Shown here: one piece after another, positions 1 through 64,000 of the stretch | Layout: each line of letters begins with the position of its first letter | How positions within the stretch are numbered: position 1 is the first letter of the stretch | From: Scilla litardierei | Taxonomy: Eukaryota; Streptophyta; Magnoliopsida; Asparagales; Asparagaceae | Reading direction: 5' to 3' | DNA: 64,000 nt | Assembly: GCA_030789695.1 (NCBI GenBank) | Contig: CM061140.1 | Coordinates: forward strand, 168,354,319-168,418,318 | Translations under genes and position numbers: made by a program | The notes under the pieces: generated by a model | Database searches by the model: none | Told to the model about the DNA's origin: nothing | Seen by the model: only the letters and a program-made list of their open reading frames with translations

Positions 1-822
1 CGTATGAAAGAGTACTCTCTTCAAGGGCACCACCCATAGGCGGTGGGTTAGCGCCAATCACGGTAAACCCCCGTGAGAAGGACGACTCGCTCATCACGAC
101 CTAAAGGCGTGAATCCTTTTTAGACATGAAATGCTAACAAGCGTGAAATCCTAACCTAAAACTTACAAACTTGGAATTGTTATCTCAGTTAAATTGCCAT
201 GCTAAGAACCAAAGAAAGGATTACTCCAATTGTCAAATTGCTTAGAATTGCATGATATGATGTCTTTTACTTTATTCCATTTTATAAATTACTTGTTTAA
301 ATCTTGTTGTCGCCATCTCATTTAAATTATTAACGCCTATTAAATTCAGTATAAATTTGTATATACATTGCCTCGGGTTTCTGACCGTTACTTGCAGACC
401 CTTGCTGACATACATTCATGTTTTTGGATGTATGTCAGATTCTGAGCTTGAGTATCAGGAGGTTCCTTACGAGACACCCGACTTGGAGAGTCAGGAGTTC
501 ACTGTAGATGCCGAGTCTCTCTCTGCGGAGGACTAGTGGACTTTGTCGTTGCTGCTTATCTATAGTTTGCTTTCAGTTGTTGTTGCGTGTACGTTTTACT
601 TTGGCCCAGCTGTGGCTTGTTGTTGTATTTCATGTACGGATGCTTATTATTCCGGATATGGCTTGTAATGTATGAATAATCTGGTTGTTCTGAAAAGCAT
701 GCAAAGGACCTGCCCTTGCATTTTACCACAGACGCTTAATGAACCTGAGTTTCACCGCTCCGGTTCAAGCGGACCCAGGAACGCTCTCGCTTCTGTCGTG
801 TTTTGGGAAGCGGGGCGTTACA
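1..822 (+). mobile_element. 3' portion of a Tekay-like Gypsy LTR (left end off window)
   Basis: The segment ends in GAAGCGGGGCGTTACA, nearly the same terminus as the complete solo LTR at 5786-9172 (GGGAAGCGGGGCGTGACA). It also has a stem-loop at the matching place near its 3' end. I see no coding capacity; the short frame at 672-884 runs across the LTR end and is not a gene. Long LTRs with TGTAACG...CGTTACA-type ends are common in Tekay/Del chromoviruses, so the lineage is an inference from end sequence and length. The 5' end and the TSD partner lie outside the window, so I cannot tell whether this is a solo LTR or part of a full element inserted in the Sire-type DNA that follows. Confidence 0.65.
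405..438. repeat. Perfect 11-bp stem-loop near LTR 3' end
   Basis: CTGACATACAT (405-415) pairs exactly with ATGTATGTCAG (428-438) across a 12-nt loop. The equivalent place in the other Tekay-like LTR (8728-8770) also has a perfect stem, with two base pairs changed on both arms. Confidence 0.7.
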
Positions 823-2553
823 ATCGTAGACTATCTTTATGCCTTTGCTCAAAAGATATTTTGTCACATTATGCCTCATGTTGAATCCTTTGTGATAATT
901 GAGCTAGGATGAAATCATGTCTCTATTTGCTCTCTTGGTTTCGTTCTCAAGTAATATCATGATTTTGACAGTATTTGCCTGCTTGCCATACTCTGTTATA
1001 TTACAATTGGTATCATCTCTACATATCATATTTACATTTGGTATCATATTTACAATTGTTAGACTATTTATATTGGATATCATCTTTACATGATCTTGTT
1101 TGATGCTAGTTTTGAGCGTATGATATAGTGCTTATCTTCCTTATGCTCATGGCATTCCATGCTTATCTTTGACTCATTATGTGAGTATCTATTTTGGAAT
1201 GCATGCTAGTACTATGGTTCTTTTGAACATTGTTTCAATTAGATTCCTAGGGTGCTAGAATTGTGTATGCCATATGTTTTATGATGTTACTATCTCTATT
1301 TTAGCATAACACTTTTGCGTGATATAGATATTTGATATTCATTTTCATTGTATCACTTTGTCACCCCACATCGCACACTTCACTTATATTAGGTATGCTT
1401 AATTTGGGAGATGCTTTGTGGAGTTTAGCTGGAGATACTTTTGGAGATGACTTGGTATGTCTACTATTGATATCACATGCCATTATACGTAATGTGTGTT
1501 ATTATCACATAACTTTGTACACATGGTTAAGAATTTCTATAGTCATGTTTGTTTACTTCGTCGCTCGACGATTATATTGATTAAATAGATTTACATGTAT
1601 GAAAACATAGAATTGTTTTCCATGCACTAAATTGGCTAAAAATATTGATCTATGTCAATGAGATGATTTTGATTCCACGATAATGTGGTTCATCATGTTC
1701 ATGTCTTTTATCTTACCAAGTATACTATTGGTATCACAAGACTATCTATCACTTTATGCTTCATGTTATAAATCTTGTGATAATTGAGTTTGTTTGGGTA
1801 TTTGACACTATTTGTTCCCTTGTTTTTCTTTCACAAGTGATGTCATGATTTTTTGATTTGTTACTTTTCTAACACTTCTCTCACTACTCTTTACAATTAG
1901 TATTTATTGTAATCTTTTATCTCATATGCTTATTGCTTATCCTTTTTTTGTGATAATTGAGGGTAGTTGAGTTGTTGTTGGATATGTGCTCTTGCAATTG
2001 ATATCTTTATTTTAATATCCTGTTTTCAATTGGTAACTTTACATTAGAGAACTTTACAATTGGTAACTTTACAATTGTTATACCTTTATGATTTCAACTC
2101 TATTATTGCATGTGTTGTTTCTATACCCCTATATCTTTTTGTTAATGACAAAGGGGGAGAGAAATAAACAAGATGTGCTTATTAAATGTTGAGTGTTAAA
2201 CAATAACTTGAATCATATAGACTTTATGTATGATCATTCATGTATATGATTTAAGGGGAGCATTGGTGATTACCTTGGTTTATATTGATTACATTATATA
2301 TATGTTGGTAATCATGCTCAGGTTTATGATGTGTATCACCTATATGATTTGAGTTGTGTATGCATATTATTTCTGGTCATTCATGCGATATATACACAAC
2401 CTCAAGTGATACATACACTATTAACTGCTGAATGATGCTATTGATTATTGATATTAACTTTATTGGCATCATTGCAAGGGGGAGTAAGTATATTTAATGC
2501 ACAATTATTTGTTTTGTTTATATTTGGTTTGTCATCATCAAAAAGGGGAAGAA
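823..2553 (+). mobile_element. Non-coding 3' internal region of Sire-type Copia element E
   Basis: This AT-rich stretch has no believable gene. It resembles the non-coding 3' region of element B: both hold a run around CGTCGCTCGACGATTA and several GGGGGAG purine blocks (here near 2151, 2255, 2474 and 2541). The last block, AAAAAGGGGAAGAA at 2540-2553, directly precedes an LTR start and is the likely polypurine tract. Gag and pol of E are not in the window, being replaced on the left by the Tekay-like LTR. The frame at 1332-1580 has no recognisable content. Confidence 0.6.
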
Positions 2554-2592
2554 TGTTGAGTATTGGACTCTCCACCTTGATTTTGATGATGA
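2532..2592. repeat. Inverted repeat spanning polypurine tract and LTR start of element E
   Basis: TCATCATCAAAA (2532-2543) is the exact reverse complement of TTTTGATGATGA (2581-2592). The purine tract and the TGTTGAG start of the LTR lie between the arms. Elements A and B have the same arrangement. Confidence 0.7.
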
Positions 2593-3250
2593 TCAAACAC
2601 AAATCATTGTGAGTAACTCTTGTGATTGCAGTTAGCTAAAAAGTCACCAATTAGATTCAAGAAGATCAAAAGTGACTACACGTGTTAATTCAAGTGGAGG
2701 ACTTGGTAGATCAACAAAGGTGAAGCATTGGCTTGAAGAACTCAAAGGCTACTTCAAATCTCAAGTCAATAGCATCAACAAATGAATGGAGATTCAATCC
2801 AAAGAAAAGAAAGGAATGGATGAGTCAAAAGATTCGAAGACCATGACGTTGAAGATATTCAAGTCATTCAACTAAAAGACTCAAGTCCATGAAGAATTAT
2901 GAAGATCGTCGCCAAAGTAATTTGTTCATCTCAAGCGACGTCCCAAGACTTCCTCAGAAAGCGTGATCGTTGTGCCTGGAGCTTTGTTGAAGCTCAAGGA
3001 GTATTCATGAAGTCAAGGGATTCGGATTATCCATGTTGAAGCTTGGAAGACGGTTCGTCATGTTATTTATATTGTCTTCTAGCTTCGGTTTAGTAGAATG
3101 TTAAGCCTTGAGTAGTACTTGCCTAGAAATCTTCATAACTTTCATATCGTATCTCTAGGATTGCCTTAGAAGCCATTAGAAACTTTCCCGTAGCCTATCG
3201 TTTCATTTCACGGCTTCATATGCATCTTAGTTGGTTCAAGAAGAAGAACC
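2554..3250 (+). mobile_element. 3' LTR of Sire-type element E, first part (split by element A)
   Basis: It starts TGTTGAGTATTGGACTC after a polypurine tract. It is a diverged relative of the LTR of element B, which starts TGTTGAATATTGGACTC; both share GAAGATCGTCGCCAAA/GAGATCGTCGCCAAA-like and AGAATGTTAAGCCTTGAGTA blocks. Element A interrupts it at 3251 and the LTR resumes at 13992. The total LTR length without A is about 2.1 kb. The frame at 3339-3599 lies in A's LTR and is not a gene. Confidence 0.75.
3246..3250. repeat. Target-site duplication of element A (left copy, GAACC)
   Basis: GAACC here and at 13987-13991 flank the two outer ends of element A exactly, with TG...CA ends between them. 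Confidence 0.9.
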
Positions 3251-3746
3251 TGATGGAAACTGAATTCCACCCCAAGTGATTTTGATGATGAGCACATCAA
3301 ATGAAAGCTTAAGTGTACTAACTACACTACACTGAAGTGTGCAGAATATGCGAAGTTTTACTCATACTCAAAGAAGCACAAATCTACGCTCAAAGACAAG
3401 GACAAACGTGGCTAAGTCAAATGATGAAGTTCAAAGCTCAAATAGAACAAGAAGCTCAAGTGATGCTCGCATCCACTTCATCAAATTGATCAAGCTTCCA
3501 AAGACATGTCCTAAGTCTATAGTGAGTGTGTCGTGTCTCTTTAGGGTATTTGTTAAAGCCAAATCATATAGACAAAACACACGCACACAAACAATTTGAA
3601 AAGACTTTTTGAAAATCTCTTTTATATCTTCAAAAATGTTTTAGAGAGCTTTCTCTAGGCATCCTATAACTTCCGTAGTGAAACTCCACACACCCTGGAG
3701 TTAACTACCTGTCTGACTAGAAGTGTTGCAGGAAAAACTCCTTTGG

Positions 3747-3843
3747 GAGTCGACTACCAACAGTAGGGAGTCGACTACTGGCTGGGATTCAAGATTCCCT
3801 GAAACACTCTGGGAGTCGACTACCAACAGTAGGGAGTCGACTA
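3747..3843. repeat. Four GGGAGTCGACTACC palindrome motifs in the LTR of A
   Basis: Two pairs of GGGAGTCGACTAC(C/T), each pair joined by AACAGTA, lie 120-215 bp upstream of the TATA box. The core AGTCGACT is a perfect palindrome. The same cluster is in the 3' LTR (12821-12917). Confidence 0.85.
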
Positions 3844-3961
3844 CCAGCTGAAAAATTCTGACGTTTTGATTTGAATTTTGAAAATTCGTTGAGTGATTTT
3901 CTCCGTGATTTTTGGGACAAAAGTCAAAGAAAATTTGAATTTCAAATCTCAGAATTTTCCC

Positions 3962-3969
3962 TATAAATA
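3962..3969 (+). promoter_or_regulatory. TATA box of the 5' LTR of A
   Basis: TATAAATA follows CCC and lies downstream of the palindrome cluster, where the U3 core promoter is expected. The 3' LTR has the same sequence near 13036. Confidence 0.7.
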
Positions 3970-4914
3970 AGAGCTAATTTCATTTGAGAAAACACAACAT
4001 CTATTGAAAATCAAATCTCTCGTGCAAACGCTCTTTGAATTCAACGCTCTCTTTCTCTCTAGCCAATTCTATTTTTATTGTGATCTTGCAAAATTCTGTT
4101 ATTACTTTTTTAAAAATCATACTCTTGTTTTATTGGCTAAACGTTTTTCAAAATCCATATTGCTATTCTCTTTATTTTTGTTTAACGGATTTTTTGAAAA
4201 GCATTAGATCTAGATCACAAAGAATTCTCTCGTATCTTTGTGTGATCTAGACTCTTATTCTATCAAACCACTACACAACTTTTTCTATCATTGATTGGCT
4301 ATAGAATCGGGTGTAAAAACCAATCTCCATCAATTTATTGTGGTGTATTGGATATAAGTTTCATTGTGTTGTTGTTGGAACACTAGACAAGTCTAGGTGT
4401 TGCCAGTCGGAAATCCTGGTTGAGACTAGGTCGTTGGAAATCCTAACGAGTGAAGTTAGGTACTTGTATTTGCTAAGGCAGATAGTGGAAAATCTCGTAC
4501 CGGATTGGTCGGGGACTGGACGTACCCGGGTTGCGGGGAACCAGGATAAAATCGCTTGTCTCTGCGTTTGTTTTTCTGTGATTGTTTATATTTATTGTAC
4601 AAGCATTTTTCATTTGCTAGTCTTATATCTTTGTAATTCCTTATTTATTTATTATTACAAAGATTGTTTATTTAATTCCGCTGTGAAAAGATCTCTCTGT
4701 GAAGATTTATATCTGATTGTAATCTTTTCTCTATCATATTTGTAAGATTACTTTGTTGATTAAGAACCAAGCGTAGATCACTCTACTTGGCTTCTTAGGC
4801 AACATTAGAAGGATTTTATTTGTGCTAATCTTAACAATCGAAAAAGTATACTATTTGCACAATACTATTCAACCCCCCTTCTAGTGTTGTTTTCCATCCA
4901 CAGGATCCAACACT

Positions 4915-4926
4915 TGGTATCAGAGC
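4915..4926 (+). promoter_or_regulatory. Primer binding site of element A
   Basis: TGGTATCAGAGC begins two bases after the 5' LTR. It is complementary to the 3' end of plant initiator tRNA-Met, the usual primer for Copia elements. Confidence 0.9.
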
Positions 4927-4941
4927 GAGGCTACAAAGGTG

Positions 4942-5785
4942 ATGGCGTCAACATCCTTTCACTCTGAAGGACTGAATACCATGCGACCACCACTGTTCAA
5001 TGGAACCAACTACGCTAGCTGGAAGATCCGAATGAAGACTCACCTAGAATCATTAGACATTGAAGCTTGGACCGTTACTAAAGTCCCGTACATCGCACCC
5101 ACCGACGTTGAGTTTGGAAAATGGTCTGTCGACGACAAGAAGAGAGCTAATCTCAATGCAAAAGCAATGAATGCACTATTTTGCGCCGTTACAGGAAATG
5201 AGTTCAATCGAGTCTCCCAATGTGAGACATCACACCAAATATGGCATACTCTTCAGGTAAGTCACGAAGGAACCGAAAAGGTAAACGAATCCCGCATAAA
5301 TGTCTTACATTCTAAATTCGAATCCTTTAAAATGGAAGAAGGAGAGAGTATCACCGATGTGAATACTCGTTTTACTAATATTACAAATGAGCTCGCAGGA
5401 TTAGGAAAAAAACTTTCCGAATATGAGCAGGTAATGAAGATACTAAGATCCCTCCGACCCGAATGGAAGGGAAAGACAACCGCCATCCGAGAGGCTCATA
5501 ATGTGAAAGACCTCACCATTGAAGAACTAATGGGAAATGTCATGGCATATGAGATTGAGCTTGAAGAAGACAAGAAGATCGAAGAAAAATCAAAGAAGAA
5601 GAATCTCGCGTTCAAAGCCCAAGAGGAAGATTCTGACTACACGGACAAAGAAGACCATATCGCGTTCATCTCAAAGAACTTTAAAGAGTTCATCACAAGT
5701 AAGTATGGAAAACGATCTTTTAGACCCACTAACGGTATTATTTGTTTTGGTTGCAACAAACCAGGGCATGTCAAGAGAGACTGTC
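4942..5785 (+). pseudogene. gag of element A, N-terminal part (split by a solo LTR)
   Basis: Encodes the capsid-type Gag of a Sire-lineage Copia element. Near residues 15-30 is PPLFNGTNYASWKIRM, the usual N-terminal signature of Copia Gag. A typical Gag helical region follows, ending in a zinc knuckle of the form CX2CX4HX4C (CFGCNKPGHVKRDC, near residue 268). The frame at 4939 opens with GTG; the ATG at 4942 is the natural start. A solo LTR interrupts the frame immediately after the last zinc-ligand cysteine. The reading frame resumes in register at 9178, so the insertion is the only break I see. Confidence 0.88.
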
Positions 5786-8700
5786 TGTAACGACCTGAAT
5801 TTTTCAACACTTCAATTTACGTGCTTAACGTATTTTTAACATTTTAAAATCTCTTTATAAATGTAGTCAAGAGTTTTATAACAAAACTGATTTCAAAAAT
5901 TTCCTATAAAAATGTTTTGATGTACCAGACTAGTTATGGAGTATTTTAGCAAGATCGGATTTCATCAAATACCTCTAAAAGATCTGATAAAAATTCATTT
6001 TCAGATATTGCAGTTTTGACTCAATGAATTTATTTTCTATTCAAACGTCTTCAAAACATTTTCAAACTTCCGCAGTAACATCCTATGTCCATTTAGGGCT
6101 CCCCACATTAATTTCGTAATTTTCTGATATCATTTCAATAGAGAACCCGCAAACCCGCTTTCTAAACGTTTTGGCCAAAAACTAGTATTTCCGTAGCCCA
6201 AATCCTGTAACGGTCTTCGTATTCACGATCCTCGTGACGATACGATCCCGTGGCTATATTTTCGTAATTTTTCGGAGTCGTTTAACCCCAGGGGCAAAAT
6301 CGTAATTTCACCATTTGTTTTCACTAATTACCGTTTTACTTTTCCCTAATTACTATCCTAATCACCCATACTCTAGTCGGCAAATGACTCCAAAATCCCA
6401 TTTGAGCAGCCCATGTGTTGCACAAAATGTCTAAAGTTAGTCAAAAGCTAACTTTGCATTCATTTCATTTGACTAAGTATTTAATACCATCTTATTATTT
6501 AATTAATACCTAAACCCTATATAATCCCCTCAGCTAATCCTCTTCTCCTTCACTCAATTAATCTCCCAGGCAAAATAAACTCCTATCTCTTCACCTCATC
6601 CACGCCCACACCCCTCTTCCCTCGACGGAGCTCCGACGCTCGACCACCGCCGCCTAGGCTTCGACCCATGCCGCTACATCCACCCCTATCGCCGCCATCG
6701 AAACGAGCTGCCCCGGAGCGCCGCTGCCCTCCGACGTACCGCCGCTCCCCTCCCCTGTTCCCGCCTCCTCCTCGCCGAGCGCTGCTCGCTCCGACCCCAG
6801 CTGCCCCCGCCTCCCGAAGCAGCCGCTCCGCCGCTCCTCTCCCCTGTTCCGACGCCACTGCACACCGCCGCCAAGCCCCCGCCGGTGTTCTCTTCGCTCC
6901 GGCAACCGCCTTCCGCCGTGCTGCCACCGTACTCGCCTCGCCCACCTCGCGAGCACGCCGTCGCCGGTGTCGTCCTCCCGACCCGAGCTCAGGCGACAGC
7001 ACCACAGCCCGCCTCCCCCACTTTTGACGCCGTCCGCCGCCACCGTGGACGTCGACTGCGACGCCCCGCTCCGCCGTCACCGCCGCTTCCACCTCTGACG
7101 CAGACCGCCACCGCCGCCGGCGAACTCCAACGAGGAAGCCCCCAGTCGCCGTTGTTTTCCTGTGAAATAACGGAGGAGGTTGGGTTTTATACACGAATAC
7201 GTATTTTATACGTATTTGAATACGTATTTAAGTATTTTTGAATATTTATAATATAATATTATTGGATTTAAATTCATAGTAATTCGTACAGGCCTCAGAA
7301 AATTGCGAGACTAGTCCCAGAAAATCAGAAACGTCGAAACGAATCCATTGGCGCTAGTTTCATCGCCAAAAGGAAAGTATATTTCTCACAGTGAATTTTT
7401 AAAGGCAAAACTTAAATAGGTTAAAATCCTTTTAAAATTCGTAGCTTGCAATTTTTACACATACCGCTGTACGATAAAAATATATGTTACAGTACCTGTA
7501 AATACGATCGTTTTGACATCTTGTTTGCAGAATTCTGACGTACGGTTTGCCCGGAATAAATCTTTGAACCTGTATAGTAACAATAATTTCTTGTTTTAAA
7601 ATTCCTTTTAAAATTCGTAGTTTGTGATTTTCACTTACACTGAGGTACGATAAAAATATATGCCGTAGTACTAGTGAATACGACCATTTTGACACCTTGA
7701 TTGAAGAATTCTGATGTACGGATTGCTCTAAACAATTCCGTGAACATATGTTTTAAAAATCGTTCCTTGATTTAAAATTGCTTTTTGGCTTTTTAAAATT
7801 GTCTAAAATTGTTTAAAAATCTTGAAAAATAACTACTAGTCTTAGAAAGTATTTTAAGCTAATTTAAACTCTTTTGCTTGGTTAAAATCGCATCTTACTC
7901 GTTCTTTTATTTATTTAAGTGATCCAGAAGTTTTCATTTAATCGAGCCGTGAAGTTGTGAACTTTCACGAGACTGTTGTACAGACTATTGGAATACCGAG
8001 ATTGAATTGACTAAATGGAAGATGGAACTTCAACAATATTGAATGGAAGATGGAACTTTAATAATATAGAATGGAAGATGGAATTTCAATAATAGACAGA
8101 TAGTACACGTTCTTTTGACCCGACACTAGACCTGACCTGGGATTGGGGTAGTCTATGATCACAAGTGTTACAGAATAACTGGATGCGCCATACTAAATTA
8201 CCTCCAACACATTACGGGGGTTAGAACCTTGACCGTTGCCATATCGGAACGGTGGGTAAGCCTCGGAGTTGCTCCTGTCGCAGGCTGCATGTTGGTTATC
8301 TCTAGTACTCTTGGACATGGACTTATCACTAGGATAGACTAGTTATTGATTATTGTTCTAACCTCTTTTTCTACAGGATTACTACAGTTTGGTTATTGGA
8401 TGCTAAATTGTCACAGGTTGCTGATAGTATTGCAAATTGTTATTGAAATTGCTACATGTTGCAAATGGTATTGCAAATGGCTATCAATGATTAAATTGCT
8501 GCAGGTTGTAAATGTTTAACTGATTTAACTGATTTAACTGATTTAACTGCTTTAACTCTTTTAAGTTCAACTTATTACTGGTCTTTAATTCTTTTAAAGT
8601 TAAAATTATTGCTTGTCTTTAACTCTTTTAAAGTTTAAACTTATTGCTTGTCTTTAAAGTTCATCGTTGTTTAATTTTAAAATGTCCAATATTTTGGTTT

Positions 8701-9172
8701 TGAGAATATCTTGCCGAGTAAATCTCGCTGACGGACATTTCATTTTGTTTTTTTACGAAATGTCCGTCAGGTATCGATAGTGAGTTCTTTGAAGACACTA
8801 CCACAGGAATCGAGCCAGTGCTTGACGAGCACGTGGAGTACCCACCCACAGAAGATTAGACAATCCCCTTCGCGACTGTTTATTTACATTTAAAATAATG
8901 TAATTGTGTACTTTGTTTGTATTGGACATACTAGGCCGAGATGTATCTTAATTATTGTACACTAAATATGTAATAATGTTGTTTGAGCTGCTTCTTAAAT
9001 TTGCGTGCAAGGATCTGCAATTTTTATACAGACGCTTAGTGTGTTTAAGCCAAGGAGGAAGAAAAAGAAGAAGATTCCAAAAGAAAAAAAAGGGGTACTC
9101 CTCCTTGTTTTAAGCACATCGCGGACCCGCTCGCGTCCTCGCTCCCGGTAGAATGGGAAGCGGGGCGTGACA
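5786..9172 (+). mobile_element. Tekay-like Gypsy solo LTR (3387 bp) nested in gag of A
   Basis: Ends are TGTAACGACC and GGGGCGTGACA. The 5-bp TSD CTGTC is at 5781-5785 and 9173-9177. There is no internal domain, primer site or second LTR, so it is a solo LTR left by LTR-LTR recombination. Its 3' end matches 1-822. The GC-rich block at about 6600-7160 produces long overlapping frames on both strands (6583-7241). These are of biased composition (Arg/Pro/Ala/Gly), with no conserved domain, and look like a GC-rich transcribed leader rather than a gene. From 7250 to 9172 I see no gene. Confidence 0.9.
8728..8770. repeat. Perfect 14-bp stem-loop near the 3' end of the Tekay-like solo LTR
   Basis: CTGACGGACATTTC (8728-8741) pairs exactly with GAAATGTCCGTCAG (8757-8770) across a 15-nt T-rich loop. 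It is positionally equivalent to the hairpin at 405-438. Confidence 0.75.
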
Positions 9173-9177
9173 CTGTC

Positions 9178-10007
9178 CATTGGAGAGAAACAATCGTGAT
9201 TCCAGAGATCATGGAAAGAACAAAGATAATAATGAAAAGCGAAACAACGGAAGAAACAAATTCCGACGACAAAAGAAAGAAGCTTACGCAGCCTTCGACC
9301 AGAGCGACGATTCCTCATCCGATGAATCCTCAGAGGAAGATAATGATGAAAGAAGAGAAACAGCACACATGTGTTTCATGGCATCCACATCCTCCAAGGT
9401 AAGCACGCATCATGATTCATCTAGCGACAATGATTCGTCATCAAGTGATGATGAAGACATGGATTATAGGGGAGCATATAAGGAGCTATGCAAAATGCAT
9501 GAAAAGCTCATAAAAGAACATAGAAGAACACTTAGAAATATTAAAAAGGATACTAAAGAAAAAGAAGAAATCATTAAAGAAAATAGTCTCCTTAAAGAAA
9601 AGAATGATTTTTTGCAACAAGATATTTCTTTAGTAAATGAAAAGGTTGAGAATCTGAATAATCTTCTCGTATCTGTCAAAGATAAATACGACGCTACGAT
9701 GAAAATTATTGAGAATTTCAACAAAGGAAAAGGAAAGCTAGATAGTATAATAAAAGATCAAAAAGCCTCATCTAGCAAAACCGGACTCGGTTATGATTCA
9801 CATCATACCAAGAAATGGGTTAAGCATACTAGGATGCATCATTCTAACACTAATGTTTTGAGCATCTGGATACCAAAGAAACTATCTGATCAACGAAGGA
9901 AAATGTACACTATTGACTTTGTTCAGCAAGTTCATTTAAACAAAAATTACAAATATATTGTTCATGAGGGAACTAAACCATACTGGGTTTGGCTTCCTAA
10001 AGACTAA
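9178..10007 (+). pseudogene. gag of element A, C-terminal part
   Basis: This continues the frame of 4942-5785 once the solo LTR and one TSD copy are discounted. It encodes an asparagine/arginine-rich segment, a Ser/Asp/Glu-rich acidic segment with the family motif AHMCFMAS, a Lys/Glu-rich coiled-coil segment, and a C-terminus ending WLPKD. Gag of element B ends in the matching WLPKV, which shows that the end is genuine. The apparent start at 9180 is a TTG and is not a real start. No frameshift is visible. Confidence 0.85.
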
Positions 10008-10040
10008 CTTCTCGGACTAAAAAAAAGAGTACCATAAACG

Positions 10041-10053
10041 TTTTATTTTCAGG
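10041..10053 (+). promoter_or_regulatory. Splice-acceptor-like site after gag of A
   Basis: TTTTATTTTCAG followed by GTACTCC lies 45 bases after the gag stop codon. Element B has CTATCTTTAG followed by GTACTC 53 bases after its gag stop, where the pol frame opens. Conservation in A, which has lost pol, suggests function in their ancestor. The splicing role is inferred. Confidence 0.5.
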
Positions 10054-10293
10054 TACTCCAAAGAAATGAAAGGAAGAAAACAAGATCAAACGCTTTGTAA
10101 AGGATCAACACTAACAACCTTCTTGCGCAACTCAAGTTTCTTGCTAAAATATATTTGATTAAATTTAATTAAATAAATATTTTTTTATTTTTTCTTATGT
10201 ATTTGTGTTATACTCCTAAAAACATCTTGCGTTCAGAAATCGCACTCGACCTGGATCAAAAAACCCATCGGGATGAGAAAACGACTCAACCCA

Positions 10294-10331
10294 GTAGGGA
10301 GTCGACTACCTCCATGAGGGAGTCGACTACC
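10294..10331. repeat. Internal copies of the LTR palindrome motif upstream of ORF3 in A
   Basis: Two copies of (G)GGAGTCGACTACC, identical to the LTR motif of this element, lie about 400 bp upstream of the ORF3 start codon, outside either LTR. A weaker relative (AGCCGACTACC) is at about 10532. Confidence 0.85.
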
Positions 10332-10630
10332 AGAGTATATGCGAAAATCTGGGTTTATTTTTTGACTAACTCCTAATGGGTTCTATTGAGTAAATGGCTT
10401 CATATCCTCAAGGCAACTTATACCCAATAAGCTAAAACTTCATCCTAACCCTTCATCTCTTGATCCTAAGGCCCTCATTCCTTTCCATCTTTCATCCAAA
10501 GATTAAAACCCCCCAAGAGAAACCCTAGGTAGCCGACTACCTCATTTGCTCCTCCTCTCTTGAGAATTCTCTTGGTGCTTGGTTCATTTGAAGCTCCTCC
10601 GAACTTCATTTCTTCCAAACTTCACCCAAG

Positions 10631-10717
10631 GTAAAATCTTTTTTACTTCATGATCTTTATTTCATTATTTCTCTTACTTATCTAGCATTGTAAAAATACT
10701 GTTTTTACTCTTTCTAG
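10631..10717 (+). other. Predicted 5'-UTR intron immediately before ORF3 of A
   Basis: CACCCAAG precedes GTAAAATC. The intron is T-rich and ends CTCTTTCTAG directly against the ATG of ORF3. An 87-bp GT...AG intron at this place would fit a separate ORF3 mRNA. Between 10054 and 10630 I see no coding sequence. Confidence 0.5.
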
Positions 10718-11897
10718 ATGCCTATCAAAGGAATTTTCACCAAGAAGAGAAAAACATCATCTGAAATTGATTCTGAAAAAGAAACCATTCTACCCTATCT
10801 TTTCAAGACCACCACTTATGAACAATTCGTTAAGGTCACTAAGAAACCCATCTTGCATGAACGTTTTGTTAAGCTTAATGATGTTATAAATTATGGCATT
10901 GATAGCTTGCTTGATTTCCAGAACTTGGCCAACCTATTTTCCTCTGAAAATACTTATCTTTGCTACCCAAGGCTTGTGCACTTGTTCTATGCTAACATGG
11001 ACTACGATCTTGCTAAAAAGCCGTTTTATAACCAAAGTCCTTGACACCAAGCTTGCCATTACTGTCAAATCTCTAGGAGAAGCCCTAGGAATCCCATATT
11101 CTAGCATGCTTCTTGATAAAGTACAAATGACTGAAGGAAATATTCTAGAGAGAATGTATTTGCCAGGAAGACATTTTCAGACTAAACTGCCATGTAGCGA
11201 TCTTCGCTATCCGGCAAGAATTTTGGCAAATATATTATCCTATAATATCACTCAAAAGTCTGGAAGTCATTCGATTTTATCAGAAAAGCAAGCCAAATGC
11301 ATCTATGCTATACTAGGTAACATTCGCATCAATTGGGCCAAAGTTATCATGGATTCTATACTTGCTTCAGCTTCTTCAAATAAACCCTCTTCCACTTTAG
11401 CTCATGGGCACTATCTCACTATATTGTTTATTAGCTATAATGTGCCTTTGGATCATGAAACCTCTATTCTAGAACCGGCTCGAGTTTTTGATGTTCATGC
11501 ACTTGGGAGAATGAATCTTCACCATGACCTTGATGAGAACATCCCTGAAGAAAAACTTGCAGCTGAAGGAGGATCCTCATCCTCAAGGAAAGGTAAGAAA
11601 ATTGTGGTTTCAGATTCTGAAGAAGAAGAAGAAGGAGAAGAAGAAAGAGGAAGCGAAGAAGAAGAAGAAGAAGAAGAAGAAGAAGAAGCACCGGCATATA
11701 TTCTTGAGCTTCAAGAAATGCTTCTAAAGAAGATTGGAAAATTGAAGATCTCACAAGAGAAAGGTTTTGAAGATCTCAATCGAAAGGTTGACGACCTTAA
11801 GGAGATCGTCGTGAAAAGCAACAAGATGACTGAGGACACGCTTGTTATGATCCTTGAAGAGATCAAGAAACTGAAGAAGAACAACGGTCATCCTTAG
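10718..11897 (+). pseudogene. ORF3 of element A: accessory protein with plant 'transposon protein' domain, one frameshift
   Basis: The first ~105 codons (10718 to about 11030) contain YPRLVHLFYANM. The reading frame then shifts by one within or near the run CCGTTTTATAACC, and the rest continues to a stop at 11897. Conserved with ORF3 of element B are YPRLVxLFYxN, a following LGExLGIP/LGEILGC-like segment and INWAxVIxD. I recognise this as the family called 'putative plant transposon protein', whose biochemical role is unknown to me. The C-terminal third has a Ser-rich then a long Glu tract encoded by GAA repeats (about 11616-11690), and a Lys/Glu heptad-like coiled coil to the end. Including the frameshift the product would be about 390 residues. 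Its Glu tract creates poly-Leu shadow frames on the other strand. Confidence 0.7.
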
Positions 11898-12324
11898 CTT
11901 CTCTCATAAACAATGGTTCTCTTTTAAACAATGATTCTCAAAAACTATGTCCTTAAGACTTATGGCTTGTAATAACTTTTATCGTGTGATGCTCGCTATC
12001 ATGAACTTATCTACTATGCAATACTTTAGTTGTTCCTATAAACTAACATCTCTCTTGCAGGCATATGAAATTGAATTCCTCTCCTGATTATATTATGATC
12101 TTTTGAAATTTTTTTGTTGTTTTTTGTTGATGACAAGGGGGAGAAAAAAAGATATGAAATGAAAAAATGAAATCATATGTATTATATTGTTTTATTTTGC
12201 TCACGGCTTCGATGCAGGGGGAGAACCGCATCAAAGCAGGGGGAGTAAGTATACTTTCATGTATTTTCATTTTTTAAACTTACTTGATTTTTCATTTGGG
12301 TGTCATCATCAAAAAGGGGGAGAG
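11898..12324 (+). other. 3' non-coding region of A with polypurine blocks
   Basis: No gene. Purine blocks occur near 12136 (CAAGGGGGAGAAA), 12215 and 12237 (CAGGGGGAG, twice), and directly before the 3' LTR (AAAAAGGGGGAGAG, 12311-12324). The last is the functional polypurine tract by position. Confidence 0.75.
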
Positions 12325-12365
12325 TGATGGAAATTGAATTCCACCCCAAGTGATTTTGATGATGA
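12303..12365. repeat. Inverted repeat spanning polypurine tract and 3' LTR start of A
   Basis: TCATCATCAAAA (12303-12314) is the exact reverse complement of TTTTGATGATGA (12354-12365). An inner GGGG of the purine tract can pair with CCCC in the LTR. Confidence 0.75.
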
Positions 12366-13986
12366 GCACACCAAATGAAAGCTTAAGTGTACTAACTACA
12401 CTAAACTGAAGTGTGCAGAATATGCAAAGTTTTACTCATACTCAAAGAAGCACAAATCTACGCTCAAAGACAAGGACAAACGTGGCTAAGTCAAATGATG
12501 AAGTTCAAAGCTCAAATAGAACAAGAAGCTCAAGTGAAGCTCGCATCCACTTCATCAAATTGATCAAGCTTCCGGAGACATGTCCTAAGTCTATAGTGAG
12601 TGTGTCGTGTCTCTTTAGGGTATTTGTTAAAGCCAAATCATATAGACAAAACACACGCACACAAACAATTTGAAAAGACTTTTAGAAAATCTCTTTTATA
12701 TCTTCAAAAATGTTTTAGAGAGCTTTCTCTAGTCATCATATAACTTCCGTAGTGAAACTTCACACACCCTGGAGTTAACTACCTGTCTGACTAGAAGTGT
12801 TGCAGGAAAAACTCCTCTAGGAGTCGACTACCAACAGTAGGGAGTCGACTACCAGCTGGGATTCAAGATTCCCTGAAACACTCTGGGAGTCGACTACCAA
12901 CAGTAGGGAGTCGACTACCAGCTGAAAAATTCTGACGTTTTGATTTGAATTTTGAAAATTCGTTGAGTGATTTTCTCCGTGATTTTTGGGACAAAAGTCA
13001 AAGAAAATTTGAATTTCAAATCTCAGAATTTTCCCTATAAATAAGAGCTAATTTCATTTGAGAAAACACAACATCTATTGAAAATCAAATCTCTCGTGCA
13101 AACGCTCTTTGAATTCAACGCTCTCTTTCTCTCTAGCCAATTCTATTTTTATTGTTATCTTGTAAAATTCTGTTATTACTTTTTTAAAGATCATACTCTT
13201 GTTTTATTGGCCAAACATTTTTCAAAATACTTATTGCTATTCTCTTTATTTTTGTTTAAAGGATTTTTTGAAAAGCATTAGATCTAGATCACAAAGAATT
13301 CTCTCGTATCTTTGTGTGATCTAGTCTCTTATTCTATCAAGCCACTACACAACTTTGTCTATCATTGATTGGCTATAGAATCGGGTGTAAAAACCAATCT
13401 CCATCAATTTATTGTGGTGTATTGGATATAAGTTTCATTGTGTTGTTGTTGGAACACTAGACAAGTCTAGGTGTTGCCAGTCGGAATTCCTGGTTGAGAC
13501 TAGGTCGTTGGAAATCCTAACGAGTGAAGTTAGGTACTTGTATTTTCTAAGGCAGATAGTGGAAAATCTCGTACCGGATTGGTTAGGGACTGGACGTACC
13601 CGGGTTGCGGGGAACCAGGATAAAATCGCTTGTCTCTGCGTTTGTTTTTCTGTGATTGTTTATATTTCTTGTACAAGCATTTTTCATTTGCTAATCTTAT
13701 ATCTTTGTAATTCCTTATTTATTTATTATTGCAAAGATTGTTTATTTAATTCCGCTGTGAAAAGATCTCTCTGTAAAGATTTATATCTGATTGTAATCTT
13801 TTCTCTATCATATTTGTAAGATTACTTTGTTGATTAAGAACCAAGCGTAGATCACTCTACTTGGCTTCTTAGGCAACATTAGAAGGATTTTATTTGTGCT
13901 AATCTTAACAATCGAAAACGTGTACTATTTGCACAACACTATTCAACCCCCCTTCTAGTGTTGTTTGCCATCCACAGGATCCAACA
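12325..13986 (+). mobile_element. 3' LTR of element A (1662 bp)
   Basis: Full-length copy of 3251-4912 starting TGATGGAAATTG and ending GATCCAACA, then the TSD GAACC (13987-13991). It contains the palindrome pairs at 12821-12917 and the TATA box near 13036. Confidence 0.93.
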
Positions 13987-13991
13987 GAACC

Positions 13992-14537
13992 AACCGACTA
14001 GATGACGATCTAATCTGTTGGGAATCCTTCTTGAACTGACTAGATATCCTTGCTTAATTCAGCCCATTCACTGTTGGTCAATTAGTCGGTCCAAGAAGGT
14101 TCACCGACCGACTAGATGACGATTTAGTCGGTTGGAAATCCTTCTCAGACCGACTAGTTATCCTAATCAATTCAAGTCTATTTGTTGAACAATTAGTCGG
14201 TCCAAGAAGGTTCACCGACCGACTAAATGACGATCTAGTCGGTTGGTGTCTCTTCTCAGACCGACTAGTTTTCCGTGTGAAATTCGACCTTTGTACTGTT
14301 GACCAGTTAGTTGGTTCAAGAAGGATGGTTAATGCATTAAAAGCCAATCTAGTCGGTCCAAGAAGGTTCACTGACCGACTAGTTGTCAATCTAGTCGGTT
14401 GATGATCCTTCTTAGATCGACTAGTTCTTACCCAGATTTCACCATCTTCTCTGTCAACCATCTAGTCGGTCCAAGAAGGTTCACTGACCGACTAGTTGTC
14501 AATCTAGTCGGTTGATGATCCTTCTTAGACCGATTAA
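13992..14537. repeat. Array of inverted TAGTCGGT/ACCGACTA modules in the LTR of E
   Basis: CTAGTCGGT and ACCGACTAG alternate about a dozen times, typically as GTTCACCGACCGACTAG then a short spacer then TCTAGTCGGTTG, forming repeated short hairpins. Relatives are in the B LTR (22645-23184) and upstream of B's ORF3 (26544-26929). Confidence 0.85.
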
Positions 14538-14604
14538 GCAGCTTCAGAATAGAGCAGTTGGGGCATTTAATGCCACGAATTTTGTGACCGTTTTCTCTCT
14601 TCCC

Positions 14605-14612
14605 TATATAAG
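14605..14612 (+). promoter_or_regulatory. TATA box of the LTR of E
   Basis: TATATAAG lies about 70 bp downstream of the last module of the array, repeating the array-then-TATA order of A and B. Confidence 0.6.
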
Positions 14613-15439
14613 TTTGAGTGCTTCTAACCAGGGATTCAAGGCTGAAATTAGAGACATTTTCACACCTTTGAGAAGAGCCATTCAACTCCAATTTCAAGCT
14701 CTCTCATCTCACAAGAATCTCTCTATTACTCTTTAAGCCTAACTCCTCAAGAGAGATTCTCATTCCTTGTGAGCTTCTCAAGCTAATAGCTTGAATCGAA
14801 GTCACCACCTACTCCCTAGCCATTTATTGCTGCTCATCTTGGTGGAGCTAGGGTTTGGTGATCTCATCTTTCTCAAAATCCATTCTTGCCCCAAATTGGT
14901 AAGTATTTCTCAAGGCATATGATTTTGTGGTAAGAAGTTTTATATTTCATTCTTTATACTTCATATTTGTTGTATACTCACGGTGGTGAAAGGATTGGCT
15001 TGATCCCAAGTTGTGGGAGTCAAGATTTCGTTTTACTCTCGGTTTGTGAGAGTGTGCTTAGTCACAAGTTGTGGGATTAAGGACTTTGCGTGTTTCCGGG
15101 TTGTGGGATACATGGACATCGATTGTAGGTCGATTGCACTTGTTGGAGGTTTTCCACAAGTGGGCTAAAGGAAATCTCTAGCGGTTTGCTAGAGTATCCG
15201 GAGGGGATCCGGGTGTTGCTGGAGTAGAGCACCAGGAACAAGTCGGGGAGACTTGGGTGGCACCGAACCAGGGTAGATTGCATGTTAGCATTGCATTGTT
15301 CCTTGTGATTGTTGTTCACTTCTTTCATTCCGCATTTGTTGGTTAACTAGGGTTTTATTTGGCATAAATTCCTTATAATTCCATAAAACACTATTCACCC
15401 CCCTCTTGTGTTTGTTCCTCATAGCACAGGGTCACTACA

Positions 15440-16664
15440 ATACTTACACCTACGGGTACGTACTAACACATGCATGATCAAATCACGTAAGGCCCACAAT
15501 CCTAACTATAGATAAATATACACATAATCTCACATTCACAGCGATGCACATACTGCCTCACACAGATAGACACATATATCACACACAATACACACAAGAA
15601 TGCACAAACATAATATGTTCCCCTCACGTGCTATATATAACTACTTTTACATATCCTACGCACATACCGCCACAATATTCAAATAAATATAAATATCCAT
15701 CTACACACCACACATGCGTATACATATAAATATACAAACAAGCACACGTATCCCAATACCCACATATCAATCAGTTTCATTAACTTACATTCACCAAATA
15801 TATATACACACATATATTCCATATCTATCACATTAATTTACATCCACATTGCATATGTATATACATACACATATGCTTTGGTACAGACCTTTATATCCAC
15901 GCATACAAACAGGAACACACTTATCTAAGGTACACCTAAATACACTTAGATAGACAACCGTGTAGGATAAATCAGCAGGTAAACAAACAAAGATATATAT
16001 ACATATATCTATATGTATGTATGTATGTGTGTGTGTGTGTATATATATATTCATCCAATATACACACAAGTACACATGCTCCTACTGCACACTACACATA
16101 CATACCACATCCTTACACTTCAATGTGACATGTATAATAGAAATCCATACAACTATGATACATATTCACATATACGCAACAAACAATACTCCATATAGAT
16201 ACTTTATACCTAATTATATGCACATACTCATTATACACCCACAGATGTATACATCAATACCCTATATAGATATCTAGGCCTACACATAGCCAATTACACG
16301 TACACATCTACACACAGGACATGCAACCATGCACATACATTTCCATGTATGGGTATACACACCCATACACACATACTATACATATTCTACTATTACACAC
16401 CCATACAGTCAAGCTATCCAAACTATACTTGTAGGTAGTCAGTAGTTACACATACCATTATATACCTAACAATCAATATACGCACACTCTTACTAGCATA
16501 CTAGTACATATACAAATAAGTGCATTTCAATATTCATACACATTCAGTAGATAGTCACACCTCAACGACGATACACATTGATGTCTCATATACGTACACA
16601 TTCATATACTGATACATGCATATCAGAATAGGGATCATTCACATACACACACAAATATATAACC
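15440..16664. repeat. CA/TA-rich low-complexity tract
   Basis: About 1.2 kb dominated by CACA, TACA and ATATA runs with few G on the + strand, including TATGTATGTATGTGTGTGTG near 16013-16040. The frames in it have composition driven by the repeat. No gene, TSD or terminal repeat is visible. Confidence 0.7.
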
Positions 16665-16667
16665 ACT

Positions 16668-17045
16668 CACTACAAAAAAGTGAGTTTCTTGTGACCAAAC
16701 TTAGTGTCGACTTAAATTTGCTGACACTAAAAGTATACTTTTAGTGTCGGTAGAAGAAAGTCGACATTAGAAAAGCCATTTTTTCGATTCCTACATATAT
16801 GCCGACACCAGAGCTCATATCTTGTGTCGATCTTAAGTTGTCGACACAAGATGATAAATTGTCGACACTACTAGGTGATTTTCTTGTGTCGGCTGCAGAT
16901 GTCGAAACTAAAATGTATACTTTCTAGGGTCGACCTTGGTGGTCGACACTAGAACGTATACTTTTTAGGGTCAGCCTTGTTGGTCAACACTAAAACATAT
17001 ACTTTCTGGGGTCAACCTTGGTGGTCGACACTAGAATGTATACTT
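16668..17045 (+). mobile_element. CACTA-type transposon end with sub-terminal repeats
   Basis: CACTACAAAAAAGTGAG at 16668 has the form of a CACTA (En/Spm) terminal inverted repeat. It is followed by about a dozen copies, in both orientations, of GTGTCGAC/GTCGACAC and relatives, of which the last three repeat with ATACTTT(C/T)T(A/G)GGGTC. Dense short sub-terminal repeats of this type are the usual transposase-binding region. I did not find a matching opposite end or a transposase gene, so it is a fragment or a non-autonomous end. Confidence 0.6.
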
Positions 17046-17057
17046 TTTACTGATATA

Positions 17058-17140
17058 CACTACTACAATATGTGTCATTAACAACGGTTCTTCTGAACAG
17101 TCGGTAATATCAGAAGAACACCCACAGTCATTTTCGTCTG
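17058..17140 (+). mobile_element. Possible second CACTA-like end
   Basis: CACTACTACAATATG follows directly on the sub-terminal repeats of the previous end and resembles another CACTA terminus. There is no partner end. Confidence 0.3.
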
Positions 17141-19116
17141 TAAAAATACAATATGTTTTTACTAATATCAAAAATTAAAATTAATTTATACAAGTACACG
17201 TGGAATGGACATGCAAGTATTTTTGATAAAAATCTGACTGCATTTTATAAAGATGCTAATCACATCACACATTTTGCAAAATATATTTGGTATTTGTTAA
17301 AGTTACCAAATATAATGGCAAACCGGTAAATAAATTGAAACATGTTTAACAAAATGCTCAACGTGTCTAGCAGCTCAAGGGTTTTTTGTGCGGATCATCT
17401 CAATTTGCAGGCGATCAAAACTTTTTGCCCCCAACCACGATCAAATTTTTTTGCGCCGCATCAAATTTTTTTCCGCGGATGGAGCTCACGAAGGAAATTG
17501 CTCAATTTTTGCCGCGGATAGACTATCACCGCCTCAATTTCTCCCGCTTGATCCTGAATATTTTTTGCCGCAGATTAAATCCCACGTTCATCCCCAAAAT
17601 TTTTGCAGCGGGCTCATTCCCTCCATTCCTCCCCAAAAATTGCAGCTGGTTAAATCCTTCATTCACTCATTCATTCCTCCACAAAAATTTTGCAGCGGAT
17701 CTTCATTCTTCTCTTGCCTGATGAGATCTCCCTCCCCCTCCAGTTTTATAGCTCCCTTCATCTTCCGACCTTCTGTCATCTCAACTAATTGAGAACTCAA
17801 AACCCTAATTTTTTTCTTGGGATCTTCAATTCCTCCGGTTTATAGCAGGTATGAACATTCTAATTTTAATTTTTCTTTGTGGCATTCAATTCCTCCAGTT
17901 TACCGCATGTATGAGCATTCTAATTTTATGCTAAGAAGCTTACAAATCAAAAAAATGTTGTATAGTGATCTTCTGATCTTTCTGCCCGAGAGAAATTGAC
18001 CCTCTAATCTTTTGGCAGTTTCTGCAATTTGGGGCGAAAGAGAAGGGGACTGAAGTTACTTTCAGTTGTGAGGTACATTTTTAATAGAAATATTTTTTCA
18101 ATGCAATATATATGGATTTTATAGGTGATTATATATTCAACATGGAAAAAAGGGGATGAAAAAGTTGTATCAGATAGAAGGAACTCATCTAATGTAGTGA
18201 TAAACTTTGAAACTGCTAATAAATGCTGAAATTTCATGTAAAAATGTTTCTCGCTGAAGAAACCCATAGAATCAGCTCATCCTTGTTTTTATGCATATGA
18301 AGAATAACAGTCAGCATTTATTTGATTTTTTAACTACCTGAGATAATTAAACTACCAATATATCTGCTATAAGAGAAGTAATCATAATCTATTAAGTTAG
18401 ACCATCTATTCTCTGAGGAAGTATGAAACAACAATCAAATGCAATATGTGAATTATCCACTATTCCGTTTAACAATCCAAATGGCAAGAATATTGTAGAT
18501 TATCTGATCAACTAAAGGATGTATTTGAACAATCCAGACGGTAACATGTGAGAATGTTGTGAGGGTACTGTGGAACATCTGATAGCATCTGAGTAATCCA
18601 CTCTTTCTTGTAGCATCTGAGTAATCCACTCTGTCTTGAAACAATCCTGATGGCAATAATATTGTAGATTAAATGATAAAACTGCAAGGCAACCATTATG
18701 TTCAGCCCTCACTCAATTAGGCAATACAGATAATTTTGTACATTACACCTGCATATATGTCTATAAGCATGTTTAAGTGCACGTACACCACGCACGCACG
18801 TGCATGTAATTGTATGTGTATGTGTGACATTTGTCTATGGGTTCAACGACGGTTAGGTAGATGTGAAATCTCAACATTAGAAATTAATATTTATTATACT
18901 GATATAAGTTTAAAAAGGTATGTTTGGTTGCTTTAAAATTTGAACCCATATCGAAGTTGAAGAACATGAACTATTTACAGCTATGACGTGAATAGAGTTA
19001 TTGAACATACTTGATGAGTGCATGTTTAACAAATAGAGATACTTAGACAACGTTTACCTGATATATGAATTCCATTAATTTCAAAAATATTTTCATTGTT
19101 CAATCTTTTTGTATAG
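17141..19116. other. Non-genic region with short local duplications
   Basis: I see no supported gene. 17440-17700 repeats blocks around AAATTTTTGC and GCGGAT. 17821-17935 has a ~65-bp imperfect tandem pair (CAATTCCTCC(G/A)GTTTA...GAGCATTCTAATTTTA). 18590-18660 repeats GCATCTGAGTAATCCACTCT twice. The overlapping frames at 17386-17792 have no recognisable domain. Confidence 0.4.
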
Positions 19117-19127
19117 TTGAAAACTTG

Positions 19128-19345
19128 GGTAAACTGTGTAATACAAGGACCTGTGCCTCACCTCAAAGATTTGGGGTGGAAACTACACACGACGCAATGG
19201 ACACAGACACTGTACGCCGGGCCTCTCACCCTGACCCGCCAGGGGACCTGCCTTACGGGCCTCACCCCAAAGGTTTGGGGTAAGTATGGCACACGGTGCA
19301 GTGGACACGGGCACTGTACACCGGGCATCTCCGCCTCCTCCCTGG
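19128..19345. repeat. Diverged ~120-bp tandem pair, GC-richer than surroundings
   Basis: Two related units share CCTCACC(T/C)CAAAG(A/G)TTTGGGGT, CA(C/A)GACGCAATGGACAC/CACGGTGCAGTGGACAC and CACTGTAC(G/A)CCGGGC. No coding function is recognised. Confidence 0.5.
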
Positions 19346-19349
19346 ACGG

Positions 19350-21497
19350 TAGCAAGAGTGAGGCTCTCCACCATATACCTCTCCACACCCAAACCACATC
19401 ATCACAAACGCCAATGTCCATCCACTCTCTGTAAACGCGAGTGGGAATAATCATGACATATCACATCATCTCCTCCCCACCTTCGTTGTCCAGGCCCATA
19501 TCCACAATTTACTCAAATTTCCCCCCACAAACCCCAGTTTTAGTAGCTCACCCTCCTTAGAGAGGATTGAGACATTCCAAAACCTCATTTAACATTATAT
19601 TTAGTACTGAAGGGGACATGTTACATGGTTTCACATTCCACACTCATATCAACATGGGTCATGCACCGAAGTGCCATGCCCTCCATTGTAATCAAATCAC
19701 ATATCACATGGGTCATGCACCCAAGTGTCATGCCCTTCATCATAGCCATTTTAGTTCATTATTCATAACATATGAAACCATGCTTTCCATGACCTCATCA
19801 TTGCCAATTCACAACATGGTTCATGTTACAAGTGTTTACAAGCTCATTTCTCATGTTTCTCACTTTCATATCATTGAGGCATTTTCACAAACACTTGGCA
19901 GGCGACATAAACATGGTCATTGTCACATCAGCAAATTTAATGGCCATTTGCATAACTAAGCTACCTTTCAAGTAACAACAATAATCATGAACTATAGAGG
20001 GAAGTTTAGCAACAATACACAATGCACTTTAATGTTTCAGCTTGCTGGAAATTGCAGTCAGTGACAATACATGGCCATATATCATAAGTTTTAATTGAGA
20101 ATTTGACAATATTTCCTAAATGAAAGTTGTATATATAGTAGTGTAGGATTCACATATAAAATTTGATGCAAACATATGAAATATATGATTTATGGTGAAT
20201 TGTTTGGTGAAGCCTGTCAAGTCTGTTTTTCAGACAGATTCTGAGGGCTGTAAATATTGCTAATTTAAGGCATGTTGTAGTCAGAATTTCGAAAAATATG
20301 CACTGAGATGAAGTTGTATAAAAACTTTTTAACTTAGCAACGAGACCAAGAATACAAAATTCCGTGGAATTTGCAGAGACTGAGCTAAGTTTTTATGAAG
20401 TGTGTCCAGTTTGAAAGGGATTCAGACAAGTTGCAAAGATGAAATTTTTACGCCTAATTATTGAATAAAAAATATATCAAATTTTATATGTTTTTGGGGT
20501 AGAACTTCAAGGTCTACAAGTATGTAATTTTTTCGAAAATTAATTCAAGCTACAGTGACCAGAATTCAGGTAACAACATGCAACAGAATTTCAGATTTCC
20601 AAGGAGCAGATTTTGCTTGGAATTTCTAGGGTGATTAGTGAAATTAAAACATGACACATAAATTTTTGATCACCCCTAATACATATTGAGTAAACATGAT
20701 ATAAAAACATGATAGAATGAAACCTTAAATAGATTTCCAAAACCAAGTTGGATTCCGACCTCAAAACTTGATTTCCTTTATCTCCTTCTCTTTCTTTCTT
20801 CTCAACTTCTTCCCACTTGGAACCCATCTTGTGATTCTTGATTTTTGGAGGGATAATTAGGGGTTTGGATTGAAGAAGATGGAGAAGAGGGGAAGGGAGT
20901 GGCTAGCCTAAGCTAGGGAGGAAGGGGAGAAAATGAAAAAAATGAAAAAGAAAGGAAATGAAGAATAAAGAAGAAGATAGAAGATTCACTCCAAAATATC
21001 TCTCTCTAGAATCCCCCATAAGATAAGCATGCATCATTTTAAATGACCAAAATACCCCTCCATCTTCTAGGTATTTACAAGTTTGCCATTACTTTTTCCA
21101 AAAACATCTTTACTGTACACACACACCTCCTTTAGTCCAAATGACCATTTTGTCCCTTGCCTTTCTAAAAATTTACGAGGATGCCGTTGACCCCTAACCC
21201 CTTTCACACTAGCATGACTCTCCCTACACACACACATGCATACCCATGCATGCATACATGCATACACACATACGTCCAATACATACTTATTATATTACAC
21301 CCACGACGTCATTCACACTTCACCCGCATTTATTCTCGCTTTCTAGTCTCTTAGCCACGTATTACGGTCCAATCCCCCCTTGCACTACGTTATATACATC
21401 GACACCCACAATTACTTCATGTCTACGCATGCATCGTAACTAAAAATACCACGTTTATATAGTAGAATACATGTATAGTTCAAAATAGGGCATTACA
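19350..21497 (-). mobile_element. Probable minus-strand LTR (left boundary not determined)
   Basis: Read on the minus strand the region starts TGTAATGCCCTATTTTGAAC at 21497. It then has a CA-rich upstream part, a pyrimidine-rich leader, and an ATG at about 20827 opening a short frame (to 20591) that begins MGSKWEEVEKKE. Further along is a ~60-bp repeat of CATGGGTCATGCACC(G/C)AAGTG (19650-19730). The TG end and leader layout resemble a long Gypsy-type LTR, but I could not locate its other end or a TSD. Confidence 0.35.
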
Positions 21498-21846
21498 CAG
21501 ACAGAGTCTTCCCGCTGCTCGGTCGAGCTAGCCTCCTACTCGACCGAGTATGAGTCACCCGAGCCAAGGGGCAAACTTCCCCAAATTTTCTGTTTGCTCC
21601 ATCTCTGCTGTGCTGCTGCTGCTGGGGCGAGTAAAGGGCTACTCGATCGAGTCACATAGGAAACCTTCACCGTGTGATTTGAATCACAAAAAACAACACT
21701 CTACCTTGATTCAAATCTCATCACCAATGACTTCAGCACCTCCATGCTGCGCGCCATGACCCTCTCTCTAGTACCATCATCGTCTCCGAAAACGTGCCCT
21801 CTGACGCCTCCTAAGCCAACAAAGAAATCAGCTCCATGCAAACCTG
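21498..21846 (-). mobile_element. 3' tail of Copia element D
   Basis: Read on the minus strand from 21846, the RNase H frame of D (see 40074-40510) runs on for a few codons to a TAG. Non-coding sequence follows with GTCGAG-type palindromes (CTCGGTCGAG, CTCGACCGAG, CTCGATCGAG at about 21518-21655). Element B inserted at the D pol end and split D; ACCTG at 21842-21846 is one TSD copy. Confidence 0.6.
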
Positions 21847-22583
21847 TGTAATGCCCTACCAGCTACTGCACAAGTACTAGAGGGGGGTGAATAGTACTTT
21901 AAAATAATAAGGAGTATAATTCCAAATTAAATTGCAAACAACTACCAAATCAATTTGCGGAAGCTTAAATTGAATGACAACACAAAATTAACAATGCTAA
22001 CAAATGATGTTAATGGGTTCGGATCCACCCAAGTCTCCCCGACTTGTTCCCGGTGATCCTACGTCCCAACCACCCGGATCCCCTCCGGATACTTAGGTTA
22101 GAAACCCTAACCTAAGATTTCCACTATGAATATCTTGTGAAAAACCTTCACAAGATCAAATCATACATGCAATGGCAAAGTGAATCCCACAACCCGGGAT
22201 CACAATCTTCTCTCACAACCGAGAGAACCAATTAGCAATATTAAAGAGTTTAAATGAAATAAACAATCTTACCACAAAATCCTATACCTTGAGGTTTTCT
22301 TACCCAAATGGTGAAATGGAGGATTTGAGGAAGATGAAGTCACCAAGACCTAGCACCAAGGAAATGACCAGCAATCGGTGCCTAGGAATGAGTTGGAGAC
22401 TTGGATCAAGCAATAGCTTGAAGAGCTCACCAAGAACAAGCTTCTCTCTAGATCTAGAAATGAGAGAGAATGAGTTTCTTGTGAGGAAGAGAGCTTTAGA
22501 TTTGAGGGAGAATAGCTATCTCTTTAGAACTCAATGAATCTCTTAATGGCAGCTCTAACCTAGATAGAAATGACCTAGGTTCG

Positions 22584-22591
22584 TATTTATA
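22584..22591 (-). promoter_or_regulatory. TATA box of the B LTR (3' copy)
   Basis: TATAAATA on the minus strand, about 60 bp downstream of the module array. The 5' LTR copy is at 39073-39080. Confidence 0.65.
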
Positions 22592-22644
22592 GGAACCCAA
22601 AAACACAAGTTAGGTCATTCACCAACGGATAGAAATCTGTGAGA

Positions 22645-23184
22645 CTTAGTCGGTCAAAGAACAATCACTGACCGACTAGTTCATCAACTAGTCGGTCAGC
22701 CAAACAACGTGGACCGACTAAGTGAAGATCTGAGAAGAGATAGAATTTCAGACCTAGAATCTAGTCGGTCCAAGAAGACTGTCTGACCGACTAGTTTCAC
22801 AACTAGTCGGTCAGCCAATGAACGTAGACCGACTAAGAGGCAAAATGAACTAGTCTGAATGCAAGTTGACTTAGTCGGTCCAAGAACAAATGTTGACCGA
22901 CTAAAATGTCAACTAATCGGTCACCAAACGTTCTTAGACCGACTAACGGTAAACAGTAGCTTAGGTGAAATTTAGAGTGAACAGTAAGTCACAGCTAGTC
23001 GGTCAAAGAAGCATCACTGACCGACTAGTTCACAAACTAGTCGGTCGGTGAGTCAACGTAGACCGAATAACTGTAAACAGTAAAGTCCAAGAAATTAAGG
23101 AATCAAACTAGTCGGTCCAAGAATAGTTGCCGACCGACTAGATCACCATCTAGTCGGTCAGTACTTGTTCTTGTACCAACTAAC
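22645..23184. repeat. Array of AGTCGGTC/GACCGACT inverted modules in the LTR of B
   Basis: Five modules at ~100-bp spacing each consist of AGTCGGTC, ~16 bases, GACCGACTAG, a 6-7 base loop, CTAGTCGGTC, ~15 bases and GACCGACT. The centre of each is a hairpin with a 10-bp stem. The same array is at 39136-39673 in the other LTR. Confidence 0.9.
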
Positions 23185-23543
23185 ATGCACAAACAAATCC
23201 GAATCGAAGCGCGACGCTTCGAGGAAGTTAGAATGAACTTGTGCAAGGATCCTAGAGCTACGAAATGAGCGTAATGAAGATAGAAACGTAAGATATACTC
23301 AAGGCTTAACATTCTATATATCGAAGCTAAAAGACTATAAATAAAACCTTAATAAACGGTCTTCGAGAGCTTCGATTGAATCTTCATAACTTCCAAAGCG
23401 TCGCAAGAGCTTCAACGAAGCTTTAGGCATGAATATGAGCTTTGGGAAGTGTTGAGATGTCGCTTTGAATGTTCTCGTGAATTTGGCGACGATCTCCAAA
23501 ACTGCGCTCACAAATTGTTAGTTCATGGATTATTTATGTTTGC

Positions 23544-23605
23544 TCATCATCAAAACCAAATCCGGGGAGTCCAATATTCAACATTCTCCCCCTTTTTGGT
23601 GATGA
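23544..23605. repeat. Inverted repeat spanning polypurine tract and 3' LTR start of B
   Basis: On the minus strand, TCATCACCAAAA (23605-23594) is opposed by TTTTGATGATGA (23555-23544), with one mismatch. The inner GGGGAG of the purine tract is complementary to CTCCCC in the LTR. Confidence 0.75.
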
Positions 23606-24581
23606 CAAACCAACATAAATAATAATCAAAAATAATAATTCAAATGTAAAATACTTACTCCCCCTGCATTGATGACACATTAATTCCAAAGAATATATAT
23701 GAATTGCATCAATCAGACGAGTAAGATATATAATGAGAATCGATTTTTGAAATATCGGATTTTGAAAATCCTTATATATATCTTAACTCCCCCTGAATCT
23801 AACATATCAAACTAGATTCTTGGAAATTGAGTTAAATTTTCATTTGCGCTATTTATTATCATTATCTCTCCCCCTTTGGCATTATCCCAAAAATGGGGGG
23901 CATACAACGACAACAACTAGGAAATGTAAAATCCAACATCGGGAGTCGTAGACAATGACGATGGACCAACTTGACACCAAGGGAAAAAAATGTGGAAATC
24001 AAATCAAGGTGTGCCAAAATGTCCATTATCACAAAAAGATCAAAAATCATCAAAAATACCAAATAATTATTCATTTCTTGAATAATGAAACATACTCTCC
24101 AATATTCAATATTCTTGGTTAAATTTGTGCATGGAAAACAATTCTATATAATTATAGAAATATAATCTATTTAACCAAGTTTTTAATCGTCGAGCGACGA
24201 ATTCACATTTCAAATGCATTCAACGAATATATATAAAAAAAAATGCACGACGAATAAATGACAAAGTGAATGACGATGAACATATATATATATATATATA
24301 TGTAGAGACAACATGAGTACATCCAAAAAGATATCACATCGAATATATGAGGTACATCATATCAAGTGCTACATATCATCAAAAAGAAATACATCATACA
24401 TCATCGACATCATCAAAGTATATCAACATACATCAAAACAACATCATAACATAATATCCAACTCCGACATCCAGAAATCGCAAAAATACATCAAAACATC
24501 TCTCAAACCCCATCCTAACCCAAAATGCTCTCACTAAGATATATCATCCAAAGCGAAGTGGAGAGTCCTCGAAACAAGCGA
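23584..24581 (-). other. 3' non-coding region of B with repeated polypurine blocks
   Basis: No gene. On the minus strand, GGGGGAG blocks occur near 23870, 23793, 23662 and directly at the 3' LTR (AAAAAGGGGGAGAA). An (AT)n run lies at 24282-24302. Confidence 0.7.
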
Positions 24582-26273
24582 TCACGAGGAGGTGGCAGGA
24601 TCTGCAGTCTCCGTGGGTCCAGTCGACGGAGTGGACTCAGGATCTGCAGGGAGTAGAGGTGTCTCAACAGATGGAATCGTCGGGGCAGGAGTGGAGATCT
24701 CAGCAACAGGCTCATCAACGGGAATATCAACAGCAGCAGGGGTCTCGACAGAAGCAGCAGCAGTGGCAGTGTCAACAGCAGCATGAGATACATGAGCAGG
24801 CTCGGAAACAGGATCAGCAGCAGGCTCAGAAGGCTGAAGAGCTGAAGCAGTAGGCTCTGGAACACCGGTAGTGGTGCCAACTCCAGGAGCAGAAGTGGAA
24901 GTACCAGCAGCAGCAGCTGTGGCCTCATCGCCACGGGCAAAAGAAGTGACAAGCTCGTCAAGCTCCTCATCGTCCATCTCCTCGGCCTCAGACACTGACG
25001 GAGGAAGATCAATCCCCATCATACGAGCCATACGGCAGACTACCTCCTCAGTACGAGCCAAACGGGAGTCGTGCTGACGAAGTAGGCGTACGACATCGTC
25101 CAATGTAGCAGGGGAAGAGGAGGCTGCAGCAGCTGACGGAGTAGACTGGGAAGCAGATGCGGTAGACCTCTGCACGTGACGAAGCGCCGCTAGAGATTTC
25201 TTCACGGCCGTCGCGTTCAGAGGCGTACCCAAAGGACGCTCATCGTCAGGAGGGAGAGGGACTCGGAAATGTCGAAATACAAGAGTCAACAGACAGGGGT
25301 ATGGAATGTGCGCAGACTTATTGGTCTTGCGTATACACTCGAAAGAATCCATCTTATCGAGTATCACGCGAGCCCAATTAATCTCGCACCCCAAGAAAAG
25401 AGCGTAGATCAATTTCAAGAACGGCTGGGATGGGAGTGAAGAGGATCCATACTTAGGGAGGAGACACGACTTCAAGATCAGGTTAAGAACCCACGCATTC
25501 GGCTTAAAAGATTTCGATGGAACACCAATGAATGCGGAGGGGATAACCTGGAAAATCTCAGAAAGAATAGACTGATCCAAGGAAGAAATGTCGTCTACGG
25601 AAATGTCCGAAGGAAGGAGACCACACGATGAACAACCAAGAATCTCCCCCAAGATTTCTGCCGTGAGAACTATAGGAGTTCCCAAGACAGTCGTCTCAAT
25701 GGAGTGGCTGGCATCGTACTGGCCTCGAATAAGATTGACATAGAACAATTTCACGAGGCGAGGATACGGTTTGGGATTGGCCTTGGGGTCGTATCGGAGA
25801 TAATCTAGAAGACCACTATATGACAGAAGATCAGCAAGGCCGAGAAAATCAGAAAACTGAACGTAATGCTCTAACAACAGTGGACAGTGCTCTATACGGT
25901 TGTACGCTGCGAGACACTGAGGGTCATCGCGGCACAACGATATGTCTACACCGCCGACTGGCATAGGAGCTTTACCCTTAGCCTTACGGGTCTTCGGAGG
26001 TGGAGTGGGTTCCCTAGTAGGCTCATCCTCAGGGATAAATTCAGAGTCGGAATCGGGAGGAGTAGCCGGAGACTGAAGAATAGGCTTCTTGGTCTTAGAT
26101 TTGCGGGGTTTGGCTATCGCAGTCCTAGGCTTCTTAGGAGGAGGCGAAGATGGAGATGCTTGAGTTGACTTGGCACGACGCTTAGGCTTCGGGGGATTCC
26201 TAGGGTCAGAAGGTTGTTCTATGGTCATAGGAGAAGCCCCGGAAGAGGCGATGGGAATTCTCGTCTTAGCCAT
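24582..26273 (-). CDS. ORF3 of element B: accessory protein with plant 'transposon protein' domain
   Basis: Intact frame of about 563 residues from the ATG at 26273; the longer frame to 26342 opens with TTG. The N-terminal ~110 residues are Pro/Lys/Ser-rich and basic, with runs such as PPPKKPR and KPRKSKTKKP that could act in nuclear import. The central domain, about residues 120-370, has YPRLVKLFYVNL, LGEILGC and INWARVILDKM, shared with ORF3 of element A. The C-terminal third is low-complexity Ala/Ser/Pro/Glu. It lies downstream of pol on the same strand, the position of the extra 'envelope-like' ORF described in SIRE1-type elements, but I see no signal peptide or membrane segment in the product from the ATG start. 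Function unknown; probably made from its own transcript given the upstream array and leader. Confidence 0.75.
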   Translation of the reverse strand: MAKTRIPIASSGASPMTIEQPSDPRNPPKPKRRAKSTQASPSSPPPKKPRTAIAKPRKSKTKKPILQSPATPPDSDSEFIPEDEPTREPTPPPKTRKAKGKAPMPVGGVDISLCRDDPQCLAAYNRIEHCPLLLEHYVQFSDFLGLADLLSYSGLLDYLRYDPKANPKPYPRLVKLFYVNLIRGQYDASHSIETTVLGTPIVLTAEILGEILGCSSCGLLPSDISVDDISSLDQSILSEIFQVIPSAFIGVPSKSFKPNAWVLNLILKSCLLPKYGSSSLPSQPFLKLIYALFLGCEINWARVILDKMDSFECIRKTNKSAHIPYPCLLTLVFRHFRVPLPPDDERPLGTPLNATAVKKSLAALRHVQRSTASASQSTPSAAAASSSPATLDDVVRLLRQHDSRLARTEEVVCRMARMMGIDLPPSVSEAEEMDDEELDELVTSFARGDEATAAAAGTSTSAPGVGTTTGVPEPTASALQPSEPAADPVSEPAHVSHAAVDTATAAASVETPAAVDIPVDEPVAEISTPAPTIPSVETPLLPADPESTPSTGPTETADPATSS

Positions 26274-26543
26274 AGCACTACGAGCACAAGCAATCGATGA
26301 TAAGATCAAAAACAACCTAGCACAAACCCTAGAAGCTAACACAAACCCTAGGTTAAAACTAGAAACCCTAGGAGCTAGATGAGATAGAATCGAACCCTAG
26401 GGTAGGAATCGACCTAGGAGAGGGAGGGAGATACCTAGGAGGTGGAGTCGACGGCGGCGGACGGTGGCGATCGACGGAGAGATGGCCGGAAGTCGAAGGG
26501 TTTCGAGAGGGGGTTTGGGGTTTTCGAGTTTGAGCTGAGAGGA
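26274..26543 (-). promoter_or_regulatory. Leader region of ORF3 in B
   Basis: This 270-bp minus-strand segment between the module array and the ORF3 ATG is pyrimidine-rich (CTCTCGAAACCC, CTCCCTCCCTCTCC) with several CTAGGGTTT repeats. It looks like a plant 5' UTR. A donor-like CTCCTAG/GTATCT and an acceptor-like GCTCGTAG lie in it, so a UTR intron is possible, as in element A. No obvious TATA box. Confidence 0.4.
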
Positions 26544-26929
26544 GACCGACTAAAAAATGATTTAGTCGAACGAAATAAGAGAATAAGTCGGTCGGGAAAC
26601 GAAAAGACTCAACTGCCCTAACACACTTAGTCGGTCACAATTCAAGCACTGACCGACTAGATTACGATCTAGTCGGTCGGTCAATGAGCTTGAACCGACT
26701 AAGTCGAAACAGAGGCACAGATGAATTTCTAGGGCAAGAATTAGTCGGTCGCAGTATATTCACTGACCGACTAGTTTTCAATCTAGTCGGTCGGTAAGTG
26801 TACTGTGACCGACTAACGAAAGAAAAAGATATGAGTTAGATATAGGCTTGATCTAGTCGGTCTGAGTTCATTTGCTGACCGACTAGATGAGCATCTAGTC
26901 GGTTGACAAGTGAACTTAGACCGACTAGA
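26544..26929. repeat. Internal copy of the LTR module array upstream of ORF3 in B
   Basis: Three full and one partial AGTCGGTC...GACCGACTAG...CTAGTCGGTC...GACCGACT modules like those of the B LTR, lying between pol and ORF3 and outside either LTR. Element A shows the same relationship with its own motif (10294-10331). Confidence 0.88.
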
Positions 26930-27171
26930 AGAGTCCAAAAATTGATAATTGATTTCTCTTCACAAACCACTTGGATGAAACATCATAACTCACTCATTAG
27001 TCATCTAAATTACCCCATAAAACGTCGAAATCTTAAATACGACTTTCAAATACGAATTCGATCATAAATTCAAATATATCACATAAAATTCCCAAAAATT
27101 CAATTAATCTAGCATGAACAAAATATCGCGAAATCGAATAGCATGCAAGATAATTGAATGAAATATGAATC
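26930..27171 (-). other. pol-ORF3 spacer of element B
   Basis: AT-rich stretch of 240 bp with no gene, between the pol stop (27172) and the module array. Confidence 0.5.
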
Positions 27172-28041
27172 CTATATCTCGGATTCACCCATAATCCCCA
27201 ATTCTCGACGCAACCGCACAAAGGAGTCCTCCTTTAGGGGTTTCGTGAAAATATCGGCGATTTGCTTTTGGGTTTCAACGTACACTAATATGATGTCCTT
27301 TTTAGCAACATGATCATCTAAGAAATGGTGTCAGACATCTATGTGTTTTGATCGGGAATGGTGCACCGGATTCTTTGAAAGACAGATAGCACTTTGGTTA
27401 TCCACCATGATAGGGCTAGTATTACAATGAATACCAAAATCCTTCAATGTGTGTCTCATCCAAAGAACCTGGGCACAAGCGACACCGGCGGCAATGTATT
27501 CCGCCTCGGTGGTTGAAAGTGATACCGAATTTTGCTTCTTGGAAAACCAAGAGACAAGAGAATTTCCTAGAAAATGGCAAGTGCCACTAGTACTTTTCCT
27601 GTCGGATTTGCATCCCGCATAATCAGCGTCACTATATGAGACTAACTCATATGTGCTAGATTTCGGATAAAGTAATCCAAAATCTAAAGTGTAACTTAGA
27701 TAGCGAAAAATACGTTTAACCGCTACTAAGTGAGAATCCTTAGGTTGAGACTGATAACGAGCACATATACATACGGCAAACATAATATCGGGCCTACTCG
27801 CGGTAAGATAAAGTAAACTACCTATCATACCTCGATATAGACGAATGTCTACATCTTTTCCGCCCGTATCTTTATCAAGATGCGTTGTAGTGCTCATAGG
27901 AGTCTTTTTCCCGGAGGCATTCTCCATTCCAAATCGCTTTAGCAACTCCACCGTGTACTTTGTTTGGTGGATGAAGATTGCATCGTTCAATTGGCGAATT
28001 TGGAGACCTAAGAAATATTTGAGTTCGCCCATGTGGCTCAT
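27172..28041 (-). pseudogene. pol of element B, C-terminal part (end of RT and RNase H), with a nonsense codon
   Basis: Continues the RT frame broken by element C. It encodes MGELKYFLGLQI of the RT connection, then Copia RNase H with DADYAGCKSDRKSTSG, TTEAEYIAAG and DNQSAICL. The frame has a TGA at 27333-27331 just after SKHIDV. Beyond it, still in frame, typical C-terminal sequence (ADIFTKPL) continues to a TAG at 27174-27172. A CGA arginine codon changed to TGA would explain the break (inferred). The product would be the polymerase-primer-removal half of the Pol polyprotein. Confidence 0.88.
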
Positions 28042-29653
28042 TGATTAGGGTTCAATATTGTATATTTTACCCCTCATTAGATGGCATTTTGTGCATAATT
28101 TGTATTCATTTTGGCTCCGATACGTGTATTTTGATGATATCACTTAATATTGGAGCCTACCGTTTTTATATGCTTAAAACATGATTTTTACAGCTTATTA
28201 GCATCTTCATCTTGGTCTTCTATTATTTTTCAGTTGAATTTCATGAAGTCCCGATTCCAACGCATATTTTTCCAGAATTTTTGGAGGTCGGAGCAATTTA
28301 CTGCAATTTTTGGAAGACAATGTGACGGTGCTGAAAATTTCTGGGCTAGAAAGTCTGCTTTTCCGCTCTTGTGCGGAATTCTGCTATCATTGCAGCATAT
28401 ATTCTGACATAATGATATTTTTCTGGTATTCTACACTTTGTTACGGTTCCATCGCCGCCTGGAACACGTCATTCCGAGGTCGGATGATTTTTCTAGAATT
28501 TTCGCAAGACAGGGTGACGGTGCTGAAAATTTCTGCAGATTGGCCCCATCTTGTGAAGAAATCTGCTAACATTCCAGTGTATTTTCCGGCCTAGTGATAT
28601 TTTTCTGGTGTTGTACACTTTGTTACGGTTCCATCGCCGCCTGGAACACGTCATTCCGAGGTCGGATGATTTTTCTAGAATTTTCGCAAGACAGGGTGAC
28701 GGTGCTGAAAATTTCTGCAGATTTGGGATTAGTTGCGGGTTTGGGCGCGGATCCGACCCGTTTGGGCTGTTTTCAGACCCGAAATTCTGGGTCTATTTCT
28801 TGGACTTTCCTCTCCTCTTTCCCCCGGATTCCACTCTCCTTCTTCTTCATTCTTAGGGTTAGAGGCCATTGGAGAGGAGCAAGAAAGCTTGGAGGAGCAC
28901 TTTGGAAGAGAAAGTTTATGTTTTTCTTAGAGAAATCTTGGTGAACTCTTTCCCTTTCTTTGTGTATTTTGATTTGGTGATTTGTAATGATATTGGATGA
29001 TGGTTTTTAGAGATGAAAATGTCTCTTTTATTGCTATGAGTAGCTAGATCTCATTGTGTGTGGTTGTGTGGTGATATTGCTTGCTTGGGCTATGGAATTT
29101 CAATCTTGCATGTTTAAAAGTTTATGTGGTAGGATTTTTTTGGGATATACTTTGAATTAGGGATCCTAGTGGGTATCCCTAGAGTGGAGTTTGCCTAGTG
29201 GTACCATTCATATATGCTTGGTTGTTTATTATCTCGATTTTCCATACCCTACTTTCATTGCACACCAAGTGTTTGTTAAAATGCCACATCCACCGATTGC
29301 GCTTTCCTTAGCCGGAAAGACAATTGAGTTATCCTCGGATTGAACCCATATGCTTAGCAACCTCATTCCCACACACCACACAAGCTTCCTCGCCTATTTT
29401 CCTCTCCGATTCTCGAACCCTAGGATGTTGGTTTGGTAGATGGTCTCACCCACATTTTCACGCGCATTTCCACCATTAGCTTAGTTGGTTGTAGTTTCGT
29501 CTTTATCTCTCCTTTATTAATTGAATTTGCGATTGCAAAACGACTTGTCCCCGTGATCCGACCCGGTCTCACCGGATATAAATTTATTACTTGACGTCCT
29601 CCTACACTTGGGAGTAGCGCTTAAGCATTACATACTTGAGACGCGTTCAAGCA
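28042..29653 (+). mobile_element. Left LTR of element C (1612 bp)
   Basis: Starts TGATTAGGGTTCAATATTG and ends CGCGTTCAAGCA. It contains a ~140-bp internal tandem repeat around TACACTTTGTTACGGTTCC (about 28405-28730), which creates repeated small frames that also occur in the right LTR. No gene. Confidence 0.93.
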
Positions 29654-29655
29654 AT

Positions 29656-29674
29656 TGGCGCCGTTGCCGGGGAC
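29656..29674 (+). promoter_or_regulatory. Primer binding site of element C
   Basis: TGGCGCCGTTGCCGGGGAC lies three bases after the left LTR and is complementary to the 3' end of plant tRNA-Asp, as in Athila-type Gypsy elements. Confidence 0.85.
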
Positions 29675-29864
29675 AACGGTTTTTGCATTTACATTTTTTA
29701 TTGATTTAGGAAATTTTGACGTGATACATCCTACTATTTAGTGTGAGTCTTTTTTATTCTTTATCTTCCATTTATTATCTTTCATCTTTATTTATTTTTC
29801 ACTTTTTTGAGTCCTTTGTTATCTTTATTTTCAATTTCCTTTATAAAAATTCAAAAAAAAAGCT

Positions 29865-30968
29865 ATGGACTTTAACGACATAAATTCTTTGTATGATGCA
29901 CTTTCATTTTCTTTGCACAGGACCACTTCTTTGAAGCTCAAAATTGCCGGCTTTGCTCAAATTGGCGGTGAATCCTTCTATCAAGCTTGGAGGAGGTTCA
30001 TGGATTTATTAAGCGGCTGTCCACATCATGGATTCACGATAGACCATCTTTTCCAGTTTTTCTACGAAGGGTTGCAGGAGGAGATGCAGGACTACATGGC
30101 AATGTTGGACGATGGAGCTCTATTTGACATGTCACCTGTGGATGCTTGGGAGTACTTGGAGTCCATGGAGGATATGGCACGACCATTGGATGGGACTTCA
30201 GGGAGTGATCCATTTCCGCCAGATCACGATAGCATTGGAGCATCCCTTGACCAAGGAGAGCAAATCGTGGACGCACCCTTGCAACCCTTGGGCGAGGAAC
30301 TTCAATTGCTTATTCAGACACAGGAGGCTCAATCCCGATATTTTCTGAAGAGCATGGAGACTCGAAGCCAGTATATCCATGAGATCATTTCCAGTCTCGC
30401 ATTGCTTGCCTGTTGCTTGGGAGAAGGTAATCAAACCACTCAAAAACTTTTATTATCTGATTTGGATTCATCTTCTCTTGTAGGAGATTTGTGTGAAGAT
30501 GTAGAGGATGAGCGTGAAATTTTGGATGGAGTGGAGGAGGAGACTAGTAGGGCCACGAGCTCATCGATCATTTTGGTGGAGTCCGAACCATGCTCTCCCC
30601 CAATCTTGTCCCAAAATCCATCATTCCTCTCCCCCGTGGGCATGCATCATATGGAGATGGACGCAATCACTTTAGGGAGTTTTCGTCAACTTGATTTAAA
30701 TTCTTTATCTTATGTTGACGACTATATTTGGATCACTTTTGTTGAAAGGCAACGGTGTCGGCTTTGGATTGACATACCCTCTCTCTCGCAGGGCACGATT
30801 GGAAATTTTATGGATGGTGCACTTGTTGGTGTGTTGCTAGGGTCCAAAGTGATTTGTGGAGGGAAGACGCTTGCAGAGGAGCGTAAAGATCTAATTGAGC
30901 AACTTTCCTCACCGTTATACATCCAAGATCCTCCTTTTGACCCCGGTGATCTCCTTCTAGTAGTATAG
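29865..30968 (+). CDS. Gag-derived protein of element C (367 aa)
   Basis: Intact frame. Residues ~30-75 match the retrotransposon Gag core, with GGESFYQAWRRFMDLL, CPHHGF and FYEGL as in Athila-type Gag. There is no CCHC zinc knuckle. The rest is acidic and not recognised. The C-terminus (residues ~280-367) has VDDYIWITFVER and DPPFDPGDLLLVV. Pol is absent, so this is the only coding sequence of C. An intact frame in an element with nearly identical LTRs suggests recent mobility or simply too little time to decay. Start: first ATG of the frame after an A-rich leader. Confidence 0.75.
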   Translation: MDFNDINSLYDALSFSLHRTTSLKLKIAGFAQIGGESFYQAWRRFMDLLSGCPHHGFTIDHLFQFFYEGLQEEMQDYMAMLDDGALFDMSPVDAWEYLESMEDMARPLDGTSGSDPFPPDHDSIGASLDQGEQIVDAPLQPLGEELQLLIQTQEAQSRYFLKSMETRSQYIHEIISSLALLACCLGEGNQTTQKLLLSDLDSSSLVGDLCEDVEDEREILDGVEEETSRATSSSIILVESEPCSPPILSQNPSFLSPVGMHHMEMDAITLGSFRQLDLNSLSYVDDYIWITFVERQRCRLWIDIPSLSQGTIGNFMDGALVGVLLGSKVICGGKTLAEERKDLIEQLSSPLYIQDPPFDPGDLLLVV

Positions 30969-31038
30969 AAATTTTAATTTAATGCACTTTCTATGCTTTT
31001 TAGGATAGTTTTATTTCAATAAACCTCTACTTTTTCAA

Positions 31039-31076
31039 CATTGAGGACAATGTTTGTCTTTAGTTGGGGGGGAGAG
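31039..31076 (+). promoter_or_regulatory. Conserved post-ORF motif and internal purine tract of C
   Basis: CATTGAGGACAATG, a near-palindrome, is followed by TTAGTTGGGGGGGAGAG. This pairing is typical of the segment after the coding region in Athila/Tat elements. From 31080 to 32130 I see no gene. Confidence 0.6.
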
Positions 31077-32130
31077 TAGTAGGTGGTTTTAGGATGTTTA
31101 GTTAGTTGTTTTCGTTTTAAATTTTTTTTTGTTGGCGACATCCATTTTGACATCACCAATATCTTGCGAGCATATAATTGACCCTCCTTGCTCATTTGCT
31201 AGCTTTGTGCTTAGTCCCTTATATGCTTCATATTCATGCATACATTTGGATTCAAATCTTATGTTCAAACTCCTAAATAGTGACTGTCATGCATTTTATT
31301 ACTTTTTCTTCATGGGATCAACTTTAATATGCCATTCATAAAATAGTGCATAATTCGATGAATTTTGTCTTCGATGTGTTTTGGATCAGTTTTGTGCAAA
31401 CTTTGTGATGCACGAGTTGGATTAAGTCATTAGTGTAATTTGGTGTTCAATTTGATGGAATTTGGCCTTGGATATACGCTTGGTTTATGCTTGAGGAGTG
31501 GTTGATTGGTGTGTTGGATCAAAAAAAAGAAATAAAAGAGAAATAAAAGAAAAGAAAAAGAAAAAAAAAAGAATAAGTGCATCGTTCTTCTAGTTTTGTC
31601 AAGTAGCCGGGTCCTCATGAAACATTGGGGATTCGTGTCGAAAGATAAGATTTAGGGGAGTGCACGAGAGAAAAATAAGTGAATCTTGGGTGATTCGAGT
31701 TACTAGGTCCGCGGGGTCCTTTTTGGCCTAATGCCCCAAAATCTTCTGATTTGGGAGTCATTGACCGAACCCTCGTTACATGGGTCATTCTAAGTTTCAT
31801 ATTAAAAAAACATGAATAAACATGATCCACATATCAAACTTCCATGAATTAAGAAAGCTAAGTGTTATTTTTGGCCAAGTTCTTGAAGATTGTGATACTA
31901 TGACACGCTTATGTTTTAATCTCAATGAATGCAAAATTTGCTTGTACTTTGTTGGTTTGAGCCATATTGGAGTTTTGGTCTTGGATTTGCTCTCTTTTAT
32001 GAGTTGGTATATTGGAATTGAGTTTATATTGAAAAAATTTCATGTGCCATGAATATTGTGGAGTTTGATGTTTGCTATATTGTGAATCCGAATATATCGC
32101 TTGTTTTACTAGGGACTAGCAAAAAGCTAG

Positions 32131-32140
32131 TTGGGGGGTG
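32131..32140 (+). promoter_or_regulatory. Polypurine tract of element C
   Basis: TTGGGGGGTG directly precedes the right LTR. Confidence 0.65.
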
Positions 32141-33752
32141 TGATTAGGGTTCAATATTGTATATTTTACCCCTCATTAGATGGCATTTTGTGCATAATTT
32201 GTATTCATTTTGGCTCCGATACGTGTATTTTGATGATATCACTTAATATTGGAGCCTACCGTTTTTATATGCTTAAAACATGATTTTTACAGCTTATTAG
32301 CATCTTCATCTTGGTCTTCTATTATTTTTCAGTTGAATTTCATGAAGTCCCGATTCCAACGCATATTTTTCCAGAATTTTTGGAGGTCGGAGCAATTTAC
32401 TGCAATTTTTGGAAGACAATGTGACGGTGCTGAAAATTTCTGGGCTAGAAAGTCTGCTTTTCCGCTCTTGTGCGGAATTCTGCTATCATTGCAGCATATA
32501 TTCTGACATAATGATATTTTTCTGGTATTCTACACTTTGTTACGGTTCCATCGCCGCCTGGAACACGTCATTCCGAGGTCGGATGATTTTTCTAGAATTT
32601 TCGCAAGACAGGGTGACGGTGCTGAAAATTTCTGCAGATTGGCCCCATCTTGTGAAGAAATCTGCTAACATTCCAGTGTATTTTCCGGCCTAGTGATATT
32701 TTTCTGGTGTTGTACACTTTGTTACGGTTCCATCGCCGCCTGGAACACGTCATTCCGAGGTCGGATGATTTTTCTAGAATTTTCGCAAGACAGGGTGACG
32801 GTGCTGAAAATTTCTGCAGATTTGGGATTAGTTGCGGGTTTGGGCGCGGATCCGACCCGTTTGGGCTGTTTTCAGACCCGAAATTCTGGGTCTATTTCTT
32901 GGACTTTCCTCCCCTCTTTCCCCCGGATTCCACTCTCCTTCTTCTTCATTCTTAGGGTTAGAGGCCATTGGAGAGGAGCAAGAAAGCTTGGAGGAGCACT
33001 TTGGAAGAGAAAGTTTATGTTTTTCTTAGAGAAATCTTGGTGAACTCTTTCCCTTTCTTTGTGTATTTTGATTTGGTGATTTGTAATGATATTGGATGAT
33101 GGTTTTTAGAGATGAAAATGTCTCTTTTATTGCTATGAGTAGCTAGATCTCATTGTGTGTGGTTGTGTGGTGATATTGCTTGCTTGGGCTATGGAATTTC
33201 AATCTTGCATGTTTAAAAGTTTATGTGGTAGGATTTTTTTGGGATATACTTTGAATTAGGGATCCTAGTGGGTATCCCTAGAGTGGAGTTTGCCTAGTGG
33301 TACCATTCATATATGCTTGGTTGTTTATTATCTCGATTTTCCATACCCTACTTTCATTGCACACCAAGTGTTTGTTAAAATGCCACATCCACCGATTGCG
33401 CTTTCCTTAGCCGGAAAGACAATTGAGTTATCCTCGGATTGAACCCATATGCTTAGCAACCTCATTCCCACACACCACACAAGCTTCCTCGCCTATTTTC
33501 CTCTCCGATTCTCGAACCCTAGGATGTTGGTTTGGTAGATGGTCTCACCCACATTTTCACGCGCATTTCCACCATTAGCTTAGTTGGTTGTAGTTTCGTC
33601 TTTATCTCTCCTTTATTAATTGAATTTGCGATTGCAAAACGACTTGTCCCCGTGATCCGACCCGGTCTCACCGGATATAAATTTATTACTTGACGTCCTC
33701 CTACACTTGGGAGTAGCGCTTAAGCATTACATACTTGAGACGCGTTCAAGCA
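32141..33752 (+). mobile_element. Right LTR of element C (1612 bp)
   Basis: Same length as the left LTR; the only difference I noticed is CTCTCC versus CTCCCC near 28813/32912. It ends CGCGTTCAAGCA, then the TSD CTCAT. Confidence 0.93.
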
Positions 33753-36004
33753 CTCATCTCAAATTGTTCCTTCATAACATTAGAAAACTCTTCGCAAAGA
33801 GCAAAGTTAGTAGCACCGAAAATGATATCATCAACATAAATTTGAACTAATAAAATATCATTATTCGCATGCTTAATAAAAAGTGTTGAATCGGCTTCAC
33901 CCATTTTAAAATTCAAATCCAAAAGAAAATTCTTTAGGCGATCATACCAAGCTCGAGGAGCTTGTCTCAACCCATAAAGAGCTTTCTTTAGTTTAAAAAC
34001 ATGATTTGGAAATTTTTCATTTATGAAGCCCGGAGGTTGAGAAACGTAAACTTCCTCAACGACATCTCCGTTTAAAAATGCACTTTTAACATCCATTTGA
34101 AATAATTTAAAATTCTTATGGCATGCAAAAGACAATAATAATCTAATTGATTCTAATCTAGCTACCGGAGCGAAGGATTCTTCGAAATCAATACCTTCCT
34201 CTTGTCGATAGCCTTGAGCAACTAACCAAGCTTTGTTCCGGACGACGACTTGGTTTTCATCGGTTTTGTTCTTGAAGATCCACTTTGTCCCTATGATGGT
34301 GTGGTTCTTCGATGGTAATGGAACAAGCTCCCATACCTCATTCCTCTCGAATTGAATGAGCTCCTCCTCCATGGCTAAGATCCAAGCGCTATCTTCGCAT
34401 GCTTCATTAATATTCTTTGGCTCTATCGATGAGGCAAAGGCACAATTTGCGAAGTGGTGAACTTGCGATCTCGTCTTGACACTATCATAGATATTGCCAA
34501 TGACTTGCTCATGGGGATGGTCACGAACCGAATGAAGCCGTTTGGGAATACCTTGATCACTAGGAACATTCTCAACAACTTCATTAGTTGGGTTAGTCTC
34601 AATAGAATCAATAGAATCATTAGACTTAGAATTATCAAACGAAACACATAAAACATCCATAGAATCATTATCATTTGAAATTCTAGTTGGAACAAATCCT
34701 TCATTAAATGAGACATGAAGCGACTCCTCGATCGTTGAGGTTCGTTTGTTGAATATCCGGTAGGCTTTGCTACGCGTAGAATATCCAACAAAAATCCCCT
34801 CATCGGATCTTGGATCGAATTTGTCCAAACTACCATATGTGTTCTTAATAAAACATTTCGAACCAAAAACACGAAAATGTTTAACTTGAGGCAACCTACC
34901 AAACAAAAATTCATAACAAGTTTGTTTAGTGCCGGGCCTCAAAAGTATTCTATTAAACACATAGCAAGCGGTGTGTACCGCTTCCGCCCAAAATTGATGG
35001 CCAAGTTGGCTATCATCAAGCATAGTGCGAGCACACTCCACTAGCGTCCTATTCTTTCTCTCAACTACACCATTTTGAGGAGGTGCACGAGGGAAAGAGA
35101 AGGTGTGAGTAATACCAACTTCATCACAAAATGTCTCAAAAGACTCATTCTCAAATTCACCTCCATGATCACTACGAATAGTGACAATGGTGGTTCCTAA
35201 GAGATTTTGTACTTTCTTAACAAAAATTGTGAAGTTTTCACAAGCTTCATTTTTATTACACAATGAAAATACCCAAGTAAATCTTGAATAGTCATCTACG
35301 ATGACAAGTCCATACCTTGCATTTCCTAAGGAAGCTACTCTAGTTGGCCCAAATAAGTCTAGATGTAATAGCTCTAGTGGCCGTTTAGTAGAGATGCTTT
35401 TCTTAGGTTTAAATGAAGATTTAGGAAGCTTGCCACGTTGACAACAATCACAAAAACTTTTCTTTTCAAAAACAAGCTTCGGAAAACCTTTAATAGAATT
35501 TAATTTCGAAAGCTTATAAAGTGTTCCAAAGTTCACATGTCCAAAGCGTCGATGCCATAAGTGTTGTTCACTTGTGTTGGCAACGAGACATTGTTCATAT
35601 GACTTAGGAAGATCCAAAATATAAATGTCTTTATGACGAGTTCCGGAAAATAATAATTTATCATTATCTTTTCTTAAAATATGACACAATCCTTTCGCAA
35701 AACTAACTTTGTAACCTTTGTCACAAAGTTGGCTTATTGAAATAAGATTATGATTTAAACCACTAACAAGATAAACATCACTAATTAAGGGTTTAGAGGG
35801 GTTACCGACTTTACCAACACCTATGATGGTTCCGCTCTCGTTGCCTCCAAATACGACGCGGTTTCCATTCGCAATGGGAACCACTCCGGAGAGCAATCGA
35901 GCGTCACCCGTCATGTGTTTTGAACACCCGCTATCGAGTATCCAATTCCCTTTGGAGCTAAATTTAAATTTGTTGCTCCTCTTCTTTTTCTTTTCCTTGA
36001 GTAC
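33753..36004 (-). pseudogene. pol of element B, N-terminal part: protease, integrase and RT
   Basis: The frame opens at 36004 right after a splice-acceptor-like TTTAG, with no ATG until 35914. It contains the aspartic protease motif [14 protein letters not shown] and the integrase zinc-binding segment ([10 protein letters not shown]...CDCC). The integrase catalytic D, D and E appear in [17 protein letters not shown] and [10 protein letters not shown] has [23 protein letters not shown] and [11 protein letters not shown] normally conserved RNKARLVAQGY reads [11 protein letters not shown], an R-to-W change compatible with C-to-T at a CpG. Element C enters in the RT palm shortly after the YVDD box. 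The pol frame is not the gag frame, and a TAG precedes it, so pol cannot be simple read-through. Confidence 0.9.
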
Positions 36005-36016
36005 CTAAAGATAGAA
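36005..36016 (-). promoter_or_regulatory. Splice-acceptor-like site before pol of B
   Basis: On the minus strand, TTTCTATCTTTAG is followed by GTACTCAAGG, and the pol frame is open from that G. Its AG lies 53 bases after the gag stop. The corresponding site in A is TTTTATTTTCAG/GTACTCC. Confidence 0.5.
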
Positions 36017-36057
36017 ACTTTCATATCATGGTACCCAAGGTCATTGGGTCCAAGGGA

Positions 36058-38307
36058 TTAGACCTTTGGAAGCCAAGTCCAAGTGGACTTAGACTTCCCC
36101 ACATAATTCTTACTATGCACAACATCCGAAAAATAAGCATTCATATACTCTTGTTTTTCATCCATGCTTGTGTCCTTTGGGCTCCAAATAGTGAAAATTT
36201 TGGGAGCCATCATCCTATTGGGTGCATGCATGCGACGTTGATTTCTACATGATGCATGTTGTGGATAGGCATACGGGACATGATGGAATGGTGCACGACG
36301 AGAATTATTCATATGATGAGGTGGGTGTACATATGCATGTGTGAGAACACGTGCGTGAGGGTGTCTCACATGGTGTGCACGTGCCCGAGAATGTGTTGCA
36401 TAAAAATCATCATATGTGTGAGCCGGTGGAGTAGGACGTGTGTTCCTACGTGGCATGTTATTGGTGTACATGTAGGCATGCCCCTTCTTTGGAGGTCCAC
36501 CCAAAGTGGGTTTCTTTCCGAAAGAGGGTGTGGACGAGGTGGAAGCACCATTGGTAGATGAACTACCAATAGAGTGTTTGCTCCCACTCGTTGAGGCTTC
36601 GGAAGTTGGCCTAACAAAAGTAGTGACCGACTTGGATGAATTTCCCATCATATACCCCAAGCCAATGTGGTGTTTGGCCGGAAGTAAATCTTTTAGGATA
36701 TTATCCAAATGGCCCTTACCCTTGTTGAATTTGTTGATTCGGCCCAATGTGTCCTCATATTTCTCTTTGAGAGAACGCAAAGAAGTATCCAAAGTGGATA
36801 TTTGCGATGTGAGCACATAAACACGAGATTTAAGATTCTCGTTCTCAATACTCAAAGTCGAGTTTTGAGAAGTTAAATCCGCTATCTCATGTTCTTCCGC
36901 ATCCTCAATGCTAACATGTTCAAGTTTAGATTTGAGATTCACAATCTCATTTCTTAACTCTTCAACAACGGTGTCGTTGTTGGTGATGATATTCTTAGGC
37001 GATGTTTGAATGCTAGCAAGGTCATCTTTTACCTTAGTATATCTATTTACTAACTTAGTGTATTTTGACCAAAGTTGAGAGTTAGCATTTCTAAGATCAT
37101 CCATCGTTACCTCATTGCTTTCGTCATTACTATCATCGGAAGAGGAGGATCCTTGATCGTGCTCCTCTCTTGCCATGAAACACATGTGCGCTTGCTCCAC
37201 GTGCTCATCGTCCGACTCACCGCTTGAAGAATCATCGGAGTCGGTGAAGGTAGCTCCGACAAGTCCCTTCTTGTTTCCTTTCGTGTACTTCTTGGACTTG
37301 TCATACTTTGGCGCCTTCCATTTCTCCTTTTGCTTATTGAGGGGACACTCCGCTTTCATGTATCCCGGCTTATTGCACTTAAAACACAAAGGAGAGGAAG
37401 AGGCGTTAGAAGAACCAAATTTACCTTTGGTCTTGAAGTTACCTTTTCGGAAGAAACGGTTGAACTTCTTGGCCATGAGTGCCATGGATTTCAAGTCCAA
37501 CTCGTTTTCTGATTCTTCATCATCGGTTGATGTGGATGTGGATGGAGCGGCTTTGAAAGCAATAGCCTTTTTCTTTGGCTCGTCTTGCTTTAGATAAGAC
37601 TTCATCTTTTCTTGCAATTTGAGCTTGCTATCCTTGCGTACCTCGTACGACATTAAAGTACCCATTAGTTGAACTACGGTGTACTTATTCATGTCATTAC
37701 CTTCCTCGATGGCGAAGGTGCGTTTCTCCCAAGAAGAAGGAAGTCCTTCGATAAGCTTTGAGCACTTCTCCTTTTGAGTGTAGGACTTGCCGAGGGCCTC
37801 TAACTCGTTTATTATGTCAACGAAGCGAGCGTAATATTCTTTCATCTTCTCGCCCTGTTGCATATGAAACATTTCGTAATATTTGTTTACGACTACGAGT
37901 TTAGAGTCTCTTACCCGACTCGTCCCTTCATGTAGTATGAGGAGGGAGTTCCAAATTTGATATGCACTCTTACATGTGGATATCTTATTGAAGTCCTCGG
38001 GCTCCAATGCGCATTGCAAGGCGTTCATTGCCTTGGCATTGCTTACCTCCGCGGCGACCTCCGCGGTTGTCCATTTCTCAAAGTCTTCTTCTTCGGGCTC
38101 GATGTACTCCTTCATTGTAGTCCTCCATAAAGATGCACTTCGGAGGAAGGTTTCCATCCGACATTTCCAGTACCCGTAGTTGGTACCGTTGAAGAATGGA
38201 GGCCTCGTAGAGGAATGTCCTTCCATCACCGAAGATGCTCCTTCACGGTTCCTGAAGGTGTCATAGTTGGAAGGTGAACGCACGGTCTTGTTGTCGTTGG
38301 CAGACAT
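36058..38307 (-). CDS. gag of element B (749 aa)
   Basis: Intact frame. Residues ~35-50 hold RPPFFNGTNYGYWKCRM, the Copia Gag signature, followed by the helical Gag core. A zinc knuckle near residue 306 reads CFKCNKPGYMKAEC: the usual histidine ligand is tyrosine, which should weaken zinc and RNA binding. Next come a Ser/Asp/Glu acidic segment with AHMCFMARE, a long coiled-coil region (about residues 410-540), a Ser/Thr/Gly-rich linker, a His/Arg-rich stretch (about 630-700), and a C-terminus ending TWTWLPKV. At 749 residues it is much longer than simple Copia Gag, as usual for Sire-type elements. The ATG at 38307 lies just after the primer site. Confidence 0.88.
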   Translation of the reverse strand: MSANDNKTVRSPSNYDTFRNREGASSVMEGHSSTRPPFFNGTNYGYWKCRMETFLRSASLWRTTMKEYIEPEEEDFEKWTTAEVAAEVSNAKAMNALQCALEPEDFNKISTCKSAYQIWNSLLILHEGTSRVRDSKLVVVNKYYEMFHMQQGEKMKEYYARFVDIINELEALGKSYTQKEKCSKLIEGLPSSWEKRTFAIEEGNDMNKYTVVQLMGTLMSYEVRKDSKLKLQEKMKSYLKQDEPKKKAIAFKAAPSTSTSTDDEESENELDLKSMALMAKKFNRFFRKGNFKTKGKFGSSNASSSPLCFKCNKPGYMKAECPLNKQKEKWKAPKYDKSKKYTKGNKKGLVGATFTDSDDSSSGESDDEHVEQAHMCFMAREEHDQGSSSSDDSNDESNEVTMDDLRNANSQLWSKYTKLVNRYTKVKDDLASIQTSPKNIITNNDTVVEELRNEIVNLKSKLEHVSIEDAEEHEIADLTSQNSTLSIENENLKSRVYVLTSQISTLDTSLRSLKEKYEDTLGRINKFNKGKGHLDNILKDLLPAKHHIGLGYMMGNSSKSVTTFVRPTSEASTSGSKHSIGSSSTNGASTSSTPSFGKKPTLGGPPKKGHAYMYTNNMPRRNTRPTPPAHTYDDFYATHSRARAHHVRHPHARVLTHAYVHPPHHMNNSRRAPFHHVPYAYPQHASCRNQRRMHAPNRMMAPKIFTIWSPKDTSMDEKQEYMNAYFSDVVHSKNYVGKSKSTWTWLPKV

Positions 38308-38320
38308 AGCTGTGTATCTG

Positions 38321-38332
38321 GCTCTGATACCA
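38321..38332 (-). promoter_or_regulatory. Primer binding site of element B
   Basis: TGGTATCAGAGC on the minus strand, two bases from the 5' LTR; complementary to initiator tRNA-Met. Confidence 0.9.
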
Positions 38333-38334
38333 AA

Positions 38335-40073
38335 TGTAATGCCCTACCAGCTACTGCACAAGTATTAGAGGGGGGGTGAATAGTACTTTAAAATAATAAG
38401 GAGTATAATTCCAAATTAAATTGCAAACAACTACCAAATCAATTTGCGGAAGCTTAAATTGAATGACAACACAAAATTAACAATGCTAACAAACGATGTT
38501 AATGGGTTCGGATCCACCCAAGTCTCCCCGACTTGTTCCCGGTGATCCTACGTCCCAACCACCCGGATCCCCTCCGGATACTTAGGTTAGAAACCCTAAC
38601 CTAAGATTTCCACTATGAATATCTTGTGAAAAACCTTCACAAGATCAAATCATACATGCAATGGCAAAGTGAATCCCACAACCCGGGATCACAATCTTCT
38701 CTCACAACCGAGAGAACCAATTAGCAATATTAAAGAGTTTAAATGAAATAAACAATCTTACCACAAAATCCTATACCTTGAGGTTTTCTTACCCAAATGG
38801 TGAAATGGAGGATTTGAGGAAGATGAAGTCACCAAGACCTAGCACCAAGGAAATGACCAGCAATCGGTGCCTAGGAATGAGTTGGAGACTTGGATCAAGC
38901 AATAGCTTGAAGAGCTCACCAAGAACAAGCTTCTCTCTAGATCTAGAAATGAGAGAGAATGGGTTTCTTGTGAGGAAGAGAGCTTTAGATTTGAGGGAGA
39001 ATAGCTATCTCTTTAGAACTCAATGAATCTCTTAATGGCAGCTCTAACCTAGATAGAAATGACCTAGGTTCGTATTTATAGGAACCCAAAAACACAAGTT
39101 AGGTCATTCACCAACGGATAGAAATCTGTGAGACTTAGTCGGTCAAAGAACAATCACTGACCGACTAGTTCATCAACTAGTCGGTCAGCCAAACAACGTG
39201 GACCGACTAAGTGAAGATCTGAGAAGAGATAGAATTTCAGACCTAGAAATCTAGTCGGTCCAAGAAGACTGTCTGACCGACTAGTTTCACAACTAGTCGG
39301 TCAGCCAATGAACGTAGACCGACTAAGAGGCAAAATGAACTAGTCTGAATGCAAGTTGACTTAGTCGGTCCAAGAACAAATGTTGACCGACTAAAATGTC
39401 AACTAGTCGGTCACCAAACGTTCTTAGACCGACTAACGGTAAACAGTAGCTTAGGTGAAATTTAGAGTGAACAGTAAGTCACAACTAGTCGGTCAAAGAA
39501 GCATCACTGACCGACTAGTTCACAAACTAGTCGGTCGGTGAGTCAACGTAGACCGACTAACTGTAAACAGTAAAGTCCAAGAAATTAAGGAATCAAACTA
39601 GTCGGTCCAAGAACAGTTGCCGACCGACTAGATCACCATCTAGTCGGTCAGTACTTGTTCTTGTACCAACTAACATGCACAAACAAATCCGAATCGAAGC
39701 GCGACGCTTCGAGGAAGTTAGAATGAACTTGTGCAAGGATCCTAGAGCTACGAAATGAGCGTAATGAAGATAGAAACGTAAGATATACTCAAGGCTTAAC
39801 ATTCTATATATCGAAGCTAAAAGACTATAAATAAAACCTTAATAAACGGTCTTCGAGAGCTTCGATTGAATCTTCATAACTACCAAAGCGTCGCAAGAGC
39901 TTCAACGAAGCTTTAGGCATGAATATGAGCTTTGGGAAGTGTTGAGATGTCGCTTTGAATGTTCTCGTGAATTTGGCGACGATCTCCAAAACTGCGCTCA
40001 CAAATTGTTAGTTCATGGATTATTTATGTTTGCTCATCATCAAAACCAAATCCGGGGAGTCCAATATTCAACA
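38335..40073 (-). mobile_element. 5' LTR of element B (1739 bp)
   Basis: Nearly identical to 21847-23583, with the same module array (39136-39673) and TATA box (39073-39080). It is followed by the TSD ACCTG (40074-40078). Confidence 0.93.
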
Positions 40074-40510
40074 ACCTGAAGCTTGACGACGGGAACTGGC
40101 TTGGTAAACATGTCTGCCGGGTTCAAATCAGTTGGGATCTTCTGAAGCTTTATCTCCTTCTTCTCCAATTCACGGAAGGAATCACGCACCACAATGTGCT
40201 TCGTCCTCGAACTGTATGCCTGGTGGTTTGTCAGATGAATGGCACTATGGCTGTCACAATGCACATGTGACGAACTCTGCGTCGCCCCCAAATCTCTTAG
40301 CAGACTGCTCAAATACTTGGCCTCCTTCACAGCTTCCACCGCTGCAATCAACTCGGCCTCTGTGGTCGATAGCGCAATCACAGACTGTAAGACCGACCTC
40401 CACGATACCGCGGCAGTGCCCAAACTGAACACACACCTGTGGTAGATCGCCGCCTGTATCTATCACATGCGTAGTCGCTATCTCAGTAACCCATTTGCTT
40501 ATGGTGTGTT
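40074..40510 (-). pseudogene. RNase H remnant of Copia element D
   Basis: On the minus strand it encodes Copia RNase H with RRRSTTG, FSLGTAAVSWRS, ALSTTEAELIAAVEA, HCDSHSAIHL and NPADMFTKPVPV. There is one frameshift near 40425 and a stop upstream. Element B cut it close to the C-terminus; the tail lies at 21498-21846. Upstream RT is missing. Confidence 0.8.
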
Positions 40511-40919
40511 TTGATGATGAACGGGGTAATATTGGAAACAGAAGTAGTGAACTTAACAATTTATAAAATTTAAGTTCTAAATTGTTAAATGCGGTGAATT
40601 CATAAATTCTTGGGGTGCAAATAACATCACTCTAAAAGCTTTATACTACTCTTTGATGTATCATTAAATACTTGAGAAATTACCATAGTTTAAAAATAAT
40701 ACACCATGTTTTATTTCGTTTTATTTCATTTAAGTGAATGCCCAATGTTTGCTCTAATTTTCTCATCAATACCTATCATCAGTTGAGTGTTATGAAACTG
40801 GAGCACGTTATGTATTTTGAACAATTTAACCCAGCAGCCTTTAAGCCGCTCACTACCCATTAACTAATTTTTTAATTAAAAAACTAACTATAAATTGCCT
40901 TCATCACCTAGAAAACTAA
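40511..40919. other. AT-rich spacer, no feature seen
   Basis: About 400 bp between the D remnant and element F with no frame, repeat or RNA gene that I can support. Confidence 0.5.
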
Positions 40920-40924
40920 CCTAT

Positions 40925-41061
40925 TGTTGTGAGTTGTCCCCTCATCACTCTCCATTGCTCCCCACTAAGTTAGTGGGGAGGCCCTTGGACTCCCAACTCA
41001 AGATGAGACTTTTATAAATATAGTACCATGGCTATTGGCCATGGTTAATCCTCTTCTAACA
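40925..41061 (+). mobile_element. 5' LTR of F (137 bp)
   Basis: TGTTGTGAGTTG...CTCTTCTAACA. It lacks a 20-bp stretch including GGGAGGCCTTTGGCCTCCC that the 3' LTR has. TATAAATA is at about 41015. The primer site follows at 41062. Confidence 0.9.
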
Positions 41062-41079
41062 CGTTATCAGCACTTCCGC

Positions 41080-42814
41080 TCTTCTCTTTTGAGCTTTTCT
41101 TCCCGTCTCCTTCCAAAAATCAAACTCATACACGCGAAGGAATTTGTTGTTGCGATAATCCATTGCGGCGAAGCTTTACGGGGATTTCTTTTTGGAGCGT
41201 AACGGGAGCGCAACTATCTACGAATCTTAATTTTTACGGTCGTCCCTAGATTTTTTAATCTAGAGGTAATATCTATCAATCCTGTAGATAGCTACGAACA
41301 AATTTTTACTTTAGCTATGATTTCACAATGCTTCATCTAGATGCATTTTTAATCTACTGCTATTGTCTTATCATTAAAAAAACCCAACAACCCTTTCGGC
41401 TGACCCCGCAATGAGCCTCTGGCCAATCCCCCCGCTGCATATATATTATCAGCAAGTTCAGAAGCATAAGATAGATTTGTCTAGTATTATATACTTGCAG
41501 TCACCATGAAATCTCATGGATATATATGACCATATAATTACTATTTTATAATTGCACTCACCATGAAATCTCGTGGATAGATTTGATCATATATGTTATA
41601 CGTGCAGTCACCATGAAGCTCATAATCTCAGATTCTGACCTGTATTAGCTCACTTCGAGAACAAGTACTTGATCTCATTCAATGGTTTTTTTTTTAAAAA
41701 AAAATCAGGTGTTGGTAAATATCCTATGAAAGTAAGATTGTTTCTTGTTATAAGTCCGTGACAAAATCAAAAATCAAACAACCCTTAAAATTATATTTTT
41801 GATCATAATAATATACGGGCCAGAAGCCCAATACTTAAAAACATAATAAATGGGCTGTTAAGTGGGCCAGAAGCCCAGTTTATAAATGAAAATAAGTTTT
41901 ATGGGCCTACAGCCCCATTCAGCTTAATTATTATTCGGGTTTTCCCAATTGGGCTAGAAGCCCAGTAAATCCAATTGCAAGCTTATTTTGTCAATTAAAA
42001 TTTTGCAAATGGGCCTGAAGCCCAAGTATTAATGATATTTTACTTTGACTAATTCGGCCTAAAGCCAAGTTAATTAAATTGCAATACTTTATTTGTTAGT
42101 TTTTGGCAAATGGGCCTGCAGCCCAAATAACAATAATATATTATAATGATTAATATTTATGGGCCTGCAGCCCTATTCAAAATATTAATTTATTTTAATG
42201 AGCATGTCGCTTCATATTGCTAAAATTATAACACTCTTGCATTATTATTAATTTATGGAATATTAGGATTTTTTCAAAATATAATTATCTTAAAGATCCT
42301 GCGACCGCTCTGCCGTTAGTAAACTAACCTAACGGTGTATGACGTCTCCCCGTGGTCCGAGAGATTATTATATTTTCTAGCCTATTTTTTCATTTAATAT
42401 ATGCTTGTGTTATATACATGAGTGGTTGTTTATTTTGTGCCTGTAGCATTTATAAAATGCGTGGATGTTTATGTAAGCAAAAATGTGATTTTTGGGATCG
42501 GCCAATTTGATACCCTTTAAATTCCTTGCAATTTTATTTTCTTTTTGAGAGAATTTGTAAGTGAGGAATATATGTATTTATGCCAAAGACCGGTGTACCG
42601 ACAAAATGAAGACGGTGGCGTAAATTTAAAAATATAGGAACCCATTCTGGGTTTCCAAGTTGTATTTTTCTTTTCTTTATGGACTGTATATTCGGACTTT
42701 GGACTTTGTACATTTTTGGGTATCTGGCCGATCCCCACATTTTGCTTACTTTATTTGTTATGCGTGAATTTCAATTTTAACTACATTCATGCTTATTTTA
42801 AATTGCATAGTTAA
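41080..42814 (+). other. Untranslated leader of F with GGGCC/GCCC hairpins
   Basis: No gene over 1.7 kb. Between about 41815 and 42180 the segment carries eight copies of short hairpins of the form TGGGCCnGnAGCCCA at 40-60 bp spacing in AT-rich sequence. Confidence 0.65.
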
Positions 42815-43875
42815 ATGGTAAAATTGGCAAGCGTCGATTTCGAAGTTCTTGATGCTGCAGGAAATAATTACCTGAGTTGGTGAGTTGACCTGAAGTTACA
42901 CTTGCGTTCGATGGCCCTCCTTCTCTCAATTTTGGCTCCTTCATCGGTCCCAGCAGCGGCCGATGTTTTAGCTAGTAAGGCCCCAGAAGCGGCACAATCA
43001 TCTAGCAGAACCCCTACCACTATCTCTGATGTGGATAAGGCGAAAGCCATTATCTATATTAGGAGACATATAGATCGGACCTTAAAGGCCGAATACCTAA
43101 CGGTAAAGGACCCAATGGAACTGTGGACAACACTGGAGGCACGGTATAAACATCAAATTGATGTAATATTACCGCGTGCCAGTTATGAGTAGGAAAACCT
43201 CAGACTTCAGGACTATAAGTCCGTCGCTGAATATAACTCTGCACTTCATAATATCACCTCACGCCTGAAGTTATGCGGTGAAGAAGTGACAGAACATCGC
43301 ATGTTGGAAAAGACATTTACCTCGTTTCACGAGAAAGATGCAATCCTCATGCAGCAGTATCGTGAACACAACTTCACGAACTTCTCTGATCTGATCTCAT
43401 GCCTACTTAGGGCAGAGCAGAATCGAGACTTACTGCTCGCCACTCACAATTTACGTCCATCCGGCACTGCCCCTATCCCTGAAGCGCACCACGTTTCTCC
43501 CTAGAAGTGGAAAAACAAAAGGAATGCTAAAAACAACAAAGGGAAGGCTGTAATGAAGCAACCAAAAGGTGCAGCTCCACAGCCAAACAAAAATAATAAG
43601 GGAAAAGCGCAAACAAAAATAATAAGGGAAAGCGCAACTTCACATGGAAGCGAAAGAACACTGAGCCAGTGTCACTTCCTAAGAAGAACTGGGAGGATAT
43701 ATGCCATAGATGCGGCATGACTGGCCATTGGTCCAGAAACTGCCGCACTCCTCGCCACCTCCAGGATCTATACCAGGCGAGCCAGAAGTCTCTACCTGAA
43801 ACAAACTTGGCGGTTGTTCAGACGCCAACAATGTTTACTGCAAAAGACTTTGAGAACAACGACCTGCTCGATTAA
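42815..43875 (+). pseudogene. gag remnant of F
   Basis: From an ATG at 42815 the Copia Gag frame reads LDAAGNNYLSW, then stop and frameshift. It then continues through KAIIYIRRHIDRTLKAEYL, MELWTTLEARY, LQDYKSVAEYNSAL, another stop after ASYE and after HHVSP, to a zinc knuckle CHRCGMTGHWSRNC (about 43702-43743) and a stop at 43875. It has at least three disabling changes. Confidence 0.8.
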
Positions 43876-45940
43876 GCATCATCCTTTATCTATGCATTTA
43901 GAATTCAATGTTGCTTCATCTTTAATTTGCTTTAGTACGAACTTTTATTTAGAATGTCTTTTTCATTGACTTAAATAAAATTTCGTTTAACTTATAGATG
44001 AAGTATGGAACATTGTAGAAAGTGCCTCGTTGCACTATTGTAGCATTGATATTGCTCCCACATACAACGAGACTATAAGATGCAAATTCTCCTCATAAGC
44101 ATATAGGAAATCTCCAATTTTCAAGGATATTTCTTTTAAAGAAAATAACTTTAAAATTGTGGATAATATATATTGAATATCAATATGTAACTCGTCAAGA
44201 GAATGACCAAAAGACCATCTACTTACGATTTCATTGGACCCCCGTCGAGCCCCTATAATTACAGATATTCATCCTATAAAAAGCCAACTCGATTGAGCAC
44301 CAGAAGTGTCTTTCTTTGCCATAATTTTTAACTCTGGCCAAATGGACTTGGTCATCCTGGATCAGAGATGATGGACGCATCATCAAATGAATCCATTGGA
44401 GAACCTGAAGATTCTTCAAAAGGTTGAGTTTCCTTGTCCCCCTTTTTCATAAGGGAAAACTAATAGAGAGACATTCCCTCCTGAAAGTGGGATTTGAGTC
44501 TCCTGGCTTCATTGAGAGAATACATGGTGACCTTTACGGGCCTATTCACCCCGCAAGTGGCCCATTTTCGGTACTTCATTACTGTACTGATATATGCATC
44601 TACTAGATGGTCTTTTGTGTGCCTTTATATTCACTCGCAACCTAGCTTTCTCAAAAGCTTATAATATGTGTGAATTTACTACACAAATCATTTAAGACTT
44701 CTGCCAGGCAACTGACATTGAAATTGAACATCCTGCAGCATGTTCATACTCATAATGAGACTCCAATGGATTCCACGTCCATTGTAAAGTCCCAGTTGTA
44801 TGTTGATGTTTAGGGACCAATACACTGCATTCAGCATCGCTTATCACGATACGGACCGCTCGTTGCCATATCTTATTGCTGATGCTGCTTGCTTATGGTT
44901 TACCACCAAGTCTTGATAAATATGAATTTGAAGAGCAAAATCTCATTGAAATAGGCACGCAGTCTAAAGAAGCCTGAAGCTTCTGAGACCATATCATGGG
45001 ACACATAAGTCATCATCTCGTTATGATCCGCATACTTTTCCTGTGTGACGATGAGATCCAGAAGATCATTCACATTCAGACTAAAGTACATCAATTGACG
45101 GATAAAATTGCGGACAACCAGAAGATTGTTCGTTCACACGTCCCTGCTGCCAACACGCCAGCTAGGATTGACATTCCCATAGATGGATGCAATCCACCGG
45201 CAGCAGAATTGGCTGTACCTCATTTGAAAAGAGGACGCCTGCCAGGTTCAAAATATAAATTTCCTCATAATAGGAAGATTCCTGGATATATAAAAATGAT
45301 CCATCCACAGGATGCTGAGCTCAGACCAGCAATCTCTTCACTCCTAATTTCCCCTACAGAGGAAACAACAGGAGAAACATCATTATAGTACGTACATATT
45401 GGAGAGGAACTGGACAAATATAGCACAGTCGTCGACGACGGTTTTGCTTTCGCTATTGCCGTTCACGTCGCTGAATACGACGATGACATCTACCCACTTT
45501 TCTATAGCGTAAACGCATAGAATGGCCAAAGTGGGACGAGGCAATAAGAGCAGAGCTAGACTCACTCTTGAAAAGCAAAATCTTTGGACCAGTAGTCCAT
45601 ACACCTGAATGTGTAAAACCTGTGGAATATAATTCGGATTTCATAAGAAATTGAAATGAAGGAAATGTGATCGTTTTCCTACTAAGCCTAAACTTCTCTG
45701 AAAAGGCATTACATGCAGTTCATGGACGTTGTGACTGCATATATATACGGTAATATAGATATAGAGATCTATATAAAACTTCCAGAAGGGTATACTCTAC
45801 CCCCAGAGATGAAAGAGAAACGTAGAAATGTCTTCTCCATAAAGGCTAAAAAAGATCATTAGTAGATCTTAAGCAATATTCTGCACTTGTATCTTTTTCG
45901 AAAGATAGCTGACAGGATATGTTATATTTGCCTTACATAT
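43876..45940 (+). pseudogene. pol remnants of F
   Basis: Heavily decayed. 44424-44606 resembles the pre-integrase/integrase start (GFIERIHGDLYGPIHPASG). 44996-45388 resembles the integrase-RT linker (LKRGRLPGSKYK). 45400-45640 and 45720-45860 resemble RT (AELDS-like and YIKLPEGYTLPPEMK). Many stops and frameshifts; RNase H not recognised. Confidence 0.65.
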
Positions 45941-46027
45941 GGTCGACTTAAAGCTAATAGGATCTCCAGCAGAGACCATTGAGATTTCAGATAGCTTTAA
46001 AGCATACCTTGGAAATGAAAAACCTAG

Positions 46028-46225
46028 GTATAACGATCATCCTGAAGATGGCAATAATCATCCTGAAGATGACATTAATCATCCTGAAGATGAACTATCA
46101 TCCTGGAGATGAACCATCATCCTGAAGATGACATTAATCATCCTGAAGATGAACTATCATCCTGGAGATGAACTATCATCCTGAAGATGATATTAATCAT
46201 CCTGAAGATGAACTATTATTAATCA
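46028..46225 (+). repeat. ATCATCCTGAAGATGA minisatellite in F
   Basis: About nine imperfect copies of CATCCTGAAGATGA, with spacers alternating ACATTAAT, ACTAT and similar. In the pol-like frame the first copies would encode HPEDxxN repeats. Confidence 0.8.
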
Positions 46226-47135
46226 TGCCGAAGATGTCTCGTATTACATATTAAACACCTTCGTGGTGGAACCCTTTCATATTCTTCATACACCTGGATT
46301 TTATGAAGAATGATGTCCTTTTGCAACCTATTAAAAATGGATGCTTATTTATGACACCTTCCAATAGCTGGAAGAGGGGGAGAACATCCTAGGTCCCGAA
46401 GAGCCTAGCTCTAGTGTATTATCTGGCCAACTGCACGTATCTTTGATAGAACGTCTCCAGTAAAGTTGTTAACCAGATACAGTGTTGCCCTAGAGAGTAA
46501 CACTAGACCAAGGATAAGCTGCTTCTGCGCAACTTCCAAGTGTCAAGGAATATATATTGCATATGCAGGTTTAAAGATCATCGCGATGACTAAAACACAA
46601 TAGGCCGGCCACCTCCTAAATATATACACATCATCATCCAATGTCTACATCTTCTGAGAAGCTCATCATCCAAGAAGCAAGTATTGAAAACGCTCAGCCA
46701 GGTCCAGCAGTATCTTGCAGACACACTGAAGACTGATTCAAAGAATACTTTAGTGGAGTCATCTACCAACTTCGAAGAGCATTCCACTCCAGAGCGACAC
46801 TGCCTTCCAATAGCCGCTGATGAGTGAAACTTGTATAGATGAGTGATAATTGTATTTTTCTTTCAAAACATGATGGATGTATAGACGAATAGGAGATGAT
46901 TGTATAGATACATAGGAGATCTGCAAGCCTGAAGCTTGTACAGATTAGGGGGTGTCCCTCGATAGTTGTACTCTTTTCCCTTAAGCTGCTGGTTTTTCCC
47001 ACTGGGTTTTCCACAGCTAAGGTTTTAATGAGGCAACCACAGTGACTCTGGATCCAGAAGTATCCACCCCAGTAGCATACTGAATCCTGAAGTATTCATA
47101 TGCTTAACCCAAGGTAATGGAGAGATGAGGGGGAG
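46226..47135 (+). other. 3' part of F, no intact gene
   Basis: Small frames only; no recognisable RNase H or other gene. It ends in the purine tract before the 3' LTR. Confidence 0.45.
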
Positions 47136-47292
47136 TGTTGTGAGTTGAGGGAGGCCTTTGGCCTCCCTCCCCTCATCACTCTCCATTACTCCCCACTAAG
47201 TTAGTGGGGAGGCCCTTGGACTCCCAACTCAAGATGAGACTTTTATAAATATAGTACCATGGCTATTGGCCATGGTTAATCCTCTTCTAACA
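47136..47292 (+). mobile_element. 3' LTR of F (157 bp)
   Basis: Starts TGTTGTGAGTTG and ends CTCTTCTAACA, then the TSD CCTAT. It has the palindrome GGGAGGCCTTTGGCCTCCC that is absent from the 5' LTR. Confidence 0.9.
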
Positions 47293-47307
47293 CCTATGGA
47301 ATTGTTC

Positions 47308-48024
47308 GAGAAAAGTGGCTAAATACCATGGGTCAACCATCACTTTTAATTTATACCACCCTTTTTAAAAACTTTGCTAGAATATCACACACCCTAAAAA
47401 AAGACTAAAATACCATACCCCCGTTCGTTCCCAACTCCGACCACCCCGCTTATTGGCGCATATTGGCGTATATTGGCGCATATCTACGTCGATGCCGAAC
47501 TCCGACCACCCCGCTTCAAAGCCCGTCCGCAGCTGTCCTCCGACGTCCACGGAGAAGCCAGACGCTGCTGCAACGCGCCGACGTTGACGACAACATGCCG
47601 CATCCCACCTCGCTGCTGCCGCTGCCGAGCACCTCCACCGGAGCTCCACCCGCCTCGACTCGCTGCAACCCCACGCCCACGGCAGCCCTCCTTACACCCA
47701 GCTGCCTCCCCGTACTCCGACGACACCCGGAGCCCAACCGTCTTCCGTCCGCCCAACCGGCTTCTCAGTGGACGTCGGAGGGCAGCTGCGGACGGGCTTT
47801 GAAGCGGGGTGGTCGGAGTTCGGCATCGACGCAGATATGCGCCAATATGCACCGATATGCGCCAATATACGCCAATAAGCGCCAATAAGCGGGGTGGTCG
47901 TAGTTGGGAACGAACGAGGGTATTTTAGTCTTTTTTAGGGAGTGTGGTATTCTAGCAAAGTTTTTAAATAGGGTGGTATAAATTAAAAGTGATGGTTGAC
48001 CCATGGTATTTAGCCAATTTTCTC
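47308..48024. mobile_element. 717-bp Mutator-like element with ~250-bp terminal inverted repeats
   Basis: The left arm 47308-47559 is nearly complementary to 47759-48024, starting GAGAAAA(G/T)TGGCTAAATACC. Flanks are GAATTGTTC (47299-47307) and GAATTGTTG (48025-48033), a 9-bp TSD with one mismatch, as for Mutator. The inner halves of the arms and the ~200-bp centre are GC-rich, with GGCG(C/T)ATATTGGCG repeats. The frames on both strands (47377-47888) mirror each other because of the inverted repeat. No transposase. Confidence 0.85.
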
Positions 48025-48033
48025 GAATTGTTG

Positions 48034-48941
48034 AATCAAATGATGGAGAGCTGAACAAGGAAAACATCAACACCGACAACAATAACAAGGACATGATTTA
48101 AAACAACAGCTCTAGAAAACCCAGTCAATGAGATCATATACACATTGCAGAACAAAATGACATGCTTGAGTTCATGTTATACGCCACAAAAAAAAGCATG
48201 AAAATAAAATGCAGGACAACATCAACCTGAAAGTATCAAGACTTCACATGATATGACTTCATGCCCTTCACTTTTCCTTGCTGCTTGTCCGCGAGAAACC
48301 CACAAGCAAAGAAAAGCATTTGTCCCTTTCTTGCATATCATTGTGCCCGCGATATGTGAGCCTCAATCATGGAGATGGCAGCCGCAACAACCCTTGCCTC
48401 TTCCTCACCTAATTATAACTAATTAAAAGTGAGATTAAGCCATAAGCACCACCAAATCTGAAGGGGAAATTGCTAACCGTTTCCGTTGGTGGAGGGACCC
48501 AAAATTGAGACATCCCAACAGCAGCTGTAGCTTTGTTCGTAGAGGGCACATGAGTCCTGCCTGTAATTATTCCCCCTTCAAATATTTCGGGCTTCTGTTA
48601 TTGGGAGGCGGCTACGTCAACGGCTCAACTTGCCACGTCATTTGTACCCCCACAGTGGGTTCCTTTGTGGGTTCATCGACCTAGGGTCAATGGATGTGGC
48701 CGCGTCGCTCGGAGGTTAATTTCACCGCGTACCCGCCATCGAATTAAACACGGATGCGTGTACCTTCATTTGATCGTGCCGCGTTTTCACATTGCAAAAG
48801 TTACCAATTAAATTGTCAAAATTGTTTTTTTAAAATTAAAAAAAAAAACGCGTCTTTCCAGTCTGTCAACCCCCGAGTCTTCATCTTTAATCGCCTCCAA
48901 AGGCTCCACCATAACTCTCTCTCTCTCTCTCTCTCTCTCCA
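48034..48941 (+). promoter_or_regulatory. Upstream region and 5' leader of the GATL gene
   Basis: No other gene in this 0.9 kb. A (CT)n run at about 48915-48939 ends two bases before the ATG, a pyrimidine-rich leader common in plant promoters. I see no clear TATA box near it. The frame at 48754-48960 is not supported. Confidence 0.45.
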
Positions 48942-49970
48942 ATGTCATCTCAATTCTTGAAACTTCTCTTCATCGTCTCCTTCATCTTCATCATCAGCAT
49001 CGTCGGAAGCAATGGTCACGGTGGCCGCCTCCAAATCCCCCTGTTCCGTGAGGCTCCGGCCTTCCGCAACGGCCCATCATGCCCCTCGTCCTCCACCATA
49101 CACATCGCCATGACCCTCGACGCCACCACCTATCTCCGGGGATCCCTCGCCGCCGTCCTCTCCGTCCTCCAGCACTCATCCTGCCCCCAGAGCATCCACT
49201 TCCACTTCCTCGCCACCCACCCCCGCCGCCTCCGCCACACCCTCTCCGCCGCCTTCCCCTCCCTCCCCTTCTCCATCTACCGATTCGACCCCACCCTCGT
49301 CCGCGACAAGATCTCCTCCTCCGTCCGCCGCGCCCTCGACCAGCCCCTGAACTACGCCCGCATCTACCTCGCCGACCTCCTCCCCCGCCACGTCAGCCGC
49401 GTCATCTACCTCGACTCCGACCTCATCGTGGTCGACGACGTCGCCAAGCTCTGGTCCATCCCCCTCTCCCCCTTCGTCCTCGGCGCCCCCGAGTACTGCC
49501 ACGCTAACTTCACCTCCTACTTTACCCCCTCCTTCTGGGCCCACCCCCGCTACCCCCTCGCATTCTCCGGCCGCACCAACCCCCCCTGCTACTTCAACAC
49601 CGGCGTCATGGTCATGGATCTCGACAAATGGCGGGCCGGCGGGTACACCGAAAAGCTGGAGTCCTGGATGGGGGTGCAGAAGAGAGTGGATCGGATCTAC
49701 GAGCTGGGGTCTCTGCCGCCCTTCTTGCTGGTGTTCGCCGGAGAGGTGAGGGCGGTCGAGCACCGGTGGAATCAGCACGGCCTTGGCGGCGATAACGTGG
49801 AGGGCTTGTGTAGGGATCTGCACCCGGGGCCCGTTAGCTTGCTCCATTGGAGCGGAAAGGGGAAGCCTTGGCTGAGACTGGACGCCGGCAGGCCCTGCCC
49901 TCTCGATAATCTCTGGAAGCCCTACGATCTCCTTAAGCGCGGCGACCGCGATCTGTTCGCCGACGGATGA
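48942..49970 (+). CDS. GATL: Galacturonosyltransferase-like protein (GATL, GT8 family)
   Basis: A single-exon 342-residue GT8 glycosyltransferase of the GATL subgroup, whose members are normally intronless, ~340-390 residues long, and act in the Golgi/secretory pathway on pectin or xylan synthesis. Residues ~6-23 form a hydrophobic signal or anchor. The GT8 domain starts at [16 protein letters not shown] (~53). The metal-binding DxD is [11 protein letters not shown] (DSD at 158-160). [13 protein letters not shown] (218-230) and [11 protein letters not shown] (300-310) are family signatures. A possible N-glycosylation site is NFT at 189. The coding region is much more GC-rich than its surroundings, which creates long shadow frames on both strands. 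Which GATL paralogue (PARVUS/GATL1 or another) I cannot decide. All motifs are intact, so it is probably functional. Confidence 0.93.
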
Positions 49971-50988
49971 GATTTTTGAATCTTTGGGGAGAGATTTTTC
50001 GCCGGAGTTTGTTGGAATGACGTCAGCGGGCGTGATCGGTGGTCAATTAATGAGCTGGCGAGGCGGTCGTGTAATTAGTGCGAAAGCGAGGGGTTTTTGT
50101 GAGATAAATGTATACAGTTGCTTGCCGCTGTGCTGAAAAAAAAACATCACGGTAGAGGGAAAATAGGGGAATTGAATTGGTTTTGTTCTCATGTATCTCC
50201 GTGAGAACAACAGATCATTTATTTATTCGATTAATTAATTTCATTTCATTTGATTTACATTTGTTAAGGAGAGAATCTTGTGAGATATCGTGTTTTGAGC
50301 TAAATAAACATCAACTTGATCAGATCCAATAAGATATTCTGCATGTTTTAAACATACCAGATGTACTTAAAAAATAAGCATCTAGCTCAACACCATGTTA
50401 TTCAAGGCAACAACTCCAAGCCTTGAGCATCCAAGGAAGCAAAAGACAAGTACACATATATCGATTTGTATCAAAATATTAATCAAAGTGTCAAGCAATA
50501 TCTAGTTGGAGAGATTTGTACTGGTTTCACCCTATTCTTGGTGTATATCTAGTTGGAGAGATCATAAACGTTTCAATCAATTTGGATTATAATACTTGTA
50601 TGTTGGTTTCAAGGAAAAAAAGCACATTAAGAACTTCGAAAAATAAACATATAGAGAAAAAGAAACATCTCTTCAAAACCTCCACTTTCAAGTTAATCAG
50701 AAAACATGGCACTTAGCTTGTAAGCTTTGCATACGCATCACCAACTAATCGAATGTCCAACAAGCCCCTTATGAAGTTGAATCTCCAAATTCAATGCCAC
50801 ATAAATTTGAATCCATAAGACTGAAGTGATATCTAGTGTCTCTCTATGATATCGTGCGACACCCTGGCATCTTTTCAAAGAAAACAAGTTTGAGCATCAC
50901 TCAAACTTCGCCGTGGACCCCTCCACTGCTGGATTCTCTTTCTTGTGAATTTTCTCGATACATAGCAACTTATCCTTCCTTAGCACCT

Positions 50989-51117
50989 ATCAACCATGCG
51001 ATTTTGTCCAAACGCATTGCATCTACTGCATCTTTATCAACTATAGGATCCCAATGCCCATGCAATGCATATGCTAAATTCACATAGTCATCATAACGAG
51101 CTAGGGTCCTTACGATG
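50989..51117 (-). pseudogene. Coding-like fragment of unknown origin
   Basis: On the minus strand an open stretch reads VEQRIVRTLARYDDYVNLA... and continues through HGHWDPIVD and MRLDKIAWLIGAKE to a stop. The composition and lack of repeats look protein-like, but I do not recognise the family. It has no start codon and no upstream continuation that I can follow. Confidence 0.3.
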
Positions 51118-51440
51118 CGTTGCTCCACTCTACTAGCAATCTAGTCATACATAACATCTCTAGGATCACTACCTTACCACCTTCACCATTGCTACATGTA
51201 GTAGTTACCTCATGTGACTCACTCCATCAACTGACATTCCTTTACAAACATTCATACTGATCTTGAAATAAACCACTTACCAAATTTATTGCATTATGTT
51301 ATTTTCACGTAATCTGCATTTTAGAAAAATCAGTCAGACTCGTGCATAACTTAAATCATTTATTCAAAAGTAATATTTACAAAACAGAGGTGAATATTTT
51401 AAATGGATAAAGGTATGTCTAGAAATAGCTGAATAAGAAA

Positions 51441-51450
51441 AACAAAAAGA
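51441..51450 (-). terminator. RNA polymerase III terminator of tRNA-Gly
   Basis: TCTTTTTGTT on the minus strand, about 10 bases after the tRNA 3' end. Confidence 0.7.
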
Positions 51451-51458
51451 TGGAGAAA

Positions 51459-51529
51459 TGCGCATCCAGGGAATCGAACCCTGGTCAGTACCGTGGGAGG
51501 GTACTATGATACCACTACACCAGATGCGC
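51459..51529 (-). tRNA. tRNA-Gly (anticodon CCC)
   Basis: The 71-nt minus-strand sequence folds as a tRNA. The acceptor stem is GCGCATC/GATGCGC with discriminator A. The A box is TGGTGTAGTGG, the anticodon arm GTACC-CTCCCAC-GGTAC gives CCC, and the B box is GGTTCGATTCC. CCA is not encoded, as usual for nuclear genes. No intron. Confidence 0.95.
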
Positions 51530-51903
51530 TGCTGTTGCTGTGCTGTCACCGCTAATTTATATTCTGCAAAATAGTTACCCATCTTAAATTACGTTAACCT
51601 AGATTGGAAAAAAATGCAAGATGCCAATCATCCATATTATAGTCAATCGAAGAGAATGCTCACTGAAGAACTATGTCTTGTTTCTTCAGCCAAACGGTTC
51701 AAAAAAAAAACAAAAAACAAGTCAATCATCCCAAATCTCAGTACACCAACCATACAAACTCGCAAGGTAATAACACACCCTTCATTACATTTGACTGTTA
51801 TTAACAAGAATTATACATTTACGTAAGCATCATCCTTACTCCGCAAGTATTAACTGTAGATTAAGGACCTTCGTGCCAAAGTCGACAAAAAAGCACGAAA
51901 TGG
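51530..51903. other. Spacer between tRNA-Gly and the lumenal protein gene
   Basis: Contains the presumed 3' UTR of the minus-strand gene. No other gene; the + frame at 51614-51826 has no support. Confidence 0.4.
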
Positions 51904-52127
51904 TTACCTACACCCAAGTTCTGCTCTTCCTTCTTCGCTGATGGTAGTATTTACACACAGCTTCTGGAGATCGATATAGCCGATAATGGTGTCTTCGAAA
52001 ATGGCGTCTTGAAGTTGGGCATTGTTGAAAGTAGAACCTGATAAAATTGCGTTCTTAAATATTGCACCCTGGAGATTGGCCTTCTCAAAGATCACTCGGT
52101 CTAAGACTGCGTTAGTGAAGTCTGTAC
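51904..52127 (-). CDS. Thylakoid lumenal 17.4 kDa-type pentapeptide-repeat protein, last coding exon
   Basis: Encodes the C-terminal ~75 residues, with pentapeptide repeats of the A(N/D)Lxx type (FTNAVLDRVIF, KANLQGAIFKNAILSGSTF, AQLQDAIF) followed by IIGYIDLQKLC and ending RAELGCR. This closely matches what I recall of the Arabidopsis lumenal 17.4 kDa protein. It starts after the acceptor CTATTTGCAG; the split codon (phase 1) agrees with the donor at 62412. Repeats of this kind form a right-handed quadrilateral helix; the exact role in the thylakoid lumen is not established as far as I know. The stop TAA is at 51906-51904. Confidence 0.9.
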
Positions 52128-52379
52128 CTGCAAATAGAAACGACATCTTATCAGTCTGTTTGGAAACAACATCTTAGCAGTCCTATATTTTTTTTCGATG
52201 TAAGGGCCTAATTAGGCTCCAGAAAGCTTTGCCAAGACTGCTTTCGGACCACACAGACCCCTCCTCTATAACACCAAAGTCTCCGTCATTAAAAGGAGGC
52301 CTTTCTTGTTTGAGAAAAATGGCTTCAACGTGCGATTTTGATTCCTCCCACGTTTTGGGCTTCAATTACACGTCAAAAT

Positions 52380-53498
52380 CATGATATGTGTGCCTGTGTT
52401 GTTGCCAAGCGAAGAGCTTTCAGAGACTTCCTTAAAAATTGGAATCAGAATACATCCTTTACAGAAGAAAGCTATCCTCTGCAACATCCAATATATAGAT
52501 CATTTGATAGATAATGGCCCTCTTACGACCTTCGAATCATTGTGGCGGGTCAGCATTGCATATCAACTAGCGTGATGCAATGAAGAGAGGGAACTATATG
52601 TGATCAAAGATCTCAAAGTTAAATGGCTTAAAGAAGGAGATGTCAATGCTTGTTACTTTGATAGCAGCGCCAACCAAAAATGATGTACCAGCAAAATCTC
52701 TTTGCTTGCATCAGGCAAACTCTCACTTCAAAAGACGACATATCCAAAGCCCTAACAGATGACTACTGAAATCTTCTTGCAACACTAGTGATACGTAAAT
52801 TGACGCCGATTGGCCCATGTTTTACCAAAGCAACTTGCTTCTACTTGGTAATTTAGAAAGGGTCTTTGAGGAATTGGATGTCAAGGCCGCAACCTTCTCC
52901 TTAGGTAGTGACAAATCGCCAGGCCTGAATGTGTTTCCTTGTCTTCTTCCAAAGATTATGGGTATGTTGAGGGATGATACCCTTGCTATTTTTCATGAAT
53001 TTCATAACGGAAATCGACCAGATACTCAATATGGCTTTCATCTCCCTTTATCCCCAAGAAAGAAGGAACTTCGAAACCCAATGAATTCTGTCCAACAAGT
53101 CTTCTAGATGAAATGACCAGATACTCAATATGGCTTTCATCTCCCTTTATCCCCAAGAAAGAAGGAACTTCGAAACCCAATGAATTCTGTCCAACAAGTC
53201 TTCTATATGAAATTTACAAAATCATCACTACGGTGCTTGCCAACAAATTGAGCCTTATCATGTCCGATTTTGTGAATCCATATCAATCAGCATTTCCCAT
53301 AAACCGCTCCACCTTTGATAGTGTCATGACAGCTCCAGAAAATTATCTAATCGTGTTATCATAATAATTGGCCGATCATCTTTCTCAAAATCAATTTTCA
53401 AAAAAGCTTTTGATACCCTTGATAGGGCCTTCCTTCAGAAGGATCTTTCAGTCAAGGGTTTTGACCAAAAAAAGTGTCATCAGATCTCTTTTTGTCTA
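52380..53498 (+). pseudogene. LINE (L1-type) reverse transcriptase remnant, first part
   Basis: Broken frames read LINE ORF2-like sequence: FSLGSDKSPGLNVF (52890-52940), then FIPKKEGTSKPNEFCPTSLL, IYKIITTVLANKLSLIM and NPYQSAF (53150-53300), then KAFDTLDRAFLQKDL. A 98-bp tandem duplication (53017-53114 and 53115-53212) disrupts it. Element G interrupts at 53499; it resumes at 55110. Confidence 0.75.
53017..53212. repeat. 98-bp tandem duplication in the LINE remnant
   Basis: GACCAGATACTCAATATGGC... to CAACAAGTCTTCTA is present twice in direct orientation, nearly identical. Confidence 0.85.
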
Positions 53499-55104
53499 TG
53501 GTAGGAAAGACTCGGGTTTTGGTGTAAGAAATTTAAGGATTTGGGGAAAAGAAGATATTTCTATAGATAAAAACACGAAATACAAGATAATTGAATCCAA
53601 ATAGAGAGGAAACCACTCTCCTAGCCTTTGATTCAAGATAAAGGCCTAATTCTCCAAGATCTAAAGTAGACTACTCATATTCTCTTCTACTCTCTAATTT
53701 CTTCTTGAAATTCAACATATCCCTAACCCTAACCCGTCCCTTGCTATATATAGGACCAACTTGTCCCTAATTACAAAAAAGCCCCCAAGGACCCAACATT
53801 ACCAAATTGCCACCCGGAGCCTAAAATCACTAAATTGCCACCGGCGTGGCCGCAACCCCCCATTCGTAACACTACTCCGTCTTCGAAAAAGCATTTTCTC
53901 CTCAACGTGGTGCATGAAGTCCATAGGCGTGCTAGAAATTGCTCGGTCCCTTCCGGATCAAACAGATGTGCGTCCCCTCCAGGATCAAAGGGCCACCCCA
54001 GGACGCCGCCGTCCTCTGCGAGATCTTGTCGCGACCGATCGGCAAACACATGAGCAGTATGGACCCGAAAAGTGATCCACACCATCGGTGAACCCTATCG
54101 GAGGTTCACCATAGTCCAGAATCAGCCGTTGTTGCCCAAAACCCTCTCCTCCGTCAAACACAGCCCCACGGAAGGGGCAAAAATCCGCCGTTTAGGGGAT
54201 CCGCACGGGGGGCTGGCGGCTCGTTGGATGTTTGCCAGCCCTCCGGCGGGACGTCAGTGGGTCACCGGCCTTAGGCGGGGCCGCGAGGCCCCAGGCAACC
54301 CGCTAGGATTTTGCCCGCCCCAAGCTGGGCCGCCTAGAGGCCGTGGAGCCCATAGTGGCCCTGTTGAGAGTCGTCGGTCTTTGGTGGGTCCTCCCACGCC
54401 TCGTTGGCCTCGGATCTCAATCATTGACTCTCCCCTTCTTCAGATCTACGCCGCTGGCATCCTTTCTTTTCAGATCTGGTAGATCTGAGCTTGTGAGCTC
54501 TTTTGGAGGAAGGACAGCCTCCGAAATTTTCAACCGCGACTCCTCAAGGTTTTAAATCATAGCTGCTGCTTTAGCGGTGATTTCATGATGCATCTCTACA
54601 AAGATTTGCTTCATCGAGGATCTCAAGCTCTCCGCTAGTTGGCGGCTCATCTCTGTGACGTGTTGCTTCAACATGAATCTCAACTTCTCTAGATCCGCCA
54701 TTGATTCCAGAACCAAACGCTTTGATGCCAATTTGTTAGGAAAGACTAAAGTTTTGGTGGACGAAATTTAGGTATTTGGGGAAAAGGTGAGATTTTTATA
54801 GATAAAAACATGAAATACAAGATAATTAGTTACAACTAGATAGGAACCTATTCTCCTTAGTCTTTGATTCGAGATAAAGGCCTAATTCTCCAAAATCTAA
54901 ACTAGACTACTCATATTCGCTTCTTCTCTCTAGTTTCCTCTTCAAATTCAACATATCCCTAACACTAACCCCTCCCTCACTATATGTAGGACTCACTTGT
55001 CCTTAATTAGAAAAATGCACTTAGTGCCCAAAATTACAAAATTACCGCTCAGAGCCCAAAATCACTAGATTGCCACTGGTGTGGCTGCAACCCCATTCCC
55101 TACA
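53499..55104 (-). mobile_element. Element G: small non-autonomous LTR element (1.6 kb)
   Basis: LTRs of ~373 bp (53499-53871) and 371 bp (54734-55104) are flanked by the TSD GTCTA (53494-53498, 55105-55109). On the minus strand the primer site TTGGCATCAAAGCG (about 54717-54730) adjoins the right LTR, and a purine tract ends at 53872. A short gag-like N-terminus (MADLEKLRFMLKQHV) follows the primer site. The internal part (862 bp) is GC-rich with overlapping frames but no pol. The LTRs differ considerably, so it is old. The size fits a large TRIM-type element. Confidence 0.85.
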
Positions 55105-55109
55105 GTCTA

Positions 55110-55463
55110 TTCCCGAGCATTTCCTCTTAATCAATGAAATTTCGGGCCATCACAGTAGGTGCAAAAGAAGATTTTGCCAAGGAGATCCCGTCTCATTATC
55201 GTTTTATTCTTTAGGCTAGTATGTTAGTAAAAATCTTGCATAAAGCTATCTAAGGTGGCTTCAAGGGATCATATGAAATTTTCTCCCAAATGTTAACATT
55301 CATGTATCCAATGTGCCAATGACATGTGTATCCACGCTACAACAAACAAGCAACTACTCATCAATCTTAAGATCCTACTTTACTATTTCAGCATGTTATC
55401 GGGACTTCGCATTACTTTTTCCAAATCCTCTAAACCAGTGACTAAAATTTCCTTTATCGAGGG
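55110..55463 (+). pseudogene. LINE reverse transcriptase remnant, second part
   Basis: Continues the LINE RT beyond G with CQGDPVSL (from RQGDPLSP) and, around 55330-55440, LLINLKILLYYFSMLSGLRITFSKS, the usual post-catalytic segment. It ends where an old Sire-type LTR begins. Confidence 0.7.
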
Positions 55464-56161
55464 TGTAACATATATGGATCACTTAGAAGACAAGTACACA
55501 CTAGAGGGAAAGAGTGAATAGTGTCCAATGAAATATAAAATCCATTTACGAAATTCTACCTAAGTTGTTAATTAGAGTTACCTACTTAAAACTTAATCAA
55601 CCATATCCATTAACAATATAATCAAGCACAACGAAAACAAATACCAGTATGCAAGATAATAACAATGAGCACAAAGAGAATTAGACAATCACAATCAATC
55701 AATATACCATGGTTCAAGCAACACTTGTCCTATATCCAACCACACGTCTTCGCAAGGACATAAATATACTAAAACGCGTCTCCAATGAGACAAGGATTAC
55801 AACACGTCCACAATGGACAAATATGTCACCTATGAGACAAAGAAAAACCTCTTCAATGAGAGAAAACACCTCACACAAAATGTGAGTAGAAAATACTTAC
55901 AATCATTTTTACCAATAGCCTTGTTTTGAAGCTCTTGTGAGAAGTGATGTGGCTATAGGGAGGATCTCCAAAAGATAAGAAACGTGAAAGCACTTTGAGA
56001 TCTAAACTTGACCCAGAAAAATTATGAGAACACTTTGAAAAACTATGGCCAATGAGAGGGTTTCGCTTAAAAGCTTTTGCACTTAAAAACTCTTTTTACT
56101 CAAGAAAAATTGATCATTCAATTCACGCAAAAATATCTAACAATCCTCAATATATATGCAA
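55464..56161 (-). mobile_element. Old Sire-type LTR in the intron, 3' part
   Basis: It starts (plus orientation) TGTAACATATATGG and shares the TAGAGGG...GTGAATAGTG block with the B and K LTRs. TATATATTG on the minus strand at about 56148-56157 is a TATA box candidate. It is split by the solo LTR at 56167-57550. Confidence 0.55.
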
Positions 56162-56166
56162 CAAAT

Positions 56167-57550
56167 TGTTAGTGGTTTTGCCCTAGGCCAAATATTTGGA
56201 CCTTTATGTTATGTCATTTTCATTAATAAAATGTTTCTCTTCTTGTTATTATTATATTGCTTGCATGTTTCTTTATAATTATATTTGAATAGCTTTTTTG
56301 TTATTCTAAACATCCCTAGTCATTCGTCGTTAAAGGATTAATAATGAATTACGACTAGTATGGGTTTGGTTGATAATTATGAGATAATTATACGTATGGT
56401 GATACAAATCAAACTTATAGGTACTTGTTGGAGAACATGTACTGGATAGACTCGCTATGAGATCATTACATGGATTAGTGTCATAAATGATCTCATAATA
56501 ATTATGTCATAAAATCCTTAGACCTGAGATCATCACAGATTCCTATATAAGAAACATCATGTTTTGACATAACCAAACATTATCTTTAATCAGATAATCA
56601 TAAAGATTATGGTTGAACATGATGTGAATTATGCAGAGGAACGTGAATGAACAAGATGGAATTTGTCCATCTCTTATGAGAGAGATATCTAATGGGCCCC
56701 TCGATAAGTAGGACTGAGAAATGCATGGCCGTGCTCAAATGAATGTCATTTGATTTTATCAGTCTCCTTAGAAAGCGAGAAATTAAATGTTTGAACAATA
56801 TAAGTATGACACTGTCCATGACTTATGTTCAAATAAGATATCGTGTGACAAAAGGATTATGACATGTTCTATTGGTTAGGTTAATATCGGACTAACGATA
56901 TTCATATTAATTGGATAGTCATAATGTCTTGCTAGAGACCAATTATGACTTGTGGGCTTCTAATGAAGATTAGGCCCACTGCCAATTTAATATGAGCCTA
57001 TTGGGTCGCACACAAAGAACGAAATGGATAGGATAAGGTTTAAACATGATTTCGAATATGATTTGAAATTCGTAATAAGGTGAAATATCTTAACCGTCAG
57101 ATATCGTATCTCGTTAAGATATTATCCCTAAGCTATCGCCGCTTAACTGAAATACGTTAATGAGTTAACGTGGGATTCTTATCCCTAAGATAGCGTCGCG
57201 TAACTGAATGTTGTTAAGGGATTAACGTAGGATTCTATATAAGATATAGAATCACGATTTTCAGTTTTACGTTTTTTTCAATCTATCTCCTCCGTTTTTG
57301 AGAAAAACAAAGAGCGAGAGAAACCCTAGTTGCGGCAAAGGAGCTAGCACCCTCGCAAGTCCTGTTCGTGACGTTCGCGTGTGGATACTGATTGAGGGTG
57401 GTCGTTCGTAGAGCAGCACCTGTAGTCCGACGGATTCAGATCGTCACAAAGGTTAGTAATCGATACGAATCAATTAGAAACGCATGGATCTTGGTAGGTT
57501 TCTATTTTCCGCTGCGTATAAAGTAGTTATGCATGATAGAAACCCTAACA
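56167..57550 (+). mobile_element. Copia-type solo LTR (1384 bp)
   Basis: TGTTAGTGGTTTTGCCC...GAAACCCTAACA with the TSD CAAAT at 56162-56166 and 57551-57555. No internal domain. Family not certain; strand is assumed from TG/CA and layout only. Confidence 0.85.
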
Positions 57551-57555
57551 CAAAT

Positions 57556-57715
57556 CATGCCAAACAGATTTCCAAAATGCTCCTCCAACAGCTAGAAAAA
57601 TATACTATGATAGCATAGTTGGTAGCCACTAATCTACCACACTTCATCCACTGGTTGACTAGTCGCCGACTGATTGATCAATGGGACAATAGTGGTCGAC
57701 TGCTCAGCATGTCAA
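57556..57715 (-). mobile_element. Old Sire-type LTR in the intron, 5' part
   Basis: Continues the LTR split at 56161. It contains GACTAGTCGCCGACTGATTG and GTGGTCGACTGC, degenerate GTCG palindromes at the position of the arrays in the younger LTRs. Confidence 0.45.
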
Positions 57716-58420
57716 AGTTTCTAATAGATCTTAGAAGCAAATCTGAACTTTATTGATGAAAATAGGAATAAAAAGATAACTTTGGCTACAATTATAAAAG
57801 GCAACCACCCTTTCAAGACGCCGGTATAGAGGACGTCCACACTATCCCTTGGATAATATCACAATAATCAATAATCAAACCTGATTAGGGCCGGCTACAA
57901 CCCTCCCCTCTAATACAATTTTACAAAATAGCAAATTACCCAAATGCCCCCATAGTAATTAAAATAGATTAAAAAGGCCAAGAGTTGCGAAAACGCCCCT
58001 TATTTAGTTGGATGGGTCCGGTCCCATGTTGTGCTGCCTGCATGTAATAATGGGCACATCATTATTCCACCCAAAAGAACCACATTGTCTGCAAGGTGGA
58101 AGTCTGGAAGCTGATGCGCCATGACACTCTCCAACTCCCACGTGCTCTCGTGCTCCAACAAGCCCGTCTATCTCACCAACACTTCCCGCTCCTCGTGCTC
58201 CTCATGCGAATCCCCTTCAGTTCCTCACGCTTTAAGATCACATTCATATCTTTTGTCAATAGCACTGACAGCGTAGGAGAGGATGTATGTTCGCCGATCA
58301 CCTGACGAAGATGAGACACATGGAAAACAGGATGGATGACTGATCCTAGGGTAACCTCAAATTCTTTGAAAGATACAAAGATTGTTCAGCTGGATATCTT
58401 TTATTATCACCAGTATATCC
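57716..58420 (-). pseudogene. Gypsy integrase C-terminus (minus strand) and flanking LTR debris
   Basis: At 58334-58287 the minus strand reads HPVFHVSHLRQVIGEH, the conserved Gypsy integrase/chromodomain junction, preceded by EVTLGSVI. The continuation to ~58030 has stops and frameshifts. 57716-57950 may be its LTR. Confidence 0.7.
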
Positions 58421-58599
58421 TTAACAACCTATAGGACTCCACTTCAATAACACGTTGGTAGCTTATCTTATCCAAAATTCTTAGAGATATTAAAATTTTC
58501 ATTAGATCCAACACATATTGAACTGTTGTGCACCCTGATTTTAATAGTCCAAATACCGATCATCTTTCAAGGTGTTGTTTTCCATTAAAGTAATTTCCC

Positions 58600-58775
58600 C
58601 GTGATCTTCTCATATGTTGTGATCATCATTATCTTCATCATCATCATCTTCTTCTTCTATAATGTCAACAATAGATTTGCCATATTGTGCTTTCTTCTAA
58701 TCCTTCACCTTCTTCTCTGGGCAATCATATTTCAAATGCCCTTTCTACTTGCAGGAGTGGCAATCAGTATTCTTT
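58600..58775 (-). pseudogene. Copia gag zinc-knuckle fragment (minus strand)
   Basis: The minus strand encodes DCHSCK-stop-KGHLKYDCPEKKVKD followed by an acidic segment. This is a Copia Gag zinc knuckle (CX2CX4HX4C) with a stop inside. Confidence 0.6.
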
Positions 58776-58989
58776 AACCATCTTAATCTGCTTAAAGATG
58801 ATGAAGCTTTTGAACCCGTATTTGATCGATCATGTCGATTTCCTCTAGAACTCTTTGCAACCAAACCTTACACACTTACACTTGCACTTCTTTGGTAATA
58901 TTAAAAGCTTTTTGTCGCGACTCGTGAAAGTGGATGGAACATCATATGTCTTCTAGGGCCTGAGTGTCTCGATCACCATGACTTTGGTT

Positions 58990-59112
58990 TGAACAATACG
59001 CGGAGTCCATGGGGCATTTTAACCGTAATTAGTGCCAAAGTGATCCTCAATCTTTCGTTAGAGTTACCACGGTAGGAAGACTCTTCTAGTGGTGTATGTT
59101 GATGACATTATG
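58990..59112 (+). pseudogene. Copia RT fragment H, first part
   Basis: LLVVYVDDIMIT at about 59078-59113 is the Copia RT catalytic box. The frame is cut by a Sire-type LTR and resumes near 60425. Confidence 0.7.
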
Positions 59113-59114
59113 AT

Positions 59115-60420
59115 TACTGAACAAAATGTTGACCTGAGATGCAAATAGATACATTAGAGGGGGTGAATAGTGTATATGAAAATAAAACGTTCCTCTAAAA
59201 ATTCTCCCTAAGATTAAAATAGAGTTACCTAAATTTAATCTTAATAAACTTGCAATAATATAGATTAGCACATCAGAAATAAAGAGTATGCAAGAGATAA
59301 ACAAGTCAAGAGATCACAATCACAGACACAACAAATTTATCATGTTCATCCCTCCAGGGCTAATCCAATCTCTAAATCTCTATTGGGCTTTAATCTACTA
59401 TTATAACAAAATAGTACAACGACCCACCTCACGGGCTCCAACGAGGATTTACAAACCACTCATATTGCCTACAACAAGGATTTTTCACCACATCACCTAC
59501 ACCGAGGATGTCCCTCTCATATAATGCAAATGAGAAAATACTTACATAGCTTTGAAGATACAAATACCTAGAGCCGAAGAAGTGAAGCTCATGTGAAAAA
59601 GTGCTGCTATAAGAAGGACCTGATCTCTACAGATAAGAAATAGTTTTGGGAGATGATGAGTTTTAGGCCAAAGAAAAATGAAGCGCTTTTGGGAATTTTT
59701 GGCCATGAGTTGATTGAAAAACTTTAAGCTTGAAAACCTTTTTCTATGAAAAGTATTGCTCAATAATCTTGTATAAAACACATAGACAATTCATCTATAT
59801 ATAGAGATAGATTCTGTATAAAACAGCTCCACAAAATCATCTCTCAACGGATAGAAAAAAACACAATCGTGTCAATCAACATGTCAAATGTGACCGTTGG
59901 GGGGTCTGGGAGTCGACTCATATTCTGCTAGGAGTCGACTCCTGGCAGGAAACAGAAAGTCCCGCGAGAAGCCAGTTGATCAGGAGTCGACTCATGTACA
60001 TCTAGGAGTCTACTCATGGGTCGACTCCCAGCACAACAAAAGTCACCTCCTGAATCAACTCCTAGACTAATATATATATGGTACAGAATATAAACATAAG
60101 GAAATGACTTTAAAACATTTTTAAAGGAATCTTAAGTGTGTGTGTGTGTGTGTGTGTGAGCTTCAAGCATGGCTTTAATAATCTGCGACGAGAAATAAAA
60201 AGTTACATCAAAAATAAAACTTTTACATAGAAGTCACTTGATACAAGCTTCATACTCCAAGTTCCTCGTCTAGCTTTCATTGATCTTTAGCTTTGTTGAA
60301 CTCACTCCTAGCTTTGAGATGATCTTGATTTGCCTTAAGTTCTTATACATTCATTCATAAATGTTAGATGCCATGTTTGATCATCATCAAAACTACACGA
60401 GCTAAGACTCAATAACTCAA
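59115..60420 (-). mobile_element. Sire-type solo LTR (K) inside Copia fragment H
   Basis: It shares ACATTAGAGGGGGTGAATAGTG near one end and TTTTGATGATGATCAAAC near the other with the E and B LTRs. In minus-strand order it has GGAGTCGACTC-type palindromes (about 60050-59917), then TATATATA (59803-59796). A (GT)n run is at 60136-60158. Ends are approximate; I could not fix the TSD. Confidence 0.65.
59909..60060. repeat. GGAGTCGACTC palindrome cluster in LTR K
   Basis: Five or more copies of (G)GGAGTCGACTC(A/C)T and partial forms around the AGTCGACT core, upstream of the TATA box. Confidence 0.8.
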
Positions 60421-60424
60421 CGCA

Positions 60425-61326
60425 TAATACCTTTGATATCAAAGATTGAAGCAGATCATTCAGAAGAAGATTCAAACTAAGGACATTAGGCCTCTCAATA
60501 TTTCACTAAGATAAAGGTGGCATCCTCGTGGAAATGTATATTTATCCTAATAGAAATACACCTTGGATATGACATCAATGATAGAGATGTCAGTATGTAG
60601 GCCTATCACTTAGCCTATGGATCTTAAATAATTTTAAAATGGTACATGAGATTAGTTGGCAAGCCAAATTACTTACTATGATACATTCTAATATTGCTTT
60701 CATTGTTAGAATACTGAGTCAGTTCAGGTCTTACTCAAGAAATGCACATTGGGATAATGTGATACGAATTTCAAGATACATGAAGAGTGCACTAGGCAAG
60801 AGTCTTCTGTACTTTGATTGTGGCTGTTGTAAAGTTGCATCCTTGCATCATTCTCTTATACAAATTACTAAATTAGGAAGGTTCACCATTTGATCAACAA
60901 TCACCAACTGGTTATTCTGTATCCATTACAGGTAATTTAGCTTCTTGAAAAAGTAAGAACAAATAGTTGACTCTTGATCCAACGTAGAGCCTGAGTACAA
61001 AGCGACAGCAAATACCACTGACAAGTTGGTATAAAATCAGCAACTACTTTTTGAGCTTGGGTTTTTGACACCGACTCCTATAAAGTAGTATTGCAACAAC
61101 AAAGTAGTTATATATATTGCCAACAACATTGTTTTCTATGTAAGGATAAAACACAAATAGATTGTCACATAGTGAGATAATAGAGTGACAAGAAGGTAAT
61201 AGAGACAAGACATGTTGGCTCTATGAATTAGCTGGAGGATATGTTTACCACGCCTTTGGGAAAGGAGATAGTGAGGTACATCTATGACCCACCGGAAAGA
61301 TATATATGCTCCAACTTAAGGAGGAG
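60425..61326 (+). pseudogene. Copia RT/RNase H fragment H, second part
   Basis: Readable in the + frames are HSNIAFIVRILSQF, AHWDNVIRISRYMKSALGKSLLYFD, EPEYKATANTT and ELGF, ending in a purine tract (AAGGAGGAG) before TGTTGAGAG (61327), a likely LTR start. Many stops. Confidence 0.7.
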
Positions 61327-62412
61327 TGTTGAGAGATGCAATAGTTAATAGTTAGGATGGTTCAATGTAAAAGTACTAACACAAAAGTAATATAAAATAA
61401 TAGATCACACGAAGAGATTAAAAAATTTTCCAAAAATCCTTCCCTTTAGAATAATCATCTCAAATAATTTACAACTATATTAAACATCAATACACATTTT
61501 ACTTTGCAAGCTACAAGACTAATCTCATAATCATGAAGCAAGCGGGCTAACATAGTCTAGGATCAAGTTGTCACCTAACACAAAGATCGACATGTTATCA
61601 TACTTTAAGACCTTGGAGACATTACTACACCAATATAGATACATATTAATGATGTCTGAAACTATATGTGATCTAGAGTAGGGTGTATAACCTTTTTACA
61701 CATCGCCAGATTTGAACTAGCAAACAGAATGTACATGATGTATCAAATTCGAATCCAACCATATGTACATGGAATTTCTTTTCAAATAACATTAGATGGT
61801 CTGAAATATTCATGCCCTAGTTATAAGAGGAGTTCCCAAGTTTATTGCCTGTCTAAATTGCTTCATGATTGATTGCTCAGATCACAGATATTGTCAGTGT
61901 CAGAGGAATACATATAGCAGGTTGACGTTATTAGATAGAATGTTTGTTCAAAACAAACTTCAAGCTCAAGCAACCAAACTTTTCAATATCCATCTTCTGA
62001 AGCAGATGTTTTACTGCAGACATAACACATGAACTGATATATTACACACTAGACTGGGCCTTGAAAAGGAAAACGAAGTCAATACAATAGCACAACTTCA
62101 TTTGCATGATTTGCAGTGCCGAGAAATGAGCTGAGGCAAGAAACATGTGCTTCCTTTGCTTGCAAACGCAAACTCAATACCGCCGGGGGGTGCGTGTTAC
62201 GCCCCAACATTTATCTTGTGAGGGGTACTGAATAAAATTGAAAAAGATCTAAATCTAATAGTGCATTAGATGTACACAAATTCAGGAACATACTCTTTAA
62301 AACACATCATGCAGAATGAGGCGATCTACATGAGATCAAACTTTTATTATTGATATATAATCAAAATTGCCAAAGAACAATCAGCCAATCAGACGTAAGA
62401 GTGTTTACTCAC

Positions 62413-62659
62413 CTTTAAAACTTGCGCCAACAGCGTAGGCTTTTGACATAACAACTTCTGACATGTCGGCACCATCTAACTTTGCATCTGACATCAGAGC
62501 TGCTGAAAGTGTTTTCCCCTTCAGGTTTGTTTTATCGTTTGTGTAATCACAAAAACGGAGGTCAAGTGGCTTGTCATATACACCATTTGCTTGACCAATG
62601 GTGTTTCCCACAAATGCACGCTCACAACGATTAGGGTCCGTTGATAAGGGAGGCAATCT
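62413..62659 (-). CDS. Thylakoid lumenal 17.4 kDa-type protein, internal exon
   Basis: Runs from acceptor TTCTTTGTAG to donor AAAG/GTGAGT. It encodes LPPLSTDPNRCERAFVGNT, IGQANGVYDKPLDLRFCDYT and NLKGKTLSAALMSDAKLDGA, ending ASFK. It joins in frame to 52127, giving a continuous pentapeptide series. The first exon(s) with the chloroplast and lumen transit peptide are not seen up to 64000, so the gene is cut by the window edge or has another long intron. The apparent start at 62656 is a TTG inside the exon and is not a start. Confidence 0.88.
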
Positions 62660-64000
62660 CTACAAAGAAGAAAATGAAATGAACATAAAGCCAAATGTTT
62701 GGATGAGCAATAACAATTACACATCTTCAAGAATAAAACTTCGTGACTAAAGGATGGGGTTTCAATTGTGATCAGGAATTTACAGTGCCATTTTTCAAAA
62801 CCACAAGCAAACTAGAGGAGATATTCTGGAAGACAATTTTACGAAGAACCATGAACAACTCAAAAGGATAAGGGAAAAAGAGTTCAAATGTCGTAAAAGA
62901 TCCTCATAAAGACATGCAAGACATGCAAGGAGACATTTCAAGTTCTACATCACTCCAATCTTTCATTTCCTTTAAAATCTCACTATTTTCACTCAGCCTA
63001 ATTTTTCAATCATACATATAGTACACACCATGGGCCTCTACATCACTTCAATAGACAACTCTTATGTATTTGATTTAAGATATTCAATTGACTATGCAGA
63101 TAGAATAAAATGGAATTCTTCTCTATCATAAACAAATATATATAACAAAATAAAGATAAGAATGATTTTTTCTACAAGTTTCTGCTACCATTTGTTCTAA
63201 ATTAACTGTTGCCAATCGGATTTTGCTCTTCAAGTAAATCAATCACTTGTTTTATTGCTAGAGGAGCCGTTCAAGGATTAGAGGGGACCCCAATTGTTAT
63301 TAATAGAGATGGGGAACAACTTTAAATTTCTTTTGCTTGGGTGAGAAAGGGCAAGTTTTAAATATCAAATTCCATCAAAGAAATATAATTGTTAAAGATA
63401 GTGGATTAATATATGGCACAGAAGCAAGTCATAAGAGTACAAGAAAAAAATAGGATAATAGAAACACAAATGACACAATGATTTGCTTAGTTTGGTATGA
63501 TGGCATATGCCCACTGGCTATGGCAGATTGATGTTTTGCTATCTTAGAAAGGGACAGTTACATCTAGACTGATATCTCGATACAATGAGATAATCATAGA
63601 AATTACAAGAGAACGGAAGAAAAAGGCATGTGATGAGAAAATGACAATGGACATATTGGAGTATGATTCCTAATCTGTCTTATTTCCTTTTATTTTACCT
63701 TCCTAAAGAAGCTTGGATGCATGTCAAATCATTTGTTGTCTTGGAATCTAAATTATGGCACACCCATGAATTTCATTATTCTTCTTAATGAGTCAAACAT
63801 GAGCCCTACTCAAATTAGGAACCATTCTGGCATATCGGGTTTGTATAACATGAGTCATAATCCAACAATAATAAGAACAAAGAATGTTTAAGGGACCAAA
63901 ATTTTCAAGTGTATACGGATGAAATTTAGAAAAAGGAGATATACGACTAGAGAAAGATAGGAGAGAAACCAGCAAAGTTTTCATTACTCTCAACGGGTTT
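62660..64000 (-). other. Upstream intron or 5' region of the lumenal protein gene
   Basis: AT-rich; I find neither a transit-peptide exon nor a transposon that I can support. Confidence 0.4.

What the first reader, a model, noticed from the sequence alone, without database searches (positions are those of the whole stretch)
26274..26929. B carries an internal copy of its LTR module array directly upstream of ORF3
Seen: three full modules and one partial module at 26544-26929, outside both LTRs, between pol and ORF3. A leader-like segment then leads to the ORF3 ATG. Inference: part of the LTR U3 was co-opted as a separate promoter for ORF3.
Basis: partly seen in the sequence, partly recalled or inferred. 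Interest (0 to 1): 0.75.

Follow-up and report, generated by a model that had tools for sequence, protein, structure and literature searches.

The report
Promoter-box array before retrotransposon's third gene
A plant mobile element carries, just before its extra third gene, a second set of the repeated DNA boxes that sit in its own promoter; this layout has been described before in this family of elements and probably helps switch that gene on separately, though no transcript data test it here.

Summary
Element B, a young Ty1/copia Sirevirus on the minus strand, has three full 74-bp box modules and a degenerate one at 26544-26927, between pol and ORF3; the same module family fills U3 of both LTRs. 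Thirteen exact box octamers lie there (0.009 expected), none elsewhere in B's internal region. "Internal copy" needs correcting: internal modules are no closer to B's LTR modules (72%) than those are to another family's (73%), though B's LTRs are 99.4% identical; and the LTR TATA box is missing. So this is an old, separate array. The layout is in print: Bousios et al. 2010 (PMC2829016) report palindromic boxes in Sirevirus LTRs and, in nine envelope-bearing elements, upstream of that gene, and discuss an internal promoter. This window adds element A, with a homologous ORF3 but a different box, again in LTR and before ORF3, and a fixed pitch (42 bp in B, 21 bp in A). B's boxes contain the CCGAC cold/drought core. 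Best reading: a DNA-level regulatory cluster for a separate ORF3 transcript (0.57), untested. New member of a known kind.

The parts
26854..26927 (-). internal module INT_3 (four half-boxes in order > < > <)
   Evidence: hairpin -49.7 kcal/mol, z -11.7
26742..26815 (-). internal module INT_2
   Evidence: hairpin -44.8 kcal/mol, z -11.0
26628..26701 (-). internal module INT_1
   Evidence: hairpin -41.2 kcal/mol, z -8.3
26544..26593 (-). degenerate/partial module (boxes at 26544, 26563, 26585), irregular spacing
26274..26543 (-). ORF3 leader: pyrimidine-rich, no ATG, no TATA(A/T)A; possible leader intron with donor at 26434, but the acceptor 4 nt before the ATG is weak
   Evidence: splice weights recalled, not from a call
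24582..26273 (-). ORF3, 563 aa, open throughout; Pfam PF20167 (E 3.3e-17); highest 19-residue hydropathy mean 1.59
22647..23182 (-). B 3' LTR U3 array, five modules
39136..39672 (-). B 5' LTR U3 array, five modules
21847..23583 (-). B 3' LTR
   Evidence: flank CAGGT on both sides of B
38335..40073 (-). B 5' LTR (8 substitutions and 2 gap columns from the 3' LTR)
23586..23875 (-). four AGGGGGAG polypurine octamers (starts 23875, 23794, 23665, 23593), the last starting 10 bp before the 3' LTR
10297..10331 (+). element A: two GGGAGTCGACTACC boxes 21 bp apart upstream of A's ORF3, identical to A's LTR boxes
3745..3845 (+). element A 5' LTR: four such boxes (one with a mismatch) in two pairs, 21 bp within each pair
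13987..14538 (+). LTR 'C' array (four full modules and degenerate ones), split by insertion of element A

Best explanation
The array is a cluster of DNA binding sites for a host transcription factor, duplicated long ago within the Sirevirus lineage and kept in two places: in U3, where it controls the LTR promoter, and in the pol-ORF3 linker, where it activates a separate, TATA-less transcript that starts in the pyrimidine-rich leader and carries ORF3. Shown here: array, positions, box conservation, fixed box pitch in full modules, lack of a TATA box, and the same two-place layout with a different box in element A. Inferred: protein binding, the factor (the CCGAC core suggests DREB/CBF-type AP2 factors, hence cold or drought), transcription start in the leader, and a leader intron (plausible in A, weak in B).
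For: Exact box octamers occur in B only in U3 and directly upstream of ORF3. In element A, whose ORF3 is homologous (31.5% over 149 aa, E 3.9e-12) but whose box differs, exact LTR boxes also sit upstream of ORF3: both AGTCGACT octamers of A's internal region lie there, 0.09 expected in that region. So linker boxes follow the element's own LTR, not the ORF3 they precede. In the 12 full modules compared, 26 of 78 columns have no residue shared by 9 or more modules, yet neighbouring boxes within 1 mismatch in three arrays are 23 bp apart in 23 of 23 '><' cases and 19 bp in the 12 inner '<>' cases, while the 11 other '<>' distances range from 41 to 91. That is a 42-bp pitch in B and C and, in A, 21 bp: about four and two helical turns (recalled 10.5 bp per turn). 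Boxes are held by sequence: 10 deviations in 432 box cells, none with a matching change on the partner arm. CCGAC core: 73 of 95 RCCGAC sites in the window fall in the four arrays, 16 in the internal one; a cold-inducible alfalfa retrotransposon with CCGAC in its LTR is cited in PMC5059998 (passage). Leader of B without ATG. ORF3 open in a copy about 0.18 My old (rate recalled). Published: 77 of 79 linker boxes of nine ENV-bearing Sireviruses lie upstream of ENV (PMC2829016 section 9).
Against: No TATA(A/T)A, no transcript data, no reporter data. B's proposed acceptor is weak (24% of all AG sites score as well), and A's leader, unlike B's, does contain ATGs (sequence). Modules also fold as very stable hairpins, some covariation exceeds shuffles, 8 of the 10 box deviations are C to T opposite G and so keep a G-U pair in sense RNA, and B's LTR modules alone show 17 G-U to 5 A-C; a pure DNA-site model needs none of this. 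The constant pitch in B and C is one inherited trait, and the degenerate internal module breaks it (41 and 43 bp). A's main box is not a CCGAC site, so a DREB-type factor cannot explain both elements. Six ENV-bearing Sireviruses in the published set lack the boxes (PMC2829016 section 20), so boxes are not a general need for that gene. Presence of the array in other copies of B could not be tested.
Confidence: 0.57

Rival explanations
1. RNA-level role: the array acts as a row of long hairpins (arms about 37 nt) in the genomic RNA (stability, nuclear export, packaging, ribosome access to ORF3), and the 3' U3 copy acts the same way.
For: Ten of 17 modules were folded: -41.2 to -49.7 kcal/mol, z -8.0 to -12.1. 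Covariation score 0.205 against 0.149 in shuffles, 0 of 500 as high; cells paired 84.9% against 81.2%, 0 of 500. Own-arm pairing of cores beats shuffles over all 12 modules (179 of 20000 as high). 8 of 10 box deviations keep a G-U pair; B LTR modules have 17 G-U to 5 A-C.
Against: Own-arm pairing is not better than pairing with arms of other modules of the same array (4320 of 20000 shuffles as high), so covariation may be shared ancestry; the number of pairs changed on both sides is not above shuffles (10 against 10.4; 367 of 500). Over all 12 modules G-U is 36 and A-C 29 (p 0.46), and in the internal modules 6 to 11, the wrong way. 0 of 10 box deviations are matched on the partner arm. Element A's LTRs hold no CG-containing inverted repeat with arms of 7 or more and loop up to 8; its box region was not folded.
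Confidence: 0.18
2. ORF3 is expressed from the LTR promoter by splicing to an acceptor just before its ATG (as predicted for Athila and BAGY2); the array serves something else or nothing.
For: A good acceptor (top 3.7% of AG sites) abuts the ORF3 ATG in element A. Predicted splice acceptors for Athila and BAGY2 are stated in PMC2829016 section 20.
Against: In A the acceptor comes with a very good local donor at 10631 (top 0.3% of GT sites), in B a fair one at 26434 (2.5%), which an LTR-driven splice would not need; B's acceptor is weak (24%), and in neither leader is the acceptor next to the ATG the best-scoring one. It does not explain why the boxes lie there in both elements. Donors near the 5' LTR were not examined.
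Confidence: 0.13
3. Passive by-product: the array was dragged into the linker by recombination or template switching with an LTR and persists without function, or serves the host only as a small-RNA target.
For: Palindromic arrays of maize Sirevirus LTRs are small-RNA hotspots (PMC5311732 and PMC10760457, passages). Cores and spacers look unconstrained in sequence. Six ENV-bearing Sireviruses do without boxes.
Against: Boxes and their spacing are kept while the cores are near saturation; a second element shows the same layout with another box; of the 13 published elements with boxes, all nine with ENV and none of the four without it have linker boxes.
Confidence: 0.12

Closest known systems
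Sirevirus repeated motifs (RM boxes) in LTR and upstream of the envelope-like gene, Bousios et al. 2010, BMC Genomics 11:89 (PMC2829016)
   Same: Palindromic boxes with CGG-CCG core in the upper half of the LTR before a TATA box, and a further cluster in the linker upstream of the third ORF; one consensus per element covers both places (table 3). Internal-promoter idea stated there, credited to Peterson-Burch and Voytas 2002.
   Different: B's box halves are 14 bp apart and nested in 74-bp four-box modules. The fixed 42/21-bp pitch and the comparison of two elements with homologous ORF3 but different boxes are not in the sections and passages of that paper that I read; its supplements were not read.
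Usier, Vitis and Osr10 elements (table 3 of PMC2829016)
   Same: Related box cores (GTCGGACGTCCGAC, CGGTCGACCG, CGGTCTGACCG), with ENV-type ORF and linker boxes (6, 2 and 12).
Palindrome arrays of maize Ji/Opie LTRs (Bousios et al. 2016, not held; known here from passages in PMC5311732 and PMC10760457)
   Same: LTR cis-region palindromes with strong predicted folding.
   Different: OPIE-2 and PREM-2, which lack the third ORF, have no linker boxes in the 2010 table.
SIRE1 of soybean
   Same: Sirevirus with an envelope-like ORF after pol.
   Different: [quoted passage not shown] in B about 0.9 kb lies between the end of pol (placed by eye) and ORF3.
MCIRE, cold-inducible alfalfa retrotransposon (passage in PMC5059998)
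   Same: CCGAC core in the LTR.
   Different: No internal array is mentioned in the passage seen.

Membership tests
Sirevirus (SIRE lineage of Ty1/copia) | AGGGGGAG polypurine tract starting 10 bp before the 3' LTR | tested here: met
   octamer starts at 23593, LTR at 23583
Sirevirus (SIRE lineage of Ty1/copia) | several identical polypurine tracts in the linker, mostly after the third ORF | tested here: met
   four, all after ORF3
Sirevirus (SIRE lineage of Ty1/copia) | copia-type gag and pol | tested here: met
   PF14223 E 1.1e-26; PF07727 E 2.2e-66 with integrase domains
Sirevirus (SIRE lineage of Ty1/copia) | polyC-rich integrase signal near LTR 3' end, met-tRNA type primer site after 5' LTR | tested here: met
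   CACCCCCC near 21885; TGGTATCAGAGC 2 nt after the LTR (that this is met-tRNA complementary is recalled)
Sirevirus (SIRE lineage of Ty1/copia) | placement in an RT tree with named Sireviruses | not tested
   no named plant elements were fetched
Sirevirus RM boxes upstream of the envelope-like ORF | palindromic boxes with CGG-CCG core, many copies, in the upper half of the LTR before a TATA box | tested here: met
   20 half-boxes within 2 mismatches per LTR; TATAAAT about 56 bp downstream of the last module
Sirevirus RM boxes upstream of the envelope-like ORF | same boxes in the linker, upstream and not downstream of the ORF | tested here: met
   13 exact octamers upstream, 0 downstream
Sirevirus RM boxes upstream of the envelope-like ORF | boxes coincide with a CpG island | tested here: inconclusive
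   internal array CpG observed/expected 1.29 but GC 0.43; other parts of B also reach 1 or more
Internal promoter | transcription start downstream of the array | not testable with these tools
   no transcript data
Internal promoter | core promoter TATA box | tested here: not met
   no TATA(A/T)A in 26937-26274; two bare TATA lie inside array spacers; a TATA-less start is not excluded
Envelope protein (for ORF3) | transmembrane segment | tested here: inconclusive
   highest 19-residue Kyte-Doolittle mean 1.59; Pfam match is PF20167, not an envelope family
DREB/CBF target (CRT/DRE) | CCGAC core sites | tested here: met
   73 of 95 RCCGAC sites of the window lie in the four arrays
DREB/CBF target (CRT/DRE) | binding by the factor and induction by cold or drought | not testable with these tools
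   needs binding or expression data

The most novel reading that the evidence does not exclude
Sireviruses run a two-gene regulon: the LTR and a separate ORF3 promoter are kept under the same host factor, box by box, on one face of the DNA helix (boxes about every two turns). When the box sequence turns over between families, both sites change together, as elements A and B with homologous ORF3s but different boxes suggest.
Probability: 0.3. Interest if true: 0.6.

Novelty: new member of a known kind. Interest (0 to 1): 0.35.

Why it matters
How, and whether, the third ORF of Sireviruses is expressed was left open by the papers seen here (the internal-promoter idea is credited to 2002). This window offers a compact test: a young copy with an open ORF3, a defined 664-bp segment, a CCGAC box that predicts cold or drought induction, and a second element with another box in the same position. 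If both places answer to one factor, the third ORF is a co-regulated gene and not a passenger.

Tried and rejected
Recent copy of B's own LTR: rejected, the internal modules are as far from B's LTR modules as those are from another family's. Conserved spacers: of 36 spacer pairs compared, 3 reached p 0.02 or less in 200 shuffles, one of them internal against LTR (p 0.01); taken as noise. Internal array as a distinct class: over three groups, modules are more alike within than between arrays (0 of 2000 label shuffles as high on all columns, 4 of 2000 on variable columns), mainly through the uniform C array; for B LTR against internal alone 2 of 56 partitions are as high on all columns and 21 of 56 on variable columns. 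One column separates 3 internal from 9 LTR modules, but 6 of 220 partitions, this one included, do as well. Module tree support is 46-77. So the two arrays of B are at most slightly distinct.

Relatives elsewhere: ORF3 found no protein at E 0.001 among 7991 scored candidates. Viral-contig scans with a pol piece and ORF3 confirmed nothing. The box pattern gave 2 viral and 4 bacterial contigs, each with one palindromic match; taken as chance and not read. The structure model of ORF3 residues 110-350 had mean pLDDT 40.3 and was discarded. Literature searches: Sirevirus with palindromes, small RNA, internal promoter, splicing, ORF3, helical spacing, DRE sites in LTRs (12 of 49 listed, one opened at passages). 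No title or abstract start in these listings concerns box pitch; papers opened were PMC2829016 (abstract, sections 6, 9, 10, 19, 20, passages), PMC3414828, PMC6317226, PMC5311732, PMC10760457 and PMC5059998 (passages only). The name of PF20167 together with 'retrotransposon' gave no paper.

Full report
Setting. The window is, by its elements, plant DNA with several LTR retrotransposons; the host was not identified. Element B lies on the minus strand between LTRs 38335-40073 (5') and 21847-23583 (3'), with flanking CAGGT on both sides. The LTRs differ by 8 substitutions and 2 gap columns, K2P 0.0046, about 0.18 My at a recalled rate of 1.3e-8. gag (36058-38307) and pol match copia families; pol is split by a nested LTR element (28042-33752) and also has an in-frame stop in its 3' fragment. 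ORF3 (24582-26273) is open, 563 aa, Pfam PF20167. Four AGGGGGAG tracts follow ORF3, the last starting 10 bp before the 3' LTR, which is the published Sirevirus signature (PMC2829016 section 6).

The observation. Boxes TAGTCGGT/ACCGACTA occur exactly 64 times in the window, all in four arrays: U3 of both B LTRs, the third LTR C (split by element A), and 26545-26927, upstream of ORF3. The internal array has 13 exact octamers, with 0.009 expected, and no others lie in B's internal region. At 2 mismatches on 9 bases there are 162 hits in the window, 75 of them in the arrays, so loose matches alone mean little. Each full module holds four half-boxes, > < > <, and reads as a hairpin with arms of about 37 nt; ten of the 17 full modules were folded, -41.2 to -49.7 kcal/mol, z -8.0 to -12.1.

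Copy or relative? The 12 modules compared are five of the B 5' LTR, three internal and four of C; the five of the B 3' LTR were dropped as near duplicates, and degenerate modules of C and of the internal array were left out. Mean identities: B LTR-internal 0.719 (15 pairs), B LTR-C LTR 0.726 (20), within B LTR 0.754 (10), within internal 0.739 (3), internal-C 0.669 (12), within C 0.861 (6). At the 26 variable columns B LTR-internal identity is 0.41. So the internal array is an old member of the module family and not a copy of this element's present LTR. The LTR TATA box (near 22591, about 56 bp after the last module) has no counterpart between array and ORF3.

Independent case. Element A (plus strand, LTRs 3251-4912 and 12325-13986, flanks GAACC) has a different box, GGGAGTCGACTACC, four per LTR in pairs 21 bp apart (one box per LTR with a mismatch). 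Its internal region has exactly two exact boxes, 10297 and 10318, again 21 bp apart, with different bases in between, and they lie between pol and ORF3; a degenerate third (2 mismatches) is at 10528. The ORF3s of A and B are homologous (31.5% identity over 149 aa, E 3.9e-12). The linker boxes thus match the element's own LTR, not the other element's ORF3 region. A's ORF3 is broken: its homology to B runs in two reading frames.

What the boxes look like functionally. Distances between neighbouring boxes within 1 mismatch were counted in three arrays, B 3' LTR left out (47 distances). All 23 '><' distances are 23 bp and the 12 inner '<>' distances are 19 bp; the 11 other '<>' distances run from 41 to 91, and one '>>' distance is 43. 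The degenerate internal module is the source of the 41 and the 43. A fixed 42-bp pitch with free intervening sequence, and 21 bp in A, suggests sites on one face of the helix; within B and C this is a single inherited trait. Box deviations: 10 in 432 cells, 0 matched on the partner arm, though 8 are C to T opposite G and keep a G-U pair. On the sense strand G-U is 36 and A-C 29 over 12 modules (p 0.46): 17 to 5 in B's LTR, 6 to 11 in the internal array, 13 to 13 in C. Covariation on the module alignment exceeds shuffles in score (0.205 against 0.149, 0 of 500) and cells paired, not in pairs changed on both sides (367 of 500 as high). Own-arm pairing of the cores exceeds shuffles over all modules (179 of 20000 as high) but not within arrays (4320 of 20000), so shared ancestry may explain it. 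I read this as sequence-specific sites first, hairpin second, without certainty. Each box carries the ACCGAC core in its consensus; 73 of 95 RCCGAC sites in the window are in the arrays. CCGAC as CRT/DRE core and a cold-inducible alfalfa element with it in the LTR are stated in a passage of PMC5059998. Whether a DREB/CBF factor binds here is untested, and A's main box lacks the core.

Leader. The 271 nt between the last box and the ORF3 ATG have no ATG and are pyrimidine-rich. A's leader does contain ATGs. Possible leader introns: in A the donor at 10631 (top 0.3% of GT sites) and acceptor abutting the ATG (top 3.7%); in B the donor at 26434 (top 2.5%) but a weak acceptor (24%) (recalled weights). 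This is a hint for local initiation, stronger in A.

Prior work. Bousios et al. 2010 (abstract, sections 6, 9, 10, 19, 20 and passages read) report the same layout: boxes in the LTR of 13 elements and, in the nine of these with ENV, in the linker, 77 of 79 upstream of ENV; none in the linker of the four without ENV. Six further ENV-bearing elements lack boxes. They propose a regulatory role and lend support to an internal promoter, without having identified one. Neumann et al. 2019 (PMC6317226, passages) report an extra 3' ORF in 74% of SIRE elements, in 19 groups with little similarity. The finding is therefore a new member of a known kind. The pitch and the A/B contrast are additions as far as the parts read go; the listings show no title or abstract start about them, and supplements were not read.

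Limits. No transcripts, no other copy of B, host not identified; the genome search did not complete (nine calls, listed above).

Noticed in passing
10297-10331, with LTR boxes at 3745-3845 and 12819-12919: Element A repeats the layout with another box, in pairs 21 bp apart, in LTR and upstream of ORF3.
   Followed up: yes
2555-3250 and 13987 to about 15439: A third LTR (C) with the same module family as B, split in its array by element A (flanks GAACC); two AGGGGGAG tracts lie before it (2152, 2477). No match to B's ORF3 was found before it in the window; its ORF3, if any, would lie outside (right end by eye).
   Followed up: partly
59908-60030: Another cluster of AGTCGACT boxes (GGGAGTCGACTCAT, AGGAGTCGACTCCT), the first two 22 bp apart, beside a TATATATA stretch; may be the cis-region of a further LTR.
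   Followed up: no
28042-33752: Nested LTR element inside B's pol, LTRs 99.94% identical over 1612 bp, with a Retrotrans_gag ORF; each LTR holds a 182-bp tandem duplication.
   Followed up: no
27331-27333: In-frame stop in the 3' fragment of B's pol, besides the nested insertion; ORF3 and gag stay open.
   Followed up: partly
10718-11897: Element A's ORF3 is broken: homology to B's ORF3 runs in two frames.
   Followed up: partly
16901-17046: 41-bp tandem repeat with GTCGAC, and four RCCGAC sites at 16746-17100.
   Followed up: no
48942-49970: Open reading frame of a glycosyl transferase family 8 protein (PF01501, E 4e-48), a host-type gene.
   Followed up: no
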